DNA from: an uncultured Maribacter sp.
GTDB taxonomy: Bacteria > Bacteroidota > Bacteroidia > Flavobacteriales > Flavobacteriaceae
Length of the DNA stretch: 64,000 nucleotides
Direction of reading: 5' to 3'
NCBI RefSeq assembly: GCF_947496775.1
Contig: NZ_CANMDU010000002.1
Location: 1-64,000 of the forward strand
Shown: positions 1 through 64,000 of the stretch, in pieces
Layout of the letters: each line of letters opens with the position of its first letter
Position numbering within the stretch: position 1 is the first letter of the stretch
Position numbers and translations under genes: made by a program
The notes under the pieces: generated by a model
Database searches by the model: none
What the model saw: only the letters and a program-made list of their open reading frames with translations
What the model was told of the DNA's origin: nothing

Positions 1-3
1 CGC

Positions 4-213
4 TATAACGTTTCACATATCCATCATTTTTATACATATACATTTGTTTTAGTGTATACATATTTCAGGACGGGTCATAATTAGTGCTTACGTTAAGTAT
101 ATGAAAAGTAGTCGGCTACGAAGCACTGAACATTCGGTTAAGCACAACGTTTGATATGAGCCAAAATTCTTGAATTTATTACTGCTTCGCCTATTTTTTA
201 TATACATCGTTAC
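4..213. repeat. cassette-junction-like folded element, downstream copy
   Basis: This non-coding stretch follows the stop codon of the first small minus-strand gene. Its ends form an imperfect inverted repeat: ataacg...catat at 4-19 against atatacatcgttac at 200-213. Nested inside is a perfect 7-bp repeat, gtgctta (84-90) and taagcac (139-145), around a smaller imperfect dyad (gtagtcggctac, 108-119). The TAA stop of the gene lies inside the GTAAC end of the element. The layout matches the element at 703-837, which suggests a repeated gene-element-gene arrangement. The outer edge is close to the window start, so the full extent is uncertain. Confidence 0.45.
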
Positions 214-695
214 TTACAGTTTTCTAATAGAGACCAATAAATTTCATACTCTTCGTGTTTTATATTTAACACTTTCTTGGTGTCTAACTTTTCAATAATC
301 TTTCCATTTTTATAAAATTCCCATATTCCAATAGGTGAAAATTCACATTCTGTGCATCTTTCTGCTGTTATTACTTTTTCAAGCTCTTGATTCTCATTAA
401 AAAAACTACTCTTTTGAACGACTATTGGAACGCCTTCAAAAGATTCGTTACTAAAAGAATATTCCATTAGTCGTTCAATTTGTCCATTGTTACCAAAATA
501 ATAATGTGTGCCTATAGGTAAAGATTGAGACAAATCAAAAACCCCGTTATAAATTATTACTTGATTTTCATTACGAATAAGCAGCAAATATTTATTTGAA
601 TTATTTAAAGAGATTACTTCTTTAGAATAATTTATTTCTTGTCCAAAAATGGAAACAGTAATAAAAAAGGTGAATATGCAGGTTATTATTTTCAT
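210..695 (-). CDS. small secreted protein with MORN-like/YwqK-like repeats
   Basis: I do not recognise a named family. The 161-residue protein starts with a signal peptide (MKIITCIFTFFITVSIFGQ) and should be exported. It then carries three loose copies of a short pattern, an aromatic residue, Asn-Gly or Asn-Glu, and a charged tail (YYFGNNGQIERL, SFFNENQELEKV, WEFYKNGKIIEKL). Such units are typical of MORN-variant or YwqK-like repeat proteins. CECEF-type cysteines (ERCTECEF) occur near residue 115. The gene is packed between two folded repeat elements: its stop codon overlaps a GTAAC end, and GTTACTTGCAATTATG covers its start. That setting suggests a mobile accessory gene. Function unknown. 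Confidence 0.7.
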   Translation of the reverse strand: MKIITCIFTFFITVSIFGQEINYSKEVISLNNSNKYLLLIRNENQVIIYNGVFDLSQSLPIGTHYYFGNNGQIERLMEYSFSNESFEGVPIVVQKSSFFNENQELEKVITAERCTECEFSPIGIWEFYKNGKIIEKLDTKKVLNIKHEEYEIYWSLLENCK

Positions 696-702
696 AATTG
701 CA

Positions 703-837
703 AGTAACGGTTGGGCTAAGGTTCGTTGCTGTGATTCGTCCGAAGGACAATCCAGCCGAACCTAAAGATAGCTTTTTGCGCGTGATTTCCGTTTAGGAAA
801 TCCGCAAGCAATGAATTTTAGCCATTGTTACCTGTAG
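703..837. repeat. attC-like folded element between two small genes
   Basis: The whole gap between the two small genes is one folded element. Its ends are inverted repeats, TAACGGTTGGGCTAA (705-719) against TTAGCCATTGTTA (818-830), pairing except for a small bulge. Inside are two hairpins: gctgtgattcgtcc/ggacaatccagc (728-756, loop gaa) and gcgtgatttcc/ggaaatccgc (780-805, one bulged base). The element starts 6 bases after one stop codon and ends 8 bases before the next ATG. This recalls integron attC sites in shape, but the core bases (GTAAC/GTTAC) are not the canonical attC consensus and no integrase is present in the window. Confidence 0.55.
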
Positions 838-1437
838 TTATTTTTCTTTTACGGTTTCGGTATATCTAATTGGAAAAATTTTATTTATTTCCATCCACTT
901 TTCATTATCCGATTCTTTGTCTGAGTCAATAATTTCCTGAGTTGATTGGTTAAATTTTGCTAATGCAAATTCATTTCTTACTTGATTAAATGCAATGTAA
1001 ATTTTATTTCTTATCTCCCTATATTTTTCATAGTTCAGTTCTTTATCATAAATCCCTAAAACAATGATATTTTTATTTACGTCCACTTTTCCAGAATGTT
1101 TAAACTCTTTTTCAATTGTAATGGGCATTGTTTCATTTTGTGGACTTGGGATAATGAATTTTTTCAATTCATTAATTATCAGACTGTCATGGATAATCTG
1201 ACCCTCAATTTCTGTAAAGCCATTTTTTTCAACTTTTATTACTACCAAATTTCTTTGTTTAATAACAATTTGCTCGGATTTATTGAATAAGTTTTTCATG
1301 TAGTTGTCAAATCCGTATTCTAATTCGACAACTTTATAATCCACTTCCAATTCCATCATTGACTTTAGCTCTTTTTTACAAGATGTTGAGACTAATAAAA
1401 TAGTCAGAAGTAATAGATTAAGTAAATTTTTGGTCAT
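838..1437 (-). CDS. small hypothetical lipoprotein
   Basis: This is a predicted lipoprotein of about 199 residues. I chose the ATG at 1437 because MTKNLLNLLLLTILLVSTSCKK is a compact lipoprotein signal with Cys in a lipobox; an upstream ATG at 1467 would add ten residues of no signal-peptide character. The mature part is Lys/Glu-rich with no recognisable domain. The middle region (EFKHSGKVDVNKNIIVLGIYDKELNYEKY) has alternating hydrophobic residues, suggesting beta strands. The sequence before the start, GTTACCTGTAATTATG, nearly repeats that before the neighbouring gene, so both seem to sit in the same cassette format. Function unknown. Confidence 0.65.
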   Translation of the reverse strand: MTKNLLNLLLLTILLVSTSCKKELKSMMELEVDYKVVELEYGFDNYMKNLFNKSEQIVIKQRNLVVIKVEKNGFTEIEGQIIHDSLIINELKKFIIPSPQNETMPITIEKEFKHSGKVDVNKNIIVLGIYDKELNYEKYREIRNKIYIAFNQVRNEFALAKFNQSTQEIIDSDKESDNEKWMEINKIFPIRYTETVKEK

Positions 1438-1462
1438 AATTACAGGTAACAATTCAATATAA

Positions 1463-1474
1463 ATCACTAGTGAT
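1463..1474. other. 12-bp perfect palindrome near the cassette edge
   Basis: The sequence atcactagtgat is a perfect 12-bp palindrome 26 bases upstream of the lipoprotein start. It lies between the last cassette-like boundary and the terminator of the propionate operon. It could be a protein-binding site or chance in AT-rich DNA. Confidence 0.3.
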
Positions 1475-1560
1475 CTATATATCTTTTATATGGCGAATCT
1501 AGTTAATTTATTTAAAAGAAGTAAATTCCTTCAAATATTTTAAGAGAGTAAAAGGAATCT

Positions 1561-1600
1561 TAAAAAAAGAAGCCCCTAAAACGATAGTTTTTAGGGGCTT
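1561..1600 (-). terminator. Rho-independent terminator of the propionate operon
   Basis: Read on the minus strand, a 12-bp GC-containing stem (aagcccctaaaa/ttttaggggctt) is followed by a run of T. It begins 19 bases after the stop codon of the mutase large-subunit gene, the last gene of the operon. Confidence 0.9.
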
Positions 1601-1618
1601 ACATAAATAGGTTAGCGC

Positions 1619-3751
1619 TTATTCTAACTCTAAATATTTTTCCATAATGGTTATTGCAGCTTCAGAAATTACAGTGCCAGGGCCAAAAATTGCCACTACT
1701 TTGCGTTCTAATAAATAGTCATAATCTTGGGCAGGAATTACCCCTCCGGCAAAGACCATAATATCTGGTCTTCCTAATTTTTCTAATTCTTTTATTAATT
1801 GCGGAATTAAAGTTTTATGACCAGCAGCTAAGCTAGATGCTCCAACAAAATGAACATCATTTTCTATGGCTTGTTTTGCTACTTCTTCTGGAGTTTGGAA
1901 TAAGGGTCCCATATCTACATCAAAACCTAAATCGGCAAAACTAGAGGCTATAACTTTTGCTCCTCTATCGTGCCCATCTTGTCCCATTTTGGCAATCATT
2001 ACACGAGGTCTACGACCTTCTATTTCGGCAAATTGATCTGCCAGTTTCTGAGCTTTTACAAATGTACTATCGTTATCTACTTCTTTACTATACACGCCGC
2101 TTATTAATTTAGTATCTGCTTTATGTCTTCCAAAATGTACTTCTAAAGCATCGGATATTTCCCCTAATGTAGCAAAGTTTTCGGCAGCTTCCACAGCTAA
2201 TTCTAATAAATTGCCTTCTCCAGTTTCTGCACATTTAGATAAAGCGGCAATATTTGCATCTACTGTTGCTTGGTCTCTATCTTTTTTCATTTTATTTATC
2301 CGCGCAATCTGAGAATCTCTTACGGCGGTATTATCTACTTCTAATATTTCTATATTCGAAGGTTCATTTGTTTTAAATTTATTTACACCTACCAAAATAT
2401 CTTGACCAGAATCTAAACGGGCTTGCTTACGCGCCGAAGCTTCTTCAATACGCATTTTAGGAACACCAGTTTCTATGGCTTTAGCCATACCACCAAGTTC
2501 TTCTACTTCTTCAATAAGTTTCCAAGCTTTATCTGCTATTTCTTTGGTTAGGTATTCTACATAATAGGAACCAGCCCAAGGATCTACCGCTTTTGTAATT
2601 TGCGTTTCGTCCTGAATAAAAATCTGCGTATTACGAGCAATACGAGCAGAGAAATCTGTGGGTAAGGCAATAGCCTCATCTAAGGCATTGGTATGTAAGG
2701 ATTGCGTTCCTCCTAAACTAGCTGCCATAGCTTCGATACAAGTACGGGCTACATTATTAAAAGGGTCTTGTTCACTTAAACTCCAACCCGAAGTCTGACT
2801 ATGGGTACGCAATGCCATAGATTTTGGGTTTTGCGGATTAAATTGTTTTATAATTTTAGCCCAAAGCATACGAGCGGCGCGCATCTTGGCAATCTCCATA
2901 AAATGATTCATTCCTACGGCCCAGAAGAAAGATAATCTAGGAGCAAATTCATCTATTTTTAAACCAGATTTTAGTCCGGTTCTTATGTATTCCATACCGT
3001 CTGCCAAGGTATATGCTAATTCAATATCTGCTGTGGCACCAGCCTCTTGCATATGGTAGCCACTAATAGATATAGAGTTAAATTTGGGCATGTTTTTGGT
3101 AGTATAATCGAAAATATCTCCAATAATACGCATAGAAGGTAATGGTGGGTATATATAGGTGTTACGTACCATAAATTCTTTTAAAATATCATTCTGGATG
3201 GTACCAGAGAGTTTATCTAAAGCAACGCCTTGTTTTTTTGCTGCAGCTATATAAAAGGCCATAATAGGTAGCACAGCTCCATTCATAGTCATGGATACCG
3301 ACATTTTATCTAACGGAATTTGGTCAAATAAAACCTGCATATCTAAAATAGAATCTATAGCTACCCCTGCCTTACCAACATCACCAGTTACGCGTGGGTG
3401 ATCAGAATCGTAACCGCGGTGTGTAGCTAAATCAAAAGCAACAGAAAGTCCTTTTTGCCCTGCAGCTAAGTTTCTTCTGTAAAATGCGTTAGATTCTTCT
3501 GCGGTAGAAAATCCTGCATATTGGCGTACAGTCCATGGGCGCATGGCGTACATAGCGCTATATGGGCCTCTTAGAAAAGGAGGTACACCAGCAGCAAAGT
3601 TTAAATGTTCGGCATTTTTAATATCTTCCTTAGCAAAATGTTTCTTTACGGGAATTCCTTCTGGTGTGTTCCAAATAGTATCTTTTCCGGAAGCGATTTC
3701 CTTTTCTTCCGGTGCTGTATTTAATTTTAAATCTGAAAAATCGGGTCTCAT
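1619..3751 (-). CDS. mutB: methylmalonyl-CoA mutase, large (catalytic) subunit
   Basis: This is the adenosylcobalamin-dependent mutase that interconverts succinyl-CoA and (R)-methylmalonyl-CoA. The 710-residue length is normal for the catalytic subunit. The N-terminal TIM-barrel substrate domain contains the family stretch [18 protein letters not shown] (near residue 70) and TRTHSQTSG-like [13 protein letters not shown]. The C-terminal B12-binding domain has the DxHxxG motif (D592-G-H594-D-R-G), His594 being the expected lower cobalt ligand, with a GG motif in VFAGGVIP. Its ATG overlaps the stop of the small-subunit gene by 4 bases (ATGA), so the two are translationally coupled. It is the last gene of the operon, followed by a terminator. 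The chaperone MeaB is not in this window. Confidence 0.97.
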
Positions 3752-5571
3752 ACGGCTAATGGATTTAAGGTTTTCTGTATTTTATTTTGAACGCTTGCAA
3801 TGGTAATCAACACGTCGGAACGTAAATTAACGCAACCATCTAAACCGGCTTTAGTTAATTCTGATAATAATTCACCTGTAGGGTTACCAGCAATCAGTAG
3901 CACTTTGTCTTTATTTAGAATTCTAAAAGCTTGCACAAAAGAAACTGCTTTTTCTTCGTAGTCTTGGTCCGAACTGCATAGAACTACTACATGAGAATTA
4001 GACTTTGCACTTATTTCTGCGGCTTCTTCAGCACTTTCATAGCTTTTTTCTTGTTGTACATTATAACCGCTAACGCCCACAAAATCATAGGCAAATGCAG
4101 CTCTTGCCTTACGCATTGTTAAGTTTCCGAAACTTGCTAATTCTACAACAGGCCTAACTTTTGTTTGTTCTACCAGTTCTTCTGTTTTTTTACGCATAGC
4201 TTCAATTTCTAAAGAGGCTCTACGTGGTTTTAATGTTTTAGAATTACCTTCTGTATTGCCAGAAGATAATAGCTCAGAGGAAACTTTTTCCATAAGGTTT
4301 GGGTATTTATTTATACCTACCATTGGAAGCCGTCTTTGGCTAATTAGCTTAAGTTTATGTACTCTAATTTCTGCTATTTGTTCTTGTATTTTTTCTTTTT
4401 CAAAATTGCTAAAGAAACCACCTTCCGATTCTATGGATTGAAACAATTGTAACGCTTTTTCTGCTATAGCAAGGGTAGCTTCTTCTATATAGTAAGAACC
4501 ATCTACTGGGTTTGCTACTTTTCCGAAATAAGATTCTTCTTGTAAAATAGTGGTTATATTGCCAGCAATTCTACTAGAAAAGTCGGATACCTCATTAAAT
4601 TCTTTATCATAAGGATCTACTAAAACCCCATCTACATTACCTAGAATGGCAGACATACTTTCTGTAGTAGCTCTTAATAAGTTGGTGTGCGCATCTGTAA
4701 TAGATTTGCTCCAAATAGATGTTTTGGCAAGTACAGTATGTTTAAAGTCAGTTACTTGGTATTTTTTAGCTATTTCTTGAAGTAGGTTATTGAAGGCCCT
4801 AAATTTTCCGATTTCGATAAAGTATTCTAAACCAATAGCAAATCTAAAATTAAGATTCTCAAAAACTTCTTGAGGAGTAATTCCTTTTTCGGATAATTTA
4901 TCGATAACGAAAACCAAAGAATTTAAAGAATATGCAATTTCTTGTACTTGGTTGGCACCAGAATCTAAATACTCGCTTGCAGAAATGGTTAATGCTTTGT
5001 AATTAGGATATTTAGCAACTAGAGAAAATACTTCAGCGGCTTCTGTAAAAGCTTTTTTTCCAAATTCTCCTTTTGTGACGTATTTAGATATTAACTGTGT
5101 GTCTACAAACCCTGTAAGATTCTTTTTGTCTACTTTACTACTCTTAATAAAACTTTTAAAATGCTGAACAAAAGTCGCTGCATTTTTCTTTATAGTAAAG
5201 GAAATAGTAATTGTATTTAAATCTATATCTCTTAAAAGTCGGGAAGGAGACATATTTCCTTTTACTATAAAAAGAATACCATTATGCCCTTCTTTAATAG
5301 CTGCTAGAGCTAAAGCATTTCCTCTTTTTTCGGAGGAAACATAAATGCTTCTGTAATTAACTAAAGAAGGAGAGTTTTCTCCCGTATTTTTTAGGTATTC
5401 CTTATGGTCTTCCGTATTATAAAATGGCTGAATATTGATTTTGTTTAAGTTTTTCCAAACTAATTTTTTATCAAAATCAGCACCTTTTAAATCTGCGGTA
5501 ACTCGCTCCATCCATTTCTCCTTGGAAACGGGCTCAAAATCAGAAAAGAGCTTTTTATTTGTATTACTCAT
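3748..5571 (-). CDS. mutA: methylmalonyl-CoA mutase, small subunit
   Basis: This 607-residue protein is homologous to the catalytic subunit and forms the heterodimer partner. It keeps the barrel fold landmarks ([31 protein letters not shown], parallel to [12 protein letters not shown] in the large subunit). Its C-terminal cobalamin-type domain lacks the DxHxxG motif and reads [14 protein letters not shown] instead. This is the known state of small subunits, which do not bind B12, so it is a structural subunit and not a decayed enzyme. It lies 28 bases downstream of the CoA-transferase gene and overlaps mutB by 4 bases. Confidence 0.95.
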
Positions 5572-5599
5572 AATAACATCCTTTAAAAAAATGGTTAAG

Positions 5600-6889
5600 T
5601 TAGTTAACTATTTTGCTACTGCCAAATCTTTCGAAGATTGCTTTGTCTAATTCCTCTCTATGATCGGGGTGTGCAATATCTCTTAAAGATAGTGCTCTTT
5701 GCTTTAAAGTTTTGCCAAATAATTCTGCGACTCCATACTCTGTGGCAACAAATCTGGCATGCGCACGGGTGGTAACAACTCCGGCACCTGGTTTAAGTGC
5801 TGGTACAATTTTAGAAACCCCTTTATGTGTTGTAGAGGTAACAGCGATTATTGGTTTTCCTCCCTCGGAAAGGGCGGCACCACGCATAAAATCCATTTGC
5901 CCACCAACACCAGAGAACATTCTAGTTCCTATAGAATCAGCGCATACTTGACCCGTAAAATCTATTTCTATAGCAGAGTTTATTGCCGTTACTTTTGGAT
6001 TTTGGCGAATAATGGCGGTATCGTTTACATAGGCAATATCTAGCATTTCAATTTCAGGATTATCATCCATAAAATCGTATAAACGTCTAGTCCCCATTGC
6101 AAAACCTGAAATAATTTTATAAGGATTTACTTTCTTTTTGGCACCATTTACTATTCCTTTTTCAACTAAATCTACAATTCCTTCAGAGAACATTTCGGTA
6201 TGTATTCCTAAATCTTTATGGTTATGCAAATATGTTAATACGGCATTAGGAATTCCACCAATTCCCATTTGTAATGTAGAACCATCTTCTATAATACCAG
6301 CTATGTTTTTACCAATTGCTTCTTCTTCGGCTGAAGGTGCAACGAATTTCATTTCATGAATTTCTTCGTCTACAAGAACACAAGCATCAAACTTGTTTAA
6401 ATGTACTATGGCGTCTCCAAAAGTTCTTGGCATTTTTGGATTTATTTGCGCAATTACTTTTTTCCCTCTTTCTATAGCAGAAATAACTATATCTACAGAA
6501 ATGCCTAAAGAACAGAAACCATGTTTGTCTGGGGGCGCTACGTTTACCAAAACAACATCTAAGTCCATATACCCTTGACGGAAAAGACTTGGAATATCAC
6601 TTAAAAAAATAGGAATATAATCTACGGTGTTACCAACCATTTTTCTGACATTGCCACCAATAAAAAAAGCACTGGTTCTAAAGCTATCTTTTAAAGAAGG
6701 GTCTGTATAACCGCATTCTCCCTCAGTGTGTAAATGAACAATTTCTACCCCTTTTAATTGAGGGCCGCGTTTTACCATTGCTCTAATTAGAGTCTGTGGT
6801 GTAGCAGAACCTCCTTGGATCAACACTCTATTCCCGGATTTTATAAATTTTACAGCCTCATCAGCTGACATTACATTTGGTATTTTCAT
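5600..6889 (-). CDS. acetyl-CoA hydrolase/transferase family CoA-transferase
   Basis: This 429-residue protein belongs to the acetyl-CoA hydrolase/4-hydroxybutyrate CoA-transferase family. Visible hallmarks are the N-terminal GGSATPQTLIRAM segment, the central GIGGIPNAVL glycine loop followed by HTEMFSEGIVDL with the likely catalytic Glu, and the C-terminal GVGGQMDFMRGAALSEGGKP segment. Family members move CoA between short-chain acids. Between a methylmalonyl-CoA mutase and a methylmalonyl-CoA decarboxylase, the natural inferred role is propionyl-CoA:succinate CoA transfer, closing the succinate-to-propionate cycle. Acetate or 4-hydroxybutyrate as partner cannot be excluded from sequence alone. 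Confidence 0.88.
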   Translation of the reverse strand: MKIPNVMSADEAVKFIKSGNRVLIQGGSATPQTLIRAMVKRGPQLKGVEIVHLHTEGECGYTDPSLKDSFRTSAFFIGGNVRKMVGNTVDYIPIFLSDIPSLFRQGYMDLDVVLVNVAPPDKHGFCSLGISVDIVISAIERGKKVIAQINPKMPRTFGDAIVHLNKFDACVLVDEEIHEMKFVAPSAEEEAIGKNIAGIIEDGSTLQMGIGGIPNAVLTYLHNHKDLGIHTEMFSEGIVDLVEKGIVNGAKKKVNPYKIISGFAMGTRRLYDFMDDNPEIEMLDIAYVNDTAIIRQNPKVTAINSAIEIDFTGQVCADSIGTRMFSGVGGQMDFMRGAALSEGGKPIIAVTSTTHKGVSKIVPALKPGAGVVTTRAHARFVATEYGVAELFGKTLKQRALSLRDIAHPDHREELDKAIFERFGSSKIVN

Positions 6890-6931
6890 GGTAGTAAATT
6901 TTTGTTGTTATAAAAAAAATGAACGTTGTTT

Positions 6932-8254
6932 TTATCCTAAGAAACTTAAAATGATACCCGCTGCTATTGCAGAGCCAATAACTCCCGATACGTTTGGTGC
7001 CATGGCGTGCATTAGTAAATAGTTAGATGGATCCGATTTTAAGGCCTCCGCATGAACAACTCTAGCACTATCTGGTACTGCAGATACCCCTGCTGCACCT
7101 ATTAATGGGTTTATTTTGTTATTTCCTTTTAGAAAAAGATTCATAAACTTGGCGAATAATAAACCTCCCATTGTTGCTATAACAAAGGATATAGCTCCTA
7201 GTCCAAAGATTAGCATAGAATCTTTAGTTATAAATATATCCGCTTGGGTAGATGCCCCTACAGTTACTCCCAATAATATGGTAACTATATCAATTAATTT
7301 GGTCCGGGCAGTATCTGCTAAACGTTCCGTTCTACCAGATTCTTTTAGTAAGTTACCAAAGAATAACATACCTAATAGGGGTAAAGCACTTGGTGATATA
7401 AAGGTAGTTAGTAGTAACGCTACAACGGGGAAAATCATTTTCTCTTTCTGAGAAACCGCTCTTGGTGGTTTCATTTTAATTTTACGATCTTCTTTATTGA
7501 CTAATAAACGCATTAATGGAGGTTGAATTACAGGAACTAATGCCATATAGGAATAAGCTGCAATAGCAATAGGACCAATAAGATTCTTAACTGTGGTTCC
7601 ATCGGGAAGGAGATTAACGCCATTGGCAAGTTTAGAAGAAAGAAAAATTGCTGTAGGGCCATCTGCACCGCCAATAATACCAATAGCCCCTGCTTCTGGT
7701 AGGTTAAACCCTAAATATAAAGCCCCTAAAAAAGTAGCAAATACACCTATCTGAGCAGCAGCCCCTAATAGCATTAATTTAGGGTTTGCGATAAGAGAAG
7801 AAAAATCGGTCATGGCACCAATACCCAAAAATATTAAAGGTGGATATATGCCTTTTACCACACCAAAATACAAATAGTTAAATACAGAACCAGCCTCATA
7901 TATACCTGTTTGATTTCCAGGAACAAATGGAATGTTACCTAAAATAACACCTGCACCTATTGGAATTAGCAATAGGGGCTCGTAATCGTATTTTATTCCA
8001 AGATAAATAAAGATAATTCCTATAAGAATCATAATTATATTTCCCCATTTGGCATTAGCAAAACCTGTGTAATGGTAAAATTGGTTTATGCCTTTAAAAG
8101 CATCGGAGTAAAAAGCCTCTTCGTCTGCTTTCGGCGTATTGGTAACTGTAACAGAAGTGTTATTAAAATCTGGACTTATAGTAGTACTGAAAAGTAATGG
8201 TCTTACAAATAATAGAACAGAAAGAACACTAAAAAGAATTATTAATTTTTTCAT
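6932..8254 (-). CDS. Na+-translocating decarboxylase, beta subunit (membrane pump)
   Basis: This 440-residue polytopic membrane protein is the OadB/MmdB/GcdB subunit. It decarboxylates carboxybiotin and couples this to outward Na+ transport. It shows many hydrophobic helices and the conserved GGADGPTAIF segment, whose Asp is essential in characterised homologues, plus the conserved GVSAVPDSARV and MAPNVSGVIGSAIAAG motifs near the C-terminus. An N-terminal extension with one membrane segment (about residues 1-25) and a polar stretch precede the core; such extensions are common in Bacteroidota homologues. The neighbouring biotin, OadG-like and carboxyltransferase genes complete the complex. Confidence 0.93.
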   Translation of the reverse strand: MKKLIILFSVLSVLLFVRPLLFSTTISPDFNNTSVTVTNTPKADEEAFYSDAFKGINQFYHYTGFANAKWGNIIMILIGIIFIYLGIKYDYEPLLLIPIGAGVILGNIPFVPGNQTGIYEAGSVFNYLYFGVVKGIYPPLIFLGIGAMTDFSSLIANPKLMLLGAAAQIGVFATFLGALYLGFNLPEAGAIGIIGGADGPTAIFLSSKLANGVNLLPDGTTVKNLIGPIAIAAYSYMALVPVIQPPLMRLLVNKEDRKIKMKPPRAVSQKEKMIFPVVALLLTTFISPSALPLLGMLFFGNLLKESGRTERLADTARTKLIDIVTILLGVTVGASTQADIFITKDSMLIFGLGAISFVIATMGGLLFAKFMNLFLKGNNKINPLIGAAGVSAVPDSARVVHAEALKSDPSNYLLMHAMAPNVSGVIGSAIAAGIILSFLG

Positions 8255-8315
8255 TTGTTTACGCTTTAAGAGTCATTTTTTATCTTCATGTATTATTGAA
8301 AAAGGACTCTATTTT

Positions 8316-8735
8316 TTATTCTAGTTCTATCAGTATCTCATTTTGTAATACCTGTTGCCCAACGGCTATATTTAAAGTAGTTACCGTACCAGCTTTTTCT
8401 GCGACAATATTGTTTTCCATTTTCATAGCTTCTAAAATTAGAAGAGAGTCGCCCACTTTAATAACATCTCCTACTTTAATATTTAGGCTAAGTATTGTTC
8501 CAGGAATAGGGGCTACAATTTTAGTTTTAGAAGAAGTAGGGTTTACTTTAATTGGCTCTGCGGGTCTTTTAGAAGCTGCACGCACGAGAGTAGGGGTTTT
8601 TTTAGTTTTTACCTCTTTGGCCATTTCTACTGTATAGGAAGTTCCATTTACTTCTAATGCAATTTTGTTGTTTTCTTGAGATACAATTTTAACCTTGTAA
8701 CTGTTTTGGTTTATTTTAAAGTCAAAGTTTTTCAT
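8316..8735 (-). CDS. biotin carboxyl carrier subunit of the decarboxylase
   Basis: This 139-residue acetyl/propionyl-CoA carboxylase-type biotin carrier holds the CO2 moved from methylmalonyl-CoA to the membrane pump. The C-terminal biotinyl domain (about residues 70-139) contains the classic EAMKM motif with the biotinylated Lys105. The N-terminal 45 residues form a small beta-rich domain and are joined by a Pro/Lys-rich, flexible linker (about 46-70), as in the gamma/C subunits of Na+-pumping decarboxylases. It lies between the beta and delta subunit genes. Confidence 0.93.
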   Translation of the reverse strand: MKNFDFKINQNSYKVKIVSQENNKIALEVNGTSYTVEMAKEVKTKKTPTLVRAASKRPAEPIKVNPTSSKTKIVAPIPGTILSLNIKVGDVIKVGDSLLILEAMKMENNIVAEKAGTVTTLNIAVGQQVLQNEILIELE

Positions 8736-8763
8736 TAGTTGTTTTTTTTTGCTACTCGGTTTA

Positions 8764-8776
8764 CTCGAAAATCGAG
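8764..8776. repeat. small REP-like dyad in the operon
   Basis: A perfect 5-bp inverted repeat with a 3-base loop (ctcgaaaatcgag) lies between the biotin-carrier and OadG-like genes. The sequence that follows (agattcaaatgttgcgagg) resembles part of the larger repeat at 17472 read on the opposite strand. Possibly a fragment of a dispersed repeat family. Confidence 0.35.
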
Positions 8777-8797
8777 ATTCAAATGTTGCGAGGTATT

Positions 8798-9160
8798 TTA
8801 CTTTATTCTATTTTGAATACCATATATTTTAGAACTCCATGGAGAGTATAACTTTCTTGCTTGTTTAATGGTTAAGACTGCATTCTCATTATCATGCTGT
8901 TCATTTAAATACATATGTAGTGCTAGAGATATGGCTGCGGCTATTTCACCGGTAAACTCTTTATCTGCTTCTACTTTAATATCTTTTATCTTTTTCTCTC
9001 TTCCTTTAGTTATAATCTTATATAGATATAGCATAACGGGCAACCCGTGCTGAAAAAACAGAGAGAGTGTTAAAAGGGCACAGAATACAATTACTAATCC
9101 AGTAATTAGTATAGTATAGCCTTGGCTCATTTGGTCTGTAAATAGTAATATGTTTGCCAT
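8798..9160 (-). CDS. OadG-family small membrane subunit of the decarboxylase
   Basis: This 120-residue protein has one N-terminal membrane helix (GYTILITGLVIVFCALLTL, about residues 14-33) and a charged cytoplasmic tail ending in LYSPWSSKIYGIQNR. That architecture is typical of OadG/MmdD subunits, which hold the carboxyltransferase and membrane parts of Na+-pumping decarboxylases together. The family is short and poorly conserved, so the call leans on context: its ATG shares one base with the stop of the carboxyltransferase gene (TAATG), and the biotin carrier follows. Confidence 0.85.
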   Translation of the reverse strand: MANILLFTDQMSQGYTILITGLVIVFCALLTLSLFFQHGLPVMLYLYKIITKGREKKIKDIKVEADKEFTGEIAAAISLALHMYLNEQHDNENAVLTIKQARKLYSPWSSKIYGIQNRIK

Positions 9161-10719
9161 TATAGTGGAATATTAGAGTGTTTTTTGGGTGGGTTAATTT
9201 CTTTCTTATTGCTAAGTAGTTCTAGAGCTCTAACAATTCTGAATCTTGTGTTTCTTGGCTCAATAACATCATCAATAAATCCGTATTTAGCAGCTACATA
9301 TGGATTAGCGAATTTGGTGTTATACTCTCCTTCTTTTTTCTCAATATACTCTTGTTTTTCATCGGCATCTTCTATTTTTCTAATAGCAGAACCTTCTAGC
9401 ACTTCCACAGCTCCTTTAGCACCCATAACTGCTATTTCTGCGGTTGGCCATGCGTAGTTTAAATCTCCACGAAGTTGCTTACAACTCATTACATCATGAG
9501 CCCCGCCATAAGACTTACGAAGTGTAATTGTTACTTTAGGAACTGTAGCCTCTCCATAAGCAAATAAGAGTTTTGCTCCGTGTAGAATTATCCCTGCGTA
9601 TTCTTGACCAGTACCGGGTAAAAACCCTGGTACATCTACAAGTGTTACTAGAGGAATATTAAAGGCATCGCAAAAACGAACAAAACGAGCAGCTTTTCTA
9701 GAGGCTTCACAATCTAGAACACCAGCGAAATATTTAGGTTGGTTCGCTACAATTCCCACAGGATGACCATTAAAACGAGCAAAACCTACAGTAATATTAC
9801 GCGCATAATTTCTATGTACTTCAGTGAATTCTCCATTATCTGTAATAACAGAAATAACATCAACAATATCATAAGGTTGGTTCGGGTTTTCTGGTATAAT
9901 TTCATTCAAAACATCATCCAACCTATCAATAGGGTCAGAACACGTAATGCTTGGTGGCTCTTCTAAGTTATTACTTGGTAAGTAACTCATTAATTTTCTT
10001 ACCAGAAGAAGGTTTTCTTCGTCATTCTCTGCTAAAAAGTGAGATACACCAGATTTTGTAGAGTGAATATTTGCACCACCAAGTTGTTCTGTGGTAACAA
10101 CCTCTCCTGTAACCGATTTAACCACTTTTGGTCCGGTTACGAACATATAACTTGTTTGGTCTGTCATGATTGTAAAATCGGTCAAAGCTGGCGAATAAAC
10201 AGCACCACCAGCACAAGGACCTAAAATGGAAGATATTTGTGGAATAACCCCAGAAGCCATTATATTACGTTGAAAAATTTCGGCATACCCTGCTAAAGAA
10301 CGAACTCCTTCTTGTATACGAGCGCCTCCACTGTCATTAAGACCAATAACGGGGGCACCAACTTTCATGGCCATATCCATTATTTTACAAATTTTTAAGG
10401 CGTATGTTTCTGATAATGACCCTCCGAATACTGTGAAATCTTGAGAGAATACATAAACTATTCTACCATCTATGGTACCATGCCCCGTAACCACTCCATC
10501 GGAAAGAAAAACTTGCTTATCTAATCCAAAAGATTTGGTTCTGTGAGTTACGAACATATCAAACTCTTCAAAACTATCTTCATCTAAAAGAATACTAATA
10601 CGCTCACGTGCGGTTAACTTTCCTTTAGAGTGCTGAGAATCTATTCTTTTTTCACCGCCGCCGAGTTTTGCTTTAGCTCTTTTTTCAATGAGTTCGTTAA
10701 TTTTATCTTGATTTGCCAT
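9160..10719 (-). CDS. mmdA: methylmalonyl-CoA decarboxylase alpha / acyl-CoA carboxyltransferase
   Basis: This 519-residue protein is the biotin-dependent carboxyltransferase that transfers the carboxyl group between methylmalonyl-CoA and the biotin carrier. Two crotonase-like halves are visible. The N half has [12 protein letters not shown] and [16 protein letters not shown], the C half [14 protein letters not shown] and [11 protein letters not shown], with the GGA and PG-type oxyanion segments of the family. Length matches MmdA/PccB. Because it is followed by OadG-, biotin- and OadB-type genes and no biotin carboxylase is nearby, decarboxylation with Na+ pumping is favoured over ATP-driven propionyl-CoA carboxylation. 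A second role with a distant biotin carboxylase is possible. Confidence 0.94.
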
Positions 10720-10757
10720 CGTAGTATATATGGGTTACTTGCTTATTAAAAGAGGCG

Positions 10758-11168
10758 TTATTGTTTGGATTTTGAGCATAATTCGGTAAGAACTCCTAAG
10801 GTAGATTTTGGGTGTAGAAAACCTATATCTAATCCTTCGGCTCCTTTTCTAGAGACTTTATCTATTAATTGAACACCTCTTTCTTCTGCTACTTGTAATG
10901 CTTTTGTAGCATTTTCTACAGCAAATGCTATATGATGAATTCCTTGCCCTTTTTTTGCTATGAATTTGCCAATAGGTCCGTCTGGAGAAGTGCTTTCTAA
11001 AAGTTCAATTTTTGTAGACCCTACCATGAAAAAGGCTGTTTTTACTTTTTGATCAACAACCTCTTCAATAGAATAACAAGTAAGGCCTAATACTTTTTCA
11101 TAATATGCAATAGACTCTTCTAAATTGTCTACTGCTATTCCTAGGTGTTCAATATGAGATATGTTCAT
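10758..11168 (-). CDS. mce: methylmalonyl-CoA epimerase
   Basis: This 136-residue vicinal-oxygen-chelate protein interconverts (R)- and (S)-methylmalonyl-CoA, linking the mutase (R form) with the decarboxylase (S form). Two beta-alpha-beta-beta-beta modules are visible. Expected metal ligands are His8 (HIEHLGIAV), His79 (GIHHIAFAV) and Glu129 (GVLTELC). It is the first gene of the operon, 38 bases before mmdA, so its upstream region is likely the operon promoter. Confidence 0.95.
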   Translation of the reverse strand: MNISHIEHLGIAVDNLEESIAYYEKVLGLTCYSIEEVVDQKVKTAFFMVGSTKIELLESTSPDGPIGKFIAKKGQGIHHIAFAVENATKALQVAEERGVQLIDKVSRKGAEGLDIGFLHPKSTLGVLTELCSKSKQ

Positions 11169-11214
11169 AATTGTACTATTTTGTGTGTTTTCTTGTTAGG
11201 TATATTATACACTA

Positions 11215-11258
11215 CAAAATTAGAAGTAAGCCGTTCTGGGTTATATGACAGAAGTCAT
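11215..11258 (-). promoter_or_regulatory. predicted Crp/Fnr-activated promoter of the propionate operon
   Basis: On the minus strand a perfect inverted repeat, ATGACTTCTGTCAT (11258-11245, half sites TGA-N6-TCA), is followed by a consensus Bacteroidota -7 box TAATTTTG (11222-11215). The centre of the repeat lies 29.5 bases before the first T of the box, which places it at about -41.5 from the expected start. No clear -33 TTG is needed if an activator binds there. The same arrangement and exact spacing precede pflB. Which regulator binds is inference. Confidence 0.65.
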
Positions 11259-11401
11259 GTAAATAAAAAAAATACGATATCGATATAGTAAATAGAAAAT
11301 GTAATAAATATGGGGTGTACCAAGATTTTAGACAATTTCTTGGATAATTTTTAGAATGCTATTAGGGCATTATTATGACGCATTTTTATACTTAAAAACG
11401 C

Positions 11402-12277
11402 TTATTCTACTTTTAAAATAATGGGGTTAAAAGCTTTGGAAGCCACTAAAACGGTATCTCCTGGACTTAGGTTTTTAATCTCGGATTCTTGAGCTATTAC
11501 TTTTACAATCTCGTTAAAAATTAACACGCTAACAATATATACCACATCGTCCTTTTCTATAGCAAGAACTTCTCCTTTAAACTTAAATTTGCCGCTAAGT
11601 TTTTTATCAGTAAAAACTTCAGAAGGTTTTCCTTCTTGCGCTATAATGCCATTCTGAAACACAAAAACCCAATCAGATAATTTATAGATTTCACCAATAT
11701 CATGACTTATTAAAATGGTAGTTAAATGGTACTTTTTATGCACCCTTAAAATATAGTTTTGCAGTTTTATACGTATTTCCGTATCTAGGGCAGAGAGAGG
11801 TTCGTCTAGCAGTAATATTTCGGGCTTTTGTACCAAAGCTCTGGCTAATGCAACTCTTTGCTTTTGTCCTCCCGAAAGTGTATCTGGTTTTCTATTTTGT
11901 AGTTTATCTAACTCCATTATGGTAAGGAGTTCTTGAATTATATCTTTTGGTTGATTTTTTTGAAGTGCAAATTCTAAATTTTGCTTAACACTCATATGGG
12001 GAAAAAGTGCATAATCTTGAAAAACATAACCAATTTTTCTAAGTTGAGGTTTTAAATTGATTTTTTTATCTGAATTAAACCAGGTAACCTTGTTTACAGT
12101 AATATTTCCTTTTTCGGGAGGAAGTAATCCAGAAAACATTCTTAAGGTAGATGTTTTACCTGCTCCAGATGCACCATAGAGAGTAACTAATTGTCCTTTT
12201 TTAATTTTTAAATTAAGATCAAGAAGCATCGTGCCATCTGCAGATTGTAATTTTTTTTGAATATGTAGAACAATCAT
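11402..12277 (-). CDS. modC: molybdate ABC transporter ATP-binding protein
   Basis: This 291-residue ATPase should drive molybdate (or tungstate) import. It shows Walker A (GASGAGKT, residues 35-42), the signature LSGGQKQR, Walker B ILLLDEPLSALD and the H-loop ILISHD. The C-terminal about 60 residues form a TOBE-like regulatory domain (FKFKGEVLAIEKDD...). Its ATG overlaps the stop of modB by 4 bases. It is the last gene of modA-mop-modB-modC. Confidence 0.92.
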   Translation of the reverse strand: MIVLHIQKKLQSADGTMLLDLNLKIKKGQLVTLYGASGAGKTSTLRMFSGLLPPEKGNITVNKVTWFNSDKKINLKPQLRKIGYVFQDYALFPHMSVKQNLEFALQKNQPKDIIQELLTIMELDKLQNRKPDTLSGGQKQRVALARALVQKPEILLLDEPLSALDTEIRIKLQNYILRVHKKYHLTTILISHDIGEIYKLSDWVFVFQNGIIAQEGKPSEVFTDKKLSGKFKFKGEVLAIEKDDVVYIVSVLIFNEIVKVIAQESEIKNLSPGDTVLVASKAFNPIILKVE

Positions 12278-12945
12278 TTCACAGATTTTTTTAGATAGCC
12301 ACCATTAATTAAATACACCATTAGAAGGATGCAAAAGGTAATAGCAAAGAGTACTAAAGAATAGAAATTGGCAGCGCTATAATTTAAGGCTTCTACTTCG
12401 TCGTAAATGGCTATAGAAGCCACTTTTGTTTCTCCAGGAATGTTTCCGCCAATCATTAATACAACGCCAAATTCTCCAATAGTGTGCGCAAAAGAAAGAA
12501 CTATACCAGTTAATAAAGAAGGTTTAATATTGGGAAGAAGTATATGTAATAGTGTCGCTAGTTTGGATTTTCCCATAACATAAGCTGCTTCTTTTAAAGA
12601 GTGCGGAATACCAGCAAGCCCAGATTGAATAGGGTGTACCATAAATGGTAAACTATAAAGAATAGAGGCTATAACAAGTCCTGGAAAAGAAAAAAGTAAT
12701 TTAATACCAATGACTGTATCTAACCAATTTCCAAGGGCATTATTTGGACTAAAAACGACAAGAAAATAAAAGCCAAGGACCGTAGGCGGTAATACCAATG
12801 GCATACTTACCAGTGTTTCTACAATAGGCTTTACCCTAGATTTAGTATAAGCAAGCCAATAGCATAATGGTATGGAAATTAGCAATAACAAGAGTGTTGT
12901 TATAAAAGCCAGTTTAAAGGTTAATAATAGTGGTTCCCAATTCAT
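12274..12945 (-). CDS. modB: molybdate ABC transporter permease
   Basis: This 223-residue inner-membrane permease has about five hydrophobic helices and the family coupling motif region EAAYVMGKSKLATLLHILLPNIKP, including the EAA loop, that contacts the ATPase. The PLVLPPTVLGFYFLV segment is typical of ModB. It overlaps modC and the upstream Mop gene by 4 bases each, so the four genes are one tightly coupled operon. Confidence 0.93.
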   Translation of the reverse strand: MNWEPLLLTFKLAFITTLLLLLISIPLCYWLAYTKSRVKPIVETLVSMPLVLPPTVLGFYFLVVFSPNNALGNWLDTVIGIKLLFSFPGLVIASILYSLPFMVHPIQSGLAGIPHSLKEAAYVMGKSKLATLLHILLPNIKPSLLTGIVLSFAHTIGEFGVVLMIGGNIPGETKVASIAIYDEVEALNYSAANFYSLVLFAITFCILLMVYLINGGYLKKSVK

Positions 12946-13346
12946 ATTTTAGAAAGCATTATTTCGTTCCATTTAATGAGGCAAGTGACCTTTTTTTCTA
13001 CTGTTAACTCTAAATCATTTACAGCATACGTACTTAGTATAGCTGTAATTATCCCTGCAGAGGTACTAACCTTTACTTTGGTTAAAAGTACTCCTTTTTC
13101 TATATGTTTTATGTTCCCAGGAATTCTGTTCAGAATACTATCCCTGCTGTTTTTGTCTAATGAAATAATAACTTCTGTTTCTTTAAAAAGCACTGATATT
13201 GCATTATTTTTATGTAAAAAAGGGTCTGTTTTTGGGGTTTCTAAAATAATAGATTTAAGAAATATTTCTGTATTAATATCTATTGTAATTACCGAGAAAT
13301 GCCCTTCCGTAGTTACTTTACTAATATTTCCTTTAAAACTATTCAT
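12942..13346 (-). CDS. Mop/TOBE-domain molybdate-binding protein
   Basis: This 134-residue soluble protein consists of two tandem Mop (TOBE) modules of about 65 residues. The second starts near RIPGNIKHIEKGVLLTKVKV and ends with LTVEKKVTCLIKWNEIML, the VTALIKATEVML-type signature of molybdopterin/molybdate-binding domains. The ATG at 13346 was chosen; it overlaps the modA stop by 8 bases (ATGAATAG), while a further upstream TTG would lie deeper in modA. A free-standing di-Mop protein between modA and modB may store or sense molybdate; that role is inference. Confidence 0.82.
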   Translation of the reverse strand: MNSFKGNISKVTTEGHFSVITIDINTEIFLKSIILETPKTDPFLHKNNAISVLFKETEVIISLDKNSRDSILNRIPGNIKHIEKGVLLTKVKVSTSAGIITAILSTYAVNDLELTVEKKVTCLIKWNEIMLSKI

Positions 13347-14127
13347 GCGTGGAATAACCAAATTTAGTTAATAGTAGCTGCGCTTCTTTAGAAGAAATAT
13401 AAGCATAAAATTCTTTCGCTTTTCTATTACTTTCTAAATCTTGTTTTATAACTACTATTCCTTGTTTAATAGGAGAATAAGTAGTAGAATCTATAGCGGC
13501 CCATTTTCCTTTGTTTTCTAGTTTTTCGGATAGAATAGTAGACATTGCTGTAAAACCTATTTCTGCAGCTTGCGAATGAACAAATTGGTTGGTTTGCGAG
13601 ATACTTTCTCCTATCACAAACTTATGTTTTAGAATTTCATTTAAGTTATAATGTTCTAAAACATCTTTTGTAGCGGCTCCGTAGGGTGCTGTTTTAGAAT
13701 TGGCTATAGCAATGTGTTTTATATTGTCCTTTTTTAATAGGGCTATAGAGGGAGTTATGTTGGTGTTAGCAGTCCATAGTACTAGTTTGCCATTCGCATA
13801 TATTTTTGGAATGCCAATTGCAAGGCCAGAGTCATAAATTTCTTCCGGATATTTCATGTTTGCAGAGGCTAAAATATGGTAAGGGGCACCCGCTTTTATC
13901 TGTGCTGTAAGTTTTCCGGATGAACTCACTACCAATTGGCATTTTATATTTGTCTTTTTTGTGAAATCTGTTATTAGAAACTCCATTACTTCTTGCATAT
14001 TTGCCGCAGTTGCAATTATAATAGGGTTTTCTTTGTTCTTTTGGTTGCAAGAGAAAACAAGTATAGAAAAAACTACCGTAATAAATAAGTAAGAAAGAAT
14101 TCTTATCCTATTTGCTAAAACGGTAAT
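13339..14127 (-). CDS. modA: molybdate-binding lipoprotein, start codon unresolved
   Basis: This is the substrate-binding protein of the molybdate transporter. The first ATG (13998) is too far downstream: the same open frame continues upstream and encodes a lipoprotein signal (ILSYLFITVVFSILVFSC, 14100-14047), then KENPIIIATAANMQEVMEF, matching the ModA start VTVFAAASLTNAL. Reading from 13998 would drop the first strand and a ligand loop. No ATG, GTG or TTG lies in frame between the upstream stop (14182-14180) and the lipobox. Candidates are ATT at 14127 (used here as the boundary), ATA at 14148 and CTG at 14160. The later segment VVSSSGKLTAQIKAGAPYHIL is clear ModA. A mutated start or a sequencing error is the alternative. 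Confidence 0.75.
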   Translation of the reverse strand: MTVLANRIRILSYLFITVVFSILVFSCNQKNKENPIIIATAANMQEVMEFLITDFTKKTNIKCQLVVSSSGKLTAQIKAGAPYHILASANMKYPEEIYDSGLAIGIPKIYANGKLVLWTANTNITPSIALLKKDNIKHIAIANSKTAPYGAATKDVLEHYNLNEILKHKFVIGESISQTNQFVHSQAAEIGFTAMSTILSEKLENKGKWAAIDSTTYSPIKQGIVVIKQDLESNRKAKEFYAYISSKEAQLLLTKFGYSTHE

Positions 14128-14165
14128 AGTACGGTTTCTATATTTTATTAATTTACTCAGGAGAA

Positions 14166-15809
14166 TTAATCGGTTGTTTTAGTACTGTTAATATAAAAAT
14201 TGGAATCAGTTTTAAAAGAAGCTATATCTTCTTTAAAAGATTTAGAGTTCCAATTTTCCGTAGGATAAATCCAAATAGCCTTATCGGCTATAAAAATACG
14301 CAATGGCATGTTAAAACCAGAAACAACATTGGTATATCTATATTTTAAAGTGTTGCCATTTATTGTGTACTGTAATTTTGGGATTTTTGCTGTTCTTAAA
14401 TACTGGTCAAAAAAAGAAGTTAGGTCCTTCTTAGTATGTCTGCATAAATAATCTTCTATTTCTTGGGTAGTTACTATCGAATGATAAAAATCTTTATTTA
14501 AACCTCTTAATATGGTTCTCCATAAGCTATCATCATTTACTATTTGCCGTAAGGTATGAAGCATATTGGCTCCTTTGTAATACATGTCTTTAGAGCCTTC
14601 TTTATTTACATGGTATGGCCCTATAATGGGTTTGTCGTTAGCTATGTTTCTACGTAGTCCTATGACATATTCAGAGGAAGCTTTGGTGCCATAGTAATAA
14701 TCTAGAAAAAGGTTTTCTGAGTAACAAGTGAACCCTTCATGAATCCACATATCGGCAATGTCTTTGTTAGTTATATTGTTAGCAAACCACTCATGACCTG
14801 CTTCGTGAATAATAATAAAATCGAATTTTAATCCCCATCCGCTTGCAGATAAATCGGTTCCTAAATATCCCTTCTTGTATTTATTACCATAAGTTACGGA
14901 ACTTTGATGTTCCATCCCGAGGTAGGGAACTTCTATTAGCTTAAAGCTGTCTTCATAAAAAGGGTAGGGGCCAAACCAATATTCAAAAGCTCTCATCATT
15001 TTCGGAGCATCGGTAAAATGAACTTTAGCTTTTTCTAGATTATCTCGTAAAACATAATAATCCATATCTAATTTTCCTTTCTCTCCATGGTATACTTCAT
15101 GGAAGTTAACATAATCTCCAATATTAAGATTTACTCCGTAGTTATTAATAGGGTTACTTACAAACCAATGATAGGTATTTGTAGTTTTATTTTTTTCTAT
15201 TTTTCTAAGTCTTCCGTTAGATACGTCCATTAGCCCTTTAGGGATGGTAACACTAATGGCCATACTATCCACTTCGTCGTACATATGGTCTTTGTTTGGC
15301 CACCAAACGCTAGCTCCTAATCCTTGACAACTAGTAGCAATAAAATGTTTTCCATTAGTATCTTTTTTCCAGGAAAAACCGCCATCCCAAGGAGCTCTTA
15401 CTGCTTCTTTCGGGTGTCCCGAATAGGTAATTAAAATTTCATTAAAATCTCCTTTTCGTTGTTTTTTTTGAAGGGTTATAAAATGTGCATTTTCATTAGA
15501 TATTACTTTTAATTCTTTTCCTTCTTGGGTTACTTTACTTATTTTTAAAGGAGGCTGTAGGTCTATTTGAAGAGTTTGTTTTTCTTCTAAAACCTTATAC
15601 CGAATTAAATTATTTCCGCTAATAAATTTTTCTTCTGGTTTTACATCTACGCTAAGATGGTAATAATTTAAATCCCACCAAGCTCTTTCCGGTGTTATAC
15701 TCCCTCTTAAAGTGTCTTGCTCTGTGAAAGAGTTCTTAGGAGAAAGGAGCTCTTGCGATTGTACAGAAACAAAAGCTAGTAGGAGAGTTAAATAAGTTAG
15801 TATTTTCAT
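14166..15809 (-). CDS. secreted M1-family metallopeptidase
   Basis: This 547-residue zinc aminopeptidase is exported by an N-terminal signal peptide (MKILTYLTLLLAFVSVQSQ). The catalytic zinc motif is H335-EAGH339 with the third ligand Glu358 exactly 18 residues later (WIHEGF). The substrate-recognition motif appears as GMEHQS (298-303), a variant of GxMEN. The N-terminal beta-sandwich domain (about 45-240) precedes the thermolysin-like domain. It is shorter than classical APN, as usual for Bacteroidota periplasmic members. It lies 14 bases downstream of a peptidase gene, suggesting co-transcription and joint peptide degradation. Confidence 0.92.
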   Translation of the reverse strand: MKILTYLTLLLAFVSVQSQELLSPKNSFTEQDTLRGSITPERAWWDLNYYHLSVDVKPEEKFISGNNLIRYKVLEEKQTLQIDLQPPLKISKVTQEGKELKVISNENAHFITLQKKQRKGDFNEILITYSGHPKEAVRAPWDGGFSWKKDTNGKHFIATSCQGLGASVWWPNKDHMYDEVDSMAISVTIPKGLMDVSNGRLRKIEKNKTTNTYHWFVSNPINNYGVNLNIGDYVNFHEVYHGEKGKLDMDYYVLRDNLEKAKVHFTDAPKMMRAFEYWFGPYPFYEDSFKLIEVPYLGMEHQSSVTYGNKYKKGYLGTDLSASGWGLKFDFIIIHEAGHEWFANNITNKDIADMWIHEGFTCYSENLFLDYYYGTKASSEYVIGLRRNIANDKPIIGPYHVNKEGSKDMYYKGANMLHTLRQIVNDDSLWRTILRGLNKDFYHSIVTTQEIEDYLCRHTKKDLTSFFDQYLRTAKIPKLQYTINGNTLKYRYTNVVSGFNMPLRIFIADKAIWIYPTENWNSKSFKEDIASFKTDSNFYINSTKTTD

Positions 15810-15823
15810 TTTACGAAATAATA

Positions 15824-17155
15824 TTATCTAAAAATAGCGTTTGGAAAGGTAACTATACTTTCTTGACCGTTAGCACCAATAGCGGCTATACCAAAGAAAT
15901 AATTGTCCACAACAATACCGTCTAGTGTATGTTCTAGTACATTACCTACGGATTTACTATAATCCCAAGTAGGGGAGGTGGTATTTCTCCAATAAATTTT
16001 ATATCCCACGGCACCATCAACTTTACTCCATTTAAATTTAGCAGCAGGTTCTACAATACCTCCAATTTCTACCTTTTTTGGAGCAGGAGGGGCCCATGCG
16101 ATAGATGCTAAACTAATTGCATTTACAGCTGTAAGTTTTTTATTGTATTCAAAATTTACATGTTCTACTACGTCTCCATAAGCAATGCCATTTTCGGTTC
16201 TAATGTCTTGGTGTTGTTGTGTGTAGTTTTCATGCGCTTCCATAATTCGGATTCCTGCAAAACCAGCATCATTAAATGGTTTATGATGACCGCCACGACC
16301 AAAACGGTCTAGTCTGTAAACCAGCATAGGATTCATTTCTGGCATATATTTTTTTGTAGTTTTATAAACAAAGCGAGCTAATTGTCTAGAAATACCGTCT
16401 ACTTCGCCACCATAAAATCTACGTAATTTTCTTTCTTTTTCCGTTTCTGTTGGGGGAACAGGTTCGGAAAATATTCTAAAATCGCGATTACTAATAACAC
16501 CATCTACTCCGGTAATGTTTCCAATCATATCATTATTTAAAATGCCAATAATTTCCCAGCCTTTTTCTTTGGCAAAATTGGCAAGCCCTTTACCTCCAAA
16601 AAGGCCTTGTTCCTCTCCGGATAAGCCTACATATAGTATACTATTTTCAAAGCTAAATTGCGATAGTACTCTTGCTGCCTCTAGAGTACCTGCCATGCCA
16701 GTGGCATTGTCATTTGCGCCAGGAGAATTACTAGTATAATTGTTAGGGTCACTTACTCTAGAATCTATATCGCCGCTCATGATTATATAGCGATTGGGAT
16801 ATTTTGTTCCTTTTTGAAGGGCCAAAACATTCACTACCACTACATCTTTTGTAATTCTATCGTTTTCTCCTTTTTTAATCAAGTTTTTTTGATAGGTTAC
16901 TTCTAAACAATTATTACAATTCTTAGAGGTTTTTTGAAACTCTTTTTTAATCCATCGTCTAGCAGCACCTATACCTCTGGTCTTAGAGACCGTATCACTT
17001 AAAGTATGCCTTGTACCAAAATTGGCCAACGTAGTTACATCTTTTTTAATTCTTTCCGAAGAAACGGCATGGATAATAGAATACATATCTGCTTCTTTTT
17101 GGCCTAGACAAATGTTGGATAGGAGCAGAAATCCTAGTAAAATTAATACTCTCAT
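15824..17155 (-). CDS. secreted M28-family metallopeptidase
   Basis: This 443-residue protein has a signal peptide (MRVLILLGFLLLSNICLG) and an M28 aminopeptidase domain. Zinc-site segments are visible: SGDIDSR, GANDNATGMAG with the bridging Asp, GLSGEEQGLFGG with the catalytic and ligand Glu pair, and LNNDMIGN. The last about 85 residues (PPAPKKVEIGGIVEP onward) form a fibronectin type III-like domain, probably for substrate or surface contact. It is upstream of the M1 peptidase in the same direction. Confidence 0.9.
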   Translation of the reverse strand: MRVLILLGFLLLSNICLGQKEADMYSIIHAVSSERIKKDVTTLANFGTRHTLSDTVSKTRGIGAARRWIKKEFQKTSKNCNNCLEVTYQKNLIKKGENDRITKDVVVVNVLALQKGTKYPNRYIIMSGDIDSRVSDPNNYTSNSPGANDNATGMAGTLEAARVLSQFSFENSILYVGLSGEEQGLFGGKGLANFAKEKGWEIIGILNNDMIGNITGVDGVISNRDFRIFSEPVPPTETEKERKLRRFYGGEVDGISRQLARFVYKTTKKYMPEMNPMLVYRLDRFGRGGHHKPFNDAGFAGIRIMEAHENYTQQHQDIRTENGIAYGDVVEHVNFEYNKKLTAVNAISLASIAWAPPAPKKVEIGGIVEPAAKFKWSKVDGAVGYKIYWRNTTSPTWDYSKSVGNVLEHTLDGIVVDNYFFGIAAIGANGQESIVTFPNAIFR

Positions 17156-17399
17156 ATGGTTTTTTTAATTAGACTTTTCTAAAGTACGTTTTACTTTAAT
17201 TTTATCTCTTAAAAAAATGTTAACTCCTTTTGTTTAAAATATATCTATGGTTAATTAATTTAATTTTCTTGGCTATATTCATTATTACTACATAACAAGA
17301 TTTTTTCATAATCTTTTAAACCTGCGCAGGTATAGCCCCTTTCTTAAAATCGCCAAAAGTAATTTAAAGTTTGCATTTTTATTATATAACAGTAAACAA

Positions 17400-17485
17400 C
17401 CTCGGGGCAAGCCCACGAGGCATTAGAAGGGAAATTAGCATTGATTTCGACGCAAGCGTCGGAGCATTTATATCTCGATTATCGA
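17400..17485. repeat. REP-like double-hairpin element
   Basis: Two strong hairpins lie side by side: cctcggggc/gcccacgagg (17400-17420, one bulged A) and the perfect cgacgc-aa-gcgtcg (17448-17461). An AT-rich tail (tatctcgattatcgatt) follows. The GC-rich stems stand out from the AT-rich surroundings. Part of the tail resembles the dyad at 8764. This looks like a dispersed intergenic repeat. Confidence 0.55.
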
Positions 17486-17632
17486 TTAAAAAGAGGTTTC
17501 ATTCAGTAGATTGGTACTATTTGCATAATTTTCTTATATAGATTGCGTTTAGATAATTCTTTACATAGGTCAAAAACTATAACAAAACTACTTATGTTGT
17601 TTTTTAAATATTATTCAATAGTATTATCAATT

Positions 17633-17654
17633 ACCCTGAATACAGGGTGTTTTT
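17633..17654 (+). promoter_or_regulatory. stem-loop with T run before the zinc-ribbon cluster
   Basis: A perfect 6-bp GC-containing dyad, accctg-aata-cagggt (17633-17648), is followed by gtttttt, 39 bases upstream of the first gene. It has terminator form on the plus strand. It could be an attenuator in the leader, a terminator for upstream transcription, or an operator. Confidence 0.4.
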
Positions 17655-17692
17655 TAAAGATTAATTTATAGTCTTTTGTATAACAAAAAGAA

Positions 17693-17902
17693 ATGGGAAA
17701 TCCTTTTAAAAAAATAACAAATAACGCGGAAAACTCTAAAAGTGCAATACATGATAGAGGAAATTCTACTAGTACTAAAGTTAGTACTGTTCAATGTAAT
17801 TCCTGTGGTGCACCTAGACCTAACAATTCTAACTTAACAAAGTGCGATTATTGTAGATTACCATTCATGGAAAATGTAAAAACTTTTAAAGCAGATATAT
17901 AA
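17693..17902 (+). CDS. small zinc-ribbon protein
   Basis: This 69-residue protein has one treble-clef/zinc-ribbon knot: Cys35 and Cys38 (CNSC), then Cys51 and Cys54 (CDYC), within QCNSCGAPRPN...KCDYCRLPF. The N-terminal third is polar and probably disordered. No membrane segment is present. The stop lies one base before the next ATG, so it belongs to the same operon as the second zinc-ribbon protein and the SPFH protein. I infer an adaptor or structural role; B. subtilis YdjG-type zinc ribbons next to an SPFH gene are the nearest analogy. Confidence 0.75.
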   Translation: MGNPFKKITNNAENSKSAIHDRGNSTSTKVSTVQCNSCGAPRPNNSNLTKCDYCRLPFMENVKTFKADI

Positions 17903-17903
17903 T

Positions 17904-18683
17904 ATGGCTACTCAAGAAGAATTAATTCAGCGGTGGGATTCTTTTTTACATAAAATTGAAGAACGATTTAATGAGTCTCTCTTGCATGCCGCAGAAGCTT
18001 GTCATGAGCAGTTAGTAGAAACGGATTATGAATATGAAACAGTAATGCGTTCTTGGAGCGGAATGAAAGCTCAAGTTTATGATTTAATTAAGAAGATAGA
18101 TACGGTTTGGGATAGTAAAGTACAACCAGAAATGGAAGCGATAGGAGATTTTCATTATGATGAAAATAATAAAGGGTACAATTTAAATCATAAACTTATC
18201 TATGCTTTAGATAATTTCCAGAGGCAATTAGAAGGAGAAATTTCCCAAAAATTCTATAACCATGCTATACAAATAGCTAATAAAAAATCTAAATGCTCAC
18301 AGTGTAATGCACAAATAGAAGTACAGAAAGACATTTTTAGAGCGCAATATATTACCTGCGGTTTTTGCAATGCCGTAAATACAATAGAGCCAGAAACTAA
18401 GTTTATAAAAATTGGTTGGGGTATTGTAGATAATATTGCAGCTAGTATCTGTCAGCCAGAGTATAACAATATGTGTATAAAGCTTGATGAGCTTCAGGAA
18501 CTCCGAAAATCGGAACGTAATGATGCCTATTGGGATGCTTACGAAATTGCTTATTATTCTTATTGGGAAAAATATTTTAACGAAAGAATAAAGTTAAATT
18601 CAGATGTTGCTGATAGGTTAGAGGCAGATTTAGAGCGAAAGAAAACAGAATTTGAAAAATATAAAGAAATACAAACTAAATAA
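17904..18683 (+). CDS. zinc-ribbon protein with flanking helical regions
   Basis: This 259-residue protein has a predicted helical N-terminal domain (about 1-125), a central zinc ribbon with Cys131/Cys134 (CSQC) and Cys152/Cys155 (CGFC), and a charged helical C-terminus (about 190-259, ending in a coiled-coil-like DRLEADLERKKTEFEKYKE). No signal or membrane segment is visible, so it is likely cytoplasmic. I do not recognise a named family. Its place between a small zinc-ribbon protein and an SPFH protein suggests a complex with them. Confidence 0.72.
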   Translation: MATQEELIQRWDSFLHKIEERFNESLLHAAEACHEQLVETDYEYETVMRSWSGMKAQVYDLIKKIDTVWDSKVQPEMEAIGDFHYDENNKGYNLNHKLIYALDNFQRQLEGEISQKFYNHAIQIANKKSKCSQCNAQIEVQKDIFRAQYITCGFCNAVNTIEPETKFIKIGWGIVDNIAASICQPEYNNMCIKLDELQELRKSERNDAYWDAYEIAYYSYWEKYFNERIKLNSDVADRLEADLERKKTEFEKYKEIQTK

Positions 18684-18692
18684 TTAAATAAA

Positions 18693-19256
18693 ATGGATGC
18701 AATTAATGGAGTAACATTTGAAGATTGGGGAGCAGCTTGTGGAAACATAGCACAAGGTATGGATGTTGAAGAGATATGTAAAATACTAGGAATTGAATTA
18801 CCTGTATGGCAAAAAACTAACGAAGAATGGGGTGGTAAATTAGGCGATTTAATGGCCCAAGACATGAGCTTGGCAACTACCTATAGTGAATACTTCACCA
18901 ACCCTAAAGTTGGTAAATTTGCGAATGTAGCATCGGATGTTCCTGCTCTAGATAGTCTTTTAGTTAAAGTTCCTGATTTTGATGCGTACCAGAAAATAAT
19001 AAATCATCAATCCGCAGCATCACAACACGGAATAGACCCTGTTGCAATCATTGAACAGTATGGTTTAAACTTGCAACATTGGGGGCAACTGAATATGCAT
19101 TATTCTAGTTATTCTCAAGAATATTTAAATACTGATCACCCAGAGTATGAGCAAAGGTTTAGAGAAATTTCTGGTATTATGAAAAAATGGGAAGATTATT
19201 GGGCAGAACATTATAAAAATGACGCTGTAGATTTGGGAGAAGATATAGATTTTTAA
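18693..19256 (+). CDS. hypothetical protein with an internal duplication
   Basis: This 187-residue acidic, Trp-rich cytoplasmic protein is of no family I can name with confidence. It contains two related modules. GMDVEEICKILGIELPVWQ (about 22-40) and GIDPVAIIEQYGLNLQHWG (about 113-131) share the pattern G-[MI]-D-x3-I-x4-G-[IL]-x-L-x2-W. Each is followed by a Tyr/Ser-rich stretch (TTYSEYF; YSSYSQEYL). The repeat unit resembles a small helical domain. It lies 9 bases after the zinc-ribbon gene and 88 before the SPFH gene. Confidence 0.68.
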   Translation: MDAINGVTFEDWGAACGNIAQGMDVEEICKILGIELPVWQKTNEEWGGKLGDLMAQDMSLATTYSEYFTNPKVGKFANVASDVPALDSLLVKVPDFDAYQKIINHQSAASQHGIDPVAIIEQYGLNLQHWGQLNMHYSSYSQEYLNTDHPEYEQRFREISGIMKKWEDYWAEHYKNDAVDLGEDIDF

Positions 19257-19344
19257 ACTATTATAATTTTAGAAATACAACATTTTTTTTAAGCTAATAA
19301 AATATAGAATTTTAGGAGAAAGTTGCACTTAAAAATAGGTATAT

Positions 19345-20337
19345 ATGAAATTAAAAAAACAAATGCGGTCGGTTATTCAATGGGAGAACCCTAAAGAATA
19401 TCAGTTATTTTATAAGTTTATAGATCAAGGAGATGAATTAAAGAATGCTTCTAAATTAATTTTGCAACCAGGGCAAGGATGTATCTTTACCTATGAAGGA
19501 AAAGTAGAAGGTGTTTTTGATGAAGAGGGAATTTATGATTTAAAAACAGGTAACAAGCCTTTTTTAACCACTATTAAAAAGTTTATGAACTTTTTTGAGA
19601 GTGAGCATAAAACAGGAATTTGGTTTTATAGAAAAGCAGATATGCTAAATGTTCGTTGGGGAACTCGTATGCCTATTAAATATAATGATCCTGTTTATAG
19701 TTTCCCCGTACAATTAAGGGGGTATGGTAATTATTCTATAAGAATTACAGATGCTAAATCCTTCTTTGTTAATTTTCTTATTGGTAAATTAGATTATTTC
19801 GTAGACCAATTACAAGAAGTCTTTCTCTCTAGAATAACACAACCTATTTCTAATTATTTAGCCAATGCTAAATTTTCATATGCAGAAATAGATAGTAATA
19901 TAGAATTAATTGCAGAAGAAACAAAGAATAAAACAAAACCTATTTTTGAAGAGTTAGGGTTTAAATTACTCGATTTTAGGATAGAAGGAACGTCTTTTGA
20001 CTCAGAGACAGAAAAGCGTATTGGGGAAATTAGTGACATTCAGGCAGAAGTAAAATCAGCAAATATAGCTGGGGTGGATTATGCTGAACTTCAAAAACTA
20101 AAAGCTATGCGAGATATGGCTAAAAATGAGGGAATGGCTGGGGCAAGTATGGGAATGTTTGCTGGCATGAATATGGGGAATACTATGGGTAATATGCAAA
20201 TGACACCACAGGAAAACCAACCATCCAAAACAGACGTTAGAGCTAAATTAAAAGAACTGAAAGAACTTTTTGAAGATGAGCTAATCTCGGAAGAAGAGTT
20301 TAAGGTTAAAAAACAAGAGTTACTTAGTAAAATGTAA
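19345..20337 (+). CDS. SPFH-domain protein with C-terminal SHOCT motif
   Basis: This 330-residue protein belongs to the YdjI-type SPFH (virion-core-like) family. Residues about 30-240 form the SPFH/band-7 core (GQGCIFTYEGKVEGVFDEEG ... RWGTRMPIKYNDPVY ... FRIEGTSFD). A Gly/Met-rich linker follows (AGASMGMFAGMNMGNTMGNMQ, shortened here). The last 35 residues are a SHOCT-like helical pair, LKELKELFEDELISEEEF and KVKKQELLSK. No membrane helix is present; such proteins associate with membranes through partners. In B. subtilis the homologue YdjI with YdjGH recruits PspA. No pspA gene lies in this window. Confidence 0.85.
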   Translation: MKLKKQMRSVIQWENPKEYQLFYKFIDQGDELKNASKLILQPGQGCIFTYEGKVEGVFDEEGIYDLKTGNKPFLTTIKKFMNFFESEHKTGIWFYRKADMLNVRWGTRMPIKYNDPVYSFPVQLRGYGNYSIRITDAKSFFVNFLIGKLDYFVDQLQEVFLSRITQPISNYLANAKFSYAEIDSNIELIAEETKNKTKPIFEELGFKLLDFRIEGTSFDSETEKRIGEISDIQAEVKSANIAGVDYAELQKLKAMRDMAKNEGMAGASMGMFAGMNMGNTMGNMQMTPQENQPSKTDVRAKLKELKELFEDELISEEEFKVKKQELLSKM

Positions 20338-20392
20338 TAGGCTGGTGTATACCATTTTTTAATATAAGATTATAAATCTAATTTTGAGATAG

Positions 20393-20423
20393 CACCTTCT
20401 AAAAAGGTAGGAGGTGTTTCTTT
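20393..20423 (+). terminator. terminator after the SPFH gene
   Basis: An 8-bp stem with one G-T pair (caccttct/aggaggtg, loop aaaaaggt) is followed by tttcttt. It probably separates the SPFH operon from the next small gene, although read-through is possible. Confidence 0.6.
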
Positions 20424-20518
20424 AAAGTTAAGAATCTCAAAAGTAAGGAAAGAGAGCATATAAAATACTTAAAATACGGAATACGACAGAATAAGTAAAT
20501 TTTAACCGATTAATTTTA

Positions 20519-20938
20519 ATGAGTCTAAAGAATCAAGAACTTCTTTTTAAAGGATATACAAAAGATGTTTTTCCTTTATTAAGAAAAATACCTGGTAATA
20601 AGCTTAATAACTTATTTAACCAATATATAGTTTATTGTAAAAAAACAAGGGTAGTGCAGCGTATACTTCTTTTCTTTGCAGGTATAGCTATACTTCATAA
20701 TTTTTTCATTTTCTCTGGAGCATACGATAGTAATTTTGATTATCAATTCATTATAATAGGCTTGCTAGTATTATTATTAATTCCTTGTTTTGTTGTTATC
20801 GGTATTTTATTAAGGGGACAACTGAAGATTCGCCGAGAACTTAGAAAATTATGTTTGGCAGCTAGTTTACCTGCCAAAAAAACAAGAAAAGAATTTAATG
20901 AATATATAAAAATACATATTGGTGGATTTGGAATATAA
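20519..20938 (+). CDS. small two-helix membrane protein
   Basis: This 139-residue protein has two hydrophobic helices (about residues 48-66, ILLFFAGIAILHNFFIFSG, and 77-98, IIIGLLVLLLIPCFVVIGIL) flanked by basic segments, so it should sit in the inner membrane. No family is recognised. It follows the SPFH cluster in the same direction after a weak terminator and may provide its membrane anchor, which is inference. Confidence 0.65.
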   Translation: MSLKNQELLFKGYTKDVFPLLRKIPGNKLNNLFNQYIVYCKKTRVVQRILLFFAGIAILHNFFIFSGAYDSNFDYQFIIIGLLVLLLIPCFVVIGILLRGQLKIRRELRKLCLAASLPAKKTRKEFNEYIKIHIGGFGI

Positions 20939-21269
20939 TAAACCTATGAAAAAATAAACTATTCTCTTTTGGTTTTGAAGCTTTTGATGGTTTAATGAAG
21001 ATACGAGCTCACAAATAACAGCTTAGGCTAGGAGTTCAAAAGTTTCCTTTATGCATAGCCATCCTTTGTGCGGCTATTTTTCTAGATGATATTAAGTACT
21101 ACTCCAGAGTTTATAGTTAACCGTTTTACTTGGTTTATAGAGGCATTAGTGCTATTTATTTAATTGGATAAAAGTTTTTTTGACACAAAAAATAGAATAA
21201 TAAAGTGGTAGAAATAATAGCGAATAGACCAATACTATTGGTGGTATATAACGGAAAGCAAAACAAAAA
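20939..21269. other. 331-base gene-free region
   Basis: No coding frame or family remnant is visible. The only structure I see is a short stem-loop at 21055-21081. Confidence 0.6.
21055..21081 (+). terminator. possible weak terminator
   Basis: A 6-bp stem (atagcc/ggctat, 11-base loop) is followed by ttttc on the plus strand, 117 bases after the small membrane protein gene. Confidence 0.4.
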
Positions 21270-22433
21270 TTAACTTCTTTTTTGGTATAAGAAATATACC
21301 CCTAAGATGGGGCCAATAACTAAGAAAGGAAATAAAAATGGAGAAGAAATTTTAGTAGAAAGTAGGGATAGCAACTCAATACTTAAAATACTAATTGTAA
21401 AACCAATACAAGTTGATATTGTTAAACCAGTTGCTTTTATTTTTTTTGGGACAGCTTTAGCTACTAAATTAGAAAATTGCGGAGAATCTGCAGTTACCGC
21501 CATGCCCCAAATACACCATAAAATAATAAAAACGAAAGCTGGAAGTTGAAATAACAAAGGAGAAATTAAGCAGAAAATACCAGAAACTAACAAGGCTGTT
21601 AAAGCAACTCTATAGCTGCCTAGCCTTTTAGATAGTAGTCCGCCTATAATACAGGAAACCCCTCCAAAAGCAATTACTATTCCGGTTGTTAAAGAAATAG
21701 GGAAGGAGTAAAGGTTTATTTGGTTGTAGGTTTTAATAGCAAGAGGGGTAAAAGCCCAAAAGGCATAAAGTTCCCACATGTGTCCAAAATACCCTATTGC
21801 GGCTTTTTTAAAATCTTTTAGTTGAAATACATCTTTTGCTTCTTTAATTTTTAATGTATTCATGGGTTTGCAAAAGGGACCATTTGGAACAAGAAAACCG
21901 ATTAGAAGCCCTCCAATTATTGCCATTAAAGAGGTGGTTTTTATTATAATAGAGTACTCCTCTGTGTTTGTAATACTATCTATTAAATAAGGGAAAGAAG
22001 TTCCTAAAACTAAAGCGCCAACTAAATATCCTAAAGCTTTTCCTAATCCTTTTTTATAGTAATCAGATGCTATTTTCATACCAACAGGGTAAATACCAGC
22101 TAAGAAAAAGCCAGTGCCAAATCTGGCTAAAAGTAAATGAAGAGGAGAAATAGTTTCTGATAATATTGTAAAATTACAGATGGATGCTAGTAAGGCAGAA
22201 ATCATAAACACCCTAGAAGGAGAAAACCGATCGGCAACCATAAAAACAGAAAATACTAGAGTACCAATAATAAAACCAAACTGAACAGAAGACAGGACGT
22301 AGCCCATTATTTCTATTCCAAGCCCTGTTTTTACTATTAAAGTTTCTATAATAGCATTACCTGCAAACCATAAAGAAGTACAAGCGAATTGCGCTATTAT
22401 GATAATAGGTAAAATGTATGGTTTTCTACGCAA
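21270..22433 (-). CDS. MFS transporter
   Basis: This 387-residue protein has about twelve hydrophobic helices and belongs to the major facilitator superfamily. The first loop contains VADRFSPSRVFMISA, the usual loop 2-3 motif area. The substrate cannot be read from sequence. The start is TTG at 22433: an in-frame stop lies four codons further upstream and the first Met within the frame is inside helix 2. It is 76 bases downstream of the trehalose-phosphate synthase gene in the same direction and may be co-transcribed. Confidence 0.85.
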   Translation of the reverse strand: MRRKPYILPIIIIAQFACTSLWFAGNAIIETLIVKTGLGIEIMGYVLSSVQFGFIIGTLVFSVFMVADRFSPSRVFMISALLASICNFTILSETISPLHLLLARFGTGFFLAGIYPVGMKIASDYYKKGLGKALGYLVGALVLGTSFPYLIDSITNTEEYSIIIKTTSLMAIIGGLLIGFLVPNGPFCKPMNTLKIKEAKDVFQLKDFKKAAIGYFGHMWELYAFWAFTPLAIKTYNQINLYSFPISLTTGIVIAFGGVSCIIGGLLSKRLGSYRVALTALLVSGIFCLISPLLFQLPAFVFIILWCIWGMAVTADSPQFSNLVAKAVPKKIKATGLTISTCIGFTISILSIELLSLLSTKISSPFLFPFLVIGPILGVYFLYQKRS

Positions 22434-22509
22434 TAGAAGTGATTAAAAAAATGGTTAACTAGGTTGTAGTCGTGTACATTAATAAGTACTTACTTAAAAA
22501 AAACACTAG

Positions 22510-24717
22510 TTACTCGGCAAATTTTTGAATTAACTCTCTTACTTTTTTAGTGTTAGCAACAAAATATTTTGCTTGGGTTTTTTGCCTTCCTACTTTCACA
22601 GAAATGGTGCTTTTCGGCAGTTCTTCAAACATATATTCATCTGTCCAGTCATCTCCCATGGCAAAAATAAAGTCAAAATCAGATTCGCTTAGTACTCTTA
22701 CTGCAGCTCTTCCTTTATTAACATTACTACTTTTTACTTCCATAACCTTGTTGCCGTTTAGCACGCTAAGGCTATCATTACTGGTTAAACTAGTAAGTAC
22801 AGTATTTAATTCGGTTGCACGTTTTTCGCCAAAATCAGGGTCGGTGTTTCGATAATGCCAGGCTAAAGAGTAATTTTTTTCTTCGATAAATGATCCAGGA
22901 GTACGATCTACAAAGGATTCTAGAACCGGTTTTATTTTATGCATCCAATCCGATTTTACTTTCTCTAGCATAGAAAATTCATCTCCATTTCTAGAAATCC
23001 AAACCCCGTGTTCTACAATCATATTATATTTTTTATGCAAGAACCATTTGGTAAAAGTTTGTTTATCTCTTCCGCTTATTAAAAATAGGGTGGTGTTTTC
23101 TTGGTTATGTATTTTATCTAAGACCTCGTAAAGTGCGTCATCTGGCGATGCTTTTTGCGGATCTACATGAAAATCAGCGAGGGTACCATCATAATCTAAG
23201 AAGATAAGACGATTTTTAGCCTTACTATAATCTTGAATTATATTCTTTAGAATCTTGTTATCAATCTTCCTAGAAACAAAGGCTTCATTGTTTTTTATTT
23301 GATTATTAAGAGCGGTCATAAATTCTTGTGCCCATACTTCTACGTTATAACGTTCTAGTCTTTTTTGTAAAAACATATTCCTAGCCATTTGTTCTTTTTT
23401 TGGCATGGTAATAGCCTTTTTAAGGGTCTCGGCTTGGTGTTCAAAATTATTAGGGTTAATTAGTAGGGCTTCGTTCATTTCATAAGCAGAACCAGCCATT
23501 TCACTTAAAATTAGAACTCCAGTTTTATCGGTTCTTGTAGCAATGTACTCTTTGGCAACTAAATTCATACCGTCTCGTAAAGGGGTTAACCAGGCAATAT
23601 CGCTAGAACAGTATAAATCGATTAAATTCTTAAATGGCATAGAACGATAAAAATACCAAATGGGGGTCCAATTAACGGTAGATAATTCACCATTTAAACG
23701 ACCAACTAACTCATCAATTTCTTTTTTTAGTAACTGGTATTGAGGAACATTAGACCTCGACGGTACGGCTAAAATTACTAAACGTACCTTTTCTTTGTAT
23801 TCCGGATATTTGTTTAAAAAATATTCAAAAGCAGAAATTCTTTTTGCAATTCCTTTACTGTAATCTAGTCGGTCAATAGACAAAATTAATTTGGTGTCTG
23901 GGGAAGAAATTTTATGGTCGTCCAAACGTTTTTGTAATATAGAACGATTTTCGGGAGCCAATGCGTTATGGTCAATAGCTGCGTTATGGAACTTTTTATA
24001 ATCTATACCCATAGGAAAAGAGTCTACTTTAATAACTCTATTCCCCGCATTAATATCATTAAAACTAACTTCTAGTCCTAAAAGCCTTCTTACTGAACTT
24101 AAAAAATGACGTTCGTAATCGTAGGTATGGAAACCTATTAAGTCTGCACCTAAAAGTCCTGTTAAGAGTTCTTCACGCCATGGTAGCGTTCTAAATATTT
24201 CATAAGAAGGAAAAGGAATATGCAAAAAGAAACCAATAGCCGCATTAGGTCTTTTTTCTTTTACCATTTGGGGAACTAACATTAATTGATAATCATGTAC
24301 CCAAATAATATCGTCATCGTTAGAATTTGCAATAATTGCATCAGCAAATTTCTGATTAACAGATTTGTAGGACTCCCAGAAACTAAGTTCAAATTCCGTA
24401 TATTCCATAAAATAATGAAATAGTGGCCAGATAGTTCTGTTACTAAAACCAAAATAATATCCTTCCATTTCTTGCTGAGAAAGGTTTATTTTGGAGCAAT
24501 TATGTTTTTCCAATGCTTCATCAATAGCACCATTTAGTTCCTCTGGAGTTTCTTCATCAGTTAATCCAGACCACCCTATCCATAGGCTTTTTCCGCTGTT
24601 ATGTATAGATTTCATTCCAGTAGCAAGACCCCCGACACTTGGTGTAGCGACAATACCACCTTCAGAAATTTGTAATTGTACTGGTAGTCTATTAGAAATT
24701 ATTATAGTTTTACTCAT
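22510..24717 (-). CDS. fused trehalose-6-phosphate synthase/phosphatase
   Basis: This 735-residue bifunctional enzyme makes trehalose from UDP-glucose and glucose-6-phosphate. Residues about 1-460 are a GT20 synthase (SNRLPV start, HDYQLMLVPQMV, DRLDYSKGI, RDGMNLVAKEYIA). Residues about 490-735 are a HAD-type trehalose-6-phosphate phosphatase with the nucleophile motif FLDYDGTLADF and the late GDDWTDEYMF metal site. Fusion in one chain is common in Bacteroidota and eukaryotes, whereas E. coli has separate otsA and otsB. A divergent GH15 gene starts 97 bases away. Confidence 0.95.
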   Translation of the reverse strand: MSKTIIISNRLPVQLQISEGGIVATPSVGGLATGMKSIHNSGKSLWIGWSGLTDEETPEELNGAIDEALEKHNCSKINLSQQEMEGYYFGFSNRTIWPLFHYFMEYTEFELSFWESYKSVNQKFADAIIANSNDDDIIWVHDYQLMLVPQMVKEKRPNAAIGFFLHIPFPSYEIFRTLPWREELLTGLLGADLIGFHTYDYERHFLSSVRRLLGLEVSFNDINAGNRVIKVDSFPMGIDYKKFHNAAIDHNALAPENRSILQKRLDDHKISSPDTKLILSIDRLDYSKGIAKRISAFEYFLNKYPEYKEKVRLVILAVPSRSNVPQYQLLKKEIDELVGRLNGELSTVNWTPIWYFYRSMPFKNLIDLYCSSDIAWLTPLRDGMNLVAKEYIATRTDKTGVLILSEMAGSAYEMNEALLINPNNFEHQAETLKKAITMPKKEQMARNMFLQKRLERYNVEVWAQEFMTALNNQIKNNEAFVSRKIDNKILKNIIQDYSKAKNRLIFLDYDGTLADFHVDPQKASPDDALYEVLDKIHNQENTTLFLISGRDKQTFTKWFLHKKYNMIVEHGVWISRNGDEFSMLEKVKSDWMHKIKPVLESFVDRTPGSFIEEKNYSLAWHYRNTDPDFGEKRATELNTVLTSLTSNDSLSVLNGNKVMEVKSSNVNKGRAAVRVLSESDFDFIFAMGDDWTDEYMFEELPKSTISVKVGRQKTQAKYFVANTKKVRELIQKFAE

Positions 24718-24770
24718 GAAACAAATTTTAATGGGAAAATATAATATTTTTCCTACAATAACGATATTAT

Positions 24771-24785
24771 ACTAGAGTTTCTAGT
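24771..24785. promoter_or_regulatory. inverted repeat in the trehalose divergent region
   Basis: A perfect 6-bp inverted repeat with 3-base spacer (actaga-gtt-tctagt) lies just downstream of the predicted -7 box of the trehalose-phosphate synthase promoter, over its likely transcription start. A repressor operator is plausible. Confidence 0.45.
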
Positions 24786-24790
24786 ACAAT

Positions 24791-24821
24791 CAAAATTACT
24801 TTAATAAGAAATTATGGACAA
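24791..24821 (-). promoter_or_regulatory. predicted promoter of the trehalose synthesis gene
   Basis: On the minus strand TTG (24821-24819), a 20-base spacer and TAATTTTG (24798-24791) match the Bacteroidota -33/-7 consensus. The -33 element lies inside the first codons of the divergent GH15 gene, so the two promoters overlap. Confidence 0.55.
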
Positions 24822-26613
24822 CTTAAATTACGGAATAATTGGAAATTGCAGAAGTGCAGCTATAATTTCTAACACAGGTTCGTTGGATTGGTGCTGCTTA
24901 CCTGAGTTTGATTCGTCTTCCGTTTTTGCAAAAATACTGGATGAAGAAAAAGGTGGAAGTTTTGAAATTTTGGTAAATGAAACTTATGCTATATCACAAA
25001 ATTACGAGCCCCAAACTTGTATTTTAATAACCACATATAATAATGGAGAAGATGCTTTTGAGGTTCACGATTTTATGCCTAGATATTATAAAAATAAAGA
25101 GGACTACCACGCACCGCCAGAAGTTATTCGATATTTAAAACATAAGTTTGGAAGGCCTACTTTTTCAGTAAAGTATAATCCAAAATTAGAATATGCTAAA
25201 GGAATAACAAATTCCTATATAAAAGAAAACTTTATCGTTAGTTTAACCAACCAAGAACAGTTTGATACAATGTTCTTATATACTTCTTTTGATAAGGAAA
25301 AAGTCCTAAGTGGAGAAGAAATGTTGCTTAATAGAGATGGTTATTTCTTGTTTTCTTACCATGAGAAATTATTTGTTCCAGATTTGCATAAGGTTTACTT
25401 AGAGCTAGAACGAACAAAGATTTATTGGTTAAATTGGGTAGATCGCACTCCTACCTATAGTAAGTTTAATGCGCAAATTATACGTAGTGCATTGACATTG
25501 AAAATGTTAACATATGATAAAACAGGAGCTGTACTTGCAGCAGTAACTACCTCTTTACCAGAAACTATTGGTGAGGTTAGGAACTGGGATTATCGCTTTT
25601 GTTGGATTAGAGATGCCTCTATGGTAATAAAAGTAGTTTCTGAATTGGGTCATAAAAATTCAGCAAAAAGATACCTCCAGTTTATTATTGATTTAATGCC
25701 AGATAAAGATGAGAATCTTCAAATTATGTACGGTATTAATAAGCAAAAAAAGTTAACAGAAGAAACTTTAGATCATTTAGATGGTTATAAAGGTTCCAAG
25801 CCTGTGCGTATCGGTAATGCTGCATACAAACAAACACAAAATGATATTTATGGCATTCTAATGGATGTAATTTATGAGCAGTTGGTAAAGTTTGGTACCG
25901 ATATAGATAATGGTGAAGAGCTTTGGGGAATAACCAAGGGTATTGTTTGGATAGTAAATAAACACTGGAAAGAAGCAGATAAAGGTATTTGGGAATTTAG
26001 AGCAGAAGACAGGCATTTTACCTTTTCTAAGGTGCTTTGTTGGGTTGCTATAGATAGAGCTATAAAGACTGCTAGTATTTTAGGGAAAACACATAAAATT
26101 GAAGATTGGAAACTTTTAGAAAAAGAGATAAGAGAAGATATACATACAAATGCATGGAATCCTAAAGTAGAATCTTTTGTACAGTCTTATGGGTCTAATG
26201 ATTTAGATGCCAGTGTTTTATTGATGGAATCTTATGGTTTTATAGAAGCTAAGGATCCTAAATTTGTAAGTACTGTAAAAGCTATAGAAAAGGAACTTAG
26301 TAATGATGGTTTATTATATAGATACAAAAATGAAGACGATTTTGGATTACCATCTTCTTCTTTTACTATATGTACTTTTTGGTTTATAAATAGTTTGTTT
26401 AAAATAGGCGAGGAGGAGAAAGCCCTAGCACTATTTAATAAATTACTTGGATACAGTAATCATCTTGGGTTGTTTAGTGAAGATATAGACTTTAAAACAA
26501 AAAGATTATTAGGGAATTTCCCGCAAGCATACTCGCATTTAGCAATGATAGAGTGTGCTATTCTTTTTTCTAAGAAAAATGATGAGCAAAAGATTTTAGA
26601 AAAAATAAGTTAA
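24814..26613 (+). CDS. glycoside hydrolase family 15 protein (possible trehalase)
   Basis: This 599-residue cytoplasmic protein (no signal peptide) has the GH15 layout: an N-terminal beta-sandwich starting YGIIGNCRSAAIISNTGSLD (about 5-220) and an (alpha/alpha)6 barrel with NWDYRFCWIRDASMV (about 260) and LPSSSFTICTFWF with the late barrel helices. Bacterial GH15 proteins include glucoamylases and trehalases. Divergence from the trehalose synthase gene points to trehalase, but glucodextranase or glucoamylase activity is possible. The start at 24814 is followed by the family's usual first residues. Confidence 0.88.
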   Translation: MDNLNYGIIGNCRSAAIISNTGSLDWCCLPEFDSSSVFAKILDEEKGGSFEILVNETYAISQNYEPQTCILITTYNNGEDAFEVHDFMPRYYKNKEDYHAPPEVIRYLKHKFGRPTFSVKYNPKLEYAKGITNSYIKENFIVSLTNQEQFDTMFLYTSFDKEKVLSGEEMLLNRDGYFLFSYHEKLFVPDLHKVYLELERTKIYWLNWVDRTPTYSKFNAQIIRSALTLKMLTYDKTGAVLAAVTTSLPETIGEVRNWDYRFCWIRDASMVIKVVSELGHKNSAKRYLQFIIDLMPDKDENLQIMYGINKQKKLTEETLDHLDGYKGSKPVRIGNAAYKQTQNDIYGILMDVIYEQLVKFGTDIDNGEELWGITKGIVWIVNKHWKEADKGIWEFRAEDRHFTFSKVLCWVAIDRAIKTASILGKTHKIEDWKLLEKEIREDIHTNAWNPKVESFVQSYGSNDLDASVLLMESYGFIEAKDPKFVSTVKAIEKELSNDGLLYRYKNEDDFGLPSSSFTICTFWFINSLFKIGEEEKALALFNKLLGYSNHLGLFSEDIDFKTKRLLGNFPQAYSHLAMIECAILFSKKNDEQKILEKIS

Positions 26614-26634
26614 TTTTAATTCTGTTAAATTTTG

Positions 26635-26674
26635 AAAAAGAGATTCTTTAATTTTAAAAGAATCTCTTTTGTTT
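26635..26674. terminator. bidirectional terminator
   Basis: A 14-bp stem (aaaagagattcttt/aaagaatctctttt) lies between the convergent GH15 and FN3-lipoprotein genes. The minus strand reads into a T run after the stem. Confidence 0.8.
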
Positions 26675-26684
26675 ATTAGATATT

Positions 26685-27395
26685 TTAGTCTACTATAAAA
26701 CTATTTATTTGCGATGTTGTTTTATTTCCAGATTTATCGGTAGTTGTAATACGCCAATAATAGGTTCCTGAGTTTAAGGTGCCGCTAGCGATTTCTGATT
26801 CGGTAGTGGTATTCAAAAGTGTTGTTGGAGGATTTTCAGTCCCTAAAAGAATATCATATAATTCTATATCTTCAAATCCGTCAACATCCATTCCTTGCCA
26901 TTCTAAATTTGTGCTTTTACCAATAATAGTATTTTCATCTTCTGGGTGTACTAATGTAGCAGGGAAAGGGGCATAGTTTTTTATTCCTTGAGAAGCATTA
27001 TATAAGCGCCACTCCTCGCTAATAGCATTATCATTGGTTTTATTAGATTTAGAGATTACTTTCCAAGTATACGGATTATTCTGCTTTAGAGTTATTTTAA
27101 TTTTTGTATTACTAGTGGCAATAGTTGCTTCATTATTTGTACTTAAATCTTTTAGGATAACCTCATAAGAATCTGTGTTTTCTGAGGAATTCCATTCAAA
27201 CTCTACGTCGCTCTCAGTATCCGATATAAATTCTCCAGTAGTGCAAATTTCATCCTTAAAAGGAAATATTAAAACAGAAGATTCTGGTGGTTTAATAGCT
27301 GATTCAGCTTCATTAGTTTCATTTTTGCTGCCTCCGCAACTCATTATTATTAGTATACTGAACAATCCTATGCCAATAACTGCTATTTTTTTCAT
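26685..27395 (-). CDS. lipoprotein with two FN3-like domains
   Basis: This 236-residue lipoprotein has a lipobox (LIIMSCGG). Two fibronectin III-like modules follow: about 60-130 (FEWNSSENTDSYEVILKD, YTWKVISKS) and about 155-236 (LEWQGMDVDGFEDIELYDIL, YYWRITTTDKSGN). The spacing W...Y.V.L...Y.W.V is typical of surface domains in Bacteroidota. Its start lies four bases after the stop of the beta-helix gene, so both are one transcript. It may anchor or assist that enzyme; this is inference. Confidence 0.75.
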   Translation of the reverse strand: MKKIAVIGIGLFSILIIMSCGGSKNETNEAESAIKPPESSVLIFPFKDEICTTGEFISDTESDVEFEWNSSENTDSYEVILKDLSTNNEATIATSNTKIKITLKQNNPYTWKVISKSNKTNDNAISEEWRLYNASQGIKNYAPFPATLVHPEDENTIIGKSTNLEWQGMDVDGFEDIELYDILLGTENPPTTLLNTTTESEIASGTLNSGTYYWRITTTDKSGNKTTSQINSFIVD

Positions 27396-27399
27396 CTTC

Positions 27400-30027
27400 T
27401 TATTTTTTAATCAGGTTCACTATTTTACTCTCCCCATTGTAGTTGTATTTTACTAAATACATACCAGCCGAAAGGTTAGATATGTTTAAGGAAATTGGCG
27501 CGGAACTATTTTTTGCAAAACTTTTATTTAGCATTAATTTTCCCGAAAGATTGTATATGGAAACATTTATTTTTTCGGATTCAATATTAGTTTCAATATT
27601 CAATAAATCTTCTATAGGATTGGGATAGATAGTGAAATTATTTTCTCTTATAAAAATCTTTTGTTCGTGAATTCCTTGGCAGTCTTTATCGGTTTTTATA
27701 ACTAAATTATTCTCGCCATTCTTAAGATTTAGAGTTATATTTTTTTCGTCAGTTACGGTAATTACATCGTTTAAATTAATTCTAAAAAGTTCTCCGCCTT
27801 GAAGTTCTAGGTTAACCTGTTTGTTGTTGGGAGATACTTTTGCATTGAATTCGAAAGCGTCTGGTTCATCAACTACCAGATTAAAACACTGTCTAAAATC
27901 TGGATTAGAATCCACTGTTAGGCAGACTTCATAATTTCCTGCTTTTAAATTTTCAAAGGAAGTAGAGTTGGTAAAATTTTGCGATAGTGGTGTATCTCCA
28001 GTAATGGTAGCTACATAGTTTAAATTTTTTGTAGCCGTTATTAGAATACTACCATCATTATTTTTACTACATGTTTCTCCTGTAATTAGGACTTTAAAAT
28101 TATCATTTGCAATTATATTTCTAACGCACCCTTCACCAGGCAGACCGTAACATTTGTTTGTGGGGCCTTGGTTTATATTCCAATCGACACCGGGTTTCCA
28201 TGCAGGTTCTCCAAATTCGTATGCGCCAGCATCTGGATTGGCCCCAATAAAATTATCGGTGTAACCCGGAATTTCTTTTCCAAAATCTATGGCTTCTGAA
28301 TTTTCTTTTAATGTAAAATCGTTGTTTTCGAAATCGCTAAATAGTAGATTACTAACTAAATTGTTTTGTTTGTCGGATTGTGGTTCCCAAGTTGCTTCTG
28401 TTTCTTGGTTTCCTTGACTATTAACCGCAAATTTATCGGTAACATTATTCCATACTTTTACGTTAGTAAACTCAGTACCTTCTTTATGCCAAGCACCCAT
28501 TGTTCCTCCTTCTGCCTTAACTAGGGTGTTATTGAAAATATCTAAATTCTTTCCGTTCCAATTTATTTGTATAGCCGTCCATTCTACATTCCATACTACA
28601 TTTCTCGAAACACGAACATCACCAGCACTATTGTCTAAATAAATTCCGGCTGCCTTTTTTAAATTACCTCGACTTTGCGCGTCATGAAACCAATTATGGT
28701 GTATATCCATGTTTAAATTCTCCCCGATAGTGTATAACAAAGCGCAATCATCAGCAATTAAGTTACTATGAGAGAAATCATTCCATGCTACTTCAGAGCC
28801 TTGGGATATTATTTGTAAAGCATCTCTACCACCTCTTGTCACAGTATTATTTAAAACTTTGGCATTGTCTCTACCTCTTACCATTAAGGGAGCATCATAG
28901 GAACCTAAAAAATCAAAATTATGTACGTAACAATTTTTTATAGTTGTACCTAATCCAGAATCCCAAATACCTGTTCCATCACCAAAACCAACTTCACATT
29001 GTTCAATTGAAGTATCTACAGAATTCCAAGCTACATTAATAGCATTTACACCAGAATTAAAATTTGGATTTATACCTCTTGTCATACTCCCATAAAAACT
29101 GGAGATACCATTTAAATTATTACCAGTTCCCGAAATTTCTATAGTACCTCCAAATACAGCTAAGTTTTTAATATAAATATAATTTTTATTGGATAAATCT
29201 ATTGTTCTTTCCCTTCTTGCCATTTTTACTTCATTATTATGGGGGGCAACTCCATTGGGAAGTTGAATAAATAATTCTTTAGTAGCAGTATCAAAGTACC
29301 ATTCGTTTTGATAATCTAATGCCTCTTTTATCCCTTCTAAATAATAATCTCCTAAATCTCCGGGAGGATGAGCAGATATAATCCAAGATTGATTTTTTAC
29401 GGCATCAAAGTTTATTCTTCCATTTGCGCTACTTTTAATCCATGCTCTCCAAGTTGTCCAACCAGAACCTGGTCTATCCCCATAAAATACAAGAGAGCCA
29501 TCTTTTGCCCAGTCCCAGTTTGGAATGTCACTATCAGTTAAATATGCATTTGTAGAAACTTCGTCTTGGCTTCCACCGTCATTTCGTAAAGAGTTTAATG
29601 TAAACCTGTCTCCATCGGTATTATTTGGCCAACGTGCCAAGTCTAAAGCTTCTGTTCCGTTCATTACAAAGTTTCTTTGTTTTAAATCCCAGTCCACGGT
29701 TGTTTTATATATTCCGCCACCTTCTTCTATCCAATCGTTTAAAATTTGCATTGCTGTGATAATGACTTTTTCATTTTGATAGGCCTGAAAAGTAATAGGG
29801 TTTCCATTTTCTCCGGAGTTTGCGGGCAATAAGGTCTCTTCATAGGTACCTTCTCTTATAAATACATTATCACCTGCAACCGCTTCACTTGCCGCTTTTG
29901 ATATTGTTAAGTAAGGAGATTCTATGGTGCCAGAATTGGAATCATTGCCATCTTTTGACACATAAATATCTTTTGAATAAGCCGAAAAGCATAAGAATAA
30001 GGCAGTTAATTTTATAAATGTATTCAT
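27400..30027 (-). CDS. T9SS-exported right-handed beta-helix protein (possible polysaccharide lyase)
   Basis: This 875-residue secreted protein starts with a signal peptide (MNTFIKLTALFLCFSAYS). Residues about 20-600 match the chondroitinase-B-like/PL6-type parallel beta-helix layout: DIYVSKDGNDSNSGTIESP (DUF1565-type start), YEETLLPANSGENGNPITF, then many NxxNN-type coils (IKNCYVHNFDF, VLNNTVTRGG, VSRNVVWNV, IFNNTLVKA). The C-terminus (about 800-875) is a type A secretion-sorting domain, FTIYPNPIEDLLNI to YLVKYNYNGESKIVNLIKK. The substrate is probably a polyuronic or sulfated glycan, but no catalytic residues can be assigned by eye. Confidence 0.82.
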   Translation of the reverse strand: MNTFIKLTALFLCFSAYSKDIYVSKDGNDSNSGTIESPYLTISKAASEAVAGDNVFIREGTYEETLLPANSGENGNPITFQAYQNEKVIITAMQILNDWIEEGGGIYKTTVDWDLKQRNFVMNGTEALDLARWPNNTDGDRFTLNSLRNDGGSQDEVSTNAYLTDSDIPNWDWAKDGSLVFYGDRPGSGWTTWRAWIKSSANGRINFDAVKNQSWIISAHPPGDLGDYYLEGIKEALDYQNEWYFDTATKELFIQLPNGVAPHNNEVKMARRERTIDLSNKNYIYIKNLAVFGGTIEISGTGNNLNGISSFYGSMTRGINPNFNSGVNAINVAWNSVDTSIEQCEVGFGDGTGIWDSGLGTTIKNCYVHNFDFLGSYDAPLMVRGRDNAKVLNNTVTRGGRDALQIISQGSEVAWNDFSHSNLIADDCALLYTIGENLNMDIHHNWFHDAQSRGNLKKAAGIYLDNSAGDVRVSRNVVWNVEWTAIQINWNGKNLDIFNNTLVKAEGGTMGAWHKEGTEFTNVKVWNNVTDKFAVNSQGNQETEATWEPQSDKQNNLVSNLLFSDFENNDFTLKENSEAIDFGKEIPGYTDNFIGANPDAGAYEFGEPAWKPGVDWNINQGPTNKCYGLPGEGCVRNIIANDNFKVLITGETCSKNNDGSILITATKNLNYVATITGDTPLSQNFTNSTSFENLKAGNYEVCLTVDSNPDFRQCFNLVVDEPDAFEFNAKVSPNNKQVNLELQGGELFRINLNDVITVTDEKNITLNLKNGENNLVIKTDKDCQGIHEQKIFIRENNFTIYPNPIEDLLNIETNIESEKINVSIYNLSGKLMLNKSFAKNSSAPISLNISNLSAGMYLVKYNYNGESKIVNLIKK

Positions 30028-30251
30028 GTTATAAATTTTATAGCACTAAATTATTTTAATCTTTATTTAAAGAAGGTATCATATTATTTGTTTTAGGCAT
30101 CAAATAGTCTTTTTTGCATTTTTGGATGGTACTATAGATAAATCGCTGTCTGCATCTCTTTTTAATTTTTTAACGATTCTATACTAATGATAGAAATTAA
30201 CACAATATCTAAAGATAAAAATTAGTGGAAAGATAAGAGTGCCTTTAAAAC

Positions 30252-30282
30252 AAAAAAACCGCTCCAATTTGGAGCGGTTTTT
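30252..30282 (-). terminator. Rho-independent terminator of the acyl-CoA dehydrogenase gene
   Basis: On the minus strand a GC-rich stem (aaaccgctcc/ggagcggttt) with a short loop is followed by seven T, 36 bases after the acyl-CoA dehydrogenase stop. Confidence 0.9.
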
Positions 30283-30317
30283 CCTTCTATAAGAAAAACA
30301 GTTGTTTCTTATTTGAA

Positions 30318-32123
30318 TTAGTCAAAGGTATAACCATTATCGGCAGCTACTTTAGTAGCAATTTGTGTGCGTAAAGCTACTACGTTAGGTTGATTTGTAT
30401 ATTTTGTAAAACGTTTAAGTCCCATTAGCATCATACGTTGTTCATCTCCTTCCGCAAAAGAAACAATAGCTTCTTTTCCTTTTTGAACAATTGTATCTAC
30501 AGCGGTGTATAAATATAATTTAGACATTGCTATTTGGGTAGCTTGTGCATCTTCACCAAAACGTTTTGCATTTTTTTCTGTTCTTAATATGGTAGATTCT
30601 GCCATGTAAATTTCAATTAATATATCAGAAGCGGATAGCATTAATTGTTGACGATTTTCTAACTCTGGTCCATATTTTTGTACAGCGGAACCAGCAACCA
30701 TTAAAAAGACCTTTTTCAATCTTTTTACGATATCTTTTTCTTCAGCAAAAAGTTCCGAAAAATCAGGAGTGTCAAAAGAAGGAATTCCCATTAACTCTTC
30801 ACCAACCGCAGTTGCAGGACCTAATAAGTCTACATGACCTTTCATCGCCTTTTTAACTAACATGCCAACAGCAAGCATTCTGTTAATTTCATTTGTACCT
30901 TCATAAATACGCGCTATTCTGGCATCTCTCCAAGCGGATTCCATTGGAGTATCCGCTGAGAATCCCATTCCGCCAAATATCTGAATTCCTTCGTCGGTAC
31001 AATTTTGTACATCTTCAGAAACCGCTACTTTAAGAATAGAACATTCTATAGCATATTCTTCAACACCTTTAAGTTCTGCTTCTTGGTGCGAGTTACCAGC
31101 AGCTTCTCTTAAAGCAATTCTGTCTTCTATATTCTTAGCCGCTCTATAACTAGCAGATTCTCCTGCATAGCAATTAGTAGCCATATTTGCTATTTTAGCT
31201 TTTATAGCACCAAAGTTTATAATTGGTGTTTTAAATTGCATACGCTCGTTAGCGTATTTGGTAGCTTCACTAATTACTCTTCGTTGTGCATCTAAACAAG
31301 CAGCAGCTAATTTAATACGCCCAACATTAAGAGCATTCATTGCTATTTTAAATCCGTTTCCTCTGGCAGAAAGCATATTTTCTACAGGAACTTTAGTATC
31401 ACTAAAAAATACCTGACGAGTAGAGGAGGAGTGTATTCCTAATTTCTTCTCTTCGTCTCCTAACGTAATTCCATTACTAGGGTCGTTTTCTACAATAAAG
31501 CCAGTAATATTTTTATCATCTTCTATTCTTGCAAAAACAATAAATACGCTACAAAAACCTGCATTAGATATCCACATTTTTTGACCAGAAATACTATAAT
31601 GTTTGCCGTCTTCAGATAAAACTGCTTTTGTTTTTCCTGAGTTAGCATCAGAACCTGCACCAGGCTCTGTTAAACAATATGCTCCAAACCATTCACCAGA
31701 AGCTAATTTTGGAACATACTTTTGTTTTTGTTCCTCAGTACCATAAAGGGTAATAGGCATAGTACCAATTCCTGTATGTGCTCCAAAAGCAGTACTAAAA
31801 GAACCTGTAGCTCCAGAAATATAATCACAAACTAACATAGTAGAAACAAAACCCATTCCCATTCCGCCATAGGCTTGTGGTACAGCAATACTTAATAGAC
31901 CAAGTTCTCCAGCTTTACGCATAGTTTCTTCGGTATAGGCATAGTCTTTTTTCTCAAAACGCTCCCAATGTGCCCAAAGTTCTCTATCAACAAATTCTTT
32001 GGTACTATCGCGCATCATTTTATGCTCTTCGGTTAAATCCTCAAGCGTAAAAATATCATCGCAATGTGTTTCTTTAACAAGGAACTGTCCTCCTCTTAGT
32101 ATGTCTTTTTCTTCTGTTGCCAT
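30318..32123 (-). CDS. acyl-CoA dehydrogenase
   Basis: This 601-residue FAD enzyme does the first step of fatty-acid beta-oxidation. The N-terminal three domains are clear: CLTEPGAGSDANSGKTKA and QKMWISNAGFCSVF for flavin contact, and WRDARIARIYEGTNEINRM with the catalytic Glu in YEGT. A C-terminal extension of about 130 residues after MLVKKAMKGH is typical of long-chain acyl-CoA dehydrogenases of Bacteroidota. It is downstream of the thiolase and hydratase/dehydrogenase genes, with a 288-base gap that contains a gene remnant. Confidence 0.94.
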   Translation of the reverse strand: MATEEKDILRGGQFLVKETHCDDIFTLEDLTEEHKMMRDSTKEFVDRELWAHWERFEKKDYAYTEETMRKAGELGLLSIAVPQAYGGMGMGFVSTMLVCDYISGATGSFSTAFGAHTGIGTMPITLYGTEEQKQKYVPKLASGEWFGAYCLTEPGAGSDANSGKTKAVLSEDGKHYSISGQKMWISNAGFCSVFIVFARIEDDKNITGFIVENDPSNGITLGDEEKKLGIHSSSTRQVFFSDTKVPVENMLSARGNGFKIAMNALNVGRIKLAAACLDAQRRVISEATKYANERMQFKTPIINFGAIKAKIANMATNCYAGESASYRAAKNIEDRIALREAAGNSHQEAELKGVEEYAIECSILKVAVSEDVQNCTDEGIQIFGGMGFSADTPMESAWRDARIARIYEGTNEINRMLAVGMLVKKAMKGHVDLLGPATAVGEELMGIPSFDTPDFSELFAEEKDIVKRLKKVFLMVAGSAVQKYGPELENRQQLMLSASDILIEIYMAESTILRTEKNAKRFGEDAQATQIAMSKLYLYTAVDTIVQKGKEAIVSFAEGDEQRMMLMGLKRFTKYTNQPNVVALRTQIATKVAADNGYTFD

Positions 32124-32175
32124 TTTTATTTAGATTTTTAGATTAAAGAGTCAAGAATTAAGATTTTATTGTGAT

Positions 32176-32409
32176 CTAGATTTGAAACTCAATATCATTT
32201 TTTTGTTTTCCTTTTATTCTTTGTTCTAATGCAATGAACTTTTCTTTAGGTAGATGCTTTTTATTTTAAGTAACTTTTAATTGTACTTCCCTTTCAAAGG
32301 CAAAGCCTAAACTATGTTCTAAATAATTAGTAAAATGTTTATCAGAACTTTTGCTAGTACCGTCAGAAACATTAGAAGGTAAAGAAACTGATTGTCTACT
32401 AAATTTTCG
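32176..32409 (-). pseudogene. remnant of a four-helix-bundle (S23/IVS-type) gene
   Basis: Between the thiolase and acyl-CoA dehydrogenase genes the minus strand encodes, in one frame, [15 protein letters not shown]...HFTNYLEHSLGFAFEREVQLKVT, a stop (TAA at 32268-32266), then NKKHLPKEKFIALEQRI and a final TAG. This matches the middle and C-terminal helices of four-helix-bundle proteins (23S rRNA intervening-sequence type: RRASVSIPSNIAEG..., LxxALGSLxELExQL). The N-terminal helix is missing; the fragment begins immediately after the thiolase stop. It is therefore truncated and interrupted by a stop, a dead gene. The identification rests on recalled family patterns. Confidence 0.7.
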
Positions 32410-32411
32410 TC

Positions 32412-33602
32412 CTATTTTAAAAACTCAAAAATTCCTGCAGCGCCTTGTCCTGTTCCAACGCACATGGTAACCATCCCATATTTTCCTTGCATGTTACGTT
32501 TACGCATTTCATCAAACAACTGCACTGATAGTTTAGCACCTGTACAACCAAGCGGATGCCCTAAGGCAATTGCGCCACCATTAACATTTACAATATCTTG
32601 GTTAAGGTTTAACTCTCGCATTACAGCTAGGGATTGTGAAGCAAAGGCTTCGTTAAGCTCAATTAGCTCAATATCTTCTTGTTTTAAACCTGCTTGTTTT
32701 AGTGCTTTTGGAATAGCTTTTACAGGACCAATTCCCATAATGCGCGGCTCTACACCAGCAGCTGCATAGTTTACTAAACGAGCAATAGGCTCTAGGTTTA
32801 GTTCTTTCACCATATCTTCACTCATTACCATTACAAAGGCAGCACCATCACTCATTTGTGAAGAGTTACCTGCGGTAACACTACCACCAGCAGCAAAAAC
32901 AGCTCTTAGCTTTCCTAAAACTTCTTTAGAAGTTCCTTTTCTAGGGCCTTCATCTTTTGTTACAGTGTATTTTTTGGACGCTTTTTTTCCGTTTGCATCA
33001 ATATAAATTTGTTCTACATCAATAGGAACAATTTGGTCTTGGAAACGGTCTTCGGCTTGCGCTTTTAGCGCTTTCATGTGCGAATTGTAGGCAAATTCAT
33101 CTTGGTCTTCACGAGAAACATTAAATTGATTTGCTACAGCCTCAGCAGTGTTTCCCATTCCCCAATAATAATCTTCATGACCAGCTTTTACTAAATCGTA
33201 ATTTAGTTCTGGTTTATTACCTGTCATAGGAACAGAACTCATGCTTTCTGCACCACCAGCAATAATACAATCTGCCATGCCAGCTTGGATTTTTGCCGTC
33301 GCAATACCAATGGTTTCTATTCCTGAAGAACAAAAACGATTCACTGTTACTCCTGGAACATCTACAATATCTAAACCCATTAAAGAAATAAGTCTTGCCA
33401 TGTTTAGCCCCTGAGAACCTTCTGGCATTGCATTTCCAACAATAACATCATCAATACGTTTTTTATCAAAACCTGGCAACTCCTTCATCATGTACTCAAT
33501 GGTTTCTGCTGCTAGCTCATCTGTTCTTTTAAAACGGAACACACCTTTAGGAGCTTTACCTACTGCGGTTCTATATGCTTTAACTATATATGCTTGTTTC
33601 AT
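32412..33602 (-). CDS. fadA: acetyl-CoA C-acyltransferase (3-ketoacyl-CoA thiolase)
   Basis: This 396-residue thiolase performs the last beta-oxidation step. The acyl-carrying Cys91 is in [13 protein letters not shown]; the C-terminal motifs [17 protein letters not shown] (catalytic His) and [13 protein letters not shown] (second catalytic Cys) are intact. It follows the fused hydratase/dehydrogenase gene after 98 bases of repeat-like sequence. Degradative use is inferred from the neighbours. Confidence 0.94.
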
Positions 33603-33700
33603 TTTTTTTGCTTTTGGCTACTAGCTTTTGGCTATTAGCAATATGTTGTTTTTTAAAATGTGCCAACAGCTAATAGCTAATGGCAAATAGCTTCATAATT
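33603..33700. repeat. short tandem/inverted 'TAGCTATTAGC' repeat
   Basis: The spacer contains repeated units of the form ggctactagc, ggctattagc, agctaatagc, ggcaaatagc. The two halves are inverted relative to each other and can fold into a long imperfect hairpin around the AT-rich middle (atgttgttttttaaaatg). This type of low-complexity repeat is often seen near four-helix-bundle genes in Bacteroidota, and a remnant of such a gene lies on the other side of the thiolase gene. Confidence 0.5.
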
Positions 33701-36106
33701 TTAATTACGTAGAGGTTTTCCTGTCTTTAACATATGTTGTATACGCTCTAAAGTTTTACGTTCGGTACATAGAGATAAGAAAGCTTCTCTTTCTAAGTCT
33801 AATAAATACTGTTCGTTTACTCTAGTAGGTTCCGATAAATCTCCACCAGCCATTACATAAGCTAACTTATTAGCAATTTTCTTGTCGTGTTCACTGATAT
33901 AGTGACTAGCTTCCATGGAGTCTGTTCCTACTAAGAACATCCCAAGAGCTTGTTTTCCTAAAACTTTTATGTCTTTACGCTTTACTGGCCTTGTGTAACC
34001 AGATTCTGCCATTAGTTTAGCATGAGCCTTAGCAGTTGCTATTTGGCGGTCTTTGTTTACTACAACAATATCTTTTCCTTTTTCAAGAATACCTAAATCA
34101 TACGCTTCATAAGCTGAGGTAGATACTTTTGCCATACCAATAGTTAAAAAATACTCTTGAAGAACGTTAAGTTCTACATCTCCTTTACTAAATAAATCAG
34201 AAGCTCTAACTGCAAATTCTTTAGAACCACCACCACCAGGAATAACGCCAACACCAAATTCTACTAGTCCAATGTACGTTTCTGCTGCGGCAACAACTTT
34301 GTCTGCATGAAGTGAAAGTTCGCAACCACCACCAAGTGTCATACCATGAGGAGCAGATATAGTTGGGATAGAGGAGTAGCGCATACGCATCATAGTATCT
34401 TGAAACATTTTAATAGCCATATTTAGCTCATCATACTCTTGCTCTACCGCCATCATGAAAATCATTCCAATATTGGCTCCAACAGAGAAATTTGCGGCTT
34501 GGTTACCAACTACTAAACCTTGAAAATCTTTTTCGGCTAAATCTATACCTTTATTAAGTCCGGCTAAAACATCACCACCAATGGTGTTCATTTTAGATTG
34601 GAATTCTACATTTAGAATACCATCTCCTAAATCTTCAATTACAACACCACTATTTTTAAATACTTCTTTAGTTTTTCTAATATTATCTAATAGGATAAAA
34701 GCATCTTGCCCAGGAACTTTTTTCATAGATTTCGATGGAATATCATAGAAAAAAGTAGCGCCATCGGTAACGGAATAAAAATTGGATATTCCTACAGATT
34801 TCATATCTGTTACCCAAGAAGCAACTTCTAAGCCTTCTGTTTTAGCAAATTCTATTCCCTTATCCAAACCAACGGCATCCCAGATTTGGAAAGGACCATG
34901 TTCCCAACCAAAACCAGCTTTCATAGCATCATCAATCTTGTAAAGCTCATCAGTAATTTCTGGAATTCTATGCGATACATAAGCAAATAAGGCTCCAAAA
35001 CTTTTACGGTAAAACTCACCAGCTTTATCTTTTCCTGCAGTAAGAACAGAAAATCTGTCTACTACTTTGTCAATAGTTTTAGTAAGCTCAAGTGTAGCGA
35101 ATTTTGCTCTTTTTTTAGCACGATAATCCATCGTATCTAAGTCTAAAGTCAAAATTTCACTTTTCCCATTATCTCCTTTTACTTTTTTGTAAAAGCCTTG
35201 ACCAGATTTGCTCCCTAACCATTTGTTTTCCATCATAGTATCGATGAAATCTGGAAGTTTAAATAAATCTAAGCGTTCATCTTCTTTACAATTTTCGTGT
35301 ATACCATTAGCAACGTGAACAAGTGTATCTAAACCAACAACATCTACAGTTCTAAAAGTGGCAGATTTTGGTCTTCCTATTACAGGACCAGTTAATTTAT
35401 CTACCTCTTCTACAGTCATTCCCATATCTTTAACAGAGTGGAATAAACTTTGGATACTAAAAATACCAATACGGTTACCAATGAATGCTGGAGTGTCTTT
35501 TGCTATTACAGATGTTTTTCCTAAAAACTGTTCGCCATAACTATTTAAGAATTCTAATACCTCTGGGGAAGTTTTAGGTCCTGGAATTATTTCAAATAAT
35601 TTTAAGTAACGAGCAGGATTAAAAAAGTGAGTTCCGCAGAAATGTTTTTGAAAATCATCACTACGCCCTTCACTCATAAACTTAATTGGAATACCTGAAG
35701 TATTTGAAGATATTAAGGTTCCGGGGGTTCTATGCTTTTCGATATTCTCGAAAACCATTTTTTTAATATCTAAGCGTTCAACAACAACTTCTATAATCCA
35801 ATCTACCTTAGCAATTTTAGCAATATCATCTTCTAAGTTACCAGTAGTAATTCTACTAGCAAATTTCTGATTATATATAGGTGAAGGTTTCGATTTTAAT
35901 GATGCAGTAAGCGAGTTATTTACCAAACGGTTTCTTACTACTTTGTCTTCTAAAGTAAGCCCTTTTGCTTTTTCTTTATCATTTAGTTCTCTAGGAACAA
36001 TATCTAATAACAAAACTTCTACTCCAATATTGGCAAAATGGCATGCTATTCCGCTTCCCATTATACCAGAACCAATGACGGCAACTTTATTAATATGCTT
36101 GTTCAT
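33701..36106 (-). CDS. fused 3-hydroxyacyl-CoA dehydrogenase/enoyl-CoA hydratase
   Basis: This 801-residue enzyme carries out beta-oxidation steps two and three. The NAD-binding Rossmann motif is at the N-terminus (VAVIGSGIMGSGIACHFA), followed by the dehydrogenase signature GTHFFNPARYLKLFEI and a C-terminal helical domain. Residues about 490-720 are a crotonase domain with the oxyanion segment APHGMTLGGGCELSLHAD. The order (dehydrogenase first) is opposite to E. coli FadB and is the usual Bacteroidota form. It lies 10 bases downstream of the MarR regulator. Confidence 0.94.
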   Translation of the reverse strand: MNKHINKVAVIGSGIMGSGIACHFANIGVEVLLLDIVPRELNDKEKAKGLTLEDKVVRNRLVNNSLTASLKSKPSPIYNQKFASRITTGNLEDDIAKIAKVDWIIEVVVERLDIKKMVFENIEKHRTPGTLISSNTSGIPIKFMSEGRSDDFQKHFCGTHFFNPARYLKLFEIIPGPKTSPEVLEFLNSYGEQFLGKTSVIAKDTPAFIGNRIGIFSIQSLFHSVKDMGMTVEEVDKLTGPVIGRPKSATFRTVDVVGLDTLVHVANGIHENCKEDERLDLFKLPDFIDTMMENKWLGSKSGQGFYKKVKGDNGKSEILTLDLDTMDYRAKKRAKFATLELTKTIDKVVDRFSVLTAGKDKAGEFYRKSFGALFAYVSHRIPEITDELYKIDDAMKAGFGWEHGPFQIWDAVGLDKGIEFAKTEGLEVASWVTDMKSVGISNFYSVTDGATFFYDIPSKSMKKVPGQDAFILLDNIRKTKEVFKNSGVVIEDLGDGILNVEFQSKMNTIGGDVLAGLNKGIDLAEKDFQGLVVGNQAANFSVGANIGMIFMMAVEQEYDELNMAIKMFQDTMMRMRYSSIPTISAPHGMTLGGGCELSLHADKVVAAAETYIGLVEFGVGVIPGGGGSKEFAVRASDLFSKGDVELNVLQEYFLTIGMAKVSTSAYEAYDLGILEKGKDIVVVNKDRQIATAKAHAKLMAESGYTRPVKRKDIKVLGKQALGMFLVGTDSMEASHYISEHDKKIANKLAYVMAGGDLSEPTRVNEQYLLDLEREAFLSLCTERKTLERIQHMLKTGKPLRN

Positions 36107-36116
36107 TAAATTACTA

Positions 36117-36572
36117 TTATTTATTAATGTTATTATCTTTTGTGTAGACTTTTTTGTCTGCTATAAGCTTGTTAATAGTTTCGGTTACTTCAAAAAAGTT
36201 TTTTAATTGTTCTTCGGTAACATTATTTTTAACGGCTTCATTGAAACGTAAAACCACACTTTTAGAATCTTCTCTTTTTTCCAGACCAAAATCAGTTAAA
36301 TGTATTAAAACACCTCTTCCGTCGTTTGGATTAGGTTTACGTTTAATTAGTCCTTTTTCTTCCATACTTTTTAGTATTCTAGAAAGACTTGTCGCTTCCA
36401 TACCCATTTTAGGGCCTAGAGCAGTAGAGGGAGTTCCTGTTTTTGGATCTATACTTAAAAGAGTAAAACCGACTGCCATAGTAGTGCCAAATTCTTTAGC
36501 CTCTTCATTGTACATTTTGGTCACAGCTTGCCAAGTGGCACGTAGTGCATAATCTATGGTTATTTCCTTCAT
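36117..36572 (-). CDS. MarR-family transcriptional regulator of the beta-oxidation operon
   Basis: This is a winged-helix regulator of about 151 residues. I chose the ATG at 36572 (MKEITIDYALRATWQAV): a further in-frame ATG at 36617 lies inside a perfect palindrome and upstream of a predicted -7 box, so it cannot be used from that promoter. The DNA-binding region shows GPKMGMEATSLSRILKSMEEKGLIKRKPNPNDGRGVL (split by eye into recognition helix and wing; quoted parts are LSRILKSMEEKG and NPNDGRG). It is the first gene of the operon and probably represses it until an acyl-CoA or fatty acid binds; the ligand is inference. Confidence 0.85.
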   Translation of the reverse strand: MKEITIDYALRATWQAVTKMYNEEAKEFGTTMAVGFTLLSIDPKTGTPSTALGPKMGMEATSLSRILKSMEEKGLIKRKPNPNDGRGVLIHLTDFGLEKREDSKSVVLRFNEAVKNNVTEEQLKNFFEVTETINKLIADKKVYTKDNNINK

Positions 36573-36590
36573 ATAAATTGTATAGGAAAC

Positions 36591-36598
36591 CAAATATA
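36591..36598 (-). promoter_or_regulatory. predicted -7 box of the MarR/beta-oxidation operon
   Basis: TATATTTG on the minus strand fits TAnnTTTG, with the expected start about 12 bases before the ATG at 36572. The palindrome at 36601-36632 covers the spacer and -33 region. Confidence 0.6.
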
Positions 36599-36600
36599 AA

Positions 36601-36632
36601 GAAAATTTATTATGCATGCATAATAAATTTTC
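36601..36632. promoter_or_regulatory. perfect 32-bp palindromic operator
   Basis: The half site GAAAATTTATTATGCA is followed directly by its exact reverse complement, giving 16+16 bp with no mismatch. It sits two bases upstream of a TAnnTTTG box, immediately before the MarR gene. Position and symmetry fit a MarR-dimer operator (self-regulation). It could in addition affect transcription leaving the acyl-CoA ligase gene upstream. Confidence 0.75.
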
Positions 36633-36678
36633 AAAAAAATAGATGTAAATGTGTATTAGGTTGTTGTATTACAATAAA

Positions 36679-38451
36679 TTAATGCCCATAAATATCATTG
36701 TACAGGGCTTTATACTTTTCTTTTATTATTTTTCTTTTAAGTTTAAGGGTAGGGGTTACATGTCCTTCTTCAATACTCCAAACATCAGGGGTTAGTCTAA
36801 ATTGTTTTACTTTCTCCCATTTTGCAAAGTCTTCGTTTGCTAAATCAATTTCTTCTTGAATACGGTCTATAAGTTTTTGATTCGAAATAATTTCTTCATT
36901 ACTCTCCAATGCTAAGTGGTGTAATTTTGCCCATTCTCGAATGAATTCGAAATTTGGCTGAATTAAAGCAGCGGGCATTTTTTCACCTTCACCAACTACC
37001 ATTAGTTGTTCAATGAATCTAGATTGCTTGAATCTGTTTTCTAATAATTGAGGTGCCACATATTTTCCGCCAGATGTTTTAAACATCTCTTTTTTACGAT
37101 CCGTAATTTTTAGGAATCCATTTTCATCAATCTCCCCAATGTCACCTGTATGAAAATACCCATCAATAATTACTGTGGCGGTTTTTTCAGGATCTTTGTA
37201 ATACCCCATCATAACTTGCGGTCCCTTTACGCATATTTCACCATCATCGGCTATTTTAACTTCTGTACGACCAATTAATTTACCAACGCTGGTAATTTTG
37301 AATCCATTTTTTCGCATATCATTTACAGAAATTACAGGAGATGTTTCCGTAAGTCCGTAACCTTCCATAACTCCAAATTCAGCGGCATTGTAAATTCTTG
37401 CTAATCTAGGTTGTAGTGCAGCGCTACCAGAAGCAATAAGATTTAAATGGCCTCCTAGGGCTTCTTTCCATTTGCTAAAAATTAATTTACGGGCAAGGGC
37501 GAGTTTTTTCTCGTACCACCAACCATTCTGTCCGTAAGGTTCATATTTTAACCCAACCTCTACAGCCCAAAAGAAAATCATTTTTTTAATTCCTTTTAAG
37601 GCAGCACCTTTAGCAATAATACTATCATAGACCTTTTCTAAAAGTCTAGGAACAGCAGTCATTACATGTGGTTGTACTTCTTTAAGATTGTCACTAATCT
37701 TATCCATAGCTTCCGCATAGTAAATAGATACACCTCTATATTGGTATAAATAAATTAACATACGTTCGTAGATATGGCATAAAGGTAAAAAGCTTAAGGA
37801 TCTAGTTTTTCCATCTTCTATAGGGAATCTTGCGGAGCTTTCTATGGCATTACTCACTACATTTTCATGAGACAGCATAACACCTTTGGGTTTACCAGTT
37901 GTACCAGAGGTATATATAAGCGTAGCTAAATCTTCAGCTTTTACATTATTCTTTAATTTTTCAACTTCTTCCTGATTACTAGTATCCGCACCTAATTCTA
38001 TAACTTCATTCCAATTTTTACAATCCGATAAGTTATCAAAAGAATATACTTCTTTTAAATGAGGGGTTTTGCTTTTAACCGCTTTTACTTTTTTGAATAC
38101 CTCGTCACAGGATACAAAACAATACTTCGCTTCCGAATGATTTAGCACATAGGTATAATCTTCTTCGGATATTGTTGGGTATATAGGTACATTTTGTGCT
38201 CCCAATTGTAAAACACCAACGTCCATTATATTCCATTCCGTTCTATTAGTTAAAGAGATTATTGCAACTTTATCATTAGGTTGTACACCAAGTTTTAAAA
38301 GCCCTCTACTAATAGCGTTTGCTTTGCTTAGGTACTCTTTTGTTGAAGTATAAATCCATTCTCCATTTTGTTTAGAAACGAGGGATTTTTCTAAATTAAA
38401 TTTTTCTAATTGATAATAAGGGAAGTCAAAGAGACGGGTTATTTTTTGCAT
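36679..38451 (-). CDS. long-chain acyl-CoA synthetase (AMP-forming)
   Basis: This 590-residue adenylate-forming enzyme activates fatty acids with ATP and CoA, supplying the beta-oxidation genes downstream. The P-loop-like motif LIYTSGTTGKPKGVMLSHEN (about 180) and the A5/A8 motifs YGLTETSPVIS and GYFHTGDIGEIDENGFLKI are intact, as is the C-terminal GGKYVAPQLLEN. No signal peptide. It is upstream of the MarR gene in the same direction but separated by the MarR operator, so it has its own promoter. Confidence 0.92.
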   Translation of the reverse strand: MQKITRLFDFPYYQLEKFNLEKSLVSKQNGEWIYTSTKEYLSKANAISRGLLKLGVQPNDKVAIISLTNRTEWNIMDVGVLQLGAQNVPIYPTISEEDYTYVLNHSEAKYCFVSCDEVFKKVKAVKSKTPHLKEVYSFDNLSDCKNWNEVIELGADTSNQEEVEKLKNNVKAEDLATLIYTSGTTGKPKGVMLSHENVVSNAIESSARFPIEDGKTRSLSFLPLCHIYERMLIYLYQYRGVSIYYAEAMDKISDNLKEVQPHVMTAVPRLLEKVYDSIIAKGAALKGIKKMIFFWAVEVGLKYEPYGQNGWWYEKKLALARKLIFSKWKEALGGHLNLIASGSAALQPRLARIYNAAEFGVMEGYGLTETSPVISVNDMRKNGFKITSVGKLIGRTEVKIADDGEICVKGPQVMMGYYKDPEKTATVIIDGYFHTGDIGEIDENGFLKITDRKKEMFKTSGGKYVAPQLLENRFKQSRFIEQLMVVGEGEKMPAALIQPNFEFIREWAKLHHLALESNEEIISNQKLIDRIQEEIDLANEDFAKWEKVKQFRLTPDVWSIEEGHVTPTLKLKRKIIKEKYKALYNDIYGH

Positions 38452-38795
38452 ACTAAGTTTCTGATAAGTAATTGCAAAGTAAGAAAAGGGAATGGGATTT
38501 TAAAATGAGATTGTTAAAATTCTATACTTTTTTTTAGTAATTATTGAAAATTAACACATTTTATAAAGATTTTAAATTCATTAAATAGTTAAGAAGGTTG
38601 TTTCTGTAAGAGAGTAGTACAGTTGCTCTCCTTTTTAATGTTATTTCCGCAAACGTTTTCATTAAAGCAGAAACTTAAATCCTTAATTTTTATTGCGTTA
38701 ACTGATAAATGTCAGGTTTCTAAAAATGGCTCTTGTTTACCTTTGTTGAATCAAAATATACATAGATTATTACATAATATTAATAAAGCTAAATA
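38452..38795. other. 344-base divergent regulatory region
   Basis: This gap separates the divergent acyl-CoA synthetase and pflB genes. It holds the predicted Crp/Fnr site and -7 box of pflB (38702-38745) and a weak plus-strand stem-loop with T run (gagag/ctctc, 38610-38636). No coding frame is seen. Confidence 0.6.
38702..38745 (+). promoter_or_regulatory. predicted Crp/Fnr-activated promoter of pflB
   Basis: The dyad CTGATAAATGTCAG (38702-38715; TGA-N6-TCA) is centred 29.5 bases before the first T of TACCTTTG (38738-38745), a consensus -7 box. This puts the dyad at about -41.5, the class II activator position. The expected start is about 38750, leaving a leader of about 45 bases. The arrangement is identical in spacing to that upstream of the propionate operon. 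Confidence 0.68.
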
Positions 38796-41021
38796 ATGGA
38801 AATAAAGCAGTTTAATTACGGAATATGGACAGAAGAAGTCAATGTTAGAAATTTTGTCATTAGTAACATTACACCTTACCATGGAACTCATAAATTCTTG
38901 GTAGGTCCTAGTGAAAAAACTAAAAAACTTTGGGAAGTTTGTAAAAAAGCCACTAAAGAAGAAAGAAAAAACAATGGCGTTAGGTGTGTTGATACAGAAA
39001 CAATTTCAACAGTAAGTGCATTTAATGCTGGTTATATAGATAAAGAAAACGAAGTCATTGTAGGGTTACAAACCGATGAGTTATTAAAAAGAACAATGAA
39101 ACCTTTTGGAGGTTTTAAAGTAGTGCAGAAAGCACTAGCTGAACAAGGGGTGAAACCTAATGCTGAACTGACGGAATTGTTCTCTAAGTATGTAAAAACA
39201 CATAATGATGGTGTTTTTGATGCTTATACTTCGGAAATTAAAAAATTTCGCTCACTAGGTTTTTTAACAGGCTTACCAGACAATTATGCTCGTGGTAGAA
39301 TAATAGGAGATTATCGTCGAGTAGCTTTATACGGAATTAAATTTTTAATAGAAGTTAAACAGGCCGATTTAGAGAAAATAACAGGCCCAATGACAGAGTC
39401 TGTTATTCGCTTAAGAGAAGAAGTTTCTGAACAAATAAGGTCCCTAAATGAAATGATAGAGTTGGGGGCTAAATATGGTCTAGATTTAAGTCGTCCAGCA
39501 GAAAATGCGCAAGAAGCTGTGCAATGGACTTATATGGCTTATTTAGCTGCTGTAAAAGAACAAGATGGAGCGGCAATGTCTCTAGGCAATGTCTCTACTT
39601 TTTTAGATATTTATATTGAAAATGATTTAAATGATGGCATAATTACCGAAGAAGAGGCGCAAGAATATGTTGACCAGTTTGTAATGAAGTTAAGAATGGT
39701 TCGTCATTTAAGAATGGGCGCCTATGATGAAATATTTGCTGGTGACCCTACATGGGTTACAGAGGCTATTGGAGGCATGTTCGATGATGGTAGAACTAAA
39801 GTTACTAAAACCTCTTTTAGATTTTTAAATACATTATACAATTTGGGTCCATCGCCGGAGCCAAATATGACTATTCTTTGGTCCGAAAATTTACCGCAAA
39901 GCTTTAAGGACTATTGTGCTAAAGTGTCCATAGATACGTCTTCTATTCAATTTGAAAATGATACTTTAATGAGAACCAATCGCGGTTCTGACGATTATGG
40001 TATTGCTTGTTGTGTATCGTATCAAGAGTTAGGCAAATCTATCCAATTTTTTGGAGCAAGAACTAATTTAGCCAAAACACTATTACTTGCTATTAATGGT
40101 GGGCGCTGTGAGAATACTGGAAAATTAATGGTTAGTGGTATTGATACTTTAGATGGCGAGTATCTAAATTATGATAAAGTAATAGCGAATTATAAAATAG
40201 CTATGAAAGAAGTAGCACGTGTTTATAATGATTCTATGAATATTATTCATTATATGCATGATAAGTATTATTATGAAAAAGCTCAAATGGCTTTAATAGA
40301 TACAAATCCAAGTATTGATATTGCTTATGGTATTGCTGGGCTATCTATTGTAGCAGATTCACTTTCTGCAATTAAGTATGCAAAAGTAAAACCAATAAGA
40401 AATGAAGAAGGTTTAACGGTAGATTTTAAAATAGAAGGAGAATTTCCTAAATATGGTAATGACGATGATAGAGTAGATACGTTAGCAGTTGATGCGGTTG
40501 CTGATTTTAATAGCGAATTAAAAAAGTTATCTGTTTACAAGAATGCAAAACCAACAATGTCAGTATTAACCATTACATCTAATGTCGCTTATGGTAAAAA
40601 AACAGGGGCTACTCCAGACGGTAGAGCTAGTGGAATACCATTTGCTCCAGGGGCAAATCCAATGCACGGAAGAGATTCTGAAGGAGCAATAGCTTCCTTA
40701 AATTCAGTAGCTAAAATTCAGTATAAAGATTCTCAAGATGGTATTTCTAATACATTTTCTATTGTTCCAAAATCTTTAGGATCTAATGAAGAGGATAGGA
40801 TAGATAACTTAGCAACAATTTTGGATGGTTATTTCTCTAGAAATGCGCAGCATGTAAATGTAAATGTTTTAAATAAAGAAACATTAATGGATGCAATGGA
40901 GCACCCAGAAGAGTACCCTCAATTAACTATTCGTGTTTCTGGTTATGCTGTTAATTTTGTTAGGCTAACAAGAGAACAGCAATTAGAAGTTATTACACGT
41001 TCTTTCCACGAATCCATGTAG
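38796..41021 (+). CDS. pflB: pyruvate formate-lyase (formate C-acetyltransferase)
   Basis: This 741-residue glycyl-radical enzyme cleaves pyruvate with CoA to acetyl-CoA and formate without oxygen. Adjacent catalytic Cys405-Cys406 (IACCVS) and the radical Gly716 (RVSGYAVNF) near the C-terminus are intact. Length equals that of E. coli PflB (about 760). The activase gene follows directly. Presence of true PFL, and not merely a generic glycyl-radical protein, is supported by the Cys-Cys pair. It indicates fermentative capacity in an otherwise respiratory family. Confidence 0.96.
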
Positions 41022-41039
41022 TTTTATTAATATTTTGAG

Positions 41040-41081
41040 AGCATCTAAAAGAGGAGTATCCATACTTCTTTTTTGGATGCT
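41040..41081 (+). other. long stem-loop between pflB and its activase gene
   Basis: Arms of about 20 bases (agcatctaaaagaggagtat / atacttcttttttggatgct) pair at about 17 positions around a two-base loop. No T run follows on the plus strand, so it is more likely an mRNA-processing or stabilising structure that sets unequal pflB and pflA levels than a full terminator. Confidence 0.55.
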
Positions 41082-41131
41082 TATTTAAAAAAAAACTTAC
41101 TCCAATCAAAACAAAAGAAAACATATTAAGA

Positions 41132-41854
41132 GTGCACTCCATAGAATCTTTCGGAACTCATGATGGTCCAGGAATTCGTATGGTTGTTTTTTTACAAGGG
41201 TGCAAGTTAAAATGCCTGTATTGTCATAACCCAGATTCTATTGAAACCTCTGGAGGTATAGAGTATCCTATTGAGGATTTGGTACAAAAGGCCATAAAAT
41301 TAAAGTCATATTTTGGAAAAAAAGGAGGAGTTACTGTTTCCGGAGGGGAGCCTTTATTGCAATCCAAAGAGTTAATTACATTTTTTAAAAGATTAAAGGA
41401 AGAGGGGATTCATACAAATATTGATACTAATGGTAGAATACTGAATCATTTTTCTAAAGATTTATTAGATGATTATGCAGATTTAATTATGCTAGATATT
41501 AAGCATATGACCGAAGATGGCTATCAATTCATAACAGGAAAACCAAATAAAGAAATTTCTTTTAGTCTGGCTAAATATAGAGAAGACTCAGGAAAAAAAA
41601 TGTGGTTGCGGTATGTATTAATTCCAGGTATTACAAATAAACCTGAATTATTACACGCCTTAGGAGAGCATTTTAAAAATTATAAAACCATTGAAAAAAT
41701 AGAATTACAGCCTTACCATAAGTTAGGAGTACATAAATGGGACGCTTTAGGATGGGATTATAAACTTAAAGATACACGAGAAAATACAAAAGAAGAGCTA
41801 GAAGCTGCGTCGGTAATTTTAGATAAATATTTTAGAGAAGTAAAAATTAATTAA
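41132..41854 (+). CDS. pflA: pyruvate formate-lyase activating enzyme
   Basis: This radical SAM enzyme places the glycyl radical on PflB. The iron-sulfur motif CxxxCxxC is C-KLK-C-LY-C, preceded by the family start HSIESFGTHDGPGIRMVVF. The SAM motifs VTVSGGEPLLQ and the late LRYVLIPGITN are present. The start is GTG at 41132; no ATG, GTG or TTG lies in frame between the pflB end and this codon. E. coli PflA has seven residues before the equivalent His, so translation may begin earlier at ATC (41105) or ATA (41123). It is 110 bases after pflB. Confidence 0.92.
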   Translation: MHSIESFGTHDGPGIRMVVFLQGCKLKCLYCHNPDSIETSGGIEYPIEDLVQKAIKLKSYFGKKGGVTVSGGEPLLQSKELITFFKRLKEEGIHTNIDTNGRILNHFSKDLLDDYADLIMLDIKHMTEDGYQFITGKPNKEISFSLAKYREDSGKKMWLRYVLIPGITNKPELLHALGEHFKNYKTIEKIELQPYHKLGVHKWDALGWDYKLKDTRENTKEELEAASVILDKYFREVKIN

Positions 41855-41937
41855 TATACCCCTTATACAAAAACGTTAGAGTTTTCCATTGAAGGAAAGA
41901 GCTTTAAAAAAGTCAATTTACAGGGATAAAATTACAG

Positions 41938-43440
41938 ATGAAAAGTTATAAAGAAGAGCATAAGCCAGCGTCAGAGTTTGCTAGTCGATCCGAATATTTA
42001 GACCACGAGTTGCAAATAATGAAACCTAGAAGATATAGACTAAACCTTCCAGGAAGAGATTTTAAATTTGAATGGGAAGATTTAGTACCAGCGCTAGCAG
42101 GGACACTTGGTATTATAGCTATGTATTCTTCTGTAATGATGGCTTGGGCAGATGGATTAACAGAGGCGTGGGACCATATTACATTAGGAAAAGAATTTGC
42201 CATTGAGGTTTCTCGAGTAGAGATGCTAATCCCAGCTCTGTTGTTTGTTATTTTGGCTTCTGGATTTTTTAATCCACGGGCAAATTTAGCAGGAAACCAT
42301 GGTCCTATGATTCCTCTTATTGCTAGTATAGCTTTAGCAGGAGCTCATCCTCTGGCTTTGGCAATATTAATAGGTGTTTTTGGGCTTTTGCTTAGCCTTT
42401 TTAAAGGAGGGTCTCGTTTGGTAAACTTAACAAGTAAAGGGGTTGCTGGCGGATTATTAATTTTTTTGGGATTTTCAGGGGCCTTGACTCAAATTAAGAC
42501 TATCCAGACATGGAGTATGGGACTTAGCTCAACAACTGTAGAAGCGGGTTCAATGGGGTATCTTGGCTTAACTATTTTAGGCGTTACCGTGGTTTTGTAC
42601 AGTTACCTCGCTAGAATTAAAAAGCGTTGGTTAGCTATTCCTTCCTGTGCAATTACGGCCTTAGTTGTAGCATTAATTGGTGGAGCTAGTTTTGATCTTC
42701 AGTTTACCACTGAAATGGGTTTGCCAAATCTAAACCCTTTATATTGGTGGGGAAGTACAGATAAAGGTTGGATGCTTGGGCTTCCGAATTTACAACATTT
42801 TATAGCTTCTTTACCTTTTGCAATTTTAGCGGTAGCCATGTGGTCTCCAGACTTTTTAGGACACCGTATTTTTCAGGAAATGAATTATCCTAAAAAAACT
42901 GAAAAAGTGCTAATGGATGTAGATGATACCATGACTATGTGTTCTATAAGACAAATGGTAGGAACTGCTGTGGGAGGAGGAAACATTACATCTTCTTGGG
43001 GTACATATATGATACCTGCGGCTATAGCAAAAAGACCCATCCCTGGGGGAGCTATTCTTTTGGGTATAATGGTTATGGTAGTGGCTATTTTAGGAACACC
43101 TATGGATGTAGCGGTGTGGCCACCAGTAAGAGCTATAGCATTATTAGTTGGGGTATTTTTGCCTATGATTGAAGCAGGTATTCAAATGGTTAAAGAGAGT
43201 TCATGTGCTCAAGCTGCTGGGATTTGCATTTTTGCGGCTATGGTAACAAATCCAGTATTGGCATGGGCATTAGCTATGTTTTTAGACAATAATGGGTTAA
43301 TTGGTGATAAAACACGGCCAAAAAATTTGTCCATGGTTGATCGATGGGTTATTCCTTTGGGTATATTAATTATTTGTATTGTAGCTATGCTTGCTGTAGG
43401 AATGTTAGAATCTAGTTATGGTATCTTGCCATATTTATAA
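41938..43440 (+). CDS. DUF3360-family membrane protein (putative transporter)
   Basis: This 500-residue protein has about 11-13 hydrophobic helices and resembles SulP/NCS2-type transporters without a STAS domain. The N-terminus (HKPASEFASRSEYLDHELQI, MKPRRYRLNLPGRDFKFE) and NPRANLAGNHGPMIPLI fit the DUF3360 family as I recall it, of unknown function. Acidic and polar residues within helices (NLAGNHGPM; VGGGNITSSWGTYMIPAAI) suggest a substrate path. It is 83 bases downstream of pflA in the same direction. Formate, pyruvate or another organic acid is a plausible cargo by context only. Confidence 0.78.
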   Translation: MKSYKEEHKPASEFASRSEYLDHELQIMKPRRYRLNLPGRDFKFEWEDLVPALAGTLGIIAMYSSVMMAWADGLTEAWDHITLGKEFAIEVSRVEMLIPALLFVILASGFFNPRANLAGNHGPMIPLIASIALAGAHPLALAILIGVFGLLLSLFKGGSRLVNLTSKGVAGGLLIFLGFSGALTQIKTIQTWSMGLSSTTVEAGSMGYLGLTILGVTVVLYSYLARIKKRWLAIPSCAITALVVALIGGASFDLQFTTEMGLPNLNPLYWWGSTDKGWMLGLPNLQHFIASLPFAILAVAMWSPDFLGHRIFQEMNYPKKTEKVLMDVDDTMTMCSIRQMVGTAVGGGNITSSWGTYMIPAAIAKRPIPGGAILLGIMVMVVAILGTPMDVAVWPPVRAIALLVGVFLPMIEAGIQMVKESSCAQAAGICIFAAMVTNPVLAWALAMFLDNNGLIGDKTRPKNLSMVDRWVIPLGILIICIVAMLAVGMLESSYGILPYL

Positions 43441-43630
43441 TACATACATCTATTTAAAATAGACATCTAACAAAGAGGGGGTTAGGTATTAGGAACGGAT
43501 TATTCCATTCGTCTACAATAAAATGACTTTTATCTAGTTATATACATTCGATCAACTAATTGTAGGAAAAATCTTATTATTTGTTTTTTACATTTGAATT
43601 TAATCTACAGAATCCCAAATCTTAGAAGAA

Positions 43631-46237
43631 ATGAAACACAACTACATTAAACAATTTTATTTAAAAGCACTAACCTTATTCCTCATTGCTTTTTCTGTTA
43701 GTCCATTTATTTTTGCTCAATCGGAGCCTTTTCAATGCGATTTTAACGCATACTTATTTCAACGAAACGATATTTATGCTCTAGATTTAGCATCAGGAAG
43801 CTCCTATCTGGTAGCAGAAGACATAGTCGAGGGAAATATTAATGCAGCTGCATACAATTCGGCAGATGGTTATCTATGGGGCTATTTATCAACCCCTTCT
43901 ATTTCTATTGTACGTATAGGTAATGACTTTTCTACGGATATATATAACATACCAAATTTACCGAATACCGGTAATAGATATGTTGGGGATATTAGCATTG
44001 ACGGAATTTATTATATACGCTCTGGTTCTTCTGCGTACCATTCTATAGATTTAAATCCAGAATCTAATAATTTATTAGAATATGTTGGTGAACACACATT
44101 AAATAAAAGTATAAGTATTCATGATTGGGCATTTAACGCTACAGATGGAAAGTTATATACTGTAGAGAAAAAAACGAATCATCTGTATAGAATTACAGCA
44201 GAAACTGGTAATGTAGAAGATTTAGGAGAAGTACCTATTCTATCAGGATTTGATTATACCTATGGAGCAGTTTATTTTGATGTAGATGGGAATTTTTATA
44301 TATCAGCAAATCAAACAGGTTCTGTATATAAGATTAATAATGTAAATAATATTGTAGCTAATGGAGCAATGACTTCTAATATTTTTGCTTTTGGCCCTTC
44401 TAGCTCATTGAATGATGGAGCGCGCTGTCCAACAGCACCAGTGCCGCAAGAAGATTGTATTAATGGATTAGATGATGACGGCGATGGTTTGGTAGATTGT
44501 GATGATCCTTCTTGTTCAGGTGTTAGCGCTTGTCCAGTAATTACGACCACTTCAGGAGGAAATTCAGGCGGATTAGAAAGTAATGATAGATTAGCAAATT
44601 TAATTAGTAAGCGTAATTATAATAGAGCAAAAAGCAATTATAAATTTGATAAATTTTCGGCTAAAGTAATTAAAAAGGGTCTTAGTTATAAAAAGAGTGG
44701 AAAATACTCTCCTTCTCAAATTCCTTTAAATTCTTTAGTACCATTGAATGTTATTGGGGAGACTAGTACTATTGAGTCTTCTCCAGCAGATTTATTGGCA
44801 TTAACGAATGCCTCGGATATTTACTCTGTAGATTATTTAAAAAATACAGAAACTGTTAGTGCATTAATGGTAATTAAAACAGAGAATAAAGTCTATGAAC
44901 ATAGCAAGTTTATTTGCGACCGTTTTCTAGGAGCTGAGTTGTTGTCGGTATCTAATATTCAAATTAGAGAGAATGATTTTATTAAGTCTAGAATAAAGCA
45001 AGACGATGGTAATATTGAGTTTGCATTGACTTTTTCTGCAAGATTAGACGAGAATGATAAGTTTGTGATAGAATCGCATTGGAATATAGATGCTTACAAG
45101 GATAATACCATGTATTACAACTTTCAAATATGGTCTAATTCTATAGACGATTTAGTTTCTTTAGGCGAAGAAATATTAGACTTATTAGAAGCTAACACAG
45201 AAATTATAGATTACACTGGATCAACACCACCTCCTGTATTCGTAAAATCTGCCAGTTATAGAAATGGCAAAATTAATATGCAAGTAGTTAATAATAATCG
45301 ATCTAGTGAAATTTACGTAGAAGGAGGTTTAAAGCGAACGGAAACTAGCGATTCTGATATGATGACTTTAGAAACAGACTTAGATGGGTACATAGATTCT
45401 GTTTCCGTAGATACAGGTTCTTTATTCGATTTTGGTTTTAGAATAAGTGCGGATAAGGCAGGAACTCCAGACGATTTGTTTGTGGCAGATGCTCCTTGGG
45501 GGTTAGATGATTCAGGATTGGAAACAACTATGCAAAACTACAACGTAAGTCAGAATCAGGATTCTTATACAGGAAGTGGTTATAGAGTAGAGCGTAATGT
45601 TAATTTACAAGGAACAACCAAAGATTATATTGGGGTTTACAGAGCCTTTAGTCCAAGATTTTTGCCTGTAGATTTATCAGAGTACCATAACTTATCTTTC
45701 GAAGCTTCCGGGACAGGAGAACTAGAAATTAAACTTTTAAAAGGAAATGGGGAGGAGTTTACCACAGAAGTGTCATTATCAGATGAGGTTACAAAATTTT
45801 CTATCCCTGACGAAGTTTTTAAGAATAATACAGGGGCCACTACTAATTTCTCTAGTTTAAAAGTTATTTCATTTAATCTTAAATCTAAAGACGGAAGTTT
45901 ACAAGACAAAAAGCTAAATCTTTCTAATCTAGATTTTAATAGTGAAGAAATGAAATATGAATTTGTACTTAATAATACTAAGAAATCGGTATTAATGCCA
46001 AATCCTATAACTTCTGAAGCTACTTTATATTTCTATGATGATAAAGTTTCAGAATATACACTAGAGGTATATACATTAGGAGGGCATTTGTTATCCTCAC
46101 AAACAAATAAGGGCAATACAATTATTGGCCAGAATGAGATAACAGTACAAAGAAACAATTTGCCATCCGGGATTTACTTGTACAAACTAAGTAGTACTTC
46201 TGATAAAACTTGGAGTGGAAAAATGGTGATTAAATAA
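43631..46237 (+). CDS. large T9SS-exported surface protein
   Basis: This 868-residue protein has a signal peptide (about 1-32, ending FIFAQ), an N-terminal beta-propeller-like DUF6923-type domain (about 35-270: YLFQRNDIYALDLASG, AFNATDGKLYTVEKKTN), a short Asp/Cys-rich calcium-binding-like linker (CINGLDDDGDGLVDCDDPSC, about 275-295), a less familiar middle region (about 330-620), a carbohydrate-module-like beta-sandwich (DLSEYHNLSFEASGTGELEI) and a C-terminal type A sorting domain (about 790-868). I cannot assign an enzymatic function. A -7-like TACATTTG lies at 43589-43596. Confidence 0.75.
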   Translation: MKHNYIKQFYLKALTLFLIAFSVSPFIFAQSEPFQCDFNAYLFQRNDIYALDLASGSSYLVAEDIVEGNINAAAYNSADGYLWGYLSTPSISIVRIGNDFSTDIYNIPNLPNTGNRYVGDISIDGIYYIRSGSSAYHSIDLNPESNNLLEYVGEHTLNKSISIHDWAFNATDGKLYTVEKKTNHLYRITAETGNVEDLGEVPILSGFDYTYGAVYFDVDGNFYISANQTGSVYKINNVNNIVANGAMTSNIFAFGPSSSLNDGARCPTAPVPQEDCINGLDDDGDGLVDCDDPSCSGVSACPVITTTSGGNSGGLESNDRLANLISKRNYNRAKSNYKFDKFSAKVIKKGLSYKKSGKYSPSQIPLNSLVPLNVIGETSTIESSPADLLALTNASDIYSVDYLKNTETVSALMVIKTENKVYEHSKFICDRFLGAELLSVSNIQIRENDFIKSRIKQDDGNIEFALTFSARLDENDKFVIESHWNIDAYKDNTMYYNFQIWSNSIDDLVSLGEEILDLLEANTEIIDYTGSTPPPVFVKSASYRNGKINMQVVNNNRSSEIYVEGGLKRTETSDSDMMTLETDLDGYIDSVSVDTGSLFDFGFRISADKAGTPDDLFVADAPWGLDDSGLETTMQNYNVSQNQDSYTGSGYRVERNVNLQGTTKDYIGVYRAFSPRFLPVDLSEYHNLSFEASGTGELEIKLLKGNGEEFTTEVSLSDEVTKFSIPDEVFKNNTGATTNFSSLKVISFNLKSKDGSLQDKKLNLSNLDFNSEEMKYEFVLNNTKKSVLMPNPITSEATLYFYDDKVSEYTLEVYTLGGHLLSSQTNKGNTIIGQNEITVQRNNLPSGIYLYKLSSTSDKTWSGKMVIK

Positions 46238-46259
46238 AAACGGAATGGTTAATAGATTT

Positions 46260-46303
46260 ATGGGTTTTAATTCTTTTTTCAAAGAATTAAAACCCATTTT
46301 TAT
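46260..46303 (+). terminator. terminator after the T9SS protein gene
   Basis: A 17-bp stem (atgggttttaattcttt/aaagaattaaaacccat) followed by tttttatt ends plus-strand transcription. It lies directly against the purL stop codon on the opposite strand. Confidence 0.88.
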
Positions 46304-49300
46304 TATTTATGAGAGATAATCCAACTATAAGCATTCTCAAAAGCCTCTAACCACGGTGAAACTTCATCTTGTCTATTACTAGGGTAGTGCGCCCAGTTCC
46401 ATGGGAATGTAGAACGCTCAAAGTGTGGCATAGTTACTAAATGACGACCTGTAGCATCGCACATCATTGCCGTATTAAAATCGCTTCCATTAGGATTAGA
46501 AGGGTAACCTTCATACCCATATTTTGCAACAATTTGATATTTGTCTTCACCGTATGGTAAGTTAAATTTACCTTCTCCATGCGATATCCAAACGCCTAGA
46601 GTATTACCCGCTAAAGAAGATAACATAATGGAGTTGTTCTCCTGAATTTTAACCGATGTAAAGTTACTCTCGTGTTTGTTAGAATCATTATGTACCATTC
46701 TACCATGTGTTTCATGGTCTGGGTTAATTAAATCTAACTCCATAAATAATTGACAACCGTTACAAATACCAACAGAAAGTGTATCTGGTCTTGCAAAGAA
46801 ATTCTTAATTACGGCATTTGCTTTTTCATTATATTTTATGGCTCCGGCCCATCCTTTTGCGCTTCCTAAAACGTCCGAATTAGAGAATCCACCAACAGCA
46901 CCTAAAAATTGAATGTCTTCTAGAGTTTCACGACCAGAAATTAAATCGGTCATATGTACATCTTTTACATCAAAACCAGCTAAATACATTGCATTTGCCA
47001 TTTCGCGCTCAGAATTACTTCCTTTTTCTCTTAAAATAGCAGCTTTTGGGCGTTTTGTAGGTCTTGGGTTTAGTTTCCCAGTAAAATTCTTAGGGAATGT
47101 ATATTGTAATGCTTGGTTTTTATAATTGTCATAACGGTCTTTTGCTAAGTTGTTTGCCGTTTGTTTGTCATCTAATAAATAAGATGTTTTAAACCAAGTA
47201 TCTCGTAATGAACTTACATTTAAGCCCATTTCCATACCACCGTTTTTAATCGTAAGCGTAGCTTCAGAAGAAACCGTTCCTATTTTTTTGAAATCGATAT
47301 TAGCATTACTTAAAACAGTCTCAATGGATGCATCCTTGGCTTGTAACACAATACCAGAGTTTTCAGCAAAAAGAAGTTTTATAGTGTCTTGTTCGTTTAA
47401 AGAACTAAGGTCTAAATTGGCTCCTAGATTAACATCTGCAAAACATAATTCTAATAAAGTGGTAATTAAACCACCAGAGGCAACATCATGACCTGCAAGT
47501 ACTTGTCCTTCTTTAATTAAAGTTTGAATCGTATTAAATACCGTTTTTACATACCCAGCATCTTTTACATTTGGCGCTTCATTACCAATGGTATTTAATA
47601 CTTGTGCAAAGGAAGATCCACCTAGTTTAAAGGTATCTTGTGATAGGTTGATGTAGTATATGTCTCCACCATCTTTTTGTAAAACAGGCTCTACTACTTT
47701 AGTAATATCGTTACAGTTACCAGCAGCAGAAATAATAACCGTACCTGGAGAAATAACATCGCCATCGGTATACTTTTGCTTCATAGAAAGCGAATCCTTT
47801 CCGGTTGGTACGTTGATGCCTAAAGCGATAGAAAACTCAGACACCGCTTCAACAGCTTTGTATAAACGTGCATCTTCACCATTATTTTTACAAGGCCACA
47901 TCCAGTTGGCAGATAGGGAAACAGATTGTAATCCGTCTTTTAAAGGAGCCCAAACTATATTTGTTAACGCTTCTGTAATACTATTTTTACTTCCAGCAGC
48001 AGGGTCTATTAAAGCAGAAATAGGTGAGTGCCCAATAGAAGTAGCAATACCTTCTTTTCCTTTAAAATCTAGTGCCATAACACCACAGTTATTTAGTGGT
48101 AACTGTAATGGTCCTGCACATTGTTGTTTGGCAACACGACCACCAACACAACGGTCTACTTTATTTGTTAACCAATCTTTAGAAGCAACAGCCTCTAACT
48201 GTAATACTTGCTCTAAATAATCATGAAAATTTTCTAATTTATATTCTGGTGCATCGTAAGTACGAGTTACTGTGTTATCTGTTAAAACTGTTTTAGGAGA
48301 GCTTCCAAAAATATCAGATAAAGCTACATCCATAGGTTTTTCCCCTGTGGTACTAGACTCAAACGTAAAACGGTCATCTGTAGTAACATCACCAACTTCA
48401 TACATTGGAGAACGCTCACGTTCTGCAATCTCTTTAAGTAAGCTAGTATCTTCTTTACCAATAACTAATCCCATACGTTCTTGAGACTCATTACCTATAA
48501 TTTCTTTAGCAGATAGGGTAGGGTCACCAACAGGAAGTTTGTCTAGATCTATTTTCCCACCAGTTTCTTCTACCAATTCTGATAAACAATTTAAATGTCC
48601 ACCAGCACCATGATCATGAATAGATACAATAGGGTTGGCATCACTCTCTACCATTCCTCGAATTGCATTGGCCGCACGTTTTTGCATTTCTGGATTAGAA
48701 CGTTGTACGGCATTAAGTTCTATGGCAGAACTAAATTCACCAGTATCTGCACTAGAAACAGCTGCGCCACCCATACCAATACGGTAATTGTCACCACCAA
48801 GGATAACAATTTTATCTCCTTCTTCTGGTTTTGCTTTTATAGCTTGCGATGCTTTTCCATAACCAATACCACCAGCTTGCATAATAACTTTATCAAACCC
48901 TAAACGGCGAGGATTATCACTAGAAGTCTCTTCTTCTTTATGTTCAAACGTAAGTACAGAACCATTAATTAAAGGCTGTCCAAATTTATTACCAAAGTCT
49001 GATGCTCCGTTAGATGCTTTTATTAAAATATCCATTGGAGTTTGGTATAGCCATTTACGTTCTGCTAATCCATTTTCCCATTTTCTGTCTTTTTCTAATC
49101 TAGAATAAGCTGTCATATAAACCGCTGTTCCTGCTAATGGTAATGAACCTTGTCCACCAGCTAAACGGTCTCTAATTTCACCGCCTGAACCCGTAGCAGC
49201 ACCGTTAAAAGGTTCTACTGTGGTTGGGAAATTGTGTGTTTCTGCTTTTAATGAGATAACAGAATCGAATTTTTCTTCTTGATAAAAATCTGGCTTATTT

Positions 49301-49980
49301 GCTGTTTTTGGTGCAAATTGTATTACTTCTGGGCCTTTTACAAAGGCAACATTATCTTTATAAGCAGAAACAATGTCGTTATGATTTTCTTGCGATGTCT
49401 TTTTAATTAATTTAAAAAGAGAAGTTGGCATTTGTTCGCCATCAATCACAAAATCACCATTAAATATTTTATGGCGGCAGTGTTCTGAGTTTACTTGACT
49501 AAAACCAAAAACTTCCGAATCGGTTAGTTTTCTACCTATTTTCTTTGCTACACTATCTAAATAGGTTACTTCCTCCTCACTAAGAGCAAGACCTTCTTGA
49601 GCATTATATGCAGCAATATCTTCTATCTCTAGAATTGGTTCTGGTTTAATATTTATAGTAAACATTTCTTGATTCAAGCTCTCAAACTTATGAGAAAGCA
49701 TTGGGTCAAAATCTGTAAAATCTTCGGCTACATTATAAAATTCCTCAATACGAATTACTCCTGTAATTCCCATATTCTGAGTTATTTCAGTAGCATTAGT
49801 ACTCCAAGGCGTAATCATTGCTGCTCTTGGACCAATAAAAAAGGCGTCTAGAGACGCCGCGTTTATTTTTGGTTGGTTACCAAATAACCATATTAATTTA
49901 TTTGTAGTTTCTTCCGAAAGTTCAGCGGTAGTTTGTACTGCAAAAACTTTGTTTGTCGCATTCCCGAAAAAATGAATCAT
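46303..49980 (-). CDS. purL: phosphoribosylformylglycinamidine synthase
   Basis: This 1225-residue single-chain enzyme makes FGAM from FGAR, glutamine and ATP in purine synthesis. Visible parts are the N-terminal PurS-like domain, two AIRS-type domains (NSEHCRHKIFNGDF; ETHNFPTTVEPFNGAATGSGGEIRD split as ETHNFPTTVEPFNG and ATGSGGEIRD) and a C-terminal glutamine amidotransferase with the nucleophile in GICNGCQLF and the His-Glu segment HGEGKF. Large fused PurL is the gamma-proteobacterial and flavobacterial form. It is a single-gene unit bounded by its own promoter and the terminator. Confidence 0.97.
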   Translation of the reverse strand: MIHFFGNATNKVFAVQTTAELSEETTNKLIWLFGNQPKINAASLDAFFIGPRAAMITPWSTNATEITQNMGITGVIRIEEFYNVAEDFTDFDPMLSHKFESLNQEMFTINIKPEPILEIEDIAAYNAQEGLALSEEEVTYLDSVAKKIGRKLTDSEVFGFSQVNSEHCRHKIFNGDFVIDGEQMPTSLFKLIKKTSQENHNDIVSAYKDNVAFVKGPEVIQFAPKTANKPDFYQEEKFDSVISLKAETHNFPTTVEPFNGAATGSGGEIRDRLAGGQGSLPLAGTAVYMTAYSRLEKDRKWENGLAERKWLYQTPMDILIKASNGASDFGNKFGQPLINGSVLTFEHKEEETSSDNPRRLGFDKVIMQAGGIGYGKASQAIKAKPEEGDKIVILGGDNYRIGMGGAAVSSADTGEFSSAIELNAVQRSNPEMQKRAANAIRGMVESDANPIVSIHDHGAGGHLNCLSELVEETGGKIDLDKLPVGDPTLSAKEIIGNESQERMGLVIGKEDTSLLKEIAERERSPMYEVGDVTTDDRFTFESSTTGEKPMDVALSDIFGSSPKTVLTDNTVTRTYDAPEYKLENFHDYLEQVLQLEAVASKDWLTNKVDRCVGGRVAKQQCAGPLQLPLNNCGVMALDFKGKEGIATSIGHSPISALIDPAAGSKNSITEALTNIVWAPLKDGLQSVSLSANWMWPCKNNGEDARLYKAVEAVSEFSIALGINVPTGKDSLSMKQKYTDGDVISPGTVIISAAGNCNDITKVVEPVLQKDGGDIYYINLSQDTFKLGGSSFAQVLNTIGNEAPNVKDAGYVKTVFNTIQTLIKEGQVLAGHDVASGGLITTLLELCFADVNLGANLDLSSLNEQDTIKLLFAENSGIVLQAKDASIETVLSNANIDFKKIGTVSSEATLTIKNGGMEMGLNVSSLRDTWFKTSYLLDDKQTANNLAKDRYDNYKNQALQYTFPKNFTGKLNPRPTKRPKAAILREKGSNSEREMANAMYLAGFDVKDVHMTDLISGRETLEDIQFLGAVGGFSNSDVLGSAKGWAGAIKYNEKANAVIKNFFARPDTLSVGICNGCQLFMELDLINPDHETHGRMVHNDSNKHESNFTSVKIQENNSIMLSSLAGNTLGVWISHGEGKFNLPYGEDKYQIVAKYGYEGYPSNPNGSDFNTAMMCDATGRHLVTMPHFERSTFPWNWAHYPSNRQDEVSPWLEAFENAYSWIISHK

Positions 49981-50012
49981 TGCGCTTCTTGTTGTTTAGT
50001 TTTAAGAAAGCA

Positions 50013-50044
50013 CAAATTTACATTTTTTTAATCTAAGAAATCAA
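50013..50044 (-). promoter_or_regulatory. predicted promoter of purL
   Basis: On the minus strand TTG (50044-50042), a 21-base spacer and TAAATTTG (50020-50013) match the Bacteroidota promoter form, with a leader of about 28 bases to the ATG at 49980. Confidence 0.55.
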
Positions 50045-50163
50045 TCCTATTAATCAACAATTAGCAAAAAAATGTTGATTACTTTTAGCTTGTTGCACTA
50101 GATTTTGACAATTTTTTGAGATAAAGATTAATTGTAAAAACAGTATTTTTAATAAAAAAAGAG

Positions 50164-51186
50164 ATGAAAAGGTGTTTACAGGTAGTATTAGTAGTGTTTT
50201 TGATATTCATTTCTTGTAAAAAGAATAATTCTTCTGCTATGGAGAATGATGATATAGAGAATGTAGATTCTAATTCTGCAGTAGGTACCTACGGACAATT
50301 AAGTGTTCGTGGTAATAAAATTGTAAATAAAAATAATGAGCCAATACAATTAAGAGGAATGTCTTTGTTCTGGAGTCAATGGATGGGACAATATTACACC
50401 AAAGAAACAGTAAGCTGGCTTAAAGAAGATTGGGAGGTTACTGTGGTTAGAGCAGCAATGGGAGTAGACGAGGGGGAGGAAAGTTATATTTATAGACCCG
50501 AAATTGAAAAGGAAAAAGTTTTTAGAGTAATTAATGGAGCTATAGAGGCGGGAGTGTATGTAATTGTAGATTGGCATAGTCATCATGCAGAAGATTATGT
50601 AGAAGAAGCCAAAACTTTTTTTTCTGAGGTGGCCCAAAAGTATGGCAATCAACCCAATATTATTTATGAAATTTATAATGAGCCCTTAGATGTATCTTGG
50701 GATACTGTTTTAAAACCTTATCATGAAGCTGTTATTGAAGAGATACGAAAATATGATGCTAATAACATTATAGTATGTGGCACAAGATTATGGTCGCAAC
50801 GTGTAGATGAGGTAATTTCTAATCCTATCCAACAAGATAATATAGCATATACATTACATTATTATTCCTCTACCCATAAACAGGAATTAAGAGCTATTGC
50901 AACATTAGCTATTAATGCAGATATAGCCTTGTTTGTAACAGAGTTTGGAGTTTCTGAAGCATCTGGCGATGGTGTTATAGATGTTTCTGAGGCTAATATT
51001 TGGTGGGATTTTCTTGATGAAAATAAAATTTCATGGTGTAATTGGTCTATAGCAGATAAAGAAGAAGCTTCTGCTGCTCTTTATCCTGGAGCTTCTGGAA
51101 CTGGTAATTGGTCCAATGATGAAATAACTACTTCTGGAAAAATGGTTAAGACGGAGTTAAAAGAAAAAAACCAAGATTTTAAATAG
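50164..51186 (+). CDS. GH5-family cellulase-like lipoprotein
   Basis: This 340-residue lipoprotein (lipobox IFISCKK, Cys18) carries a GH5 (subfamily 2-like) TIM barrel. Catalytic acid/base Glu173 is in IYNEPLD and nucleophile Glu260 in VTEFGVSE. Also present are LRGMSLFWSQW, VDWHSHHAEDY and LHYYSSTH, which line the active site of endo-beta-1,4-glucanases. Surface attachment and beta-glucan degradation are expected. It is monocistronic between purL and a convergent methyltransferase gene. Confidence 0.92.
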   Translation: MKRCLQVVLVVFLIFISCKKNNSSAMENDDIENVDSNSAVGTYGQLSVRGNKIVNKNNEPIQLRGMSLFWSQWMGQYYTKETVSWLKEDWEVTVVRAAMGVDEGEESYIYRPEIEKEKVFRVINGAIEAGVYVIVDWHSHHAEDYVEEAKTFFSEVAQKYGNQPNIIYEIYNEPLDVSWDTVLKPYHEAVIEEIRKYDANNIIVCGTRLWSQRVDEVISNPIQQDNIAYTLHYYSSTHKQELRAIATLAINADIALFVTEFGVSEASGDGVIDVSEANIWWDFLDENKISWCNWSIADKEEASAALYPGASGTGNWSNDEITTSGKMVKTELKEKNQDFK

Positions 51187-51195
51187 TCTTGGTTT
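51168..51195. terminator. bidirectional terminator overlapping the GH5 stop codon
   Basis: The stem aaaccaaga/tcttggttt spans the last codons and stop of the GH5 gene. On the minus strand it is followed by a T-rich run (tttttttctttt), making it a good terminator for the convergent methyltransferase gene, although its sequence lies inside the GH5 coding region. Confidence 0.7.
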
Positions 51196-51220
51196 ATACA
51201 TTTTAAAAATAGAATTAGAG

Positions 51221-52438
51221 TTATTCTGTTTTTTTAGATAATAACGCCATGTAAAAACCATCATAACCGCTAGTAGAAGCAAATATTTTTTTGTCCTTTA
51301 CAAATTCAAAATCTTTACCTTCTTCTGATCCTAAAAAGGACTTTACTTGGTCTATGTTTTCTTGTGGTAAAATAGAACAAGTAGCGTATACCATTTGTCC
51401 GCCTGGTTTTACTATTTTACTATAACTACGGATAATTTCTTTTTGTGTTGTAATTATTTTGTCAACAAATTCTGGCTGTAATTTCCACTTGGCATCTGGA
51501 TTTCTTCTTAGAATTCCTAAACCAGTACATGGAGCATCGATTAAAACCCTATCTGCTTTACCATGTAGTTTTTTAATTACTTTGGTAGAGTCAATGTGTC
51601 TGGGCTCAATATTGTGCGCGCCAGCACGTTTCGCTCTGCGTTTAAGTTCTTTTAATTTATTAGCATAAATGTCTAGAGCAATTAACTGTCCTTTATTTTC
51701 CATAAGAGCAGCTAAATGCAATGCTTTTCCACCAGCTCCGGCACATGTATCTACAACACGCATTCCAGGTTTTACTTCTAAAAATTCTGATACTAATTGC
51801 GAAGAGGCATCCTGTACTTCAAAAAAACCTTTTTTGAATGCTTCTGAGGTAAAAACGTTACTACGTTCTACTAACTTTAGGGCATTAGAATATCCTTTTA
51901 TAGTATCTACATCGATACCAGCTTCTATAAGTGTTTTGCGCAATTTTTCTTTAGATGTTTTTAAGGTGTTTGCTCTTAAAATTACATCTGCCTGTTGGTT
52001 TAATGCAGTAGCTTCTTTATTCCACAATTTTTCTCCTAAAGACCTTTCACAAAGCTCATCCATCCAATCTGGAATAGATTCTTTAAATTTTCTGATTTTA
52101 GAAAGCTCATCGAATTTTCCTTTAATTCTTCTTTCTGGAGTTGGTTCTAATTGTTTCCAATCGGGTAGTTTTATGCCTTTAAGAATAGCCCAAACAGCAA
52201 ACAAACGGAATAAATTAGGTCTGGAATATGGGGCTTTTACTTCTGCAATTTCAGAGTACAAGCGTTTCCAACGAACAATATCATAGGTAGTTTCTGCAAT
52301 AAAGCCACGGTCACGAGAGCCCCAACGTTTATCAAACTTTAAAACTTTTTGTACTACTTTATCCGCATATTGGTCCTCATTAAAAATTAAATTTAATGCG
52401 TCTATAACTGCAAAAACTAGATTTCTGTGTAATTTCAT
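51221..52438 (-). CDS. RsmB/NOP-family rRNA (cytosine-C5)-methyltransferase
   Basis: This protein of about 405 residues methylates cytosine in rRNA (16S, RsmB/RsmF-like) with SAM. The SAM-binding motif DTCAGAGGKALHLA, motif IV DAPCTGLGILRRNPDAKW with its Cys, and motif VI YATCSILPQEN with the catalytic Cys are intact. An N-terminal RNA-binding region of about 150 residues precedes. The ATG at 52438 was preferred to a GTG one codon earlier. Exact target base is not readable from sequence. Confidence 0.9.
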   Translation of the reverse strand: MKLHRNLVFAVIDALNLIFNEDQYADKVVQKVLKFDKRWGSRDRGFIAETTYDIVRWKRLYSEIAEVKAPYSRPNLFRLFAVWAILKGIKLPDWKQLEPTPERRIKGKFDELSKIRKFKESIPDWMDELCERSLGEKLWNKEATALNQQADVILRANTLKTSKEKLRKTLIEAGIDVDTIKGYSNALKLVERSNVFTSEAFKKGFFEVQDASSQLVSEFLEVKPGMRVVDTCAGAGGKALHLAALMENKGQLIALDIYANKLKELKRRAKRAGAHNIEPRHIDSTKVIKKLHGKADRVLIDAPCTGLGILRRNPDAKWKLQPEFVDKIITTQKEIIRSYSKIVKPGGQMVYATCSILPQENIDQVKSFLGSEEGKDFEFVKDKKIFASTSGYDGFYMALLSKKTE

Positions 52439-52510
52439 CACTTAAAAAATAAGGCTGCAAAGGTATTGTATTAGAAGTGAATAGACTTATTTTTGATAAA
52501 ATTAATCTTC

Positions 52511-53545
52511 ATGAAATTTTCTTTCCCAATTTTATTATTTGTTTTGCTTTTATTTGGTTGCAATCTAGAAAAGAAAAAAACACCTTTTTCTTCTGTACAA
52601 GTAGCTATTATATATGAGGATTCTGTTAGTATAAGAGCTATTGAGATTATGGGAAATAGTTTAGCTTTTGCTGCGGACAAAGGTGTTTTTGGTTCTGTAG
52701 ATTTAGCAACAAATAAAGTACGACTAAATGCTATAGATTTTGAAGGTAAGAAGCCTCATTTTAGGTCTGTAGCACATACGGATACAGATTTTTTTATGCT
52801 TTCTATAGGAAGTCCGGCTTTGTTATATAAAACCGGAGAAGCAGGTAAAATGGAATTAGTATATAAAGAAGAAGGAGAAAATGTTTTTTATGATGCAATG
52901 ACTTTTTGGAATTCTAAGGAAGGAATAGCCGTTGGCGATAGTAATAATGGTTGCCTTTCCATATTAATTACAAGAGATGGCGGTAAAAGTTGGTCTAAAA
53001 TTCCTTGTGAAAATTTGCCAGAAGGAGTAGGAGAAGAAGGGGCTTTTGCTGCGAGTAATACTAACATTGAAGTGCAAGGAGATAAAGTTTGGATAGCTAC
53101 CACAAATAGCAGGATTTATTATTCTGAAAATAAAGGAGTTAGTTGGCGTGTTTTAGGAACTCCTATTTTAGGAGAAGAATCTACACAAGGCATTTATTCT
53201 TTAGATTTTTATGATGCTAAAATAGGAGTTTCTATTGGAGGAGATTACACCAACCCAGAGTCTAATACTAGGAATAAAGCAATAACAACAGATAGTGGCA
53301 GCACATGGAAATTAATAGCCAATGATAAAGACCCTGGCTATAAAAGTTGTGTACAATTTGTTCCCAATTCTAATGGGAATGAAATTGTTGCTATAGGTTT
53401 TACAGGGATTTCTTATTCTAGTGATAGGGGAGAAAGCTGGAGGCAACTTTCTAAGGAATCTTTTTATACACTTCGTTTTGCGAACGATACTACAGCTTAT
53501 GCTGCAGGGAAAAATAGAATTGCAAGATTAAATTTTAAAAAATAA
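52511..53545 (+). CDS. lipoprotein with YCF48/BNR-type beta-propeller
   Basis: This lipoprotein of 344 residues starts at ATG 52511 (MKFSFPILLFVLLLFGCN, lipobox FGC); an upstream TTG in frame adds nothing useful. Repeated BNR-like units (TRDGGKSWSKI, SENKGVSWRVLG, TTDSGSTWKLIA, SSDRGESWRQLS) mark a beta-propeller like photosystem II assembly factor YCF48 or sialidase folds. No catalytic residues can be assigned, and NCBI-type names such as 'oxidoreductase' for these are unsupported by sequence. Divergent from the methyltransferase gene. Confidence 0.82.
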   Translation: MKFSFPILLFVLLLFGCNLEKKKTPFSSVQVAIIYEDSVSIRAIEIMGNSLAFAADKGVFGSVDLATNKVRLNAIDFEGKKPHFRSVAHTDTDFFMLSIGSPALLYKTGEAGKMELVYKEEGENVFYDAMTFWNSKEGIAVGDSNNGCLSILITRDGGKSWSKIPCENLPEGVGEEGAFAASNTNIEVQGDKVWIATTNSRIYYSENKGVSWRVLGTPILGEESTQGIYSLDFYDAKIGVSIGGDYTNPESNTRNKAITTDSGSTWKLIANDKDPGYKSCVQFVPNSNGNEIVAIGFTGISYSSDRGESWRQLSKESFYTLRFANDTTAYAAGKNRIARLNFKK

Positions 53546-53566
53546 AGGAGGTTATATAACCTCCTT
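53545..53566 (-). terminator. terminator of the DUF6515-like gene
   Basis: A perfect 22-base palindrome (aaggaggttatataacctcc and two more bases) lies 6 bases after the stop of the minus-strand gene and is followed on that strand by tttatttttt. Confidence 0.85.
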
Positions 53567-53571
53567 ATGTA

Positions 53572-53922
53572 TTACACATTAACTATAATATATCCTCTTC
53601 CTTGTTTTTTGTACCAAATACCTTTGTATTTGTATAATTTTCTTCCATTGATTTTAACTACTTTATTTCCTCTGGGGAGATTTCTAACAACAATACCAAC
53701 AGGAGGGGCACAAACAATATATTTTCTTCTATTGTTTTTATACCATACACCATCAGCAAAATAATATTTAGAACTTTTGTAGGTGATTACTTTTGGTTTT
53801 TTAATTTTGGTGACTACCAAACCATGTTTTGGATATATTTTTACAGTCTTTCTTTGTGCATTAGCGGAAAAAGTAATTCCTAGTATTGCTATACTAACAG
53901 CAAATAATTTTAAATTTTTCAT
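53572..53922 (-). CDS. small secreted DUF6515-like protein
   Basis: This 116-residue protein has a signal peptide ending SANA-Q and a highly basic, Tyr-rich mature part. Two similar units, KYYFADGVWYKNNRRKYIVC and KLYKYKGIWYKKQGRGYIIV, carry the pattern Y-x-G-[VI]-WYK-x-RKY-I-V around a hinge PPVGIVVRNLPRG. This layout fits the DUF6515 family as I recall it. It is likely periplasmic or cell-surface. Function unknown. Confidence 0.75.
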   Translation of the reverse strand: MKNLKLFAVSIAILGITFSANAQRKTVKIYPKHGLVVTKIKKPKVITYKSSKYYFADGVWYKNNRRKYIVCAPPVGIVVRNLPRGNKVVKINGRKLYKYKGIWYKKQGRGYIIVNV

Positions 53923-53984
53923 AGCCTTGTTTTTTTATGAATTTCTATACTGTTTAGACTATGTTTATTCTGTTTGGTTTAATT

Positions 53985-54012
53985 AAAAAAAGAGCTATTA
54001 AGCTCTTTTTTT
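53985..54012. terminator. bidirectional terminator of the ECF operon
   Basis: A 12-bp stem (aaaaaaagagct/agctcttttttt, loop atta) lies 7 bases after the stop of the CpxP-like gene. Both strands end in a T run. Confidence 0.88.
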
Positions 54013-54018
54013 AGTGTT

Positions 54019-54468
54019 TTATCGATTATTTGATTTGTGTTTTTGTCTATACTGGCGTATTAACCTTCTTTTAAAACCATTTTCTGTCTGTAATAAAATA
54101 AAGGTTTTTTTTGCAGAGATTACTTTCCGAACATCGGATATAAATTTCGTTTCTAATTTATGTTTTTGCTCTTTTAAAGAAATATCCAATTCAAGAAGTT
54201 TTTCTAAATCATTTTCAGATAGTTGATCTATTTCTCTTAACTTCTCAAAAATATCTTGTCTTTCTTGTCGCCTTATTTTATCAATTTGTTCTTCATGCGC
54301 GTTATAAATAGGCCAAAATTCTTGTGCTTCTTTACTGTTTAGGTTTAGCTTCTCCGTAATATAGGCAATTTTAAGGGCTTTTATTTTTTCATAACCCGGT
54401 TTATGTTGGCAATACATACCCGTAGTAACCAAGAACACTAAAACGTATATAATTTTTTTAATACTCAT
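54019..54468 (-). CDS. CpxP/Spy-like periplasmic protein of the ECF sigma operon
   Basis: This 149-residue protein has a signal peptide (MSIKKIIYVLVFLVTTGMYC) and an all-helical mature part, with KIKALKIAYITEKLNLNSKE and AQEFWPIYNAHEEQIDKIRRQ similar to the LTxxQ-type regions of metal/stress sensors. Flavobacterial annotation often calls it 'sensor of ECF-type sigma factor'. It overlaps the anti-sigma gene by 11 bases and completes a three-gene operon. Confidence 0.78.
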   Translation of the reverse strand: MSIKKIIYVLVFLVTTGMYCQHKPGYEKIKALKIAYITEKLNLNSKEAQEFWPIYNAHEEQIDKIRRQERQDIFEKLREIDQLSENDLEKLLELDISLKEQKHKLETKFISDVRKVISAKKTFILLQTENGFKRRLIRQYRQKHKSNNR

Positions 54469-54985
54469 TATTCTCTATATTTAATTCGTTAAAATCGTCC
54501 ATATTGCTATCTAAGTAGTCCAATATGTTTTCTTCTTTTATACCTACTTCAAGAACATCGATAATATCTAAATTATCTATAGGCATAACTTCTGCAATTT
54601 CATAAGCAGAAAGGTCTAAATCCGCGTATTCTAAATATGCGTCGATATCGGCATTTGCTAAATCACTCATATTGTATGTCTCCGTTTTATTTAGATTTAT
54701 ACCGATTAATAAAAGAAGGATTGCGGCAGTTGCAATTGCGAAATAATAATATTTTTTATAAGATTTTATGGAAATTACCTTTATTGGTGTTTCATTTAAT
54801 TTCTCTACAATGTTTTTATGAAGGTTATTAAAATAATCATTGGGTACATTAAAACCTTCTTTAGTAGGAAGTTTATCTTTTTCCATTTCTTCCTGAGAAG
54901 CAATTTTATCTAACAGGGAGTTGTTAAAATTTTCCAGATAATTTTCTGGTAATTTAAATCCGCTATTTTTATTAGTTGCTTTCAT
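54458..54985 (-). CDS. anti-sigma-factor-like membrane protein
   Basis: This 175-residue protein has a cytoplasmic N-terminal part (about 1-75) with two related segments, FKLPENYLENFNNSLLDKI and FNVPNDYFNNLHKNIVEKL, a single membrane helix (FAIATAAILLLLIGINL, about 84-100) and an acidic extracytoplasmic tail. Its position right after an ECF sigma gene supports an anti-sigma role, although no zinc-binding ASD motif is visible. Confidence 0.75.
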   Translation of the reverse strand: MKATNKNSGFKLPENYLENFNNSLLDKIASQEEMEKDKLPTKEGFNVPNDYFNNLHKNIVEKLNETPIKVISIKSYKKYYYFAIATAAILLLLIGINLNKTETYNMSDLANADIDAYLEYADLDLSAYEIAEVMPIDNLDIIDVLEVGIKEENILDYLDSNMDDFNELNIENNEY

Positions 54986-55018
54986 GGTATTTATTAGACT
55001 TGTTTTTTCTAAAATAGT

Positions 55019-55561
55019 TTAATTTTCTTTTAAATAGGCTTCAATCTTTTTCGTAGCTAAATGATAGGATGCCTTAAGGCCGCCAACAGAAGTTTCTAAT
55101 ACTTCGGATATTTCGTCGTATTTCATTTCATCAAAATACTTCATATTAAAAACTAACTTTTGTTTTTCTGGTAATGTAGCAATTGCTTTTTGTAATTTTA
55201 ATTGAATTTTATCTCCTTCGAAATAAACGTCCGATTCTAAATTATTTAATAACGTTTCTTGTAATTCTACACTATCTATTCCCATTTTTTTAGATTTCGA
55301 CTTTAAAAAAGACAAAGATTCATTCGTCGCAATTCTATACATCCAAGAGTAAAGTTTGCTATCTCCTTTAAAGTTGTCAATGTTTCTATAGACTTTAATA
55401 AATGTATTTTGTAAGACATCATCGGCGTCATCATGATTTAATACAATACGCCTTATGTGCCAATATAACCTTTCTTTATAGGTGTTAACAAGTTTTTCGA
55501 AAGCCCTGGCTTGGGTTTCGGTTTGCTTTAAATCGTCTATTAATGTTTGTTCTTCTATCAA
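55019..55561 (-). CDS. ECF-type RNA polymerase sigma factor
   Basis: This 180-residue sigma-70 family protein has regions 2 and 4. Region 2 shows DDADDVLQNTFIKVYRNIDNF and SWMYRIATNESLSFL; region 4 shows LPEKQKLVFNMKYFDEMKYDEI and the helix-turn-helix GGLKASYHLATKKIE. The start is TTG at 55561: an in-frame stop lies three codons upstream and no Met follows nearby. It heads the operon with the anti-sigma and CpxP-like genes and likely controls its own promoter in response to envelope stress. Confidence 0.92.
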   Translation of the reverse strand: MIEEQTLIDDLKQTETQARAFEKLVNTYKERLYWHIRRIVLNHDDADDVLQNTFIKVYRNIDNFKGDSKLYSWMYRIATNESLSFLKSKSKKMGIDSVELQETLLNNLESDVYFEGDKIQLKLQKAIATLPEKQKLVFNMKYFDEMKYDEISEVLETSVGGLKASYHLATKKIEAYLKEN

Positions 55562-55641
55562 TAGTTTTTACTTACGTTTAATGCTTAGACTATAAAGGTA
55601 GTAAAAGGTTTAACTGCTTTGAATATTCATTTATTAGATAG

Positions 55642-56016
55642 TTAAGATTTTTTTAATAGAAAAAATATCCAAAAAACAACATTTATAATAGAGGTTATAG
55701 TAAATTTTTGAGAATTTATAAATTTCGAAGATTTAAGCCAGAGGGGAGGATTAAGTTTCCACTCTTGATCATGAATGAATTTCTTTGGTTTCTTGCAATA
55801 TGCTTCTGTAAAATTACAACCTTGAATTATGACTTGAATTCTATTTTTTTCTTTTATATAATATGAATAATCAATTATTTTGAATGTATAGAGTAAATTA
55901 ATGGCATAATATTTTTCAATATCTTTTTCAGGAATATAATGTCCTTTTTTGCTAATTAAACGCATTATTTCAACCATTCTTTTTTCAGTAGAAGAGGTTA
56001 TACTTTTTGATACCAT
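55642..56016 (-). CDS. hypothetical tail-anchored small protein
   Basis: This 124-residue protein has no recognisable family. The N-terminal about 45 residues look like a winged-helix or helical segment (EKRMVEIMRLISKKGHYIPEKDIEKYY, of which EIMRLISKKGHYIPEKD is the core), followed by a mixed region with three Cys and one C-terminal hydrophobic helix (ITSIINVVFWIFFLL), suggesting tail anchoring. It lies alone, between the sigma factor and an ABC exporter gene, and is very AT-rich. Confidence 0.5.
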   Translation of the reverse strand: MVSKSITSSTEKRMVEIMRLISKKGHYIPEKDIEKYYAINLLYTFKIIDYSYYIKEKNRIQVIIQGCNFTEAYCKKPKKFIHDQEWKLNPPLWLKSSKFINSQKFTITSIINVVFWIFFLLKKS

Positions 56017-56234
56017 TTATATCTTATAGAGTTTAACTATACCAAAATTTATTTTTTTTGGATGGTTTTATTAGCACAAAGATAGTTATTAAATATTTTA
56101 TTTAAAATGATTCTAAATAAAGTTATTGAAATGTTTTTAACAATAGTTGTTGCAATAAAATATTATATCACATTATTTTTAAAAAGGAAAAATTAATTTT
56201 AAGTATGTAGTGCATTATTGAAAATTATAATTTC

Positions 56235-58058
56235 CTACCCTAGCGACTGCATGTCTACTAATTTTTTGTACACACCATTAGCAGCTAAAAGCTCTTGGTG
56301 TGTTCCTTGTTCTACAATTTCTCCTTTTTGTAAAACCACTATTGTATTTGCCTTTTGTATTGTAGAAAGACGGTGCGCAATAACTATAGAAGTGCGGTTT
56401 TGCATCATTTTGTCTAATGCATCTTGCACTAAACGTTCACTTTCGGTATCTAAGGCAGATGTTGCTTCATCCAAAATCATAATAGGAGGGTTTTTTAAAA
56501 CCGCTCTTGCAATAGATAAACGTTGTTTTTGTCCGCCACTTAATTTATTTCCGCTGTCTCCAATATTAGTATCATATCCATTAGGAAGCTCTGAAATAAA
56601 ATCATGCGCATTTGCAATTTTAGCGGCTGCTATAATTTCTTCTTCGCTAGCATTTTCTTTTCCTAGCCCAATATTATTTTTAACCGTATCATTAAATAAA
56701 ATAGAGTCTTGCGTAACTAAACCTAATAATCCGCGAAGCGATTTTTTAGTTAGGTTTTTTATATTTTCATTATCAATAGTAATAGCACCTTGGTTAACAT
56801 CATAAAAACGTGTAACTAGATTTGCAATGGTACTTTTTCCACTGCCGGATTGCCCAACTAAGGCAACTGTTTCTCCTTTATTTACGGTAAGATTAAAATC
56901 TTTAAGAACATATTCCTCTTCATATTTAAAAGAAATGTTTTCTAATTTTATTCCAGTAGTAAAGTCTTGTTTATTTATAGCATTTGTAATTTCTGAAATA
57001 GGATTTTCTGTCTCTAATATTTCTAATACTCTTTCTGCTGCTGCATTTCCTTTTTTAACGCCATAAGAAGCTTTACTAATTGCTTTTGCAGGAGTAAGAA
57101 TATTATATGCTAATCCCATATAGGCAATAAATAATTCAGGTTTTAGGGTTTTTTCAACCAAAACCATTTGACCACCAAACCAGAGGATGACACCAATTGC
57201 TGCTATTCCAAAAAACTCGCTTGTTGGGGAAGCTAAATTTTGTCTGTTTAATAATGTATTTGAAAAGTTAAAAAAACGTTTTGTAGAACGTTGAAATATA
57301 CTAGAGAATTTTTCTTCAGCATTAAAAGCTTTAATTACGCGTAAACCACCCAAAGTTTCTTCTAGAATAGATAAAAAAGCTCCTTGTTCTTGTTGTACTT
57401 TATCTGATTTTCTTTTTAAAGATTTTCCTAATAATGAAATTAAAAAACCAGAAATTGGTAAAAAGATAAATACAAAAATGGTAAGCTTTACACTAATGGA
57501 AACCATTGCTATAATAGTAAATAATATAGTTAAAGGTTCTCTAATGATTAATTCTAATATGGAAAGAAACGAGTGTTGAATTTCTAAAACATCTGTGGTT
57601 ATTCTAGCAATTGTATCTCCTTTTCTTTTTTCAGAATAAAAGGATAATGGTAATTCTACTGTTTTTTTGTACAACTCATTTCGGATGTCTTTTAATACGC
57701 CATTTCTTAAGAAGGTAATAAAATACATGGCTAAGTAATTAAATAAGTTTTTTAAAAAAAACATAGAAATTACTAAGGCAACCATAAAAATTAAAGCGTC
57801 ATTTTCTCCTTGACCAGCTTTTTGGGTAACAAAATAACTTAGATAATCAAAAAGATACTCCTTTGCATTAAATAGGCCTTTCCAATGTGGTTTTGTGTGT
57901 ATAGCTTCTGTTTGTTTAAATATAACAGATAACATTGGAAATAAGGAAACCATTGCCAAAGTGGCAAATAGCGCATAAAAAATATTAGATATAATATTTA
58001 GTATTGCATAACTCCTATAAGGTTTAGCAAAGCGGAGTATCTTTTTAAAATACTCCAT
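56235..58058 (-). CDS. ABC exporter (MsbA-like fused ATPase/permease)
   Basis: This 607-residue protein has six N-terminal membrane helices (about 15-310) and an ATPase domain with Walker A GQSGSGKST, signature LSGGQKQR, Walker B MILDEATSALD and the H-loop VIAHRL. It is a half transporter that dimerises; lipid or lipid A-core export (MsbA-like) is likely but multidrug export is possible. Its ATG shares one base with the stop of the phosphohexomutase gene (TAATG). Confidence 0.9.
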   Translation of the reverse strand: MEYFKKILRFAKPYRSYAILNIISNIFYALFATLAMVSLFPMLSVIFKQTEAIHTKPHWKGLFNAKEYLFDYLSYFVTQKAGQGENDALIFMVALVISMFFLKNLFNYLAMYFITFLRNGVLKDIRNELYKKTVELPLSFYSEKRKGDTIARITTDVLEIQHSFLSILELIIREPLTILFTIIAMVSISVKLTIFVFIFLPISGFLISLLGKSLKRKSDKVQQEQGAFLSILEETLGGLRVIKAFNAEEKFSSIFQRSTKRFFNFSNTLLNRQNLASPTSEFFGIAAIGVILWFGGQMVLVEKTLKPELFIAYMGLAYNILTPAKAISKASYGVKKGNAAAERVLEILETENPISEITNAINKQDFTTGIKLENISFKYEEEYVLKDFNLTVNKGETVALVGQSGSGKSTIANLVTRFYDVNQGAITIDNENIKNLTKKSLRGLLGLVTQDSILFNDTVKNNIGLGKENASEEEIIAAAKIANAHDFISELPNGYDTNIGDSGNKLSGGQKQRLSIARAVLKNPPIMILDEATSALDTESERLVQDALDKMMQNRTSIVIAHRLSTIQKANTIVVLQKGEIVEQGTHQELLAANGVYKKLVDMQSLG

Positions 58059-59767
58059 TAACCTAATTTAAGTTCACTTACAATGCGGTTAATTTTTGCA
58101 TCTAATTCTGCATCTACAGTCTTAAAATCTTCTGCTTTATTTAGAGAAGTATTAATACTAAAATAGAATTTTATTTTAGGCTCTGTTCCACTAGGTCTCG
58201 CAGCCATTTTGGTGCCATCTTCCGTAATATATATTAATACATTGGAAGTAGGAATATCTATAGGTGTAACTTTTCCAGTTTCAAGGTTAGTAGAGGTAGC
58301 AGTATTGTAATCTTCTACAGTTACTACTTTAGAACCATCTATTGCGGCTACAGGATTTTCCTTAAAGTCTATCATCATTTGTTTAATCTCTTCTGCACCG
58401 GAAATTCCTTTTTTAGTTAAAGAAATTAATTTTTCTTTATAGAATCCAAAATCTACATAACAATCAATTAAATCTTTAAAGAATGAACTTCCGTTTGCTT
58501 TTGCATTAGAAGCAATTTCACAAGCAAGTAGGGTAGAGGTAACGGCATCTTTATCACGAACAAAATCACCAACCATAAAGCCAAAGCTTTCTTCTCCACC
58601 ACCAACAAAGTCTTGATTAGGGAAATCTTTTATCATTTTGGCAATCCATTTAAAGCCAGTTAAACCAACTTTATATTCTACGCCATAACCTTCTGCTAGT
58701 TTTCCCATCATTGGTGTAGAAACAATAGTAGAACCAATAAACTCAGTACCATTCATTCCTTTAGCTTTGCGTTGGTCTAAAAGAAATTTGGTCATTAAAA
58801 TCATGGTTTGGTTTCCATTTAAAATTTCCATTTTCCCGTCTAAATTACGAACGGCAATACCTAAACGGTCGCTATCTGGGTCGGTACCAACAACCATGTC
58901 TGCCCCAATTTCTTCTGCTTTTGCAATAGCCATAGATAAAGCCTCTGGCTCTTCCGGATTAGGAGAAACTACCGTTGGGAAATTACCATCTGGTTTTGCT
59001 TGTTCTTCAATAATAGTTACGTTATTGTAGCCAGCTCTTTTTAAAACTTCTGGAATTGCAGTAATTGAAGTACCGTGTAACGAAGTAAAAACAATTTTAA
59101 AATCATCTTTTCCTTTCGCATTAAAGTTTCCATTAGTTACAGAGGCAGAAATGAAAGATTCATCTGCTTCTTTATCAATTAACTCAATTAAACTTGGATT
59201 AGCATCAAACTTAATATCCTCAAAATTTAAGTTATTTATTTCGGAAATTATAGCACCGTCTTGTGGAGGAACAATTTGTCCGCCATCGGTCCAATACACT
59301 TTATAACCATTATATTCTGGGGGGTTGTGAGAGGCAGTTAAAACAATACCTACATGACAATTAAGGTCTCTTACAGCAAAAGATAAAGCAGGAGTAGTTC
59401 TTAATTCAGAAAAAAGAAAAACTTTAATCCCATTTGCAGAAAATACTTCGGCAACCGTTTTTGCAAGAGTATCGCTATTATGTCTACAATCATAAGCAAT
59501 AACTACTTTTAATTCTTCACCAGCATATACTTTCTTTAGGTAGTTAGATAAACCTTGCGTATTTTTTCCTAAGGTATATTTGTTAATTCTGTTAGTGCCT
59601 ACTCCCATAACACCGCGCATACCACCAGTACCAAATTCTAAGTTTTTATAGAACCTATCTTTAAGTTCTTCTGTATTTGTTTCTTGTAATTGTTCTATTT
59701 CTTTTTTAGTATCAGTGTCAAAAAAATCTGATTTCCAGGTGTTTACTGTGTCTATATATGTTTCCAT
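58058..59767 (-). CDS. phosphoglucomutase/phosphomannomutase-type enzyme
   Basis: This 569-residue alpha-D-phosphohexomutase has all four site motifs: phosphoserine loop TASHNPPEYNGYKVYW, Mg loop GTDPDSDRLG, sugar loop GGGEESFGF and phosphate loop RPSGTEPKIKFY. Length and sequence fit the phosphoglucomutase-2-like group common in Bacteroidota. Substrate (glucose-, mannose- or pentose-phosphate) is not determinable. It precedes the ABC exporter. Confidence 0.93.
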   Translation of the reverse strand: METYIDTVNTWKSDFFDTDTKKEIEQLQETNTEELKDRFYKNLEFGTGGMRGVMGVGTNRINKYTLGKNTQGLSNYLKKVYAGEELKVVIAYDCRHNSDTLAKTVAEVFSANGIKVFLFSELRTTPALSFAVRDLNCHVGIVLTASHNPPEYNGYKVYWTDGGQIVPPQDGAIISEINNLNFEDIKFDANPSLIELIDKEADESFISASVTNGNFNAKGKDDFKIVFTSLHGTSITAIPEVLKRAGYNNVTIIEEQAKPDGNFPTVVSPNPEEPEALSMAIAKAEEIGADMVVGTDPDSDRLGIAVRNLDGKMEILNGNQTMILMTKFLLDQRKAKGMNGTEFIGSTIVSTPMMGKLAEGYGVEYKVGLTGFKWIAKMIKDFPNQDFVGGGEESFGFMVGDFVRDKDAVTSTLLACEIASNAKANGSSFFKDLIDCYVDFGFYKEKLISLTKKGISGAEEIKQMMIDFKENPVAAIDGSKVVTVEDYNTATSTNLETGKVTPIDIPTSNVLIYITEDGTKMAARPSGTEPKIKFYFSINTSLNKAEDFKTVDAELDAKINRIVSELKLG

Positions 59768-59823
59768 AATTTTGTAAGAATTTTACTTCAAAAACTTTAT
59801 TTTTTGTTATTTATTGTCTTTTT

Positions 59824-60771
59824 TTAAAGATTTACTCTTTCCGAGATGTTGTATCTTGTTTCGTTTGTTCTAGATTGTACCATTATTTCGCCAAGAAAAC
59901 CTGCTAAAAATAGTTGCGTTCCAAGTATCATTGCCGTTAAGGATATATAGAACTGTGGTCTATCTGTAATTAATCTTCCTGTTGTATTTATAAATAGTTT
60001 ATCTATTCCTAAGTACATGGCAAAGCTAAAACCTATTATGAACATAAGCACGCCTAGAGCACCAAAAAGATGCATGGGTCTTTTTCCAAATTTGGAAACA
60101 AACCAGATAGTAATTAAGTCTAAAAAGCCATTGATAAATCGTTCCATACCAAATTTTGTTTTACCATACTTTCTTGCTTGGTGAGTAACAATCTTTTCTC
60201 CAATATTAGAAAAACCTGCATTTTTGGCTAAAACAGGAATGTACCGATGCATTTCGCCAGAAACTTTTATGTTTTTTATGACTTGGTTTTTATAAGCTTT
60301 TAAGCCGCAATTAAAATCGTGTAGTTTTACACCAGAAGTTCTTCTAGCAGCCCAATTAAACAATTTAGATGGTATGTTTTTTGCGATGACAGAATCGTAC
60401 CTTTTTTTCTTCCAACCAGAAATAAGGTCGTATCCTTCTGTTTTAATAAGTTGAAATAATTCAGGTATCTCTTCAGGGCTATCTTGTAAATCGGCGTCCA
60501 TAGTAATAATAACTTCGCCATTTGCAGCTTTGAACCCTGCATGAAGAGCCTGAGATTTTCCGTAATTTTTAAAGAAACGAATTCCTTTAACATTCGAATT
60601 GGCGTCAGAAATACTTTTTATGATATCCCATGATGTATCTGTACTACCATCATCTACAAAAATGATTTCATATAAAAAATGATTGGATTGCATAACAGTA
60701 ACAATCCAATCATGAAGTTCTTTTAGCGATTCTTCTTCGTTAAGTAGTGGTATTATAATAGATAATTGCAT
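59824..60771 (-). CDS. family 2 glycosyltransferase with two C-terminal membrane helices
   Basis: This 315-residue protein has a GT2 N-terminal domain (LSIIIPLLNEEESL; FVDDGSTDTSW; TMDADLQDSPEE with the DXD metal site) and two C-terminal membrane helices (about 235-255 and 270-295). This layout is that of polyprenyl-phosphate sugar transferases (DPM1/GtrB-like). It lies upstream of the mutase gene, together suggesting envelope glycan synthesis. Confidence 0.9.
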   Translation of the reverse strand: MQLSIIIPLLNEEESLKELHDWIVTVMQSNHFLYEIIFVDDGSTDTSWDIIKSISDANSNVKGIRFFKNYGKSQALHAGFKAANGEVIITMDADLQDSPEEIPELFQLIKTEGYDLISGWKKKRYDSVIAKNIPSKLFNWAARRTSGVKLHDFNCGLKAYKNQVIKNIKVSGEMHRYIPVLAKNAGFSNIGEKIVTHQARKYGKTKFGMERFINGFLDLITIWFVSKFGKRPMHLFGALGVLMFIIGFSFAMYLGIDKLFINTTGRLITDRPQFYISLTAMILGTQLFLAGFLGEIMVQSRTNETRYNISERVNL

Positions 60772-60805
60772 TCGCTATTTTAAAAATCTATTCAAAAATA
60801 CGAAC

Positions 60806-61330
60806 TTAGTTCAGAATTTCTTCTTTTTTCATCGCTAATGCAGGAATTAATGAAAAAACAAAGCCTATTACAATACTAAATAATAATCCAAATAGGATTT
60901 GCATAGTGGGAGTACTGAATTTTTTACCCATTTCTAACTGCGAATCTATTTGCTCCGAAGTTAATTTTGTATTCGCCATTAATTCCGACTTTTGAAACTC
61001 AAGAGCCTTGTCCATCATATCTGGATCAATAACAGAAACCATTAATAAATTAAATAGTATCCCAATAATACCCCCGATTAAAGCGATACCAACCCCAACC
61101 TTTAGACCCTGTCCAAAAGTCATATAAGTATTGTTAGCTTTTTTAAATTGAAGCATACCAATAATAATTGCAGCTAATGTTAAAACCATGCTTATAATAC
61201 CGACCATCATACCTCCTTTATAGTGTAAGTCAGCTGAGTATAGCATTAAGGCGAAAATAACGCTAACAGCACCAAGAATAAGGCCATATGTTAAAGCAAA
61301 GGAGCTAGTTTTAATTTTGTTTTCTTCCAT
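60806..61330 (-). CDS. DUF4199-family membrane protein
   Basis: This 174-residue protein has four hydrophobic helices (about 13-30, 38-58, 74-95, 145-168) with a charged helical loop between the third and fourth (PDMMDKALEFQKSELMANTK). It matches the DUF4199 pattern common in Bacteroidota, of unknown function. It is 34 bases upstream of the glycosyltransferase gene and probably the first gene of that operon, divergent from rpmE2. Confidence 0.85.
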   Translation of the reverse strand: MEENKIKTSSFALTYGLILGAVSVIFALMLYSADLHYKGGMMVGIISMVLTLAAIIIGMLQFKKANNTYMTFGQGLKVGVGIALIGGIIGILFNLLMVSVIDPDMMDKALEFQKSELMANTKLTSEQIDSQLEMGKKFSTPTMQILFGLLFSIVIGFVFSLIPALAMKKEEILN

Positions 61331-61433
61331 TTTATTCTGTTTTTTTGGTTGTTATTTGTATTAGTAGCCTTCTTTAATTTTTTGTTACAAATAAAGGTAT
61401 AATAATTTATTTCTATTTTTTTAAGTTTTAAGA

Positions 61434-61463
61434 TTGTCATTTTCCGAAAAATAACTAAATTTG
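61434..61463 (+). promoter_or_regulatory. predicted promoter of the L31 gene
   Basis: TTG (61434-61436), a 19-base spacer and TAAATTTG (61456-61463) match the -33/-7 consensus of Bacteroidota exactly. The expected start lies about 33 bases before the ATG at 61501. Confidence 0.8.
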
Positions 61464-61500
61464 CAGCTCTTTAAGAGAAAAGTATTTAAAGTTATAAGTG

Positions 61501-61770
61501 ATGAGAAAAGGTATACACCCAGAAAATTATAGATTAGTAGCGTTCAAAGACATGTCTAATGATGAAGTGTTTTTAACAAAATCTACTGCAGATACAAAAG
61601 AAACTTTAGAGGTAGATGGCGTTGAATATCCTTTGATTAAATTGGAAATTTCAAGAACGTCTCATCCATTCTATACTGGTAAAGCTAAGTTATTAGATAC
61701 GGCTGGTCGTATTGATAAGTTTAAGAATAAGTATAAGAAATTTAATAAAGAAGAGAAGAAAGAGGAATAG
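61501..61770 (+). CDS. rpmE2: 50S ribosomal protein L31 type B
   Basis: This 89-residue ribosomal protein begins MRKGIHPENYRLVAFKDMSN and has the type B core SRTSHPFYTGKAKLLDTAGRID with no zinc Cys pairs. I chose ATG 61501 over a GTG one codon earlier. Type B L31 replaces the zinc form when zinc is scarce in some bacteria; here it seems constitutively placed, with a consensus promoter upstream and a terminator downstream. Confidence 0.95.
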   Translation: MRKGIHPENYRLVAFKDMSNDEVFLTKSTADTKETLEVDGVEYPLIKLEISRTSHPFYTGKAKLLDTAGRIDKFKNKYKKFNKEEKKEE

Positions 61771-61794
61771 CATATTTCACTTTAATAATATACT

Positions 61795-61834
61795 AACGCC
61801 CTCGATAATAACTTTATCGAGGGCGTTTATTTTT
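61795..61834 (+). terminator. terminator of the L31 gene
   Basis: A 14-bp stem (aacgccctcgataa/ttatcgagggcgtt) is followed by tattttttaa, 24 bases after the stop. Confidence 0.92.
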
Positions 61835-61858
61835 TAATTTTATTAAAATAAGGTTTAA

Positions 61859-63031
61859 ATGAATTATATTCTTTTTGATGGTACAGTAAGAAATGCATTA
61901 TTGCCTTTTACGTTTACTAGGCCAGTGGCAGATATTAGAGTCGGAATTCTTACTATTAGAGAAAAGTGGGAAAAGTATTTAAGAACAACCACCACTACAA
62001 TTACAGAAGATTATTTAAGTGTTAAATATCCTATGGTAGAAATGGAGGAGAATATTCTTTTGAATAGTTCTTTTCTTCCAACCAAAGAATTGGTTTTGTT
62101 AATAGAAGACTTAAAAGAAAATGAAGCTATTTTTTATGGAGAAGAAGTAGTTGCCTTTTTTACTACGGATTCTCAAGAAAAGGTAGATTTGTCATCTTAT
62201 AAACCCATAGATTTTCAAGGAGAATTACTGAGGATAGAAAATACGTGGGATATTTTTTCTAAAAATGAAGCGGCCATAATTGCCGATTTTAAATTTTTAA
62301 CGGAAGGAAGAAAAAGTCAGCCCATATCAAAGACCAATAATCTTATTTGCTCAGAGAATATTTTTTTAGAAGAAGGTGCTCAGGTAGAGTATAGCATACT
62401 AAATGCTACCGATGGACCAATTTATATTGGGAAAGATGCGCAAATATGGGAAGGAAGTTTAGTTCGTGGACCTTTAGCTTTATGCAATAATGCAACTGTT
62501 AAATTAGGGGCCAAAATTTATGGTGGCACTACTGTTGGTCCATATAGTAAAGTGGGTGGAGAGGTTAGTAATTCGGTTATATTTGGGTACTCTAGTAAAG
62601 GTCATGACGGTTTTTTAGGTAATTCTGTGTTAGGAGAATGGTGTAATTTAGGAGCAGATACCAATAATTCTAATCTTAAAAATAATTATGCCAAAGTAAA
62701 ACTTTGGAGTTATGAGCAAGAAAAATTTCAGGAAACGGGCTTGCAGTTTTGCGGTTTAATGATGGGGGATCATAGTAAAACAGCTATAAATACCATGTTT
62801 AACACGGGAACTGTAATAGGTGTAAATACAAATGTTTATGTTCCTGGATTTCCAAGAAATTTTGTCCCAAGCTTTAGTTGGGGAGGTGCAACTGGGTTCA
62901 CTACCTATGCTACAAAAAAAGCCTTTGAGGTAGCTAAAGTAGTTATGGATAGGAGGAGTGTTGAGTTTAATGATGTTGAAGCCGATATTTTAACAGCGGT
63001 ATTTGAGCTTACTAAAAAATGGCGTAAATAG
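61859..63031 (+). CDS. GlmU-like putative sugar nucleotidyltransferase
   Basis: This 390-residue protein resembles the GlmU-family proteins of Bacteroidota. The N-terminal part (NYILFDGTVRNALLPFTFTRPVADIRVGI) has the family's unusual start, and the C-terminal half is a left-handed beta-helix of hexapeptide repeats (VKLGAKIYGGTTVGPYSKVGGEVSNSVIFG split as VKLGAKIYGGTTVGPYSK and VGGEVSNSVIFGYS). A true GlmU G-x-GT-x-M-x5-PK nucleotide motif is not seen, so the activity may differ. It starts 24 bases after the terminator and precedes mtaB by 6 bases. Confidence 0.8.
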   Translation: MNYILFDGTVRNALLPFTFTRPVADIRVGILTIREKWEKYLRTTTTTITEDYLSVKYPMVEMEENILLNSSFLPTKELVLLIEDLKENEAIFYGEEVVAFFTTDSQEKVDLSSYKPIDFQGELLRIENTWDIFSKNEAAIIADFKFLTEGRKSQPISKTNNLICSENIFLEEGAQVEYSILNATDGPIYIGKDAQIWEGSLVRGPLALCNNATVKLGAKIYGGTTVGPYSKVGGEVSNSVIFGYSSKGHDGFLGNSVLGEWCNLGADTNNSNLKNNYAKVKLWSYEQEKFQETGLQFCGLMMGDHSKTAINTMFNTGTVIGVNTNVYVPGFPRNFVPSFSWGGATGFTTYATKKAFEVAKVVMDRRSVEFNDVEADILTAVFELTKKWRK

Positions 63032-63037
63032 TTATAG

Positions 63038-64000
63038 ATGAAAAAAAAGGTAGCATTCTACACTTTGGGCTGTAAATTAAATTTTTCTGAAACTTCTACT
63101 ATTGCTAGAGATTTTGAGAAAGAAGGATTTGATCGTGTTGATTTTAAAGAGGAAGCAGATATGTACGTTATAAATACATGTTCTGTTACGGAGAATGCTG
63201 ATAAAAAATTTAAAACGATAGTAAAACAAGCGCAAAAAGCAAACCCTAATGCTTTTGTTGCTGCTGTAGGTTGTTATGCGCAATTAAAACCTGAGGAGTT
63301 GGTTGCCGTGGATGGAGTAGATTTAGTTTTAGGGGCTACTGAGAAATTTAAAATAACGGACTATATAAATGACCTTACTAAAAATGATTATGGAGAGGTG
63401 CACTCCTGTGAAATAGAGGATGCAGATTTTTATGTAGGAAGTTATGCTATAGGAGATAGAACAAGGGCATTTTTAAAGGTGCAAGACGGTTGTGATTATA
63501 AATGTACTTATTGTACTATTCCTTTAGCTAGAGGAATATCAAGAAGTGATTCTGTGGCTAATGTGTTAAAAAATGCTACAGAAATATCGGCAAAAGGAAT
63601 AAAAGAAATAGTGCTTACAGGTGTTAATATAGGGGATTATGGAAAAGGAGAGTTTGGGAATAAAAAACATGAACATACTTTTTTTGATTTAGTACAGGCA
63701 CTCGATAAAGTAGAAGGAATTCATAGGCTTCGAATCTCGTCAATTGAACCTAATCTTCTTAAAAATGAAACTATTGATTTTGTGTCTCGTAGTAATTCTT
63801 TTGTACCTCATTTTCATATTCCATTACAGAGTGGGAGTGATGCTTTGTTGAAATTAATGAAGCGACGTTACCTCACCAATCTTTATATCGACAGAATTTC
63901 TAAAATAAAATCGATGATGCCTCACGCTTGTATTGGTGTGGATGTAATAGTCGGTTTTCCTGGGGAAACAGAAGAGTTGTTTTTAGAAACGTATAATTTT
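63038..64000 (+). CDS. mtaB: tRNA t6A37 methylthiotransferase MtaB, truncated by window end
   Basis: An open frame from ATG 63038 runs off the window after 321 codons. It encodes MKKKVAFYTLGCKLNFSET, then NTCSVTENADKK, VGCYAQLKPEE, and a radical SAM motif C-DYK-C-TY-C (CDYKCTYCTIPLARG), later HFHIPLQSGSD. This order of UPF0004 and radical SAM domains with CKLNFSE is that of MtaB, which makes ms2t6A37; MiaB is the close alternative. The TRAM domain should lie beyond the window. Confidence 0.9.
   Translation, partial: MKKKVAFYTLGCKLNFSETSTIARDFEKEGFDRVDFKEEADMYVINTCSVTENADKKFKTIVKQAQKANPNAFVAAVGCYAQLKPEELVAVDGVDLVLGATEKFKITDYINDLTKNDYGEVHSCEIEDADFYVGSYAIGDRTRAFLKVQDGCDYKCTYCTIPLARGISRSDSVANVLKNATEISAKGIKEIVLTGVNIGDYGKGEFGNKKHEHTFFDLVQALDKVEGIHRLRISSIEPNLLKNETIDFVSRSNSFVPHFHIPLQSGSDALLKLMKRRYLTNLYIDRISKIKSMMPHACIGVDVIVGFPGETEELFLETYNF

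Follow-up and report, generated by a model that had tools for sequence, protein, structure and literature searches.

A dyad and promoter box at fixed spacing upstream of pflB and a propionate operon in Maribacter: a probable FNR-like low-oxygen regulon of the Flavobacteriaceae

Described Crp/Fnr systems and the paired sites of the window

Low-oxygen activators of the FNR type are already known; what is new here lies in the details. At class II promoters, the CRP or FNR site is centred at about −41.5. The recognition helix of FNR has the form ExxSR, and its serine takes part in reading the first T of TTGAT. Both hemN and the cbb3 oxidase genes are FNR/ANR targets, as they are among the genes described below. 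The FNR and ANR systems of Proteobacteria thus resemble the present one in having a Crp/Fnr protein as the probable binder and a dyad centred at −41.5. They differ in the site, which is TTGAT-N4-ATCAA in their case and ATGAY-N4-RTCAT here, and in the promoter box, which is here of the Bacteroidetes type. In Pseudomonas, hemN and azu are assigned to the Anr core in the available part of PMC6588701.

Two further systems come from the Bacteroidetes or reach into them. The Crp-family factor of Bacteroides (BT4338, MalR/Cur) resembles the present case in that pflBA falls in its predicted regulon, according to the available part of PMC3878776; the same part gives its palindrome as TATGTTnTAnAACATA and its targets as mainly sugar-use genes, whereas the site here is ATGAY-N4-RTCAT. 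The HcpR and HcpR2 proteins are likewise Crp/Fnr factors found in anaerobes, including Bacteroides and Porphyromonas (PMC1274295, available in part). In those pages HcpR of some deltaproteobacteria and cyanobacteria uses TTGACnnnnGTCAA, with a T 5' of TGA where the regulon here has mostly A or C, and HcpR2 has the motif GTAACnnnnGTTAC, most of the Bacteroides regulons consisting of hcp only.

We analysed a 64,000-nucleotide stretch (hereafter the window) from the genome of an uncultured Maribacter sp., an assembly of 3.96 Mb in 69 contigs that is 99.8% complete. An earlier note on this DNA had claimed that pflB and a propionate operon share a TGA-N6-TCA dyad whose centre lies 29.5 bases before a TAnnTTTG box, and we confirmed this at both operons (38703-38745 and 11215-11257; Table 1). 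At pflB the distance from the dyad centre (38708.5) to the box start (38738) is 29.5 bases, corresponding to a 23-base spacer; the propionate operon, on the minus strand and 27.4 kb from the pflB site, reads TGACTTCTGTCA-N23-TAATTTTG. These were the only two matches in the window to the full pattern (TGA-N6-TCA, N23, TAnnTTTG). A mean of 0.01 matches was obtained in 100 shuffles of the window, none of which reached two, and the pattern with a 22-base gap had zero matches in the window; the true spacer is 23. The dyad alone was not enriched (12 seen, 15.9 expected), so the information lies in dyad, box and spacing together.

Other features of the window were also considered. An Rfam search at gathering thresholds had no match anywhere in the window, and a riboswitch at pflB or the propionate operon was rejected. 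We also rejected a role of the pflB dyad in a divergent promoter for the acyl-CoA ligase gene, as inspection by eye found no TAnnTTTG-like box 23 bases away on that side. The genes at 30318-38451, divergent from pflB, appear by eye to serve fatty-acid oxidation and have no matching box on their side. On the other flank, a DUF3360 membrane protein (895 bits) is encoded at 41938-43440, 3' of pflA and in the same direction, and possibly belongs to one unit with pflA.

Table 1. Genes and promoter elements of the pflB and propionate operons, in window coordinates.
Feature	Position	Strand	Basis
Dyad TGATAAATGTCA, proposed pflB activator site, centre −41.5	38703..38714	+	kept in relatives
TACCTTTG, −7 type promoter box (−12 to −5)	38738..38745	+	mapped Flavobacterium starts (PMC9723704, available in part)
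pflB, formate C-acetyltransferase, 741 aa	38796..41021	+	TIGR01255, 1118 bits, cut-off 994
pflA, pyruvate formate-lyase activase; start codon uncertain	41132..41854	+	TIGR02493, 274.7 bits, cut-off 231.75
Dyad TGACTTCTGTCA of the propionate operon	11246..11257	-	pattern match, kept in relatives
TAATTTTG, propionate operon promoter box, 23 bases past the dyad	11215..11222	-	pattern match
Methylmalonyl-CoA epimerase, propionate operon gene 1	10758..11168	-	TIGR03081, 143.9 bits, cut-off 114.95
mmdA-like, methylmalonyl-CoA decarboxylase alpha	9160..10719	-	TIGR01117, 793.7 bits, below cut-off 998.8
Biotin carrier subunit	8316..8735	-	NCBIfam biotin-carrier models, every listed one below cut-off
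Sodium-pumping decarboxylase beta subunit	6932..8254	-	PF03977; TIGR01109 over cut-off
CoA-transferase, substrate not settled	5600..6889	-	TIGR03948, 297 bits, below cut-off
Methylmalonyl-CoA mutase, both subunits	1619..5571	-	small 3748-5571 (TIGR00642 below cut-off); large 1619-3751 (NF006944 over cut-off)

Recurrence of the site and promoter geometry

The earlier note had attributed the shared arrangement to one regulon and proposed a genome scan, in which the pattern proved commoner than chance. The full pattern had 16 matches in the Maribacter genome against 2 for the reversed pattern, and a stricter dyad (TGAY-N4-RTCA) with the box had 15 against 0 in the control; both totals, 16 and 15, keep two sites (L001 and L015) that we did not count as targets. 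When spacers of 13–33 bases were allowed, exactly 23 bases was found in 15 of 22 matches, and the reversed control gave 8 over all spacers. Allowing one mismatch raised the count to 47 (control, 9), with TAnnTTTA as the box in 11 of the 32 added matches. We inspected 15 of these 32: ten were followed by a frame within 300 bases and lay outside long frames, three lay inside a frame and two had none.

Promoters of orthologous genes were then compared. For pflB, 581 relatives were confirmed in the GTDB collection, and for the best 80 of them 400 bases upstream were viewed (only 100 for L123). The exact dyad-23-box arrangement preceded 18 of the 31 genes classed as flavobacterial by record title (two Bacteroidia MAGs counted in); a further 2, from Lutibacter, had a spacer of 22, 4 had a box one base off at 23, and 7 had neither the exact nor a near arrangement. 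None of the 49 other promoters in the best 80, mostly from Bacteroidales, had the site. In 19 aligned pflB rows, including that of the window, the inner dyad letters (A at +4, T at +7, Y and R) were kept while most of the spacer varied; the outer dyad letters and the box are fixed in these rows by how the rows were selected.

The propionate promoters were chosen by the MmdA protein and not by the site. Here all 17 readable epimerase-mmdA promoters, from 13 genera, had the dyad followed after exactly 23 bases by a TAnnTTTG box. At E 1e-240 or better, mmdA occurred in 21 of 299 family genomes and was absent from the one other genome of the genus; besides the 17 with readable epimerase promoters, these 21 comprised one at a contig end and three without an exact site. 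In these last three the mmdA is more distant (75–82% identity), and the full flanks fetched had no exact site. Such a patchy occurrence of the propionate module (window 1619-11168) suggests gene transfer or repeated loss. These data give strong support to the claim of one regulon joining pflB with the propionate module, the same spacing being found genome-wide and kept in orthologous promoters. A chance arrangement in AT-rich DNA would fit the background frequency of the bare TGA-N6-TCA in the window, but it is refuted by the 17 of 17 epimerase-mmdA promoters together with the site counts and the spacing, and we give it practically no credence.

The pattern extended through the family. In 120 family genomes we counted 916 sites against 18 in the control, with at least one site in 107 genomes. 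A draw of 198 genomes from the phylum showed that site number drops with distance: 175 sites in 19 family genomes, 16 in 2 genomes of the same order, and 91 (reversed control, 7) in 28 genomes labelled as the same class, while 111 of the 149 genomes labelled as the same phylum had zero. The spacer was 23 bases in 73 of 140 rows from 10 family genomes, the runner-up being 22 bases with 9 rows (these are 140 of the 150 rows among the matches listed, from 10 of 15 genomes, with the 10 listed rows of G011 left aside).

Transcription starts mapped in Flavobacterium psychrophilum put TAnnTTTG at −12 to −5, in the available part of PMC9723704. With the box at that position in a relative, a dyad centred 29.5 bases 5' of it is centred at −41.5, which is where CRP and FNR bind at class II promoters. 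We examined the site further in a set of 97 sites from 11 of the 107 genomes with a match (G059, G027, G115, G044, G072, G034, G017, G107, G101, G082 and G036); left aside were G119 and G033, where the sites had a more mixed appearance, along with loci L032–L061 and the listed rows of G093, G058, G102, G026, G023 and G110. The extended site was AAnATGAYAwwTRTCATnTT, and the base 5' of TGA was A in 66 sites, C in 20, T in 8 and G in 3. Positions −33 to −31 were T-rich, with G at −31 in just 2 of the 97. An ordinary −33 element has TTG. This TTG is thus absent, so the promoter should need help, and activation is the natural reading. A Crp/Fnr-superfamily dimer would bind AAnATGAY-N4-RTCATnTT centred at −41.5, beside the usual place of the −33 element, and would there touch RNA polymerase held at TAnnTTTG. 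That the factor is instead a repressor, whose dyad over the −33 region blocks polymerase, is very improbable: the dyad does end at −36, beside the place of the −33 element, but a repressor would tolerate many positions whereas one spacing dominates here, and the −33 TTG is missing.

Genes downstream of the sites

In the Maribacter genome, exact sites were found 5' of the gene for the candidate regulator F1 described below, a HemN-like radical SAM gene, pta, a DeoC/LacD-type aldolase gene, the epimerase operon, pflB, a Thioredoxin_9 protein gene, hpf and usp. The site before bioB (L012), which has TGAG, is less clear as a member, as are two more of the 16 matches, the frame downstream of L013 having no Pfam match and L010 having no clear gene. 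One shared dyad had exact sites both ways, towards a periplasmic binding protein gene and towards a TonB-dependent receptor gene. A cut-off fragment of the receptor scores 55 bits with the TonB-B12 model, below the model threshold, and the transcript towards it carries a cobalamin riboswitch (104.9 bits; L008:1718-1942; contig C2, about 84.9 kb). The receptor gene is therefore likely under dual control, by a predicted regulon promoter and the riboswitch, and its likely role is B12 uptake. Because methylmalonyl-CoA mutase needs B12, the uptake and the use of B12 would be joined.

Near-exact sites with a 23-base spacer were found 5' of ccoI (box CACCTTTG, the dyad being common to F1) and 5' of ccoS-ccoN (box TATTTTTA), both boxes being one base off. 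Others preceded a nadA-like gene and the usp gene after F1, with gene names assigned partly by eye. Of the genes that the earlier note had expected in such a scan, the cbb3 oxidase was borne out, with ccoN hit family-wide and ccoN and ccoI near-exact in the genome itself; class III nrd was not, as none occurred among the annotated exact matches of this genome.

A different palindrome, TTGACrATAGTCAA, has the identical box spacing at L001 and L015, and adjoins an NmrA/SDR gene or follows a small Crp-like gene. Locus L228 has a palindrome of the same kind, TTGACCGTCGTCAA, at the box spacing of the regulon. These three loci probably form a separate local regulon with another regulator's site. At C3:284301-284629, tandem regulon-like sites (one exact, one TACCTTTA) stand before an open frame of 241 aa.

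Across the 97 family sites, Pfam and NCBIfam counts at E 1e-5 placed cytochrome c after 12, ccoN after 10, hemN after 10, usp after 9, Thioredoxin_9 after 6, hpf after 5, PFL after 4, and NadA, PTA and multicopper oxidase after 3 each, with two of the sites (L182 and L183) having one common downstream gene. Among frames of 60 aa or more that use any of three start codons and start within 350 bases, the longest was taken as the downstream gene; such a frame followed 97 of 97 sites, which under so loose a definition is a weak test, and it started 14–32 bases past the box in 40 of 97. The site thus recurs before anaerobic and microaerobic genes, as expected from the claim of one regulon, and the family-wide list of predicted targets resembles an FNR/ANR regulon. 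Under oxygen limitation F. psychrophilum strongly raises its cbb3 oxidase, and heme-synthesis enzymes also go up (PMC9723704, available in part). This induction, together with ccoN and hemN being among the commonest targets, supports oxygen as the signal. Neither Crp nor Fnr occurs in that paper's main text. Our literature search, whose coverage left most subscription journals outside, found no published description of this regulon for the family, in agreement with the earlier note.

It is also conceivable, though quite unlikely, that this is a carbon rather than an oxygen regulon, its regulator responding to carbon status as does the MalR/Cur-type Crp of Bacteroides. A meta-regulon study that used the Bacteroides motif placed Flavobacteriales CRP/FNR homologs in a MalR-like carbon-sensing group (PMC8510549, available in part), and pflBA belongs to the predicted Bacteroides Crp regulon in the part of PMC3878776 cited above. 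However, the Bacteroides motif TATGTTnTAnAACATA given there is another site, the 49 non-flavobacterial pflB loci had none of the sites described here, and sugar-use genes are not among the frequent targets, which comprise cbb3 oxidase, HemN, cytochromes and multicopper oxidases.

Candidate regulators and the low-oxygen reading

In the Maribacter genome, four genes score over the Pfam cut-off for a Crp-type HTH. One of them, F1 (C1:601768-602454), belongs to the Crp/Fnr superfamily (PF00027, 65 bits; PF13545, 55.1 bits; both over cut-off). It is divergent from the cbb3-assembly ATPase gene ccoI and, judged by the exact site 5' of it, is apparently autoregulated. Among the family's 30 best F1 loci, a ccoI-like gene was divergent in 29, and a TGA-N6-TCA dyad lay within 250 bases 5' of F1 in 27, with the exact box at 23 on the F1 side in 7.

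F1 aligns with FNR of crystal structures over residues 4–225, almost end to end. Its cysteines C5, C8, C54 and C107 were conserved in all 12 aligned F1 rows. Three of these (C5, C8, C107) match C20, C23 and C122 of the E. coli FNR set (C20, C23, C29, C122); Asn stands at the place of C29, and C54 is extra, falling on an FNR alanine. The recognition helix also departs from ExxSR. It is ExxIR, with E192, I195 and R196 invariant in 13 of 13 rows that were hand-picked from the F1-search loci, L275 and a second Crp/Fnr protein, F2. The change from Ser to I195 fits the change of the site to ATGAY. Since the cysteine set, the recognition motif and the site all differ, F1 should not be filed as FNR. 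The best PDB sequence match of F1 was 2gau, a Crp/Fnr family regulator presumably from Porphyromonas gingivalis, but that alignment begins at F1 residue 19 and leaves the N-terminal Cys pair of F1 unmatched. Elsewhere in the genome, tandem Crp-like genes (L019, L020; C1:669254-670702) adjoin a cytochrome bd oxidase gene, and one of the two has an ExxSR-type helix (SREVISR).

We compared the occurrence of F1 with site number in the 120 family genomes. Genomes with an F1 match (E 1e-15) had a mean of 8.9 sites (n = 101) and those without had 0.79 (n = 19, 13 of them zeros), a difference with p = 8.6e-11 that carries no correction for kinship and includes many small genomes in the no-match group. 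The larger, 99% complete no-match genomes G023, G039, G073, G086 and G087 had 1, 0, 0, 2 and 0 sites; G048, 82% complete, had 9 sites and no F1 match. With classes set by hand from E-values among the matches listed, F1-only genomes had a mean of 6.6 sites (n = 36), some having just 1–3, and genomes that lacked F1 and F2 but had other matches had a mean of 7.9 (n = 25), these others being of F3 type among the matches listed. Co-occurrence, neighbourhood and helix type support a Crp/Fnr protein as the binder.

F2 (C1:649840-650439) is a Crp/Fnr protein with four cysteines, arranged as C-x2-C-x4-C plus the C122-equivalent, and an E..IR helix; its gene adjoins MFS transporter and globin genes. It is possible, but unlikely, that F2 is the main binder, answering nitrogen oxides, with F1 in a secondary role. 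Its helix and four cysteines would suit this role, and the adjoining globin gene has a one-mismatch site upstream (L309). On the other hand, the 36 genomes with F1 and neither F2 nor another match average 6.6 sites, whereas F2 stands alone in one genome, with 3 sites, and it is F1, not F2, that is divergent from ccoI and has its own exact site.

In a third type, F3, a receiver domain is joined to the same Crp module; its gene adjoins one for a histidine kinase, and its helix has a form such as ATESLIR. At F3 loci (L269–L276), which lie mostly beside usp genes, a site with spacer 23 follows in 7 of 8, and the neighbouring kinase was of the PAS type in the one scanned. Through F3, the regulon promoters may receive a second input, from oxygen or redox state. 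As F2 and F3 share the E..IR helix, F1 need not be the sole binder. A wider reading, which we hold tentatively and at rather less than even odds, is that the Flavobacteriaceae have one low-oxygen promoter code read interchangeably by two kinds of sensor, a stand-alone FNR-like protein (C-x2-C-x45-C-x52-C) and a receiver-Crp protein with a PAS kinase, both of which have a recognition helix of the one TExxIR type. From lineage to lineage these sensors would be swapped or combined while the sites stay, and the patchy sodium-pumping propionate pathway would be wired in.

We hold with high confidence that the regulon is real. Our main reading, to which we give a probability of roughly 0.7, is that a family-wide FNR-like low-oxygen regulon includes both sites of the window as class II activator sites, with F1 as the likely binder. 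F1 is likely the main regulator in this genome, and we infer that the signal is likely oxygen, acting through a putative Fe-S cluster on the four conserved cysteines; F1 binding, activation and the oxygen response are predicted. At low oxygen, F1 would switch on pyruvate formate-lyase, phosphate acetyltransferase, the cbb3 oxidase and oxygen-independent heme synthesis. Jointly with these it would switch on the sodium-pumping succinate-to-propionate pathway with its B12 uptake, a universal stress protein and the ribosome hibernation factor.

Such a regulon would link genes for fermentation, propionate-making, heme and high-affinity respiration, most likely under one low-oxygen switch. If this is true, the oxygen circuit of the family gains a defined site with a fixed promoter geometry, as well as a candidate for its regulator and a list of targets, and FNR-type class II activation would be seen to work with the unusual Bacteroidetes promoter. 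The Flavobacteriaceae are a major marine and soil family, and the predictions would be directly testable in them. The production of propionate and formate would then be tied to oxygen in bacteria that are usually treated as aerobes.
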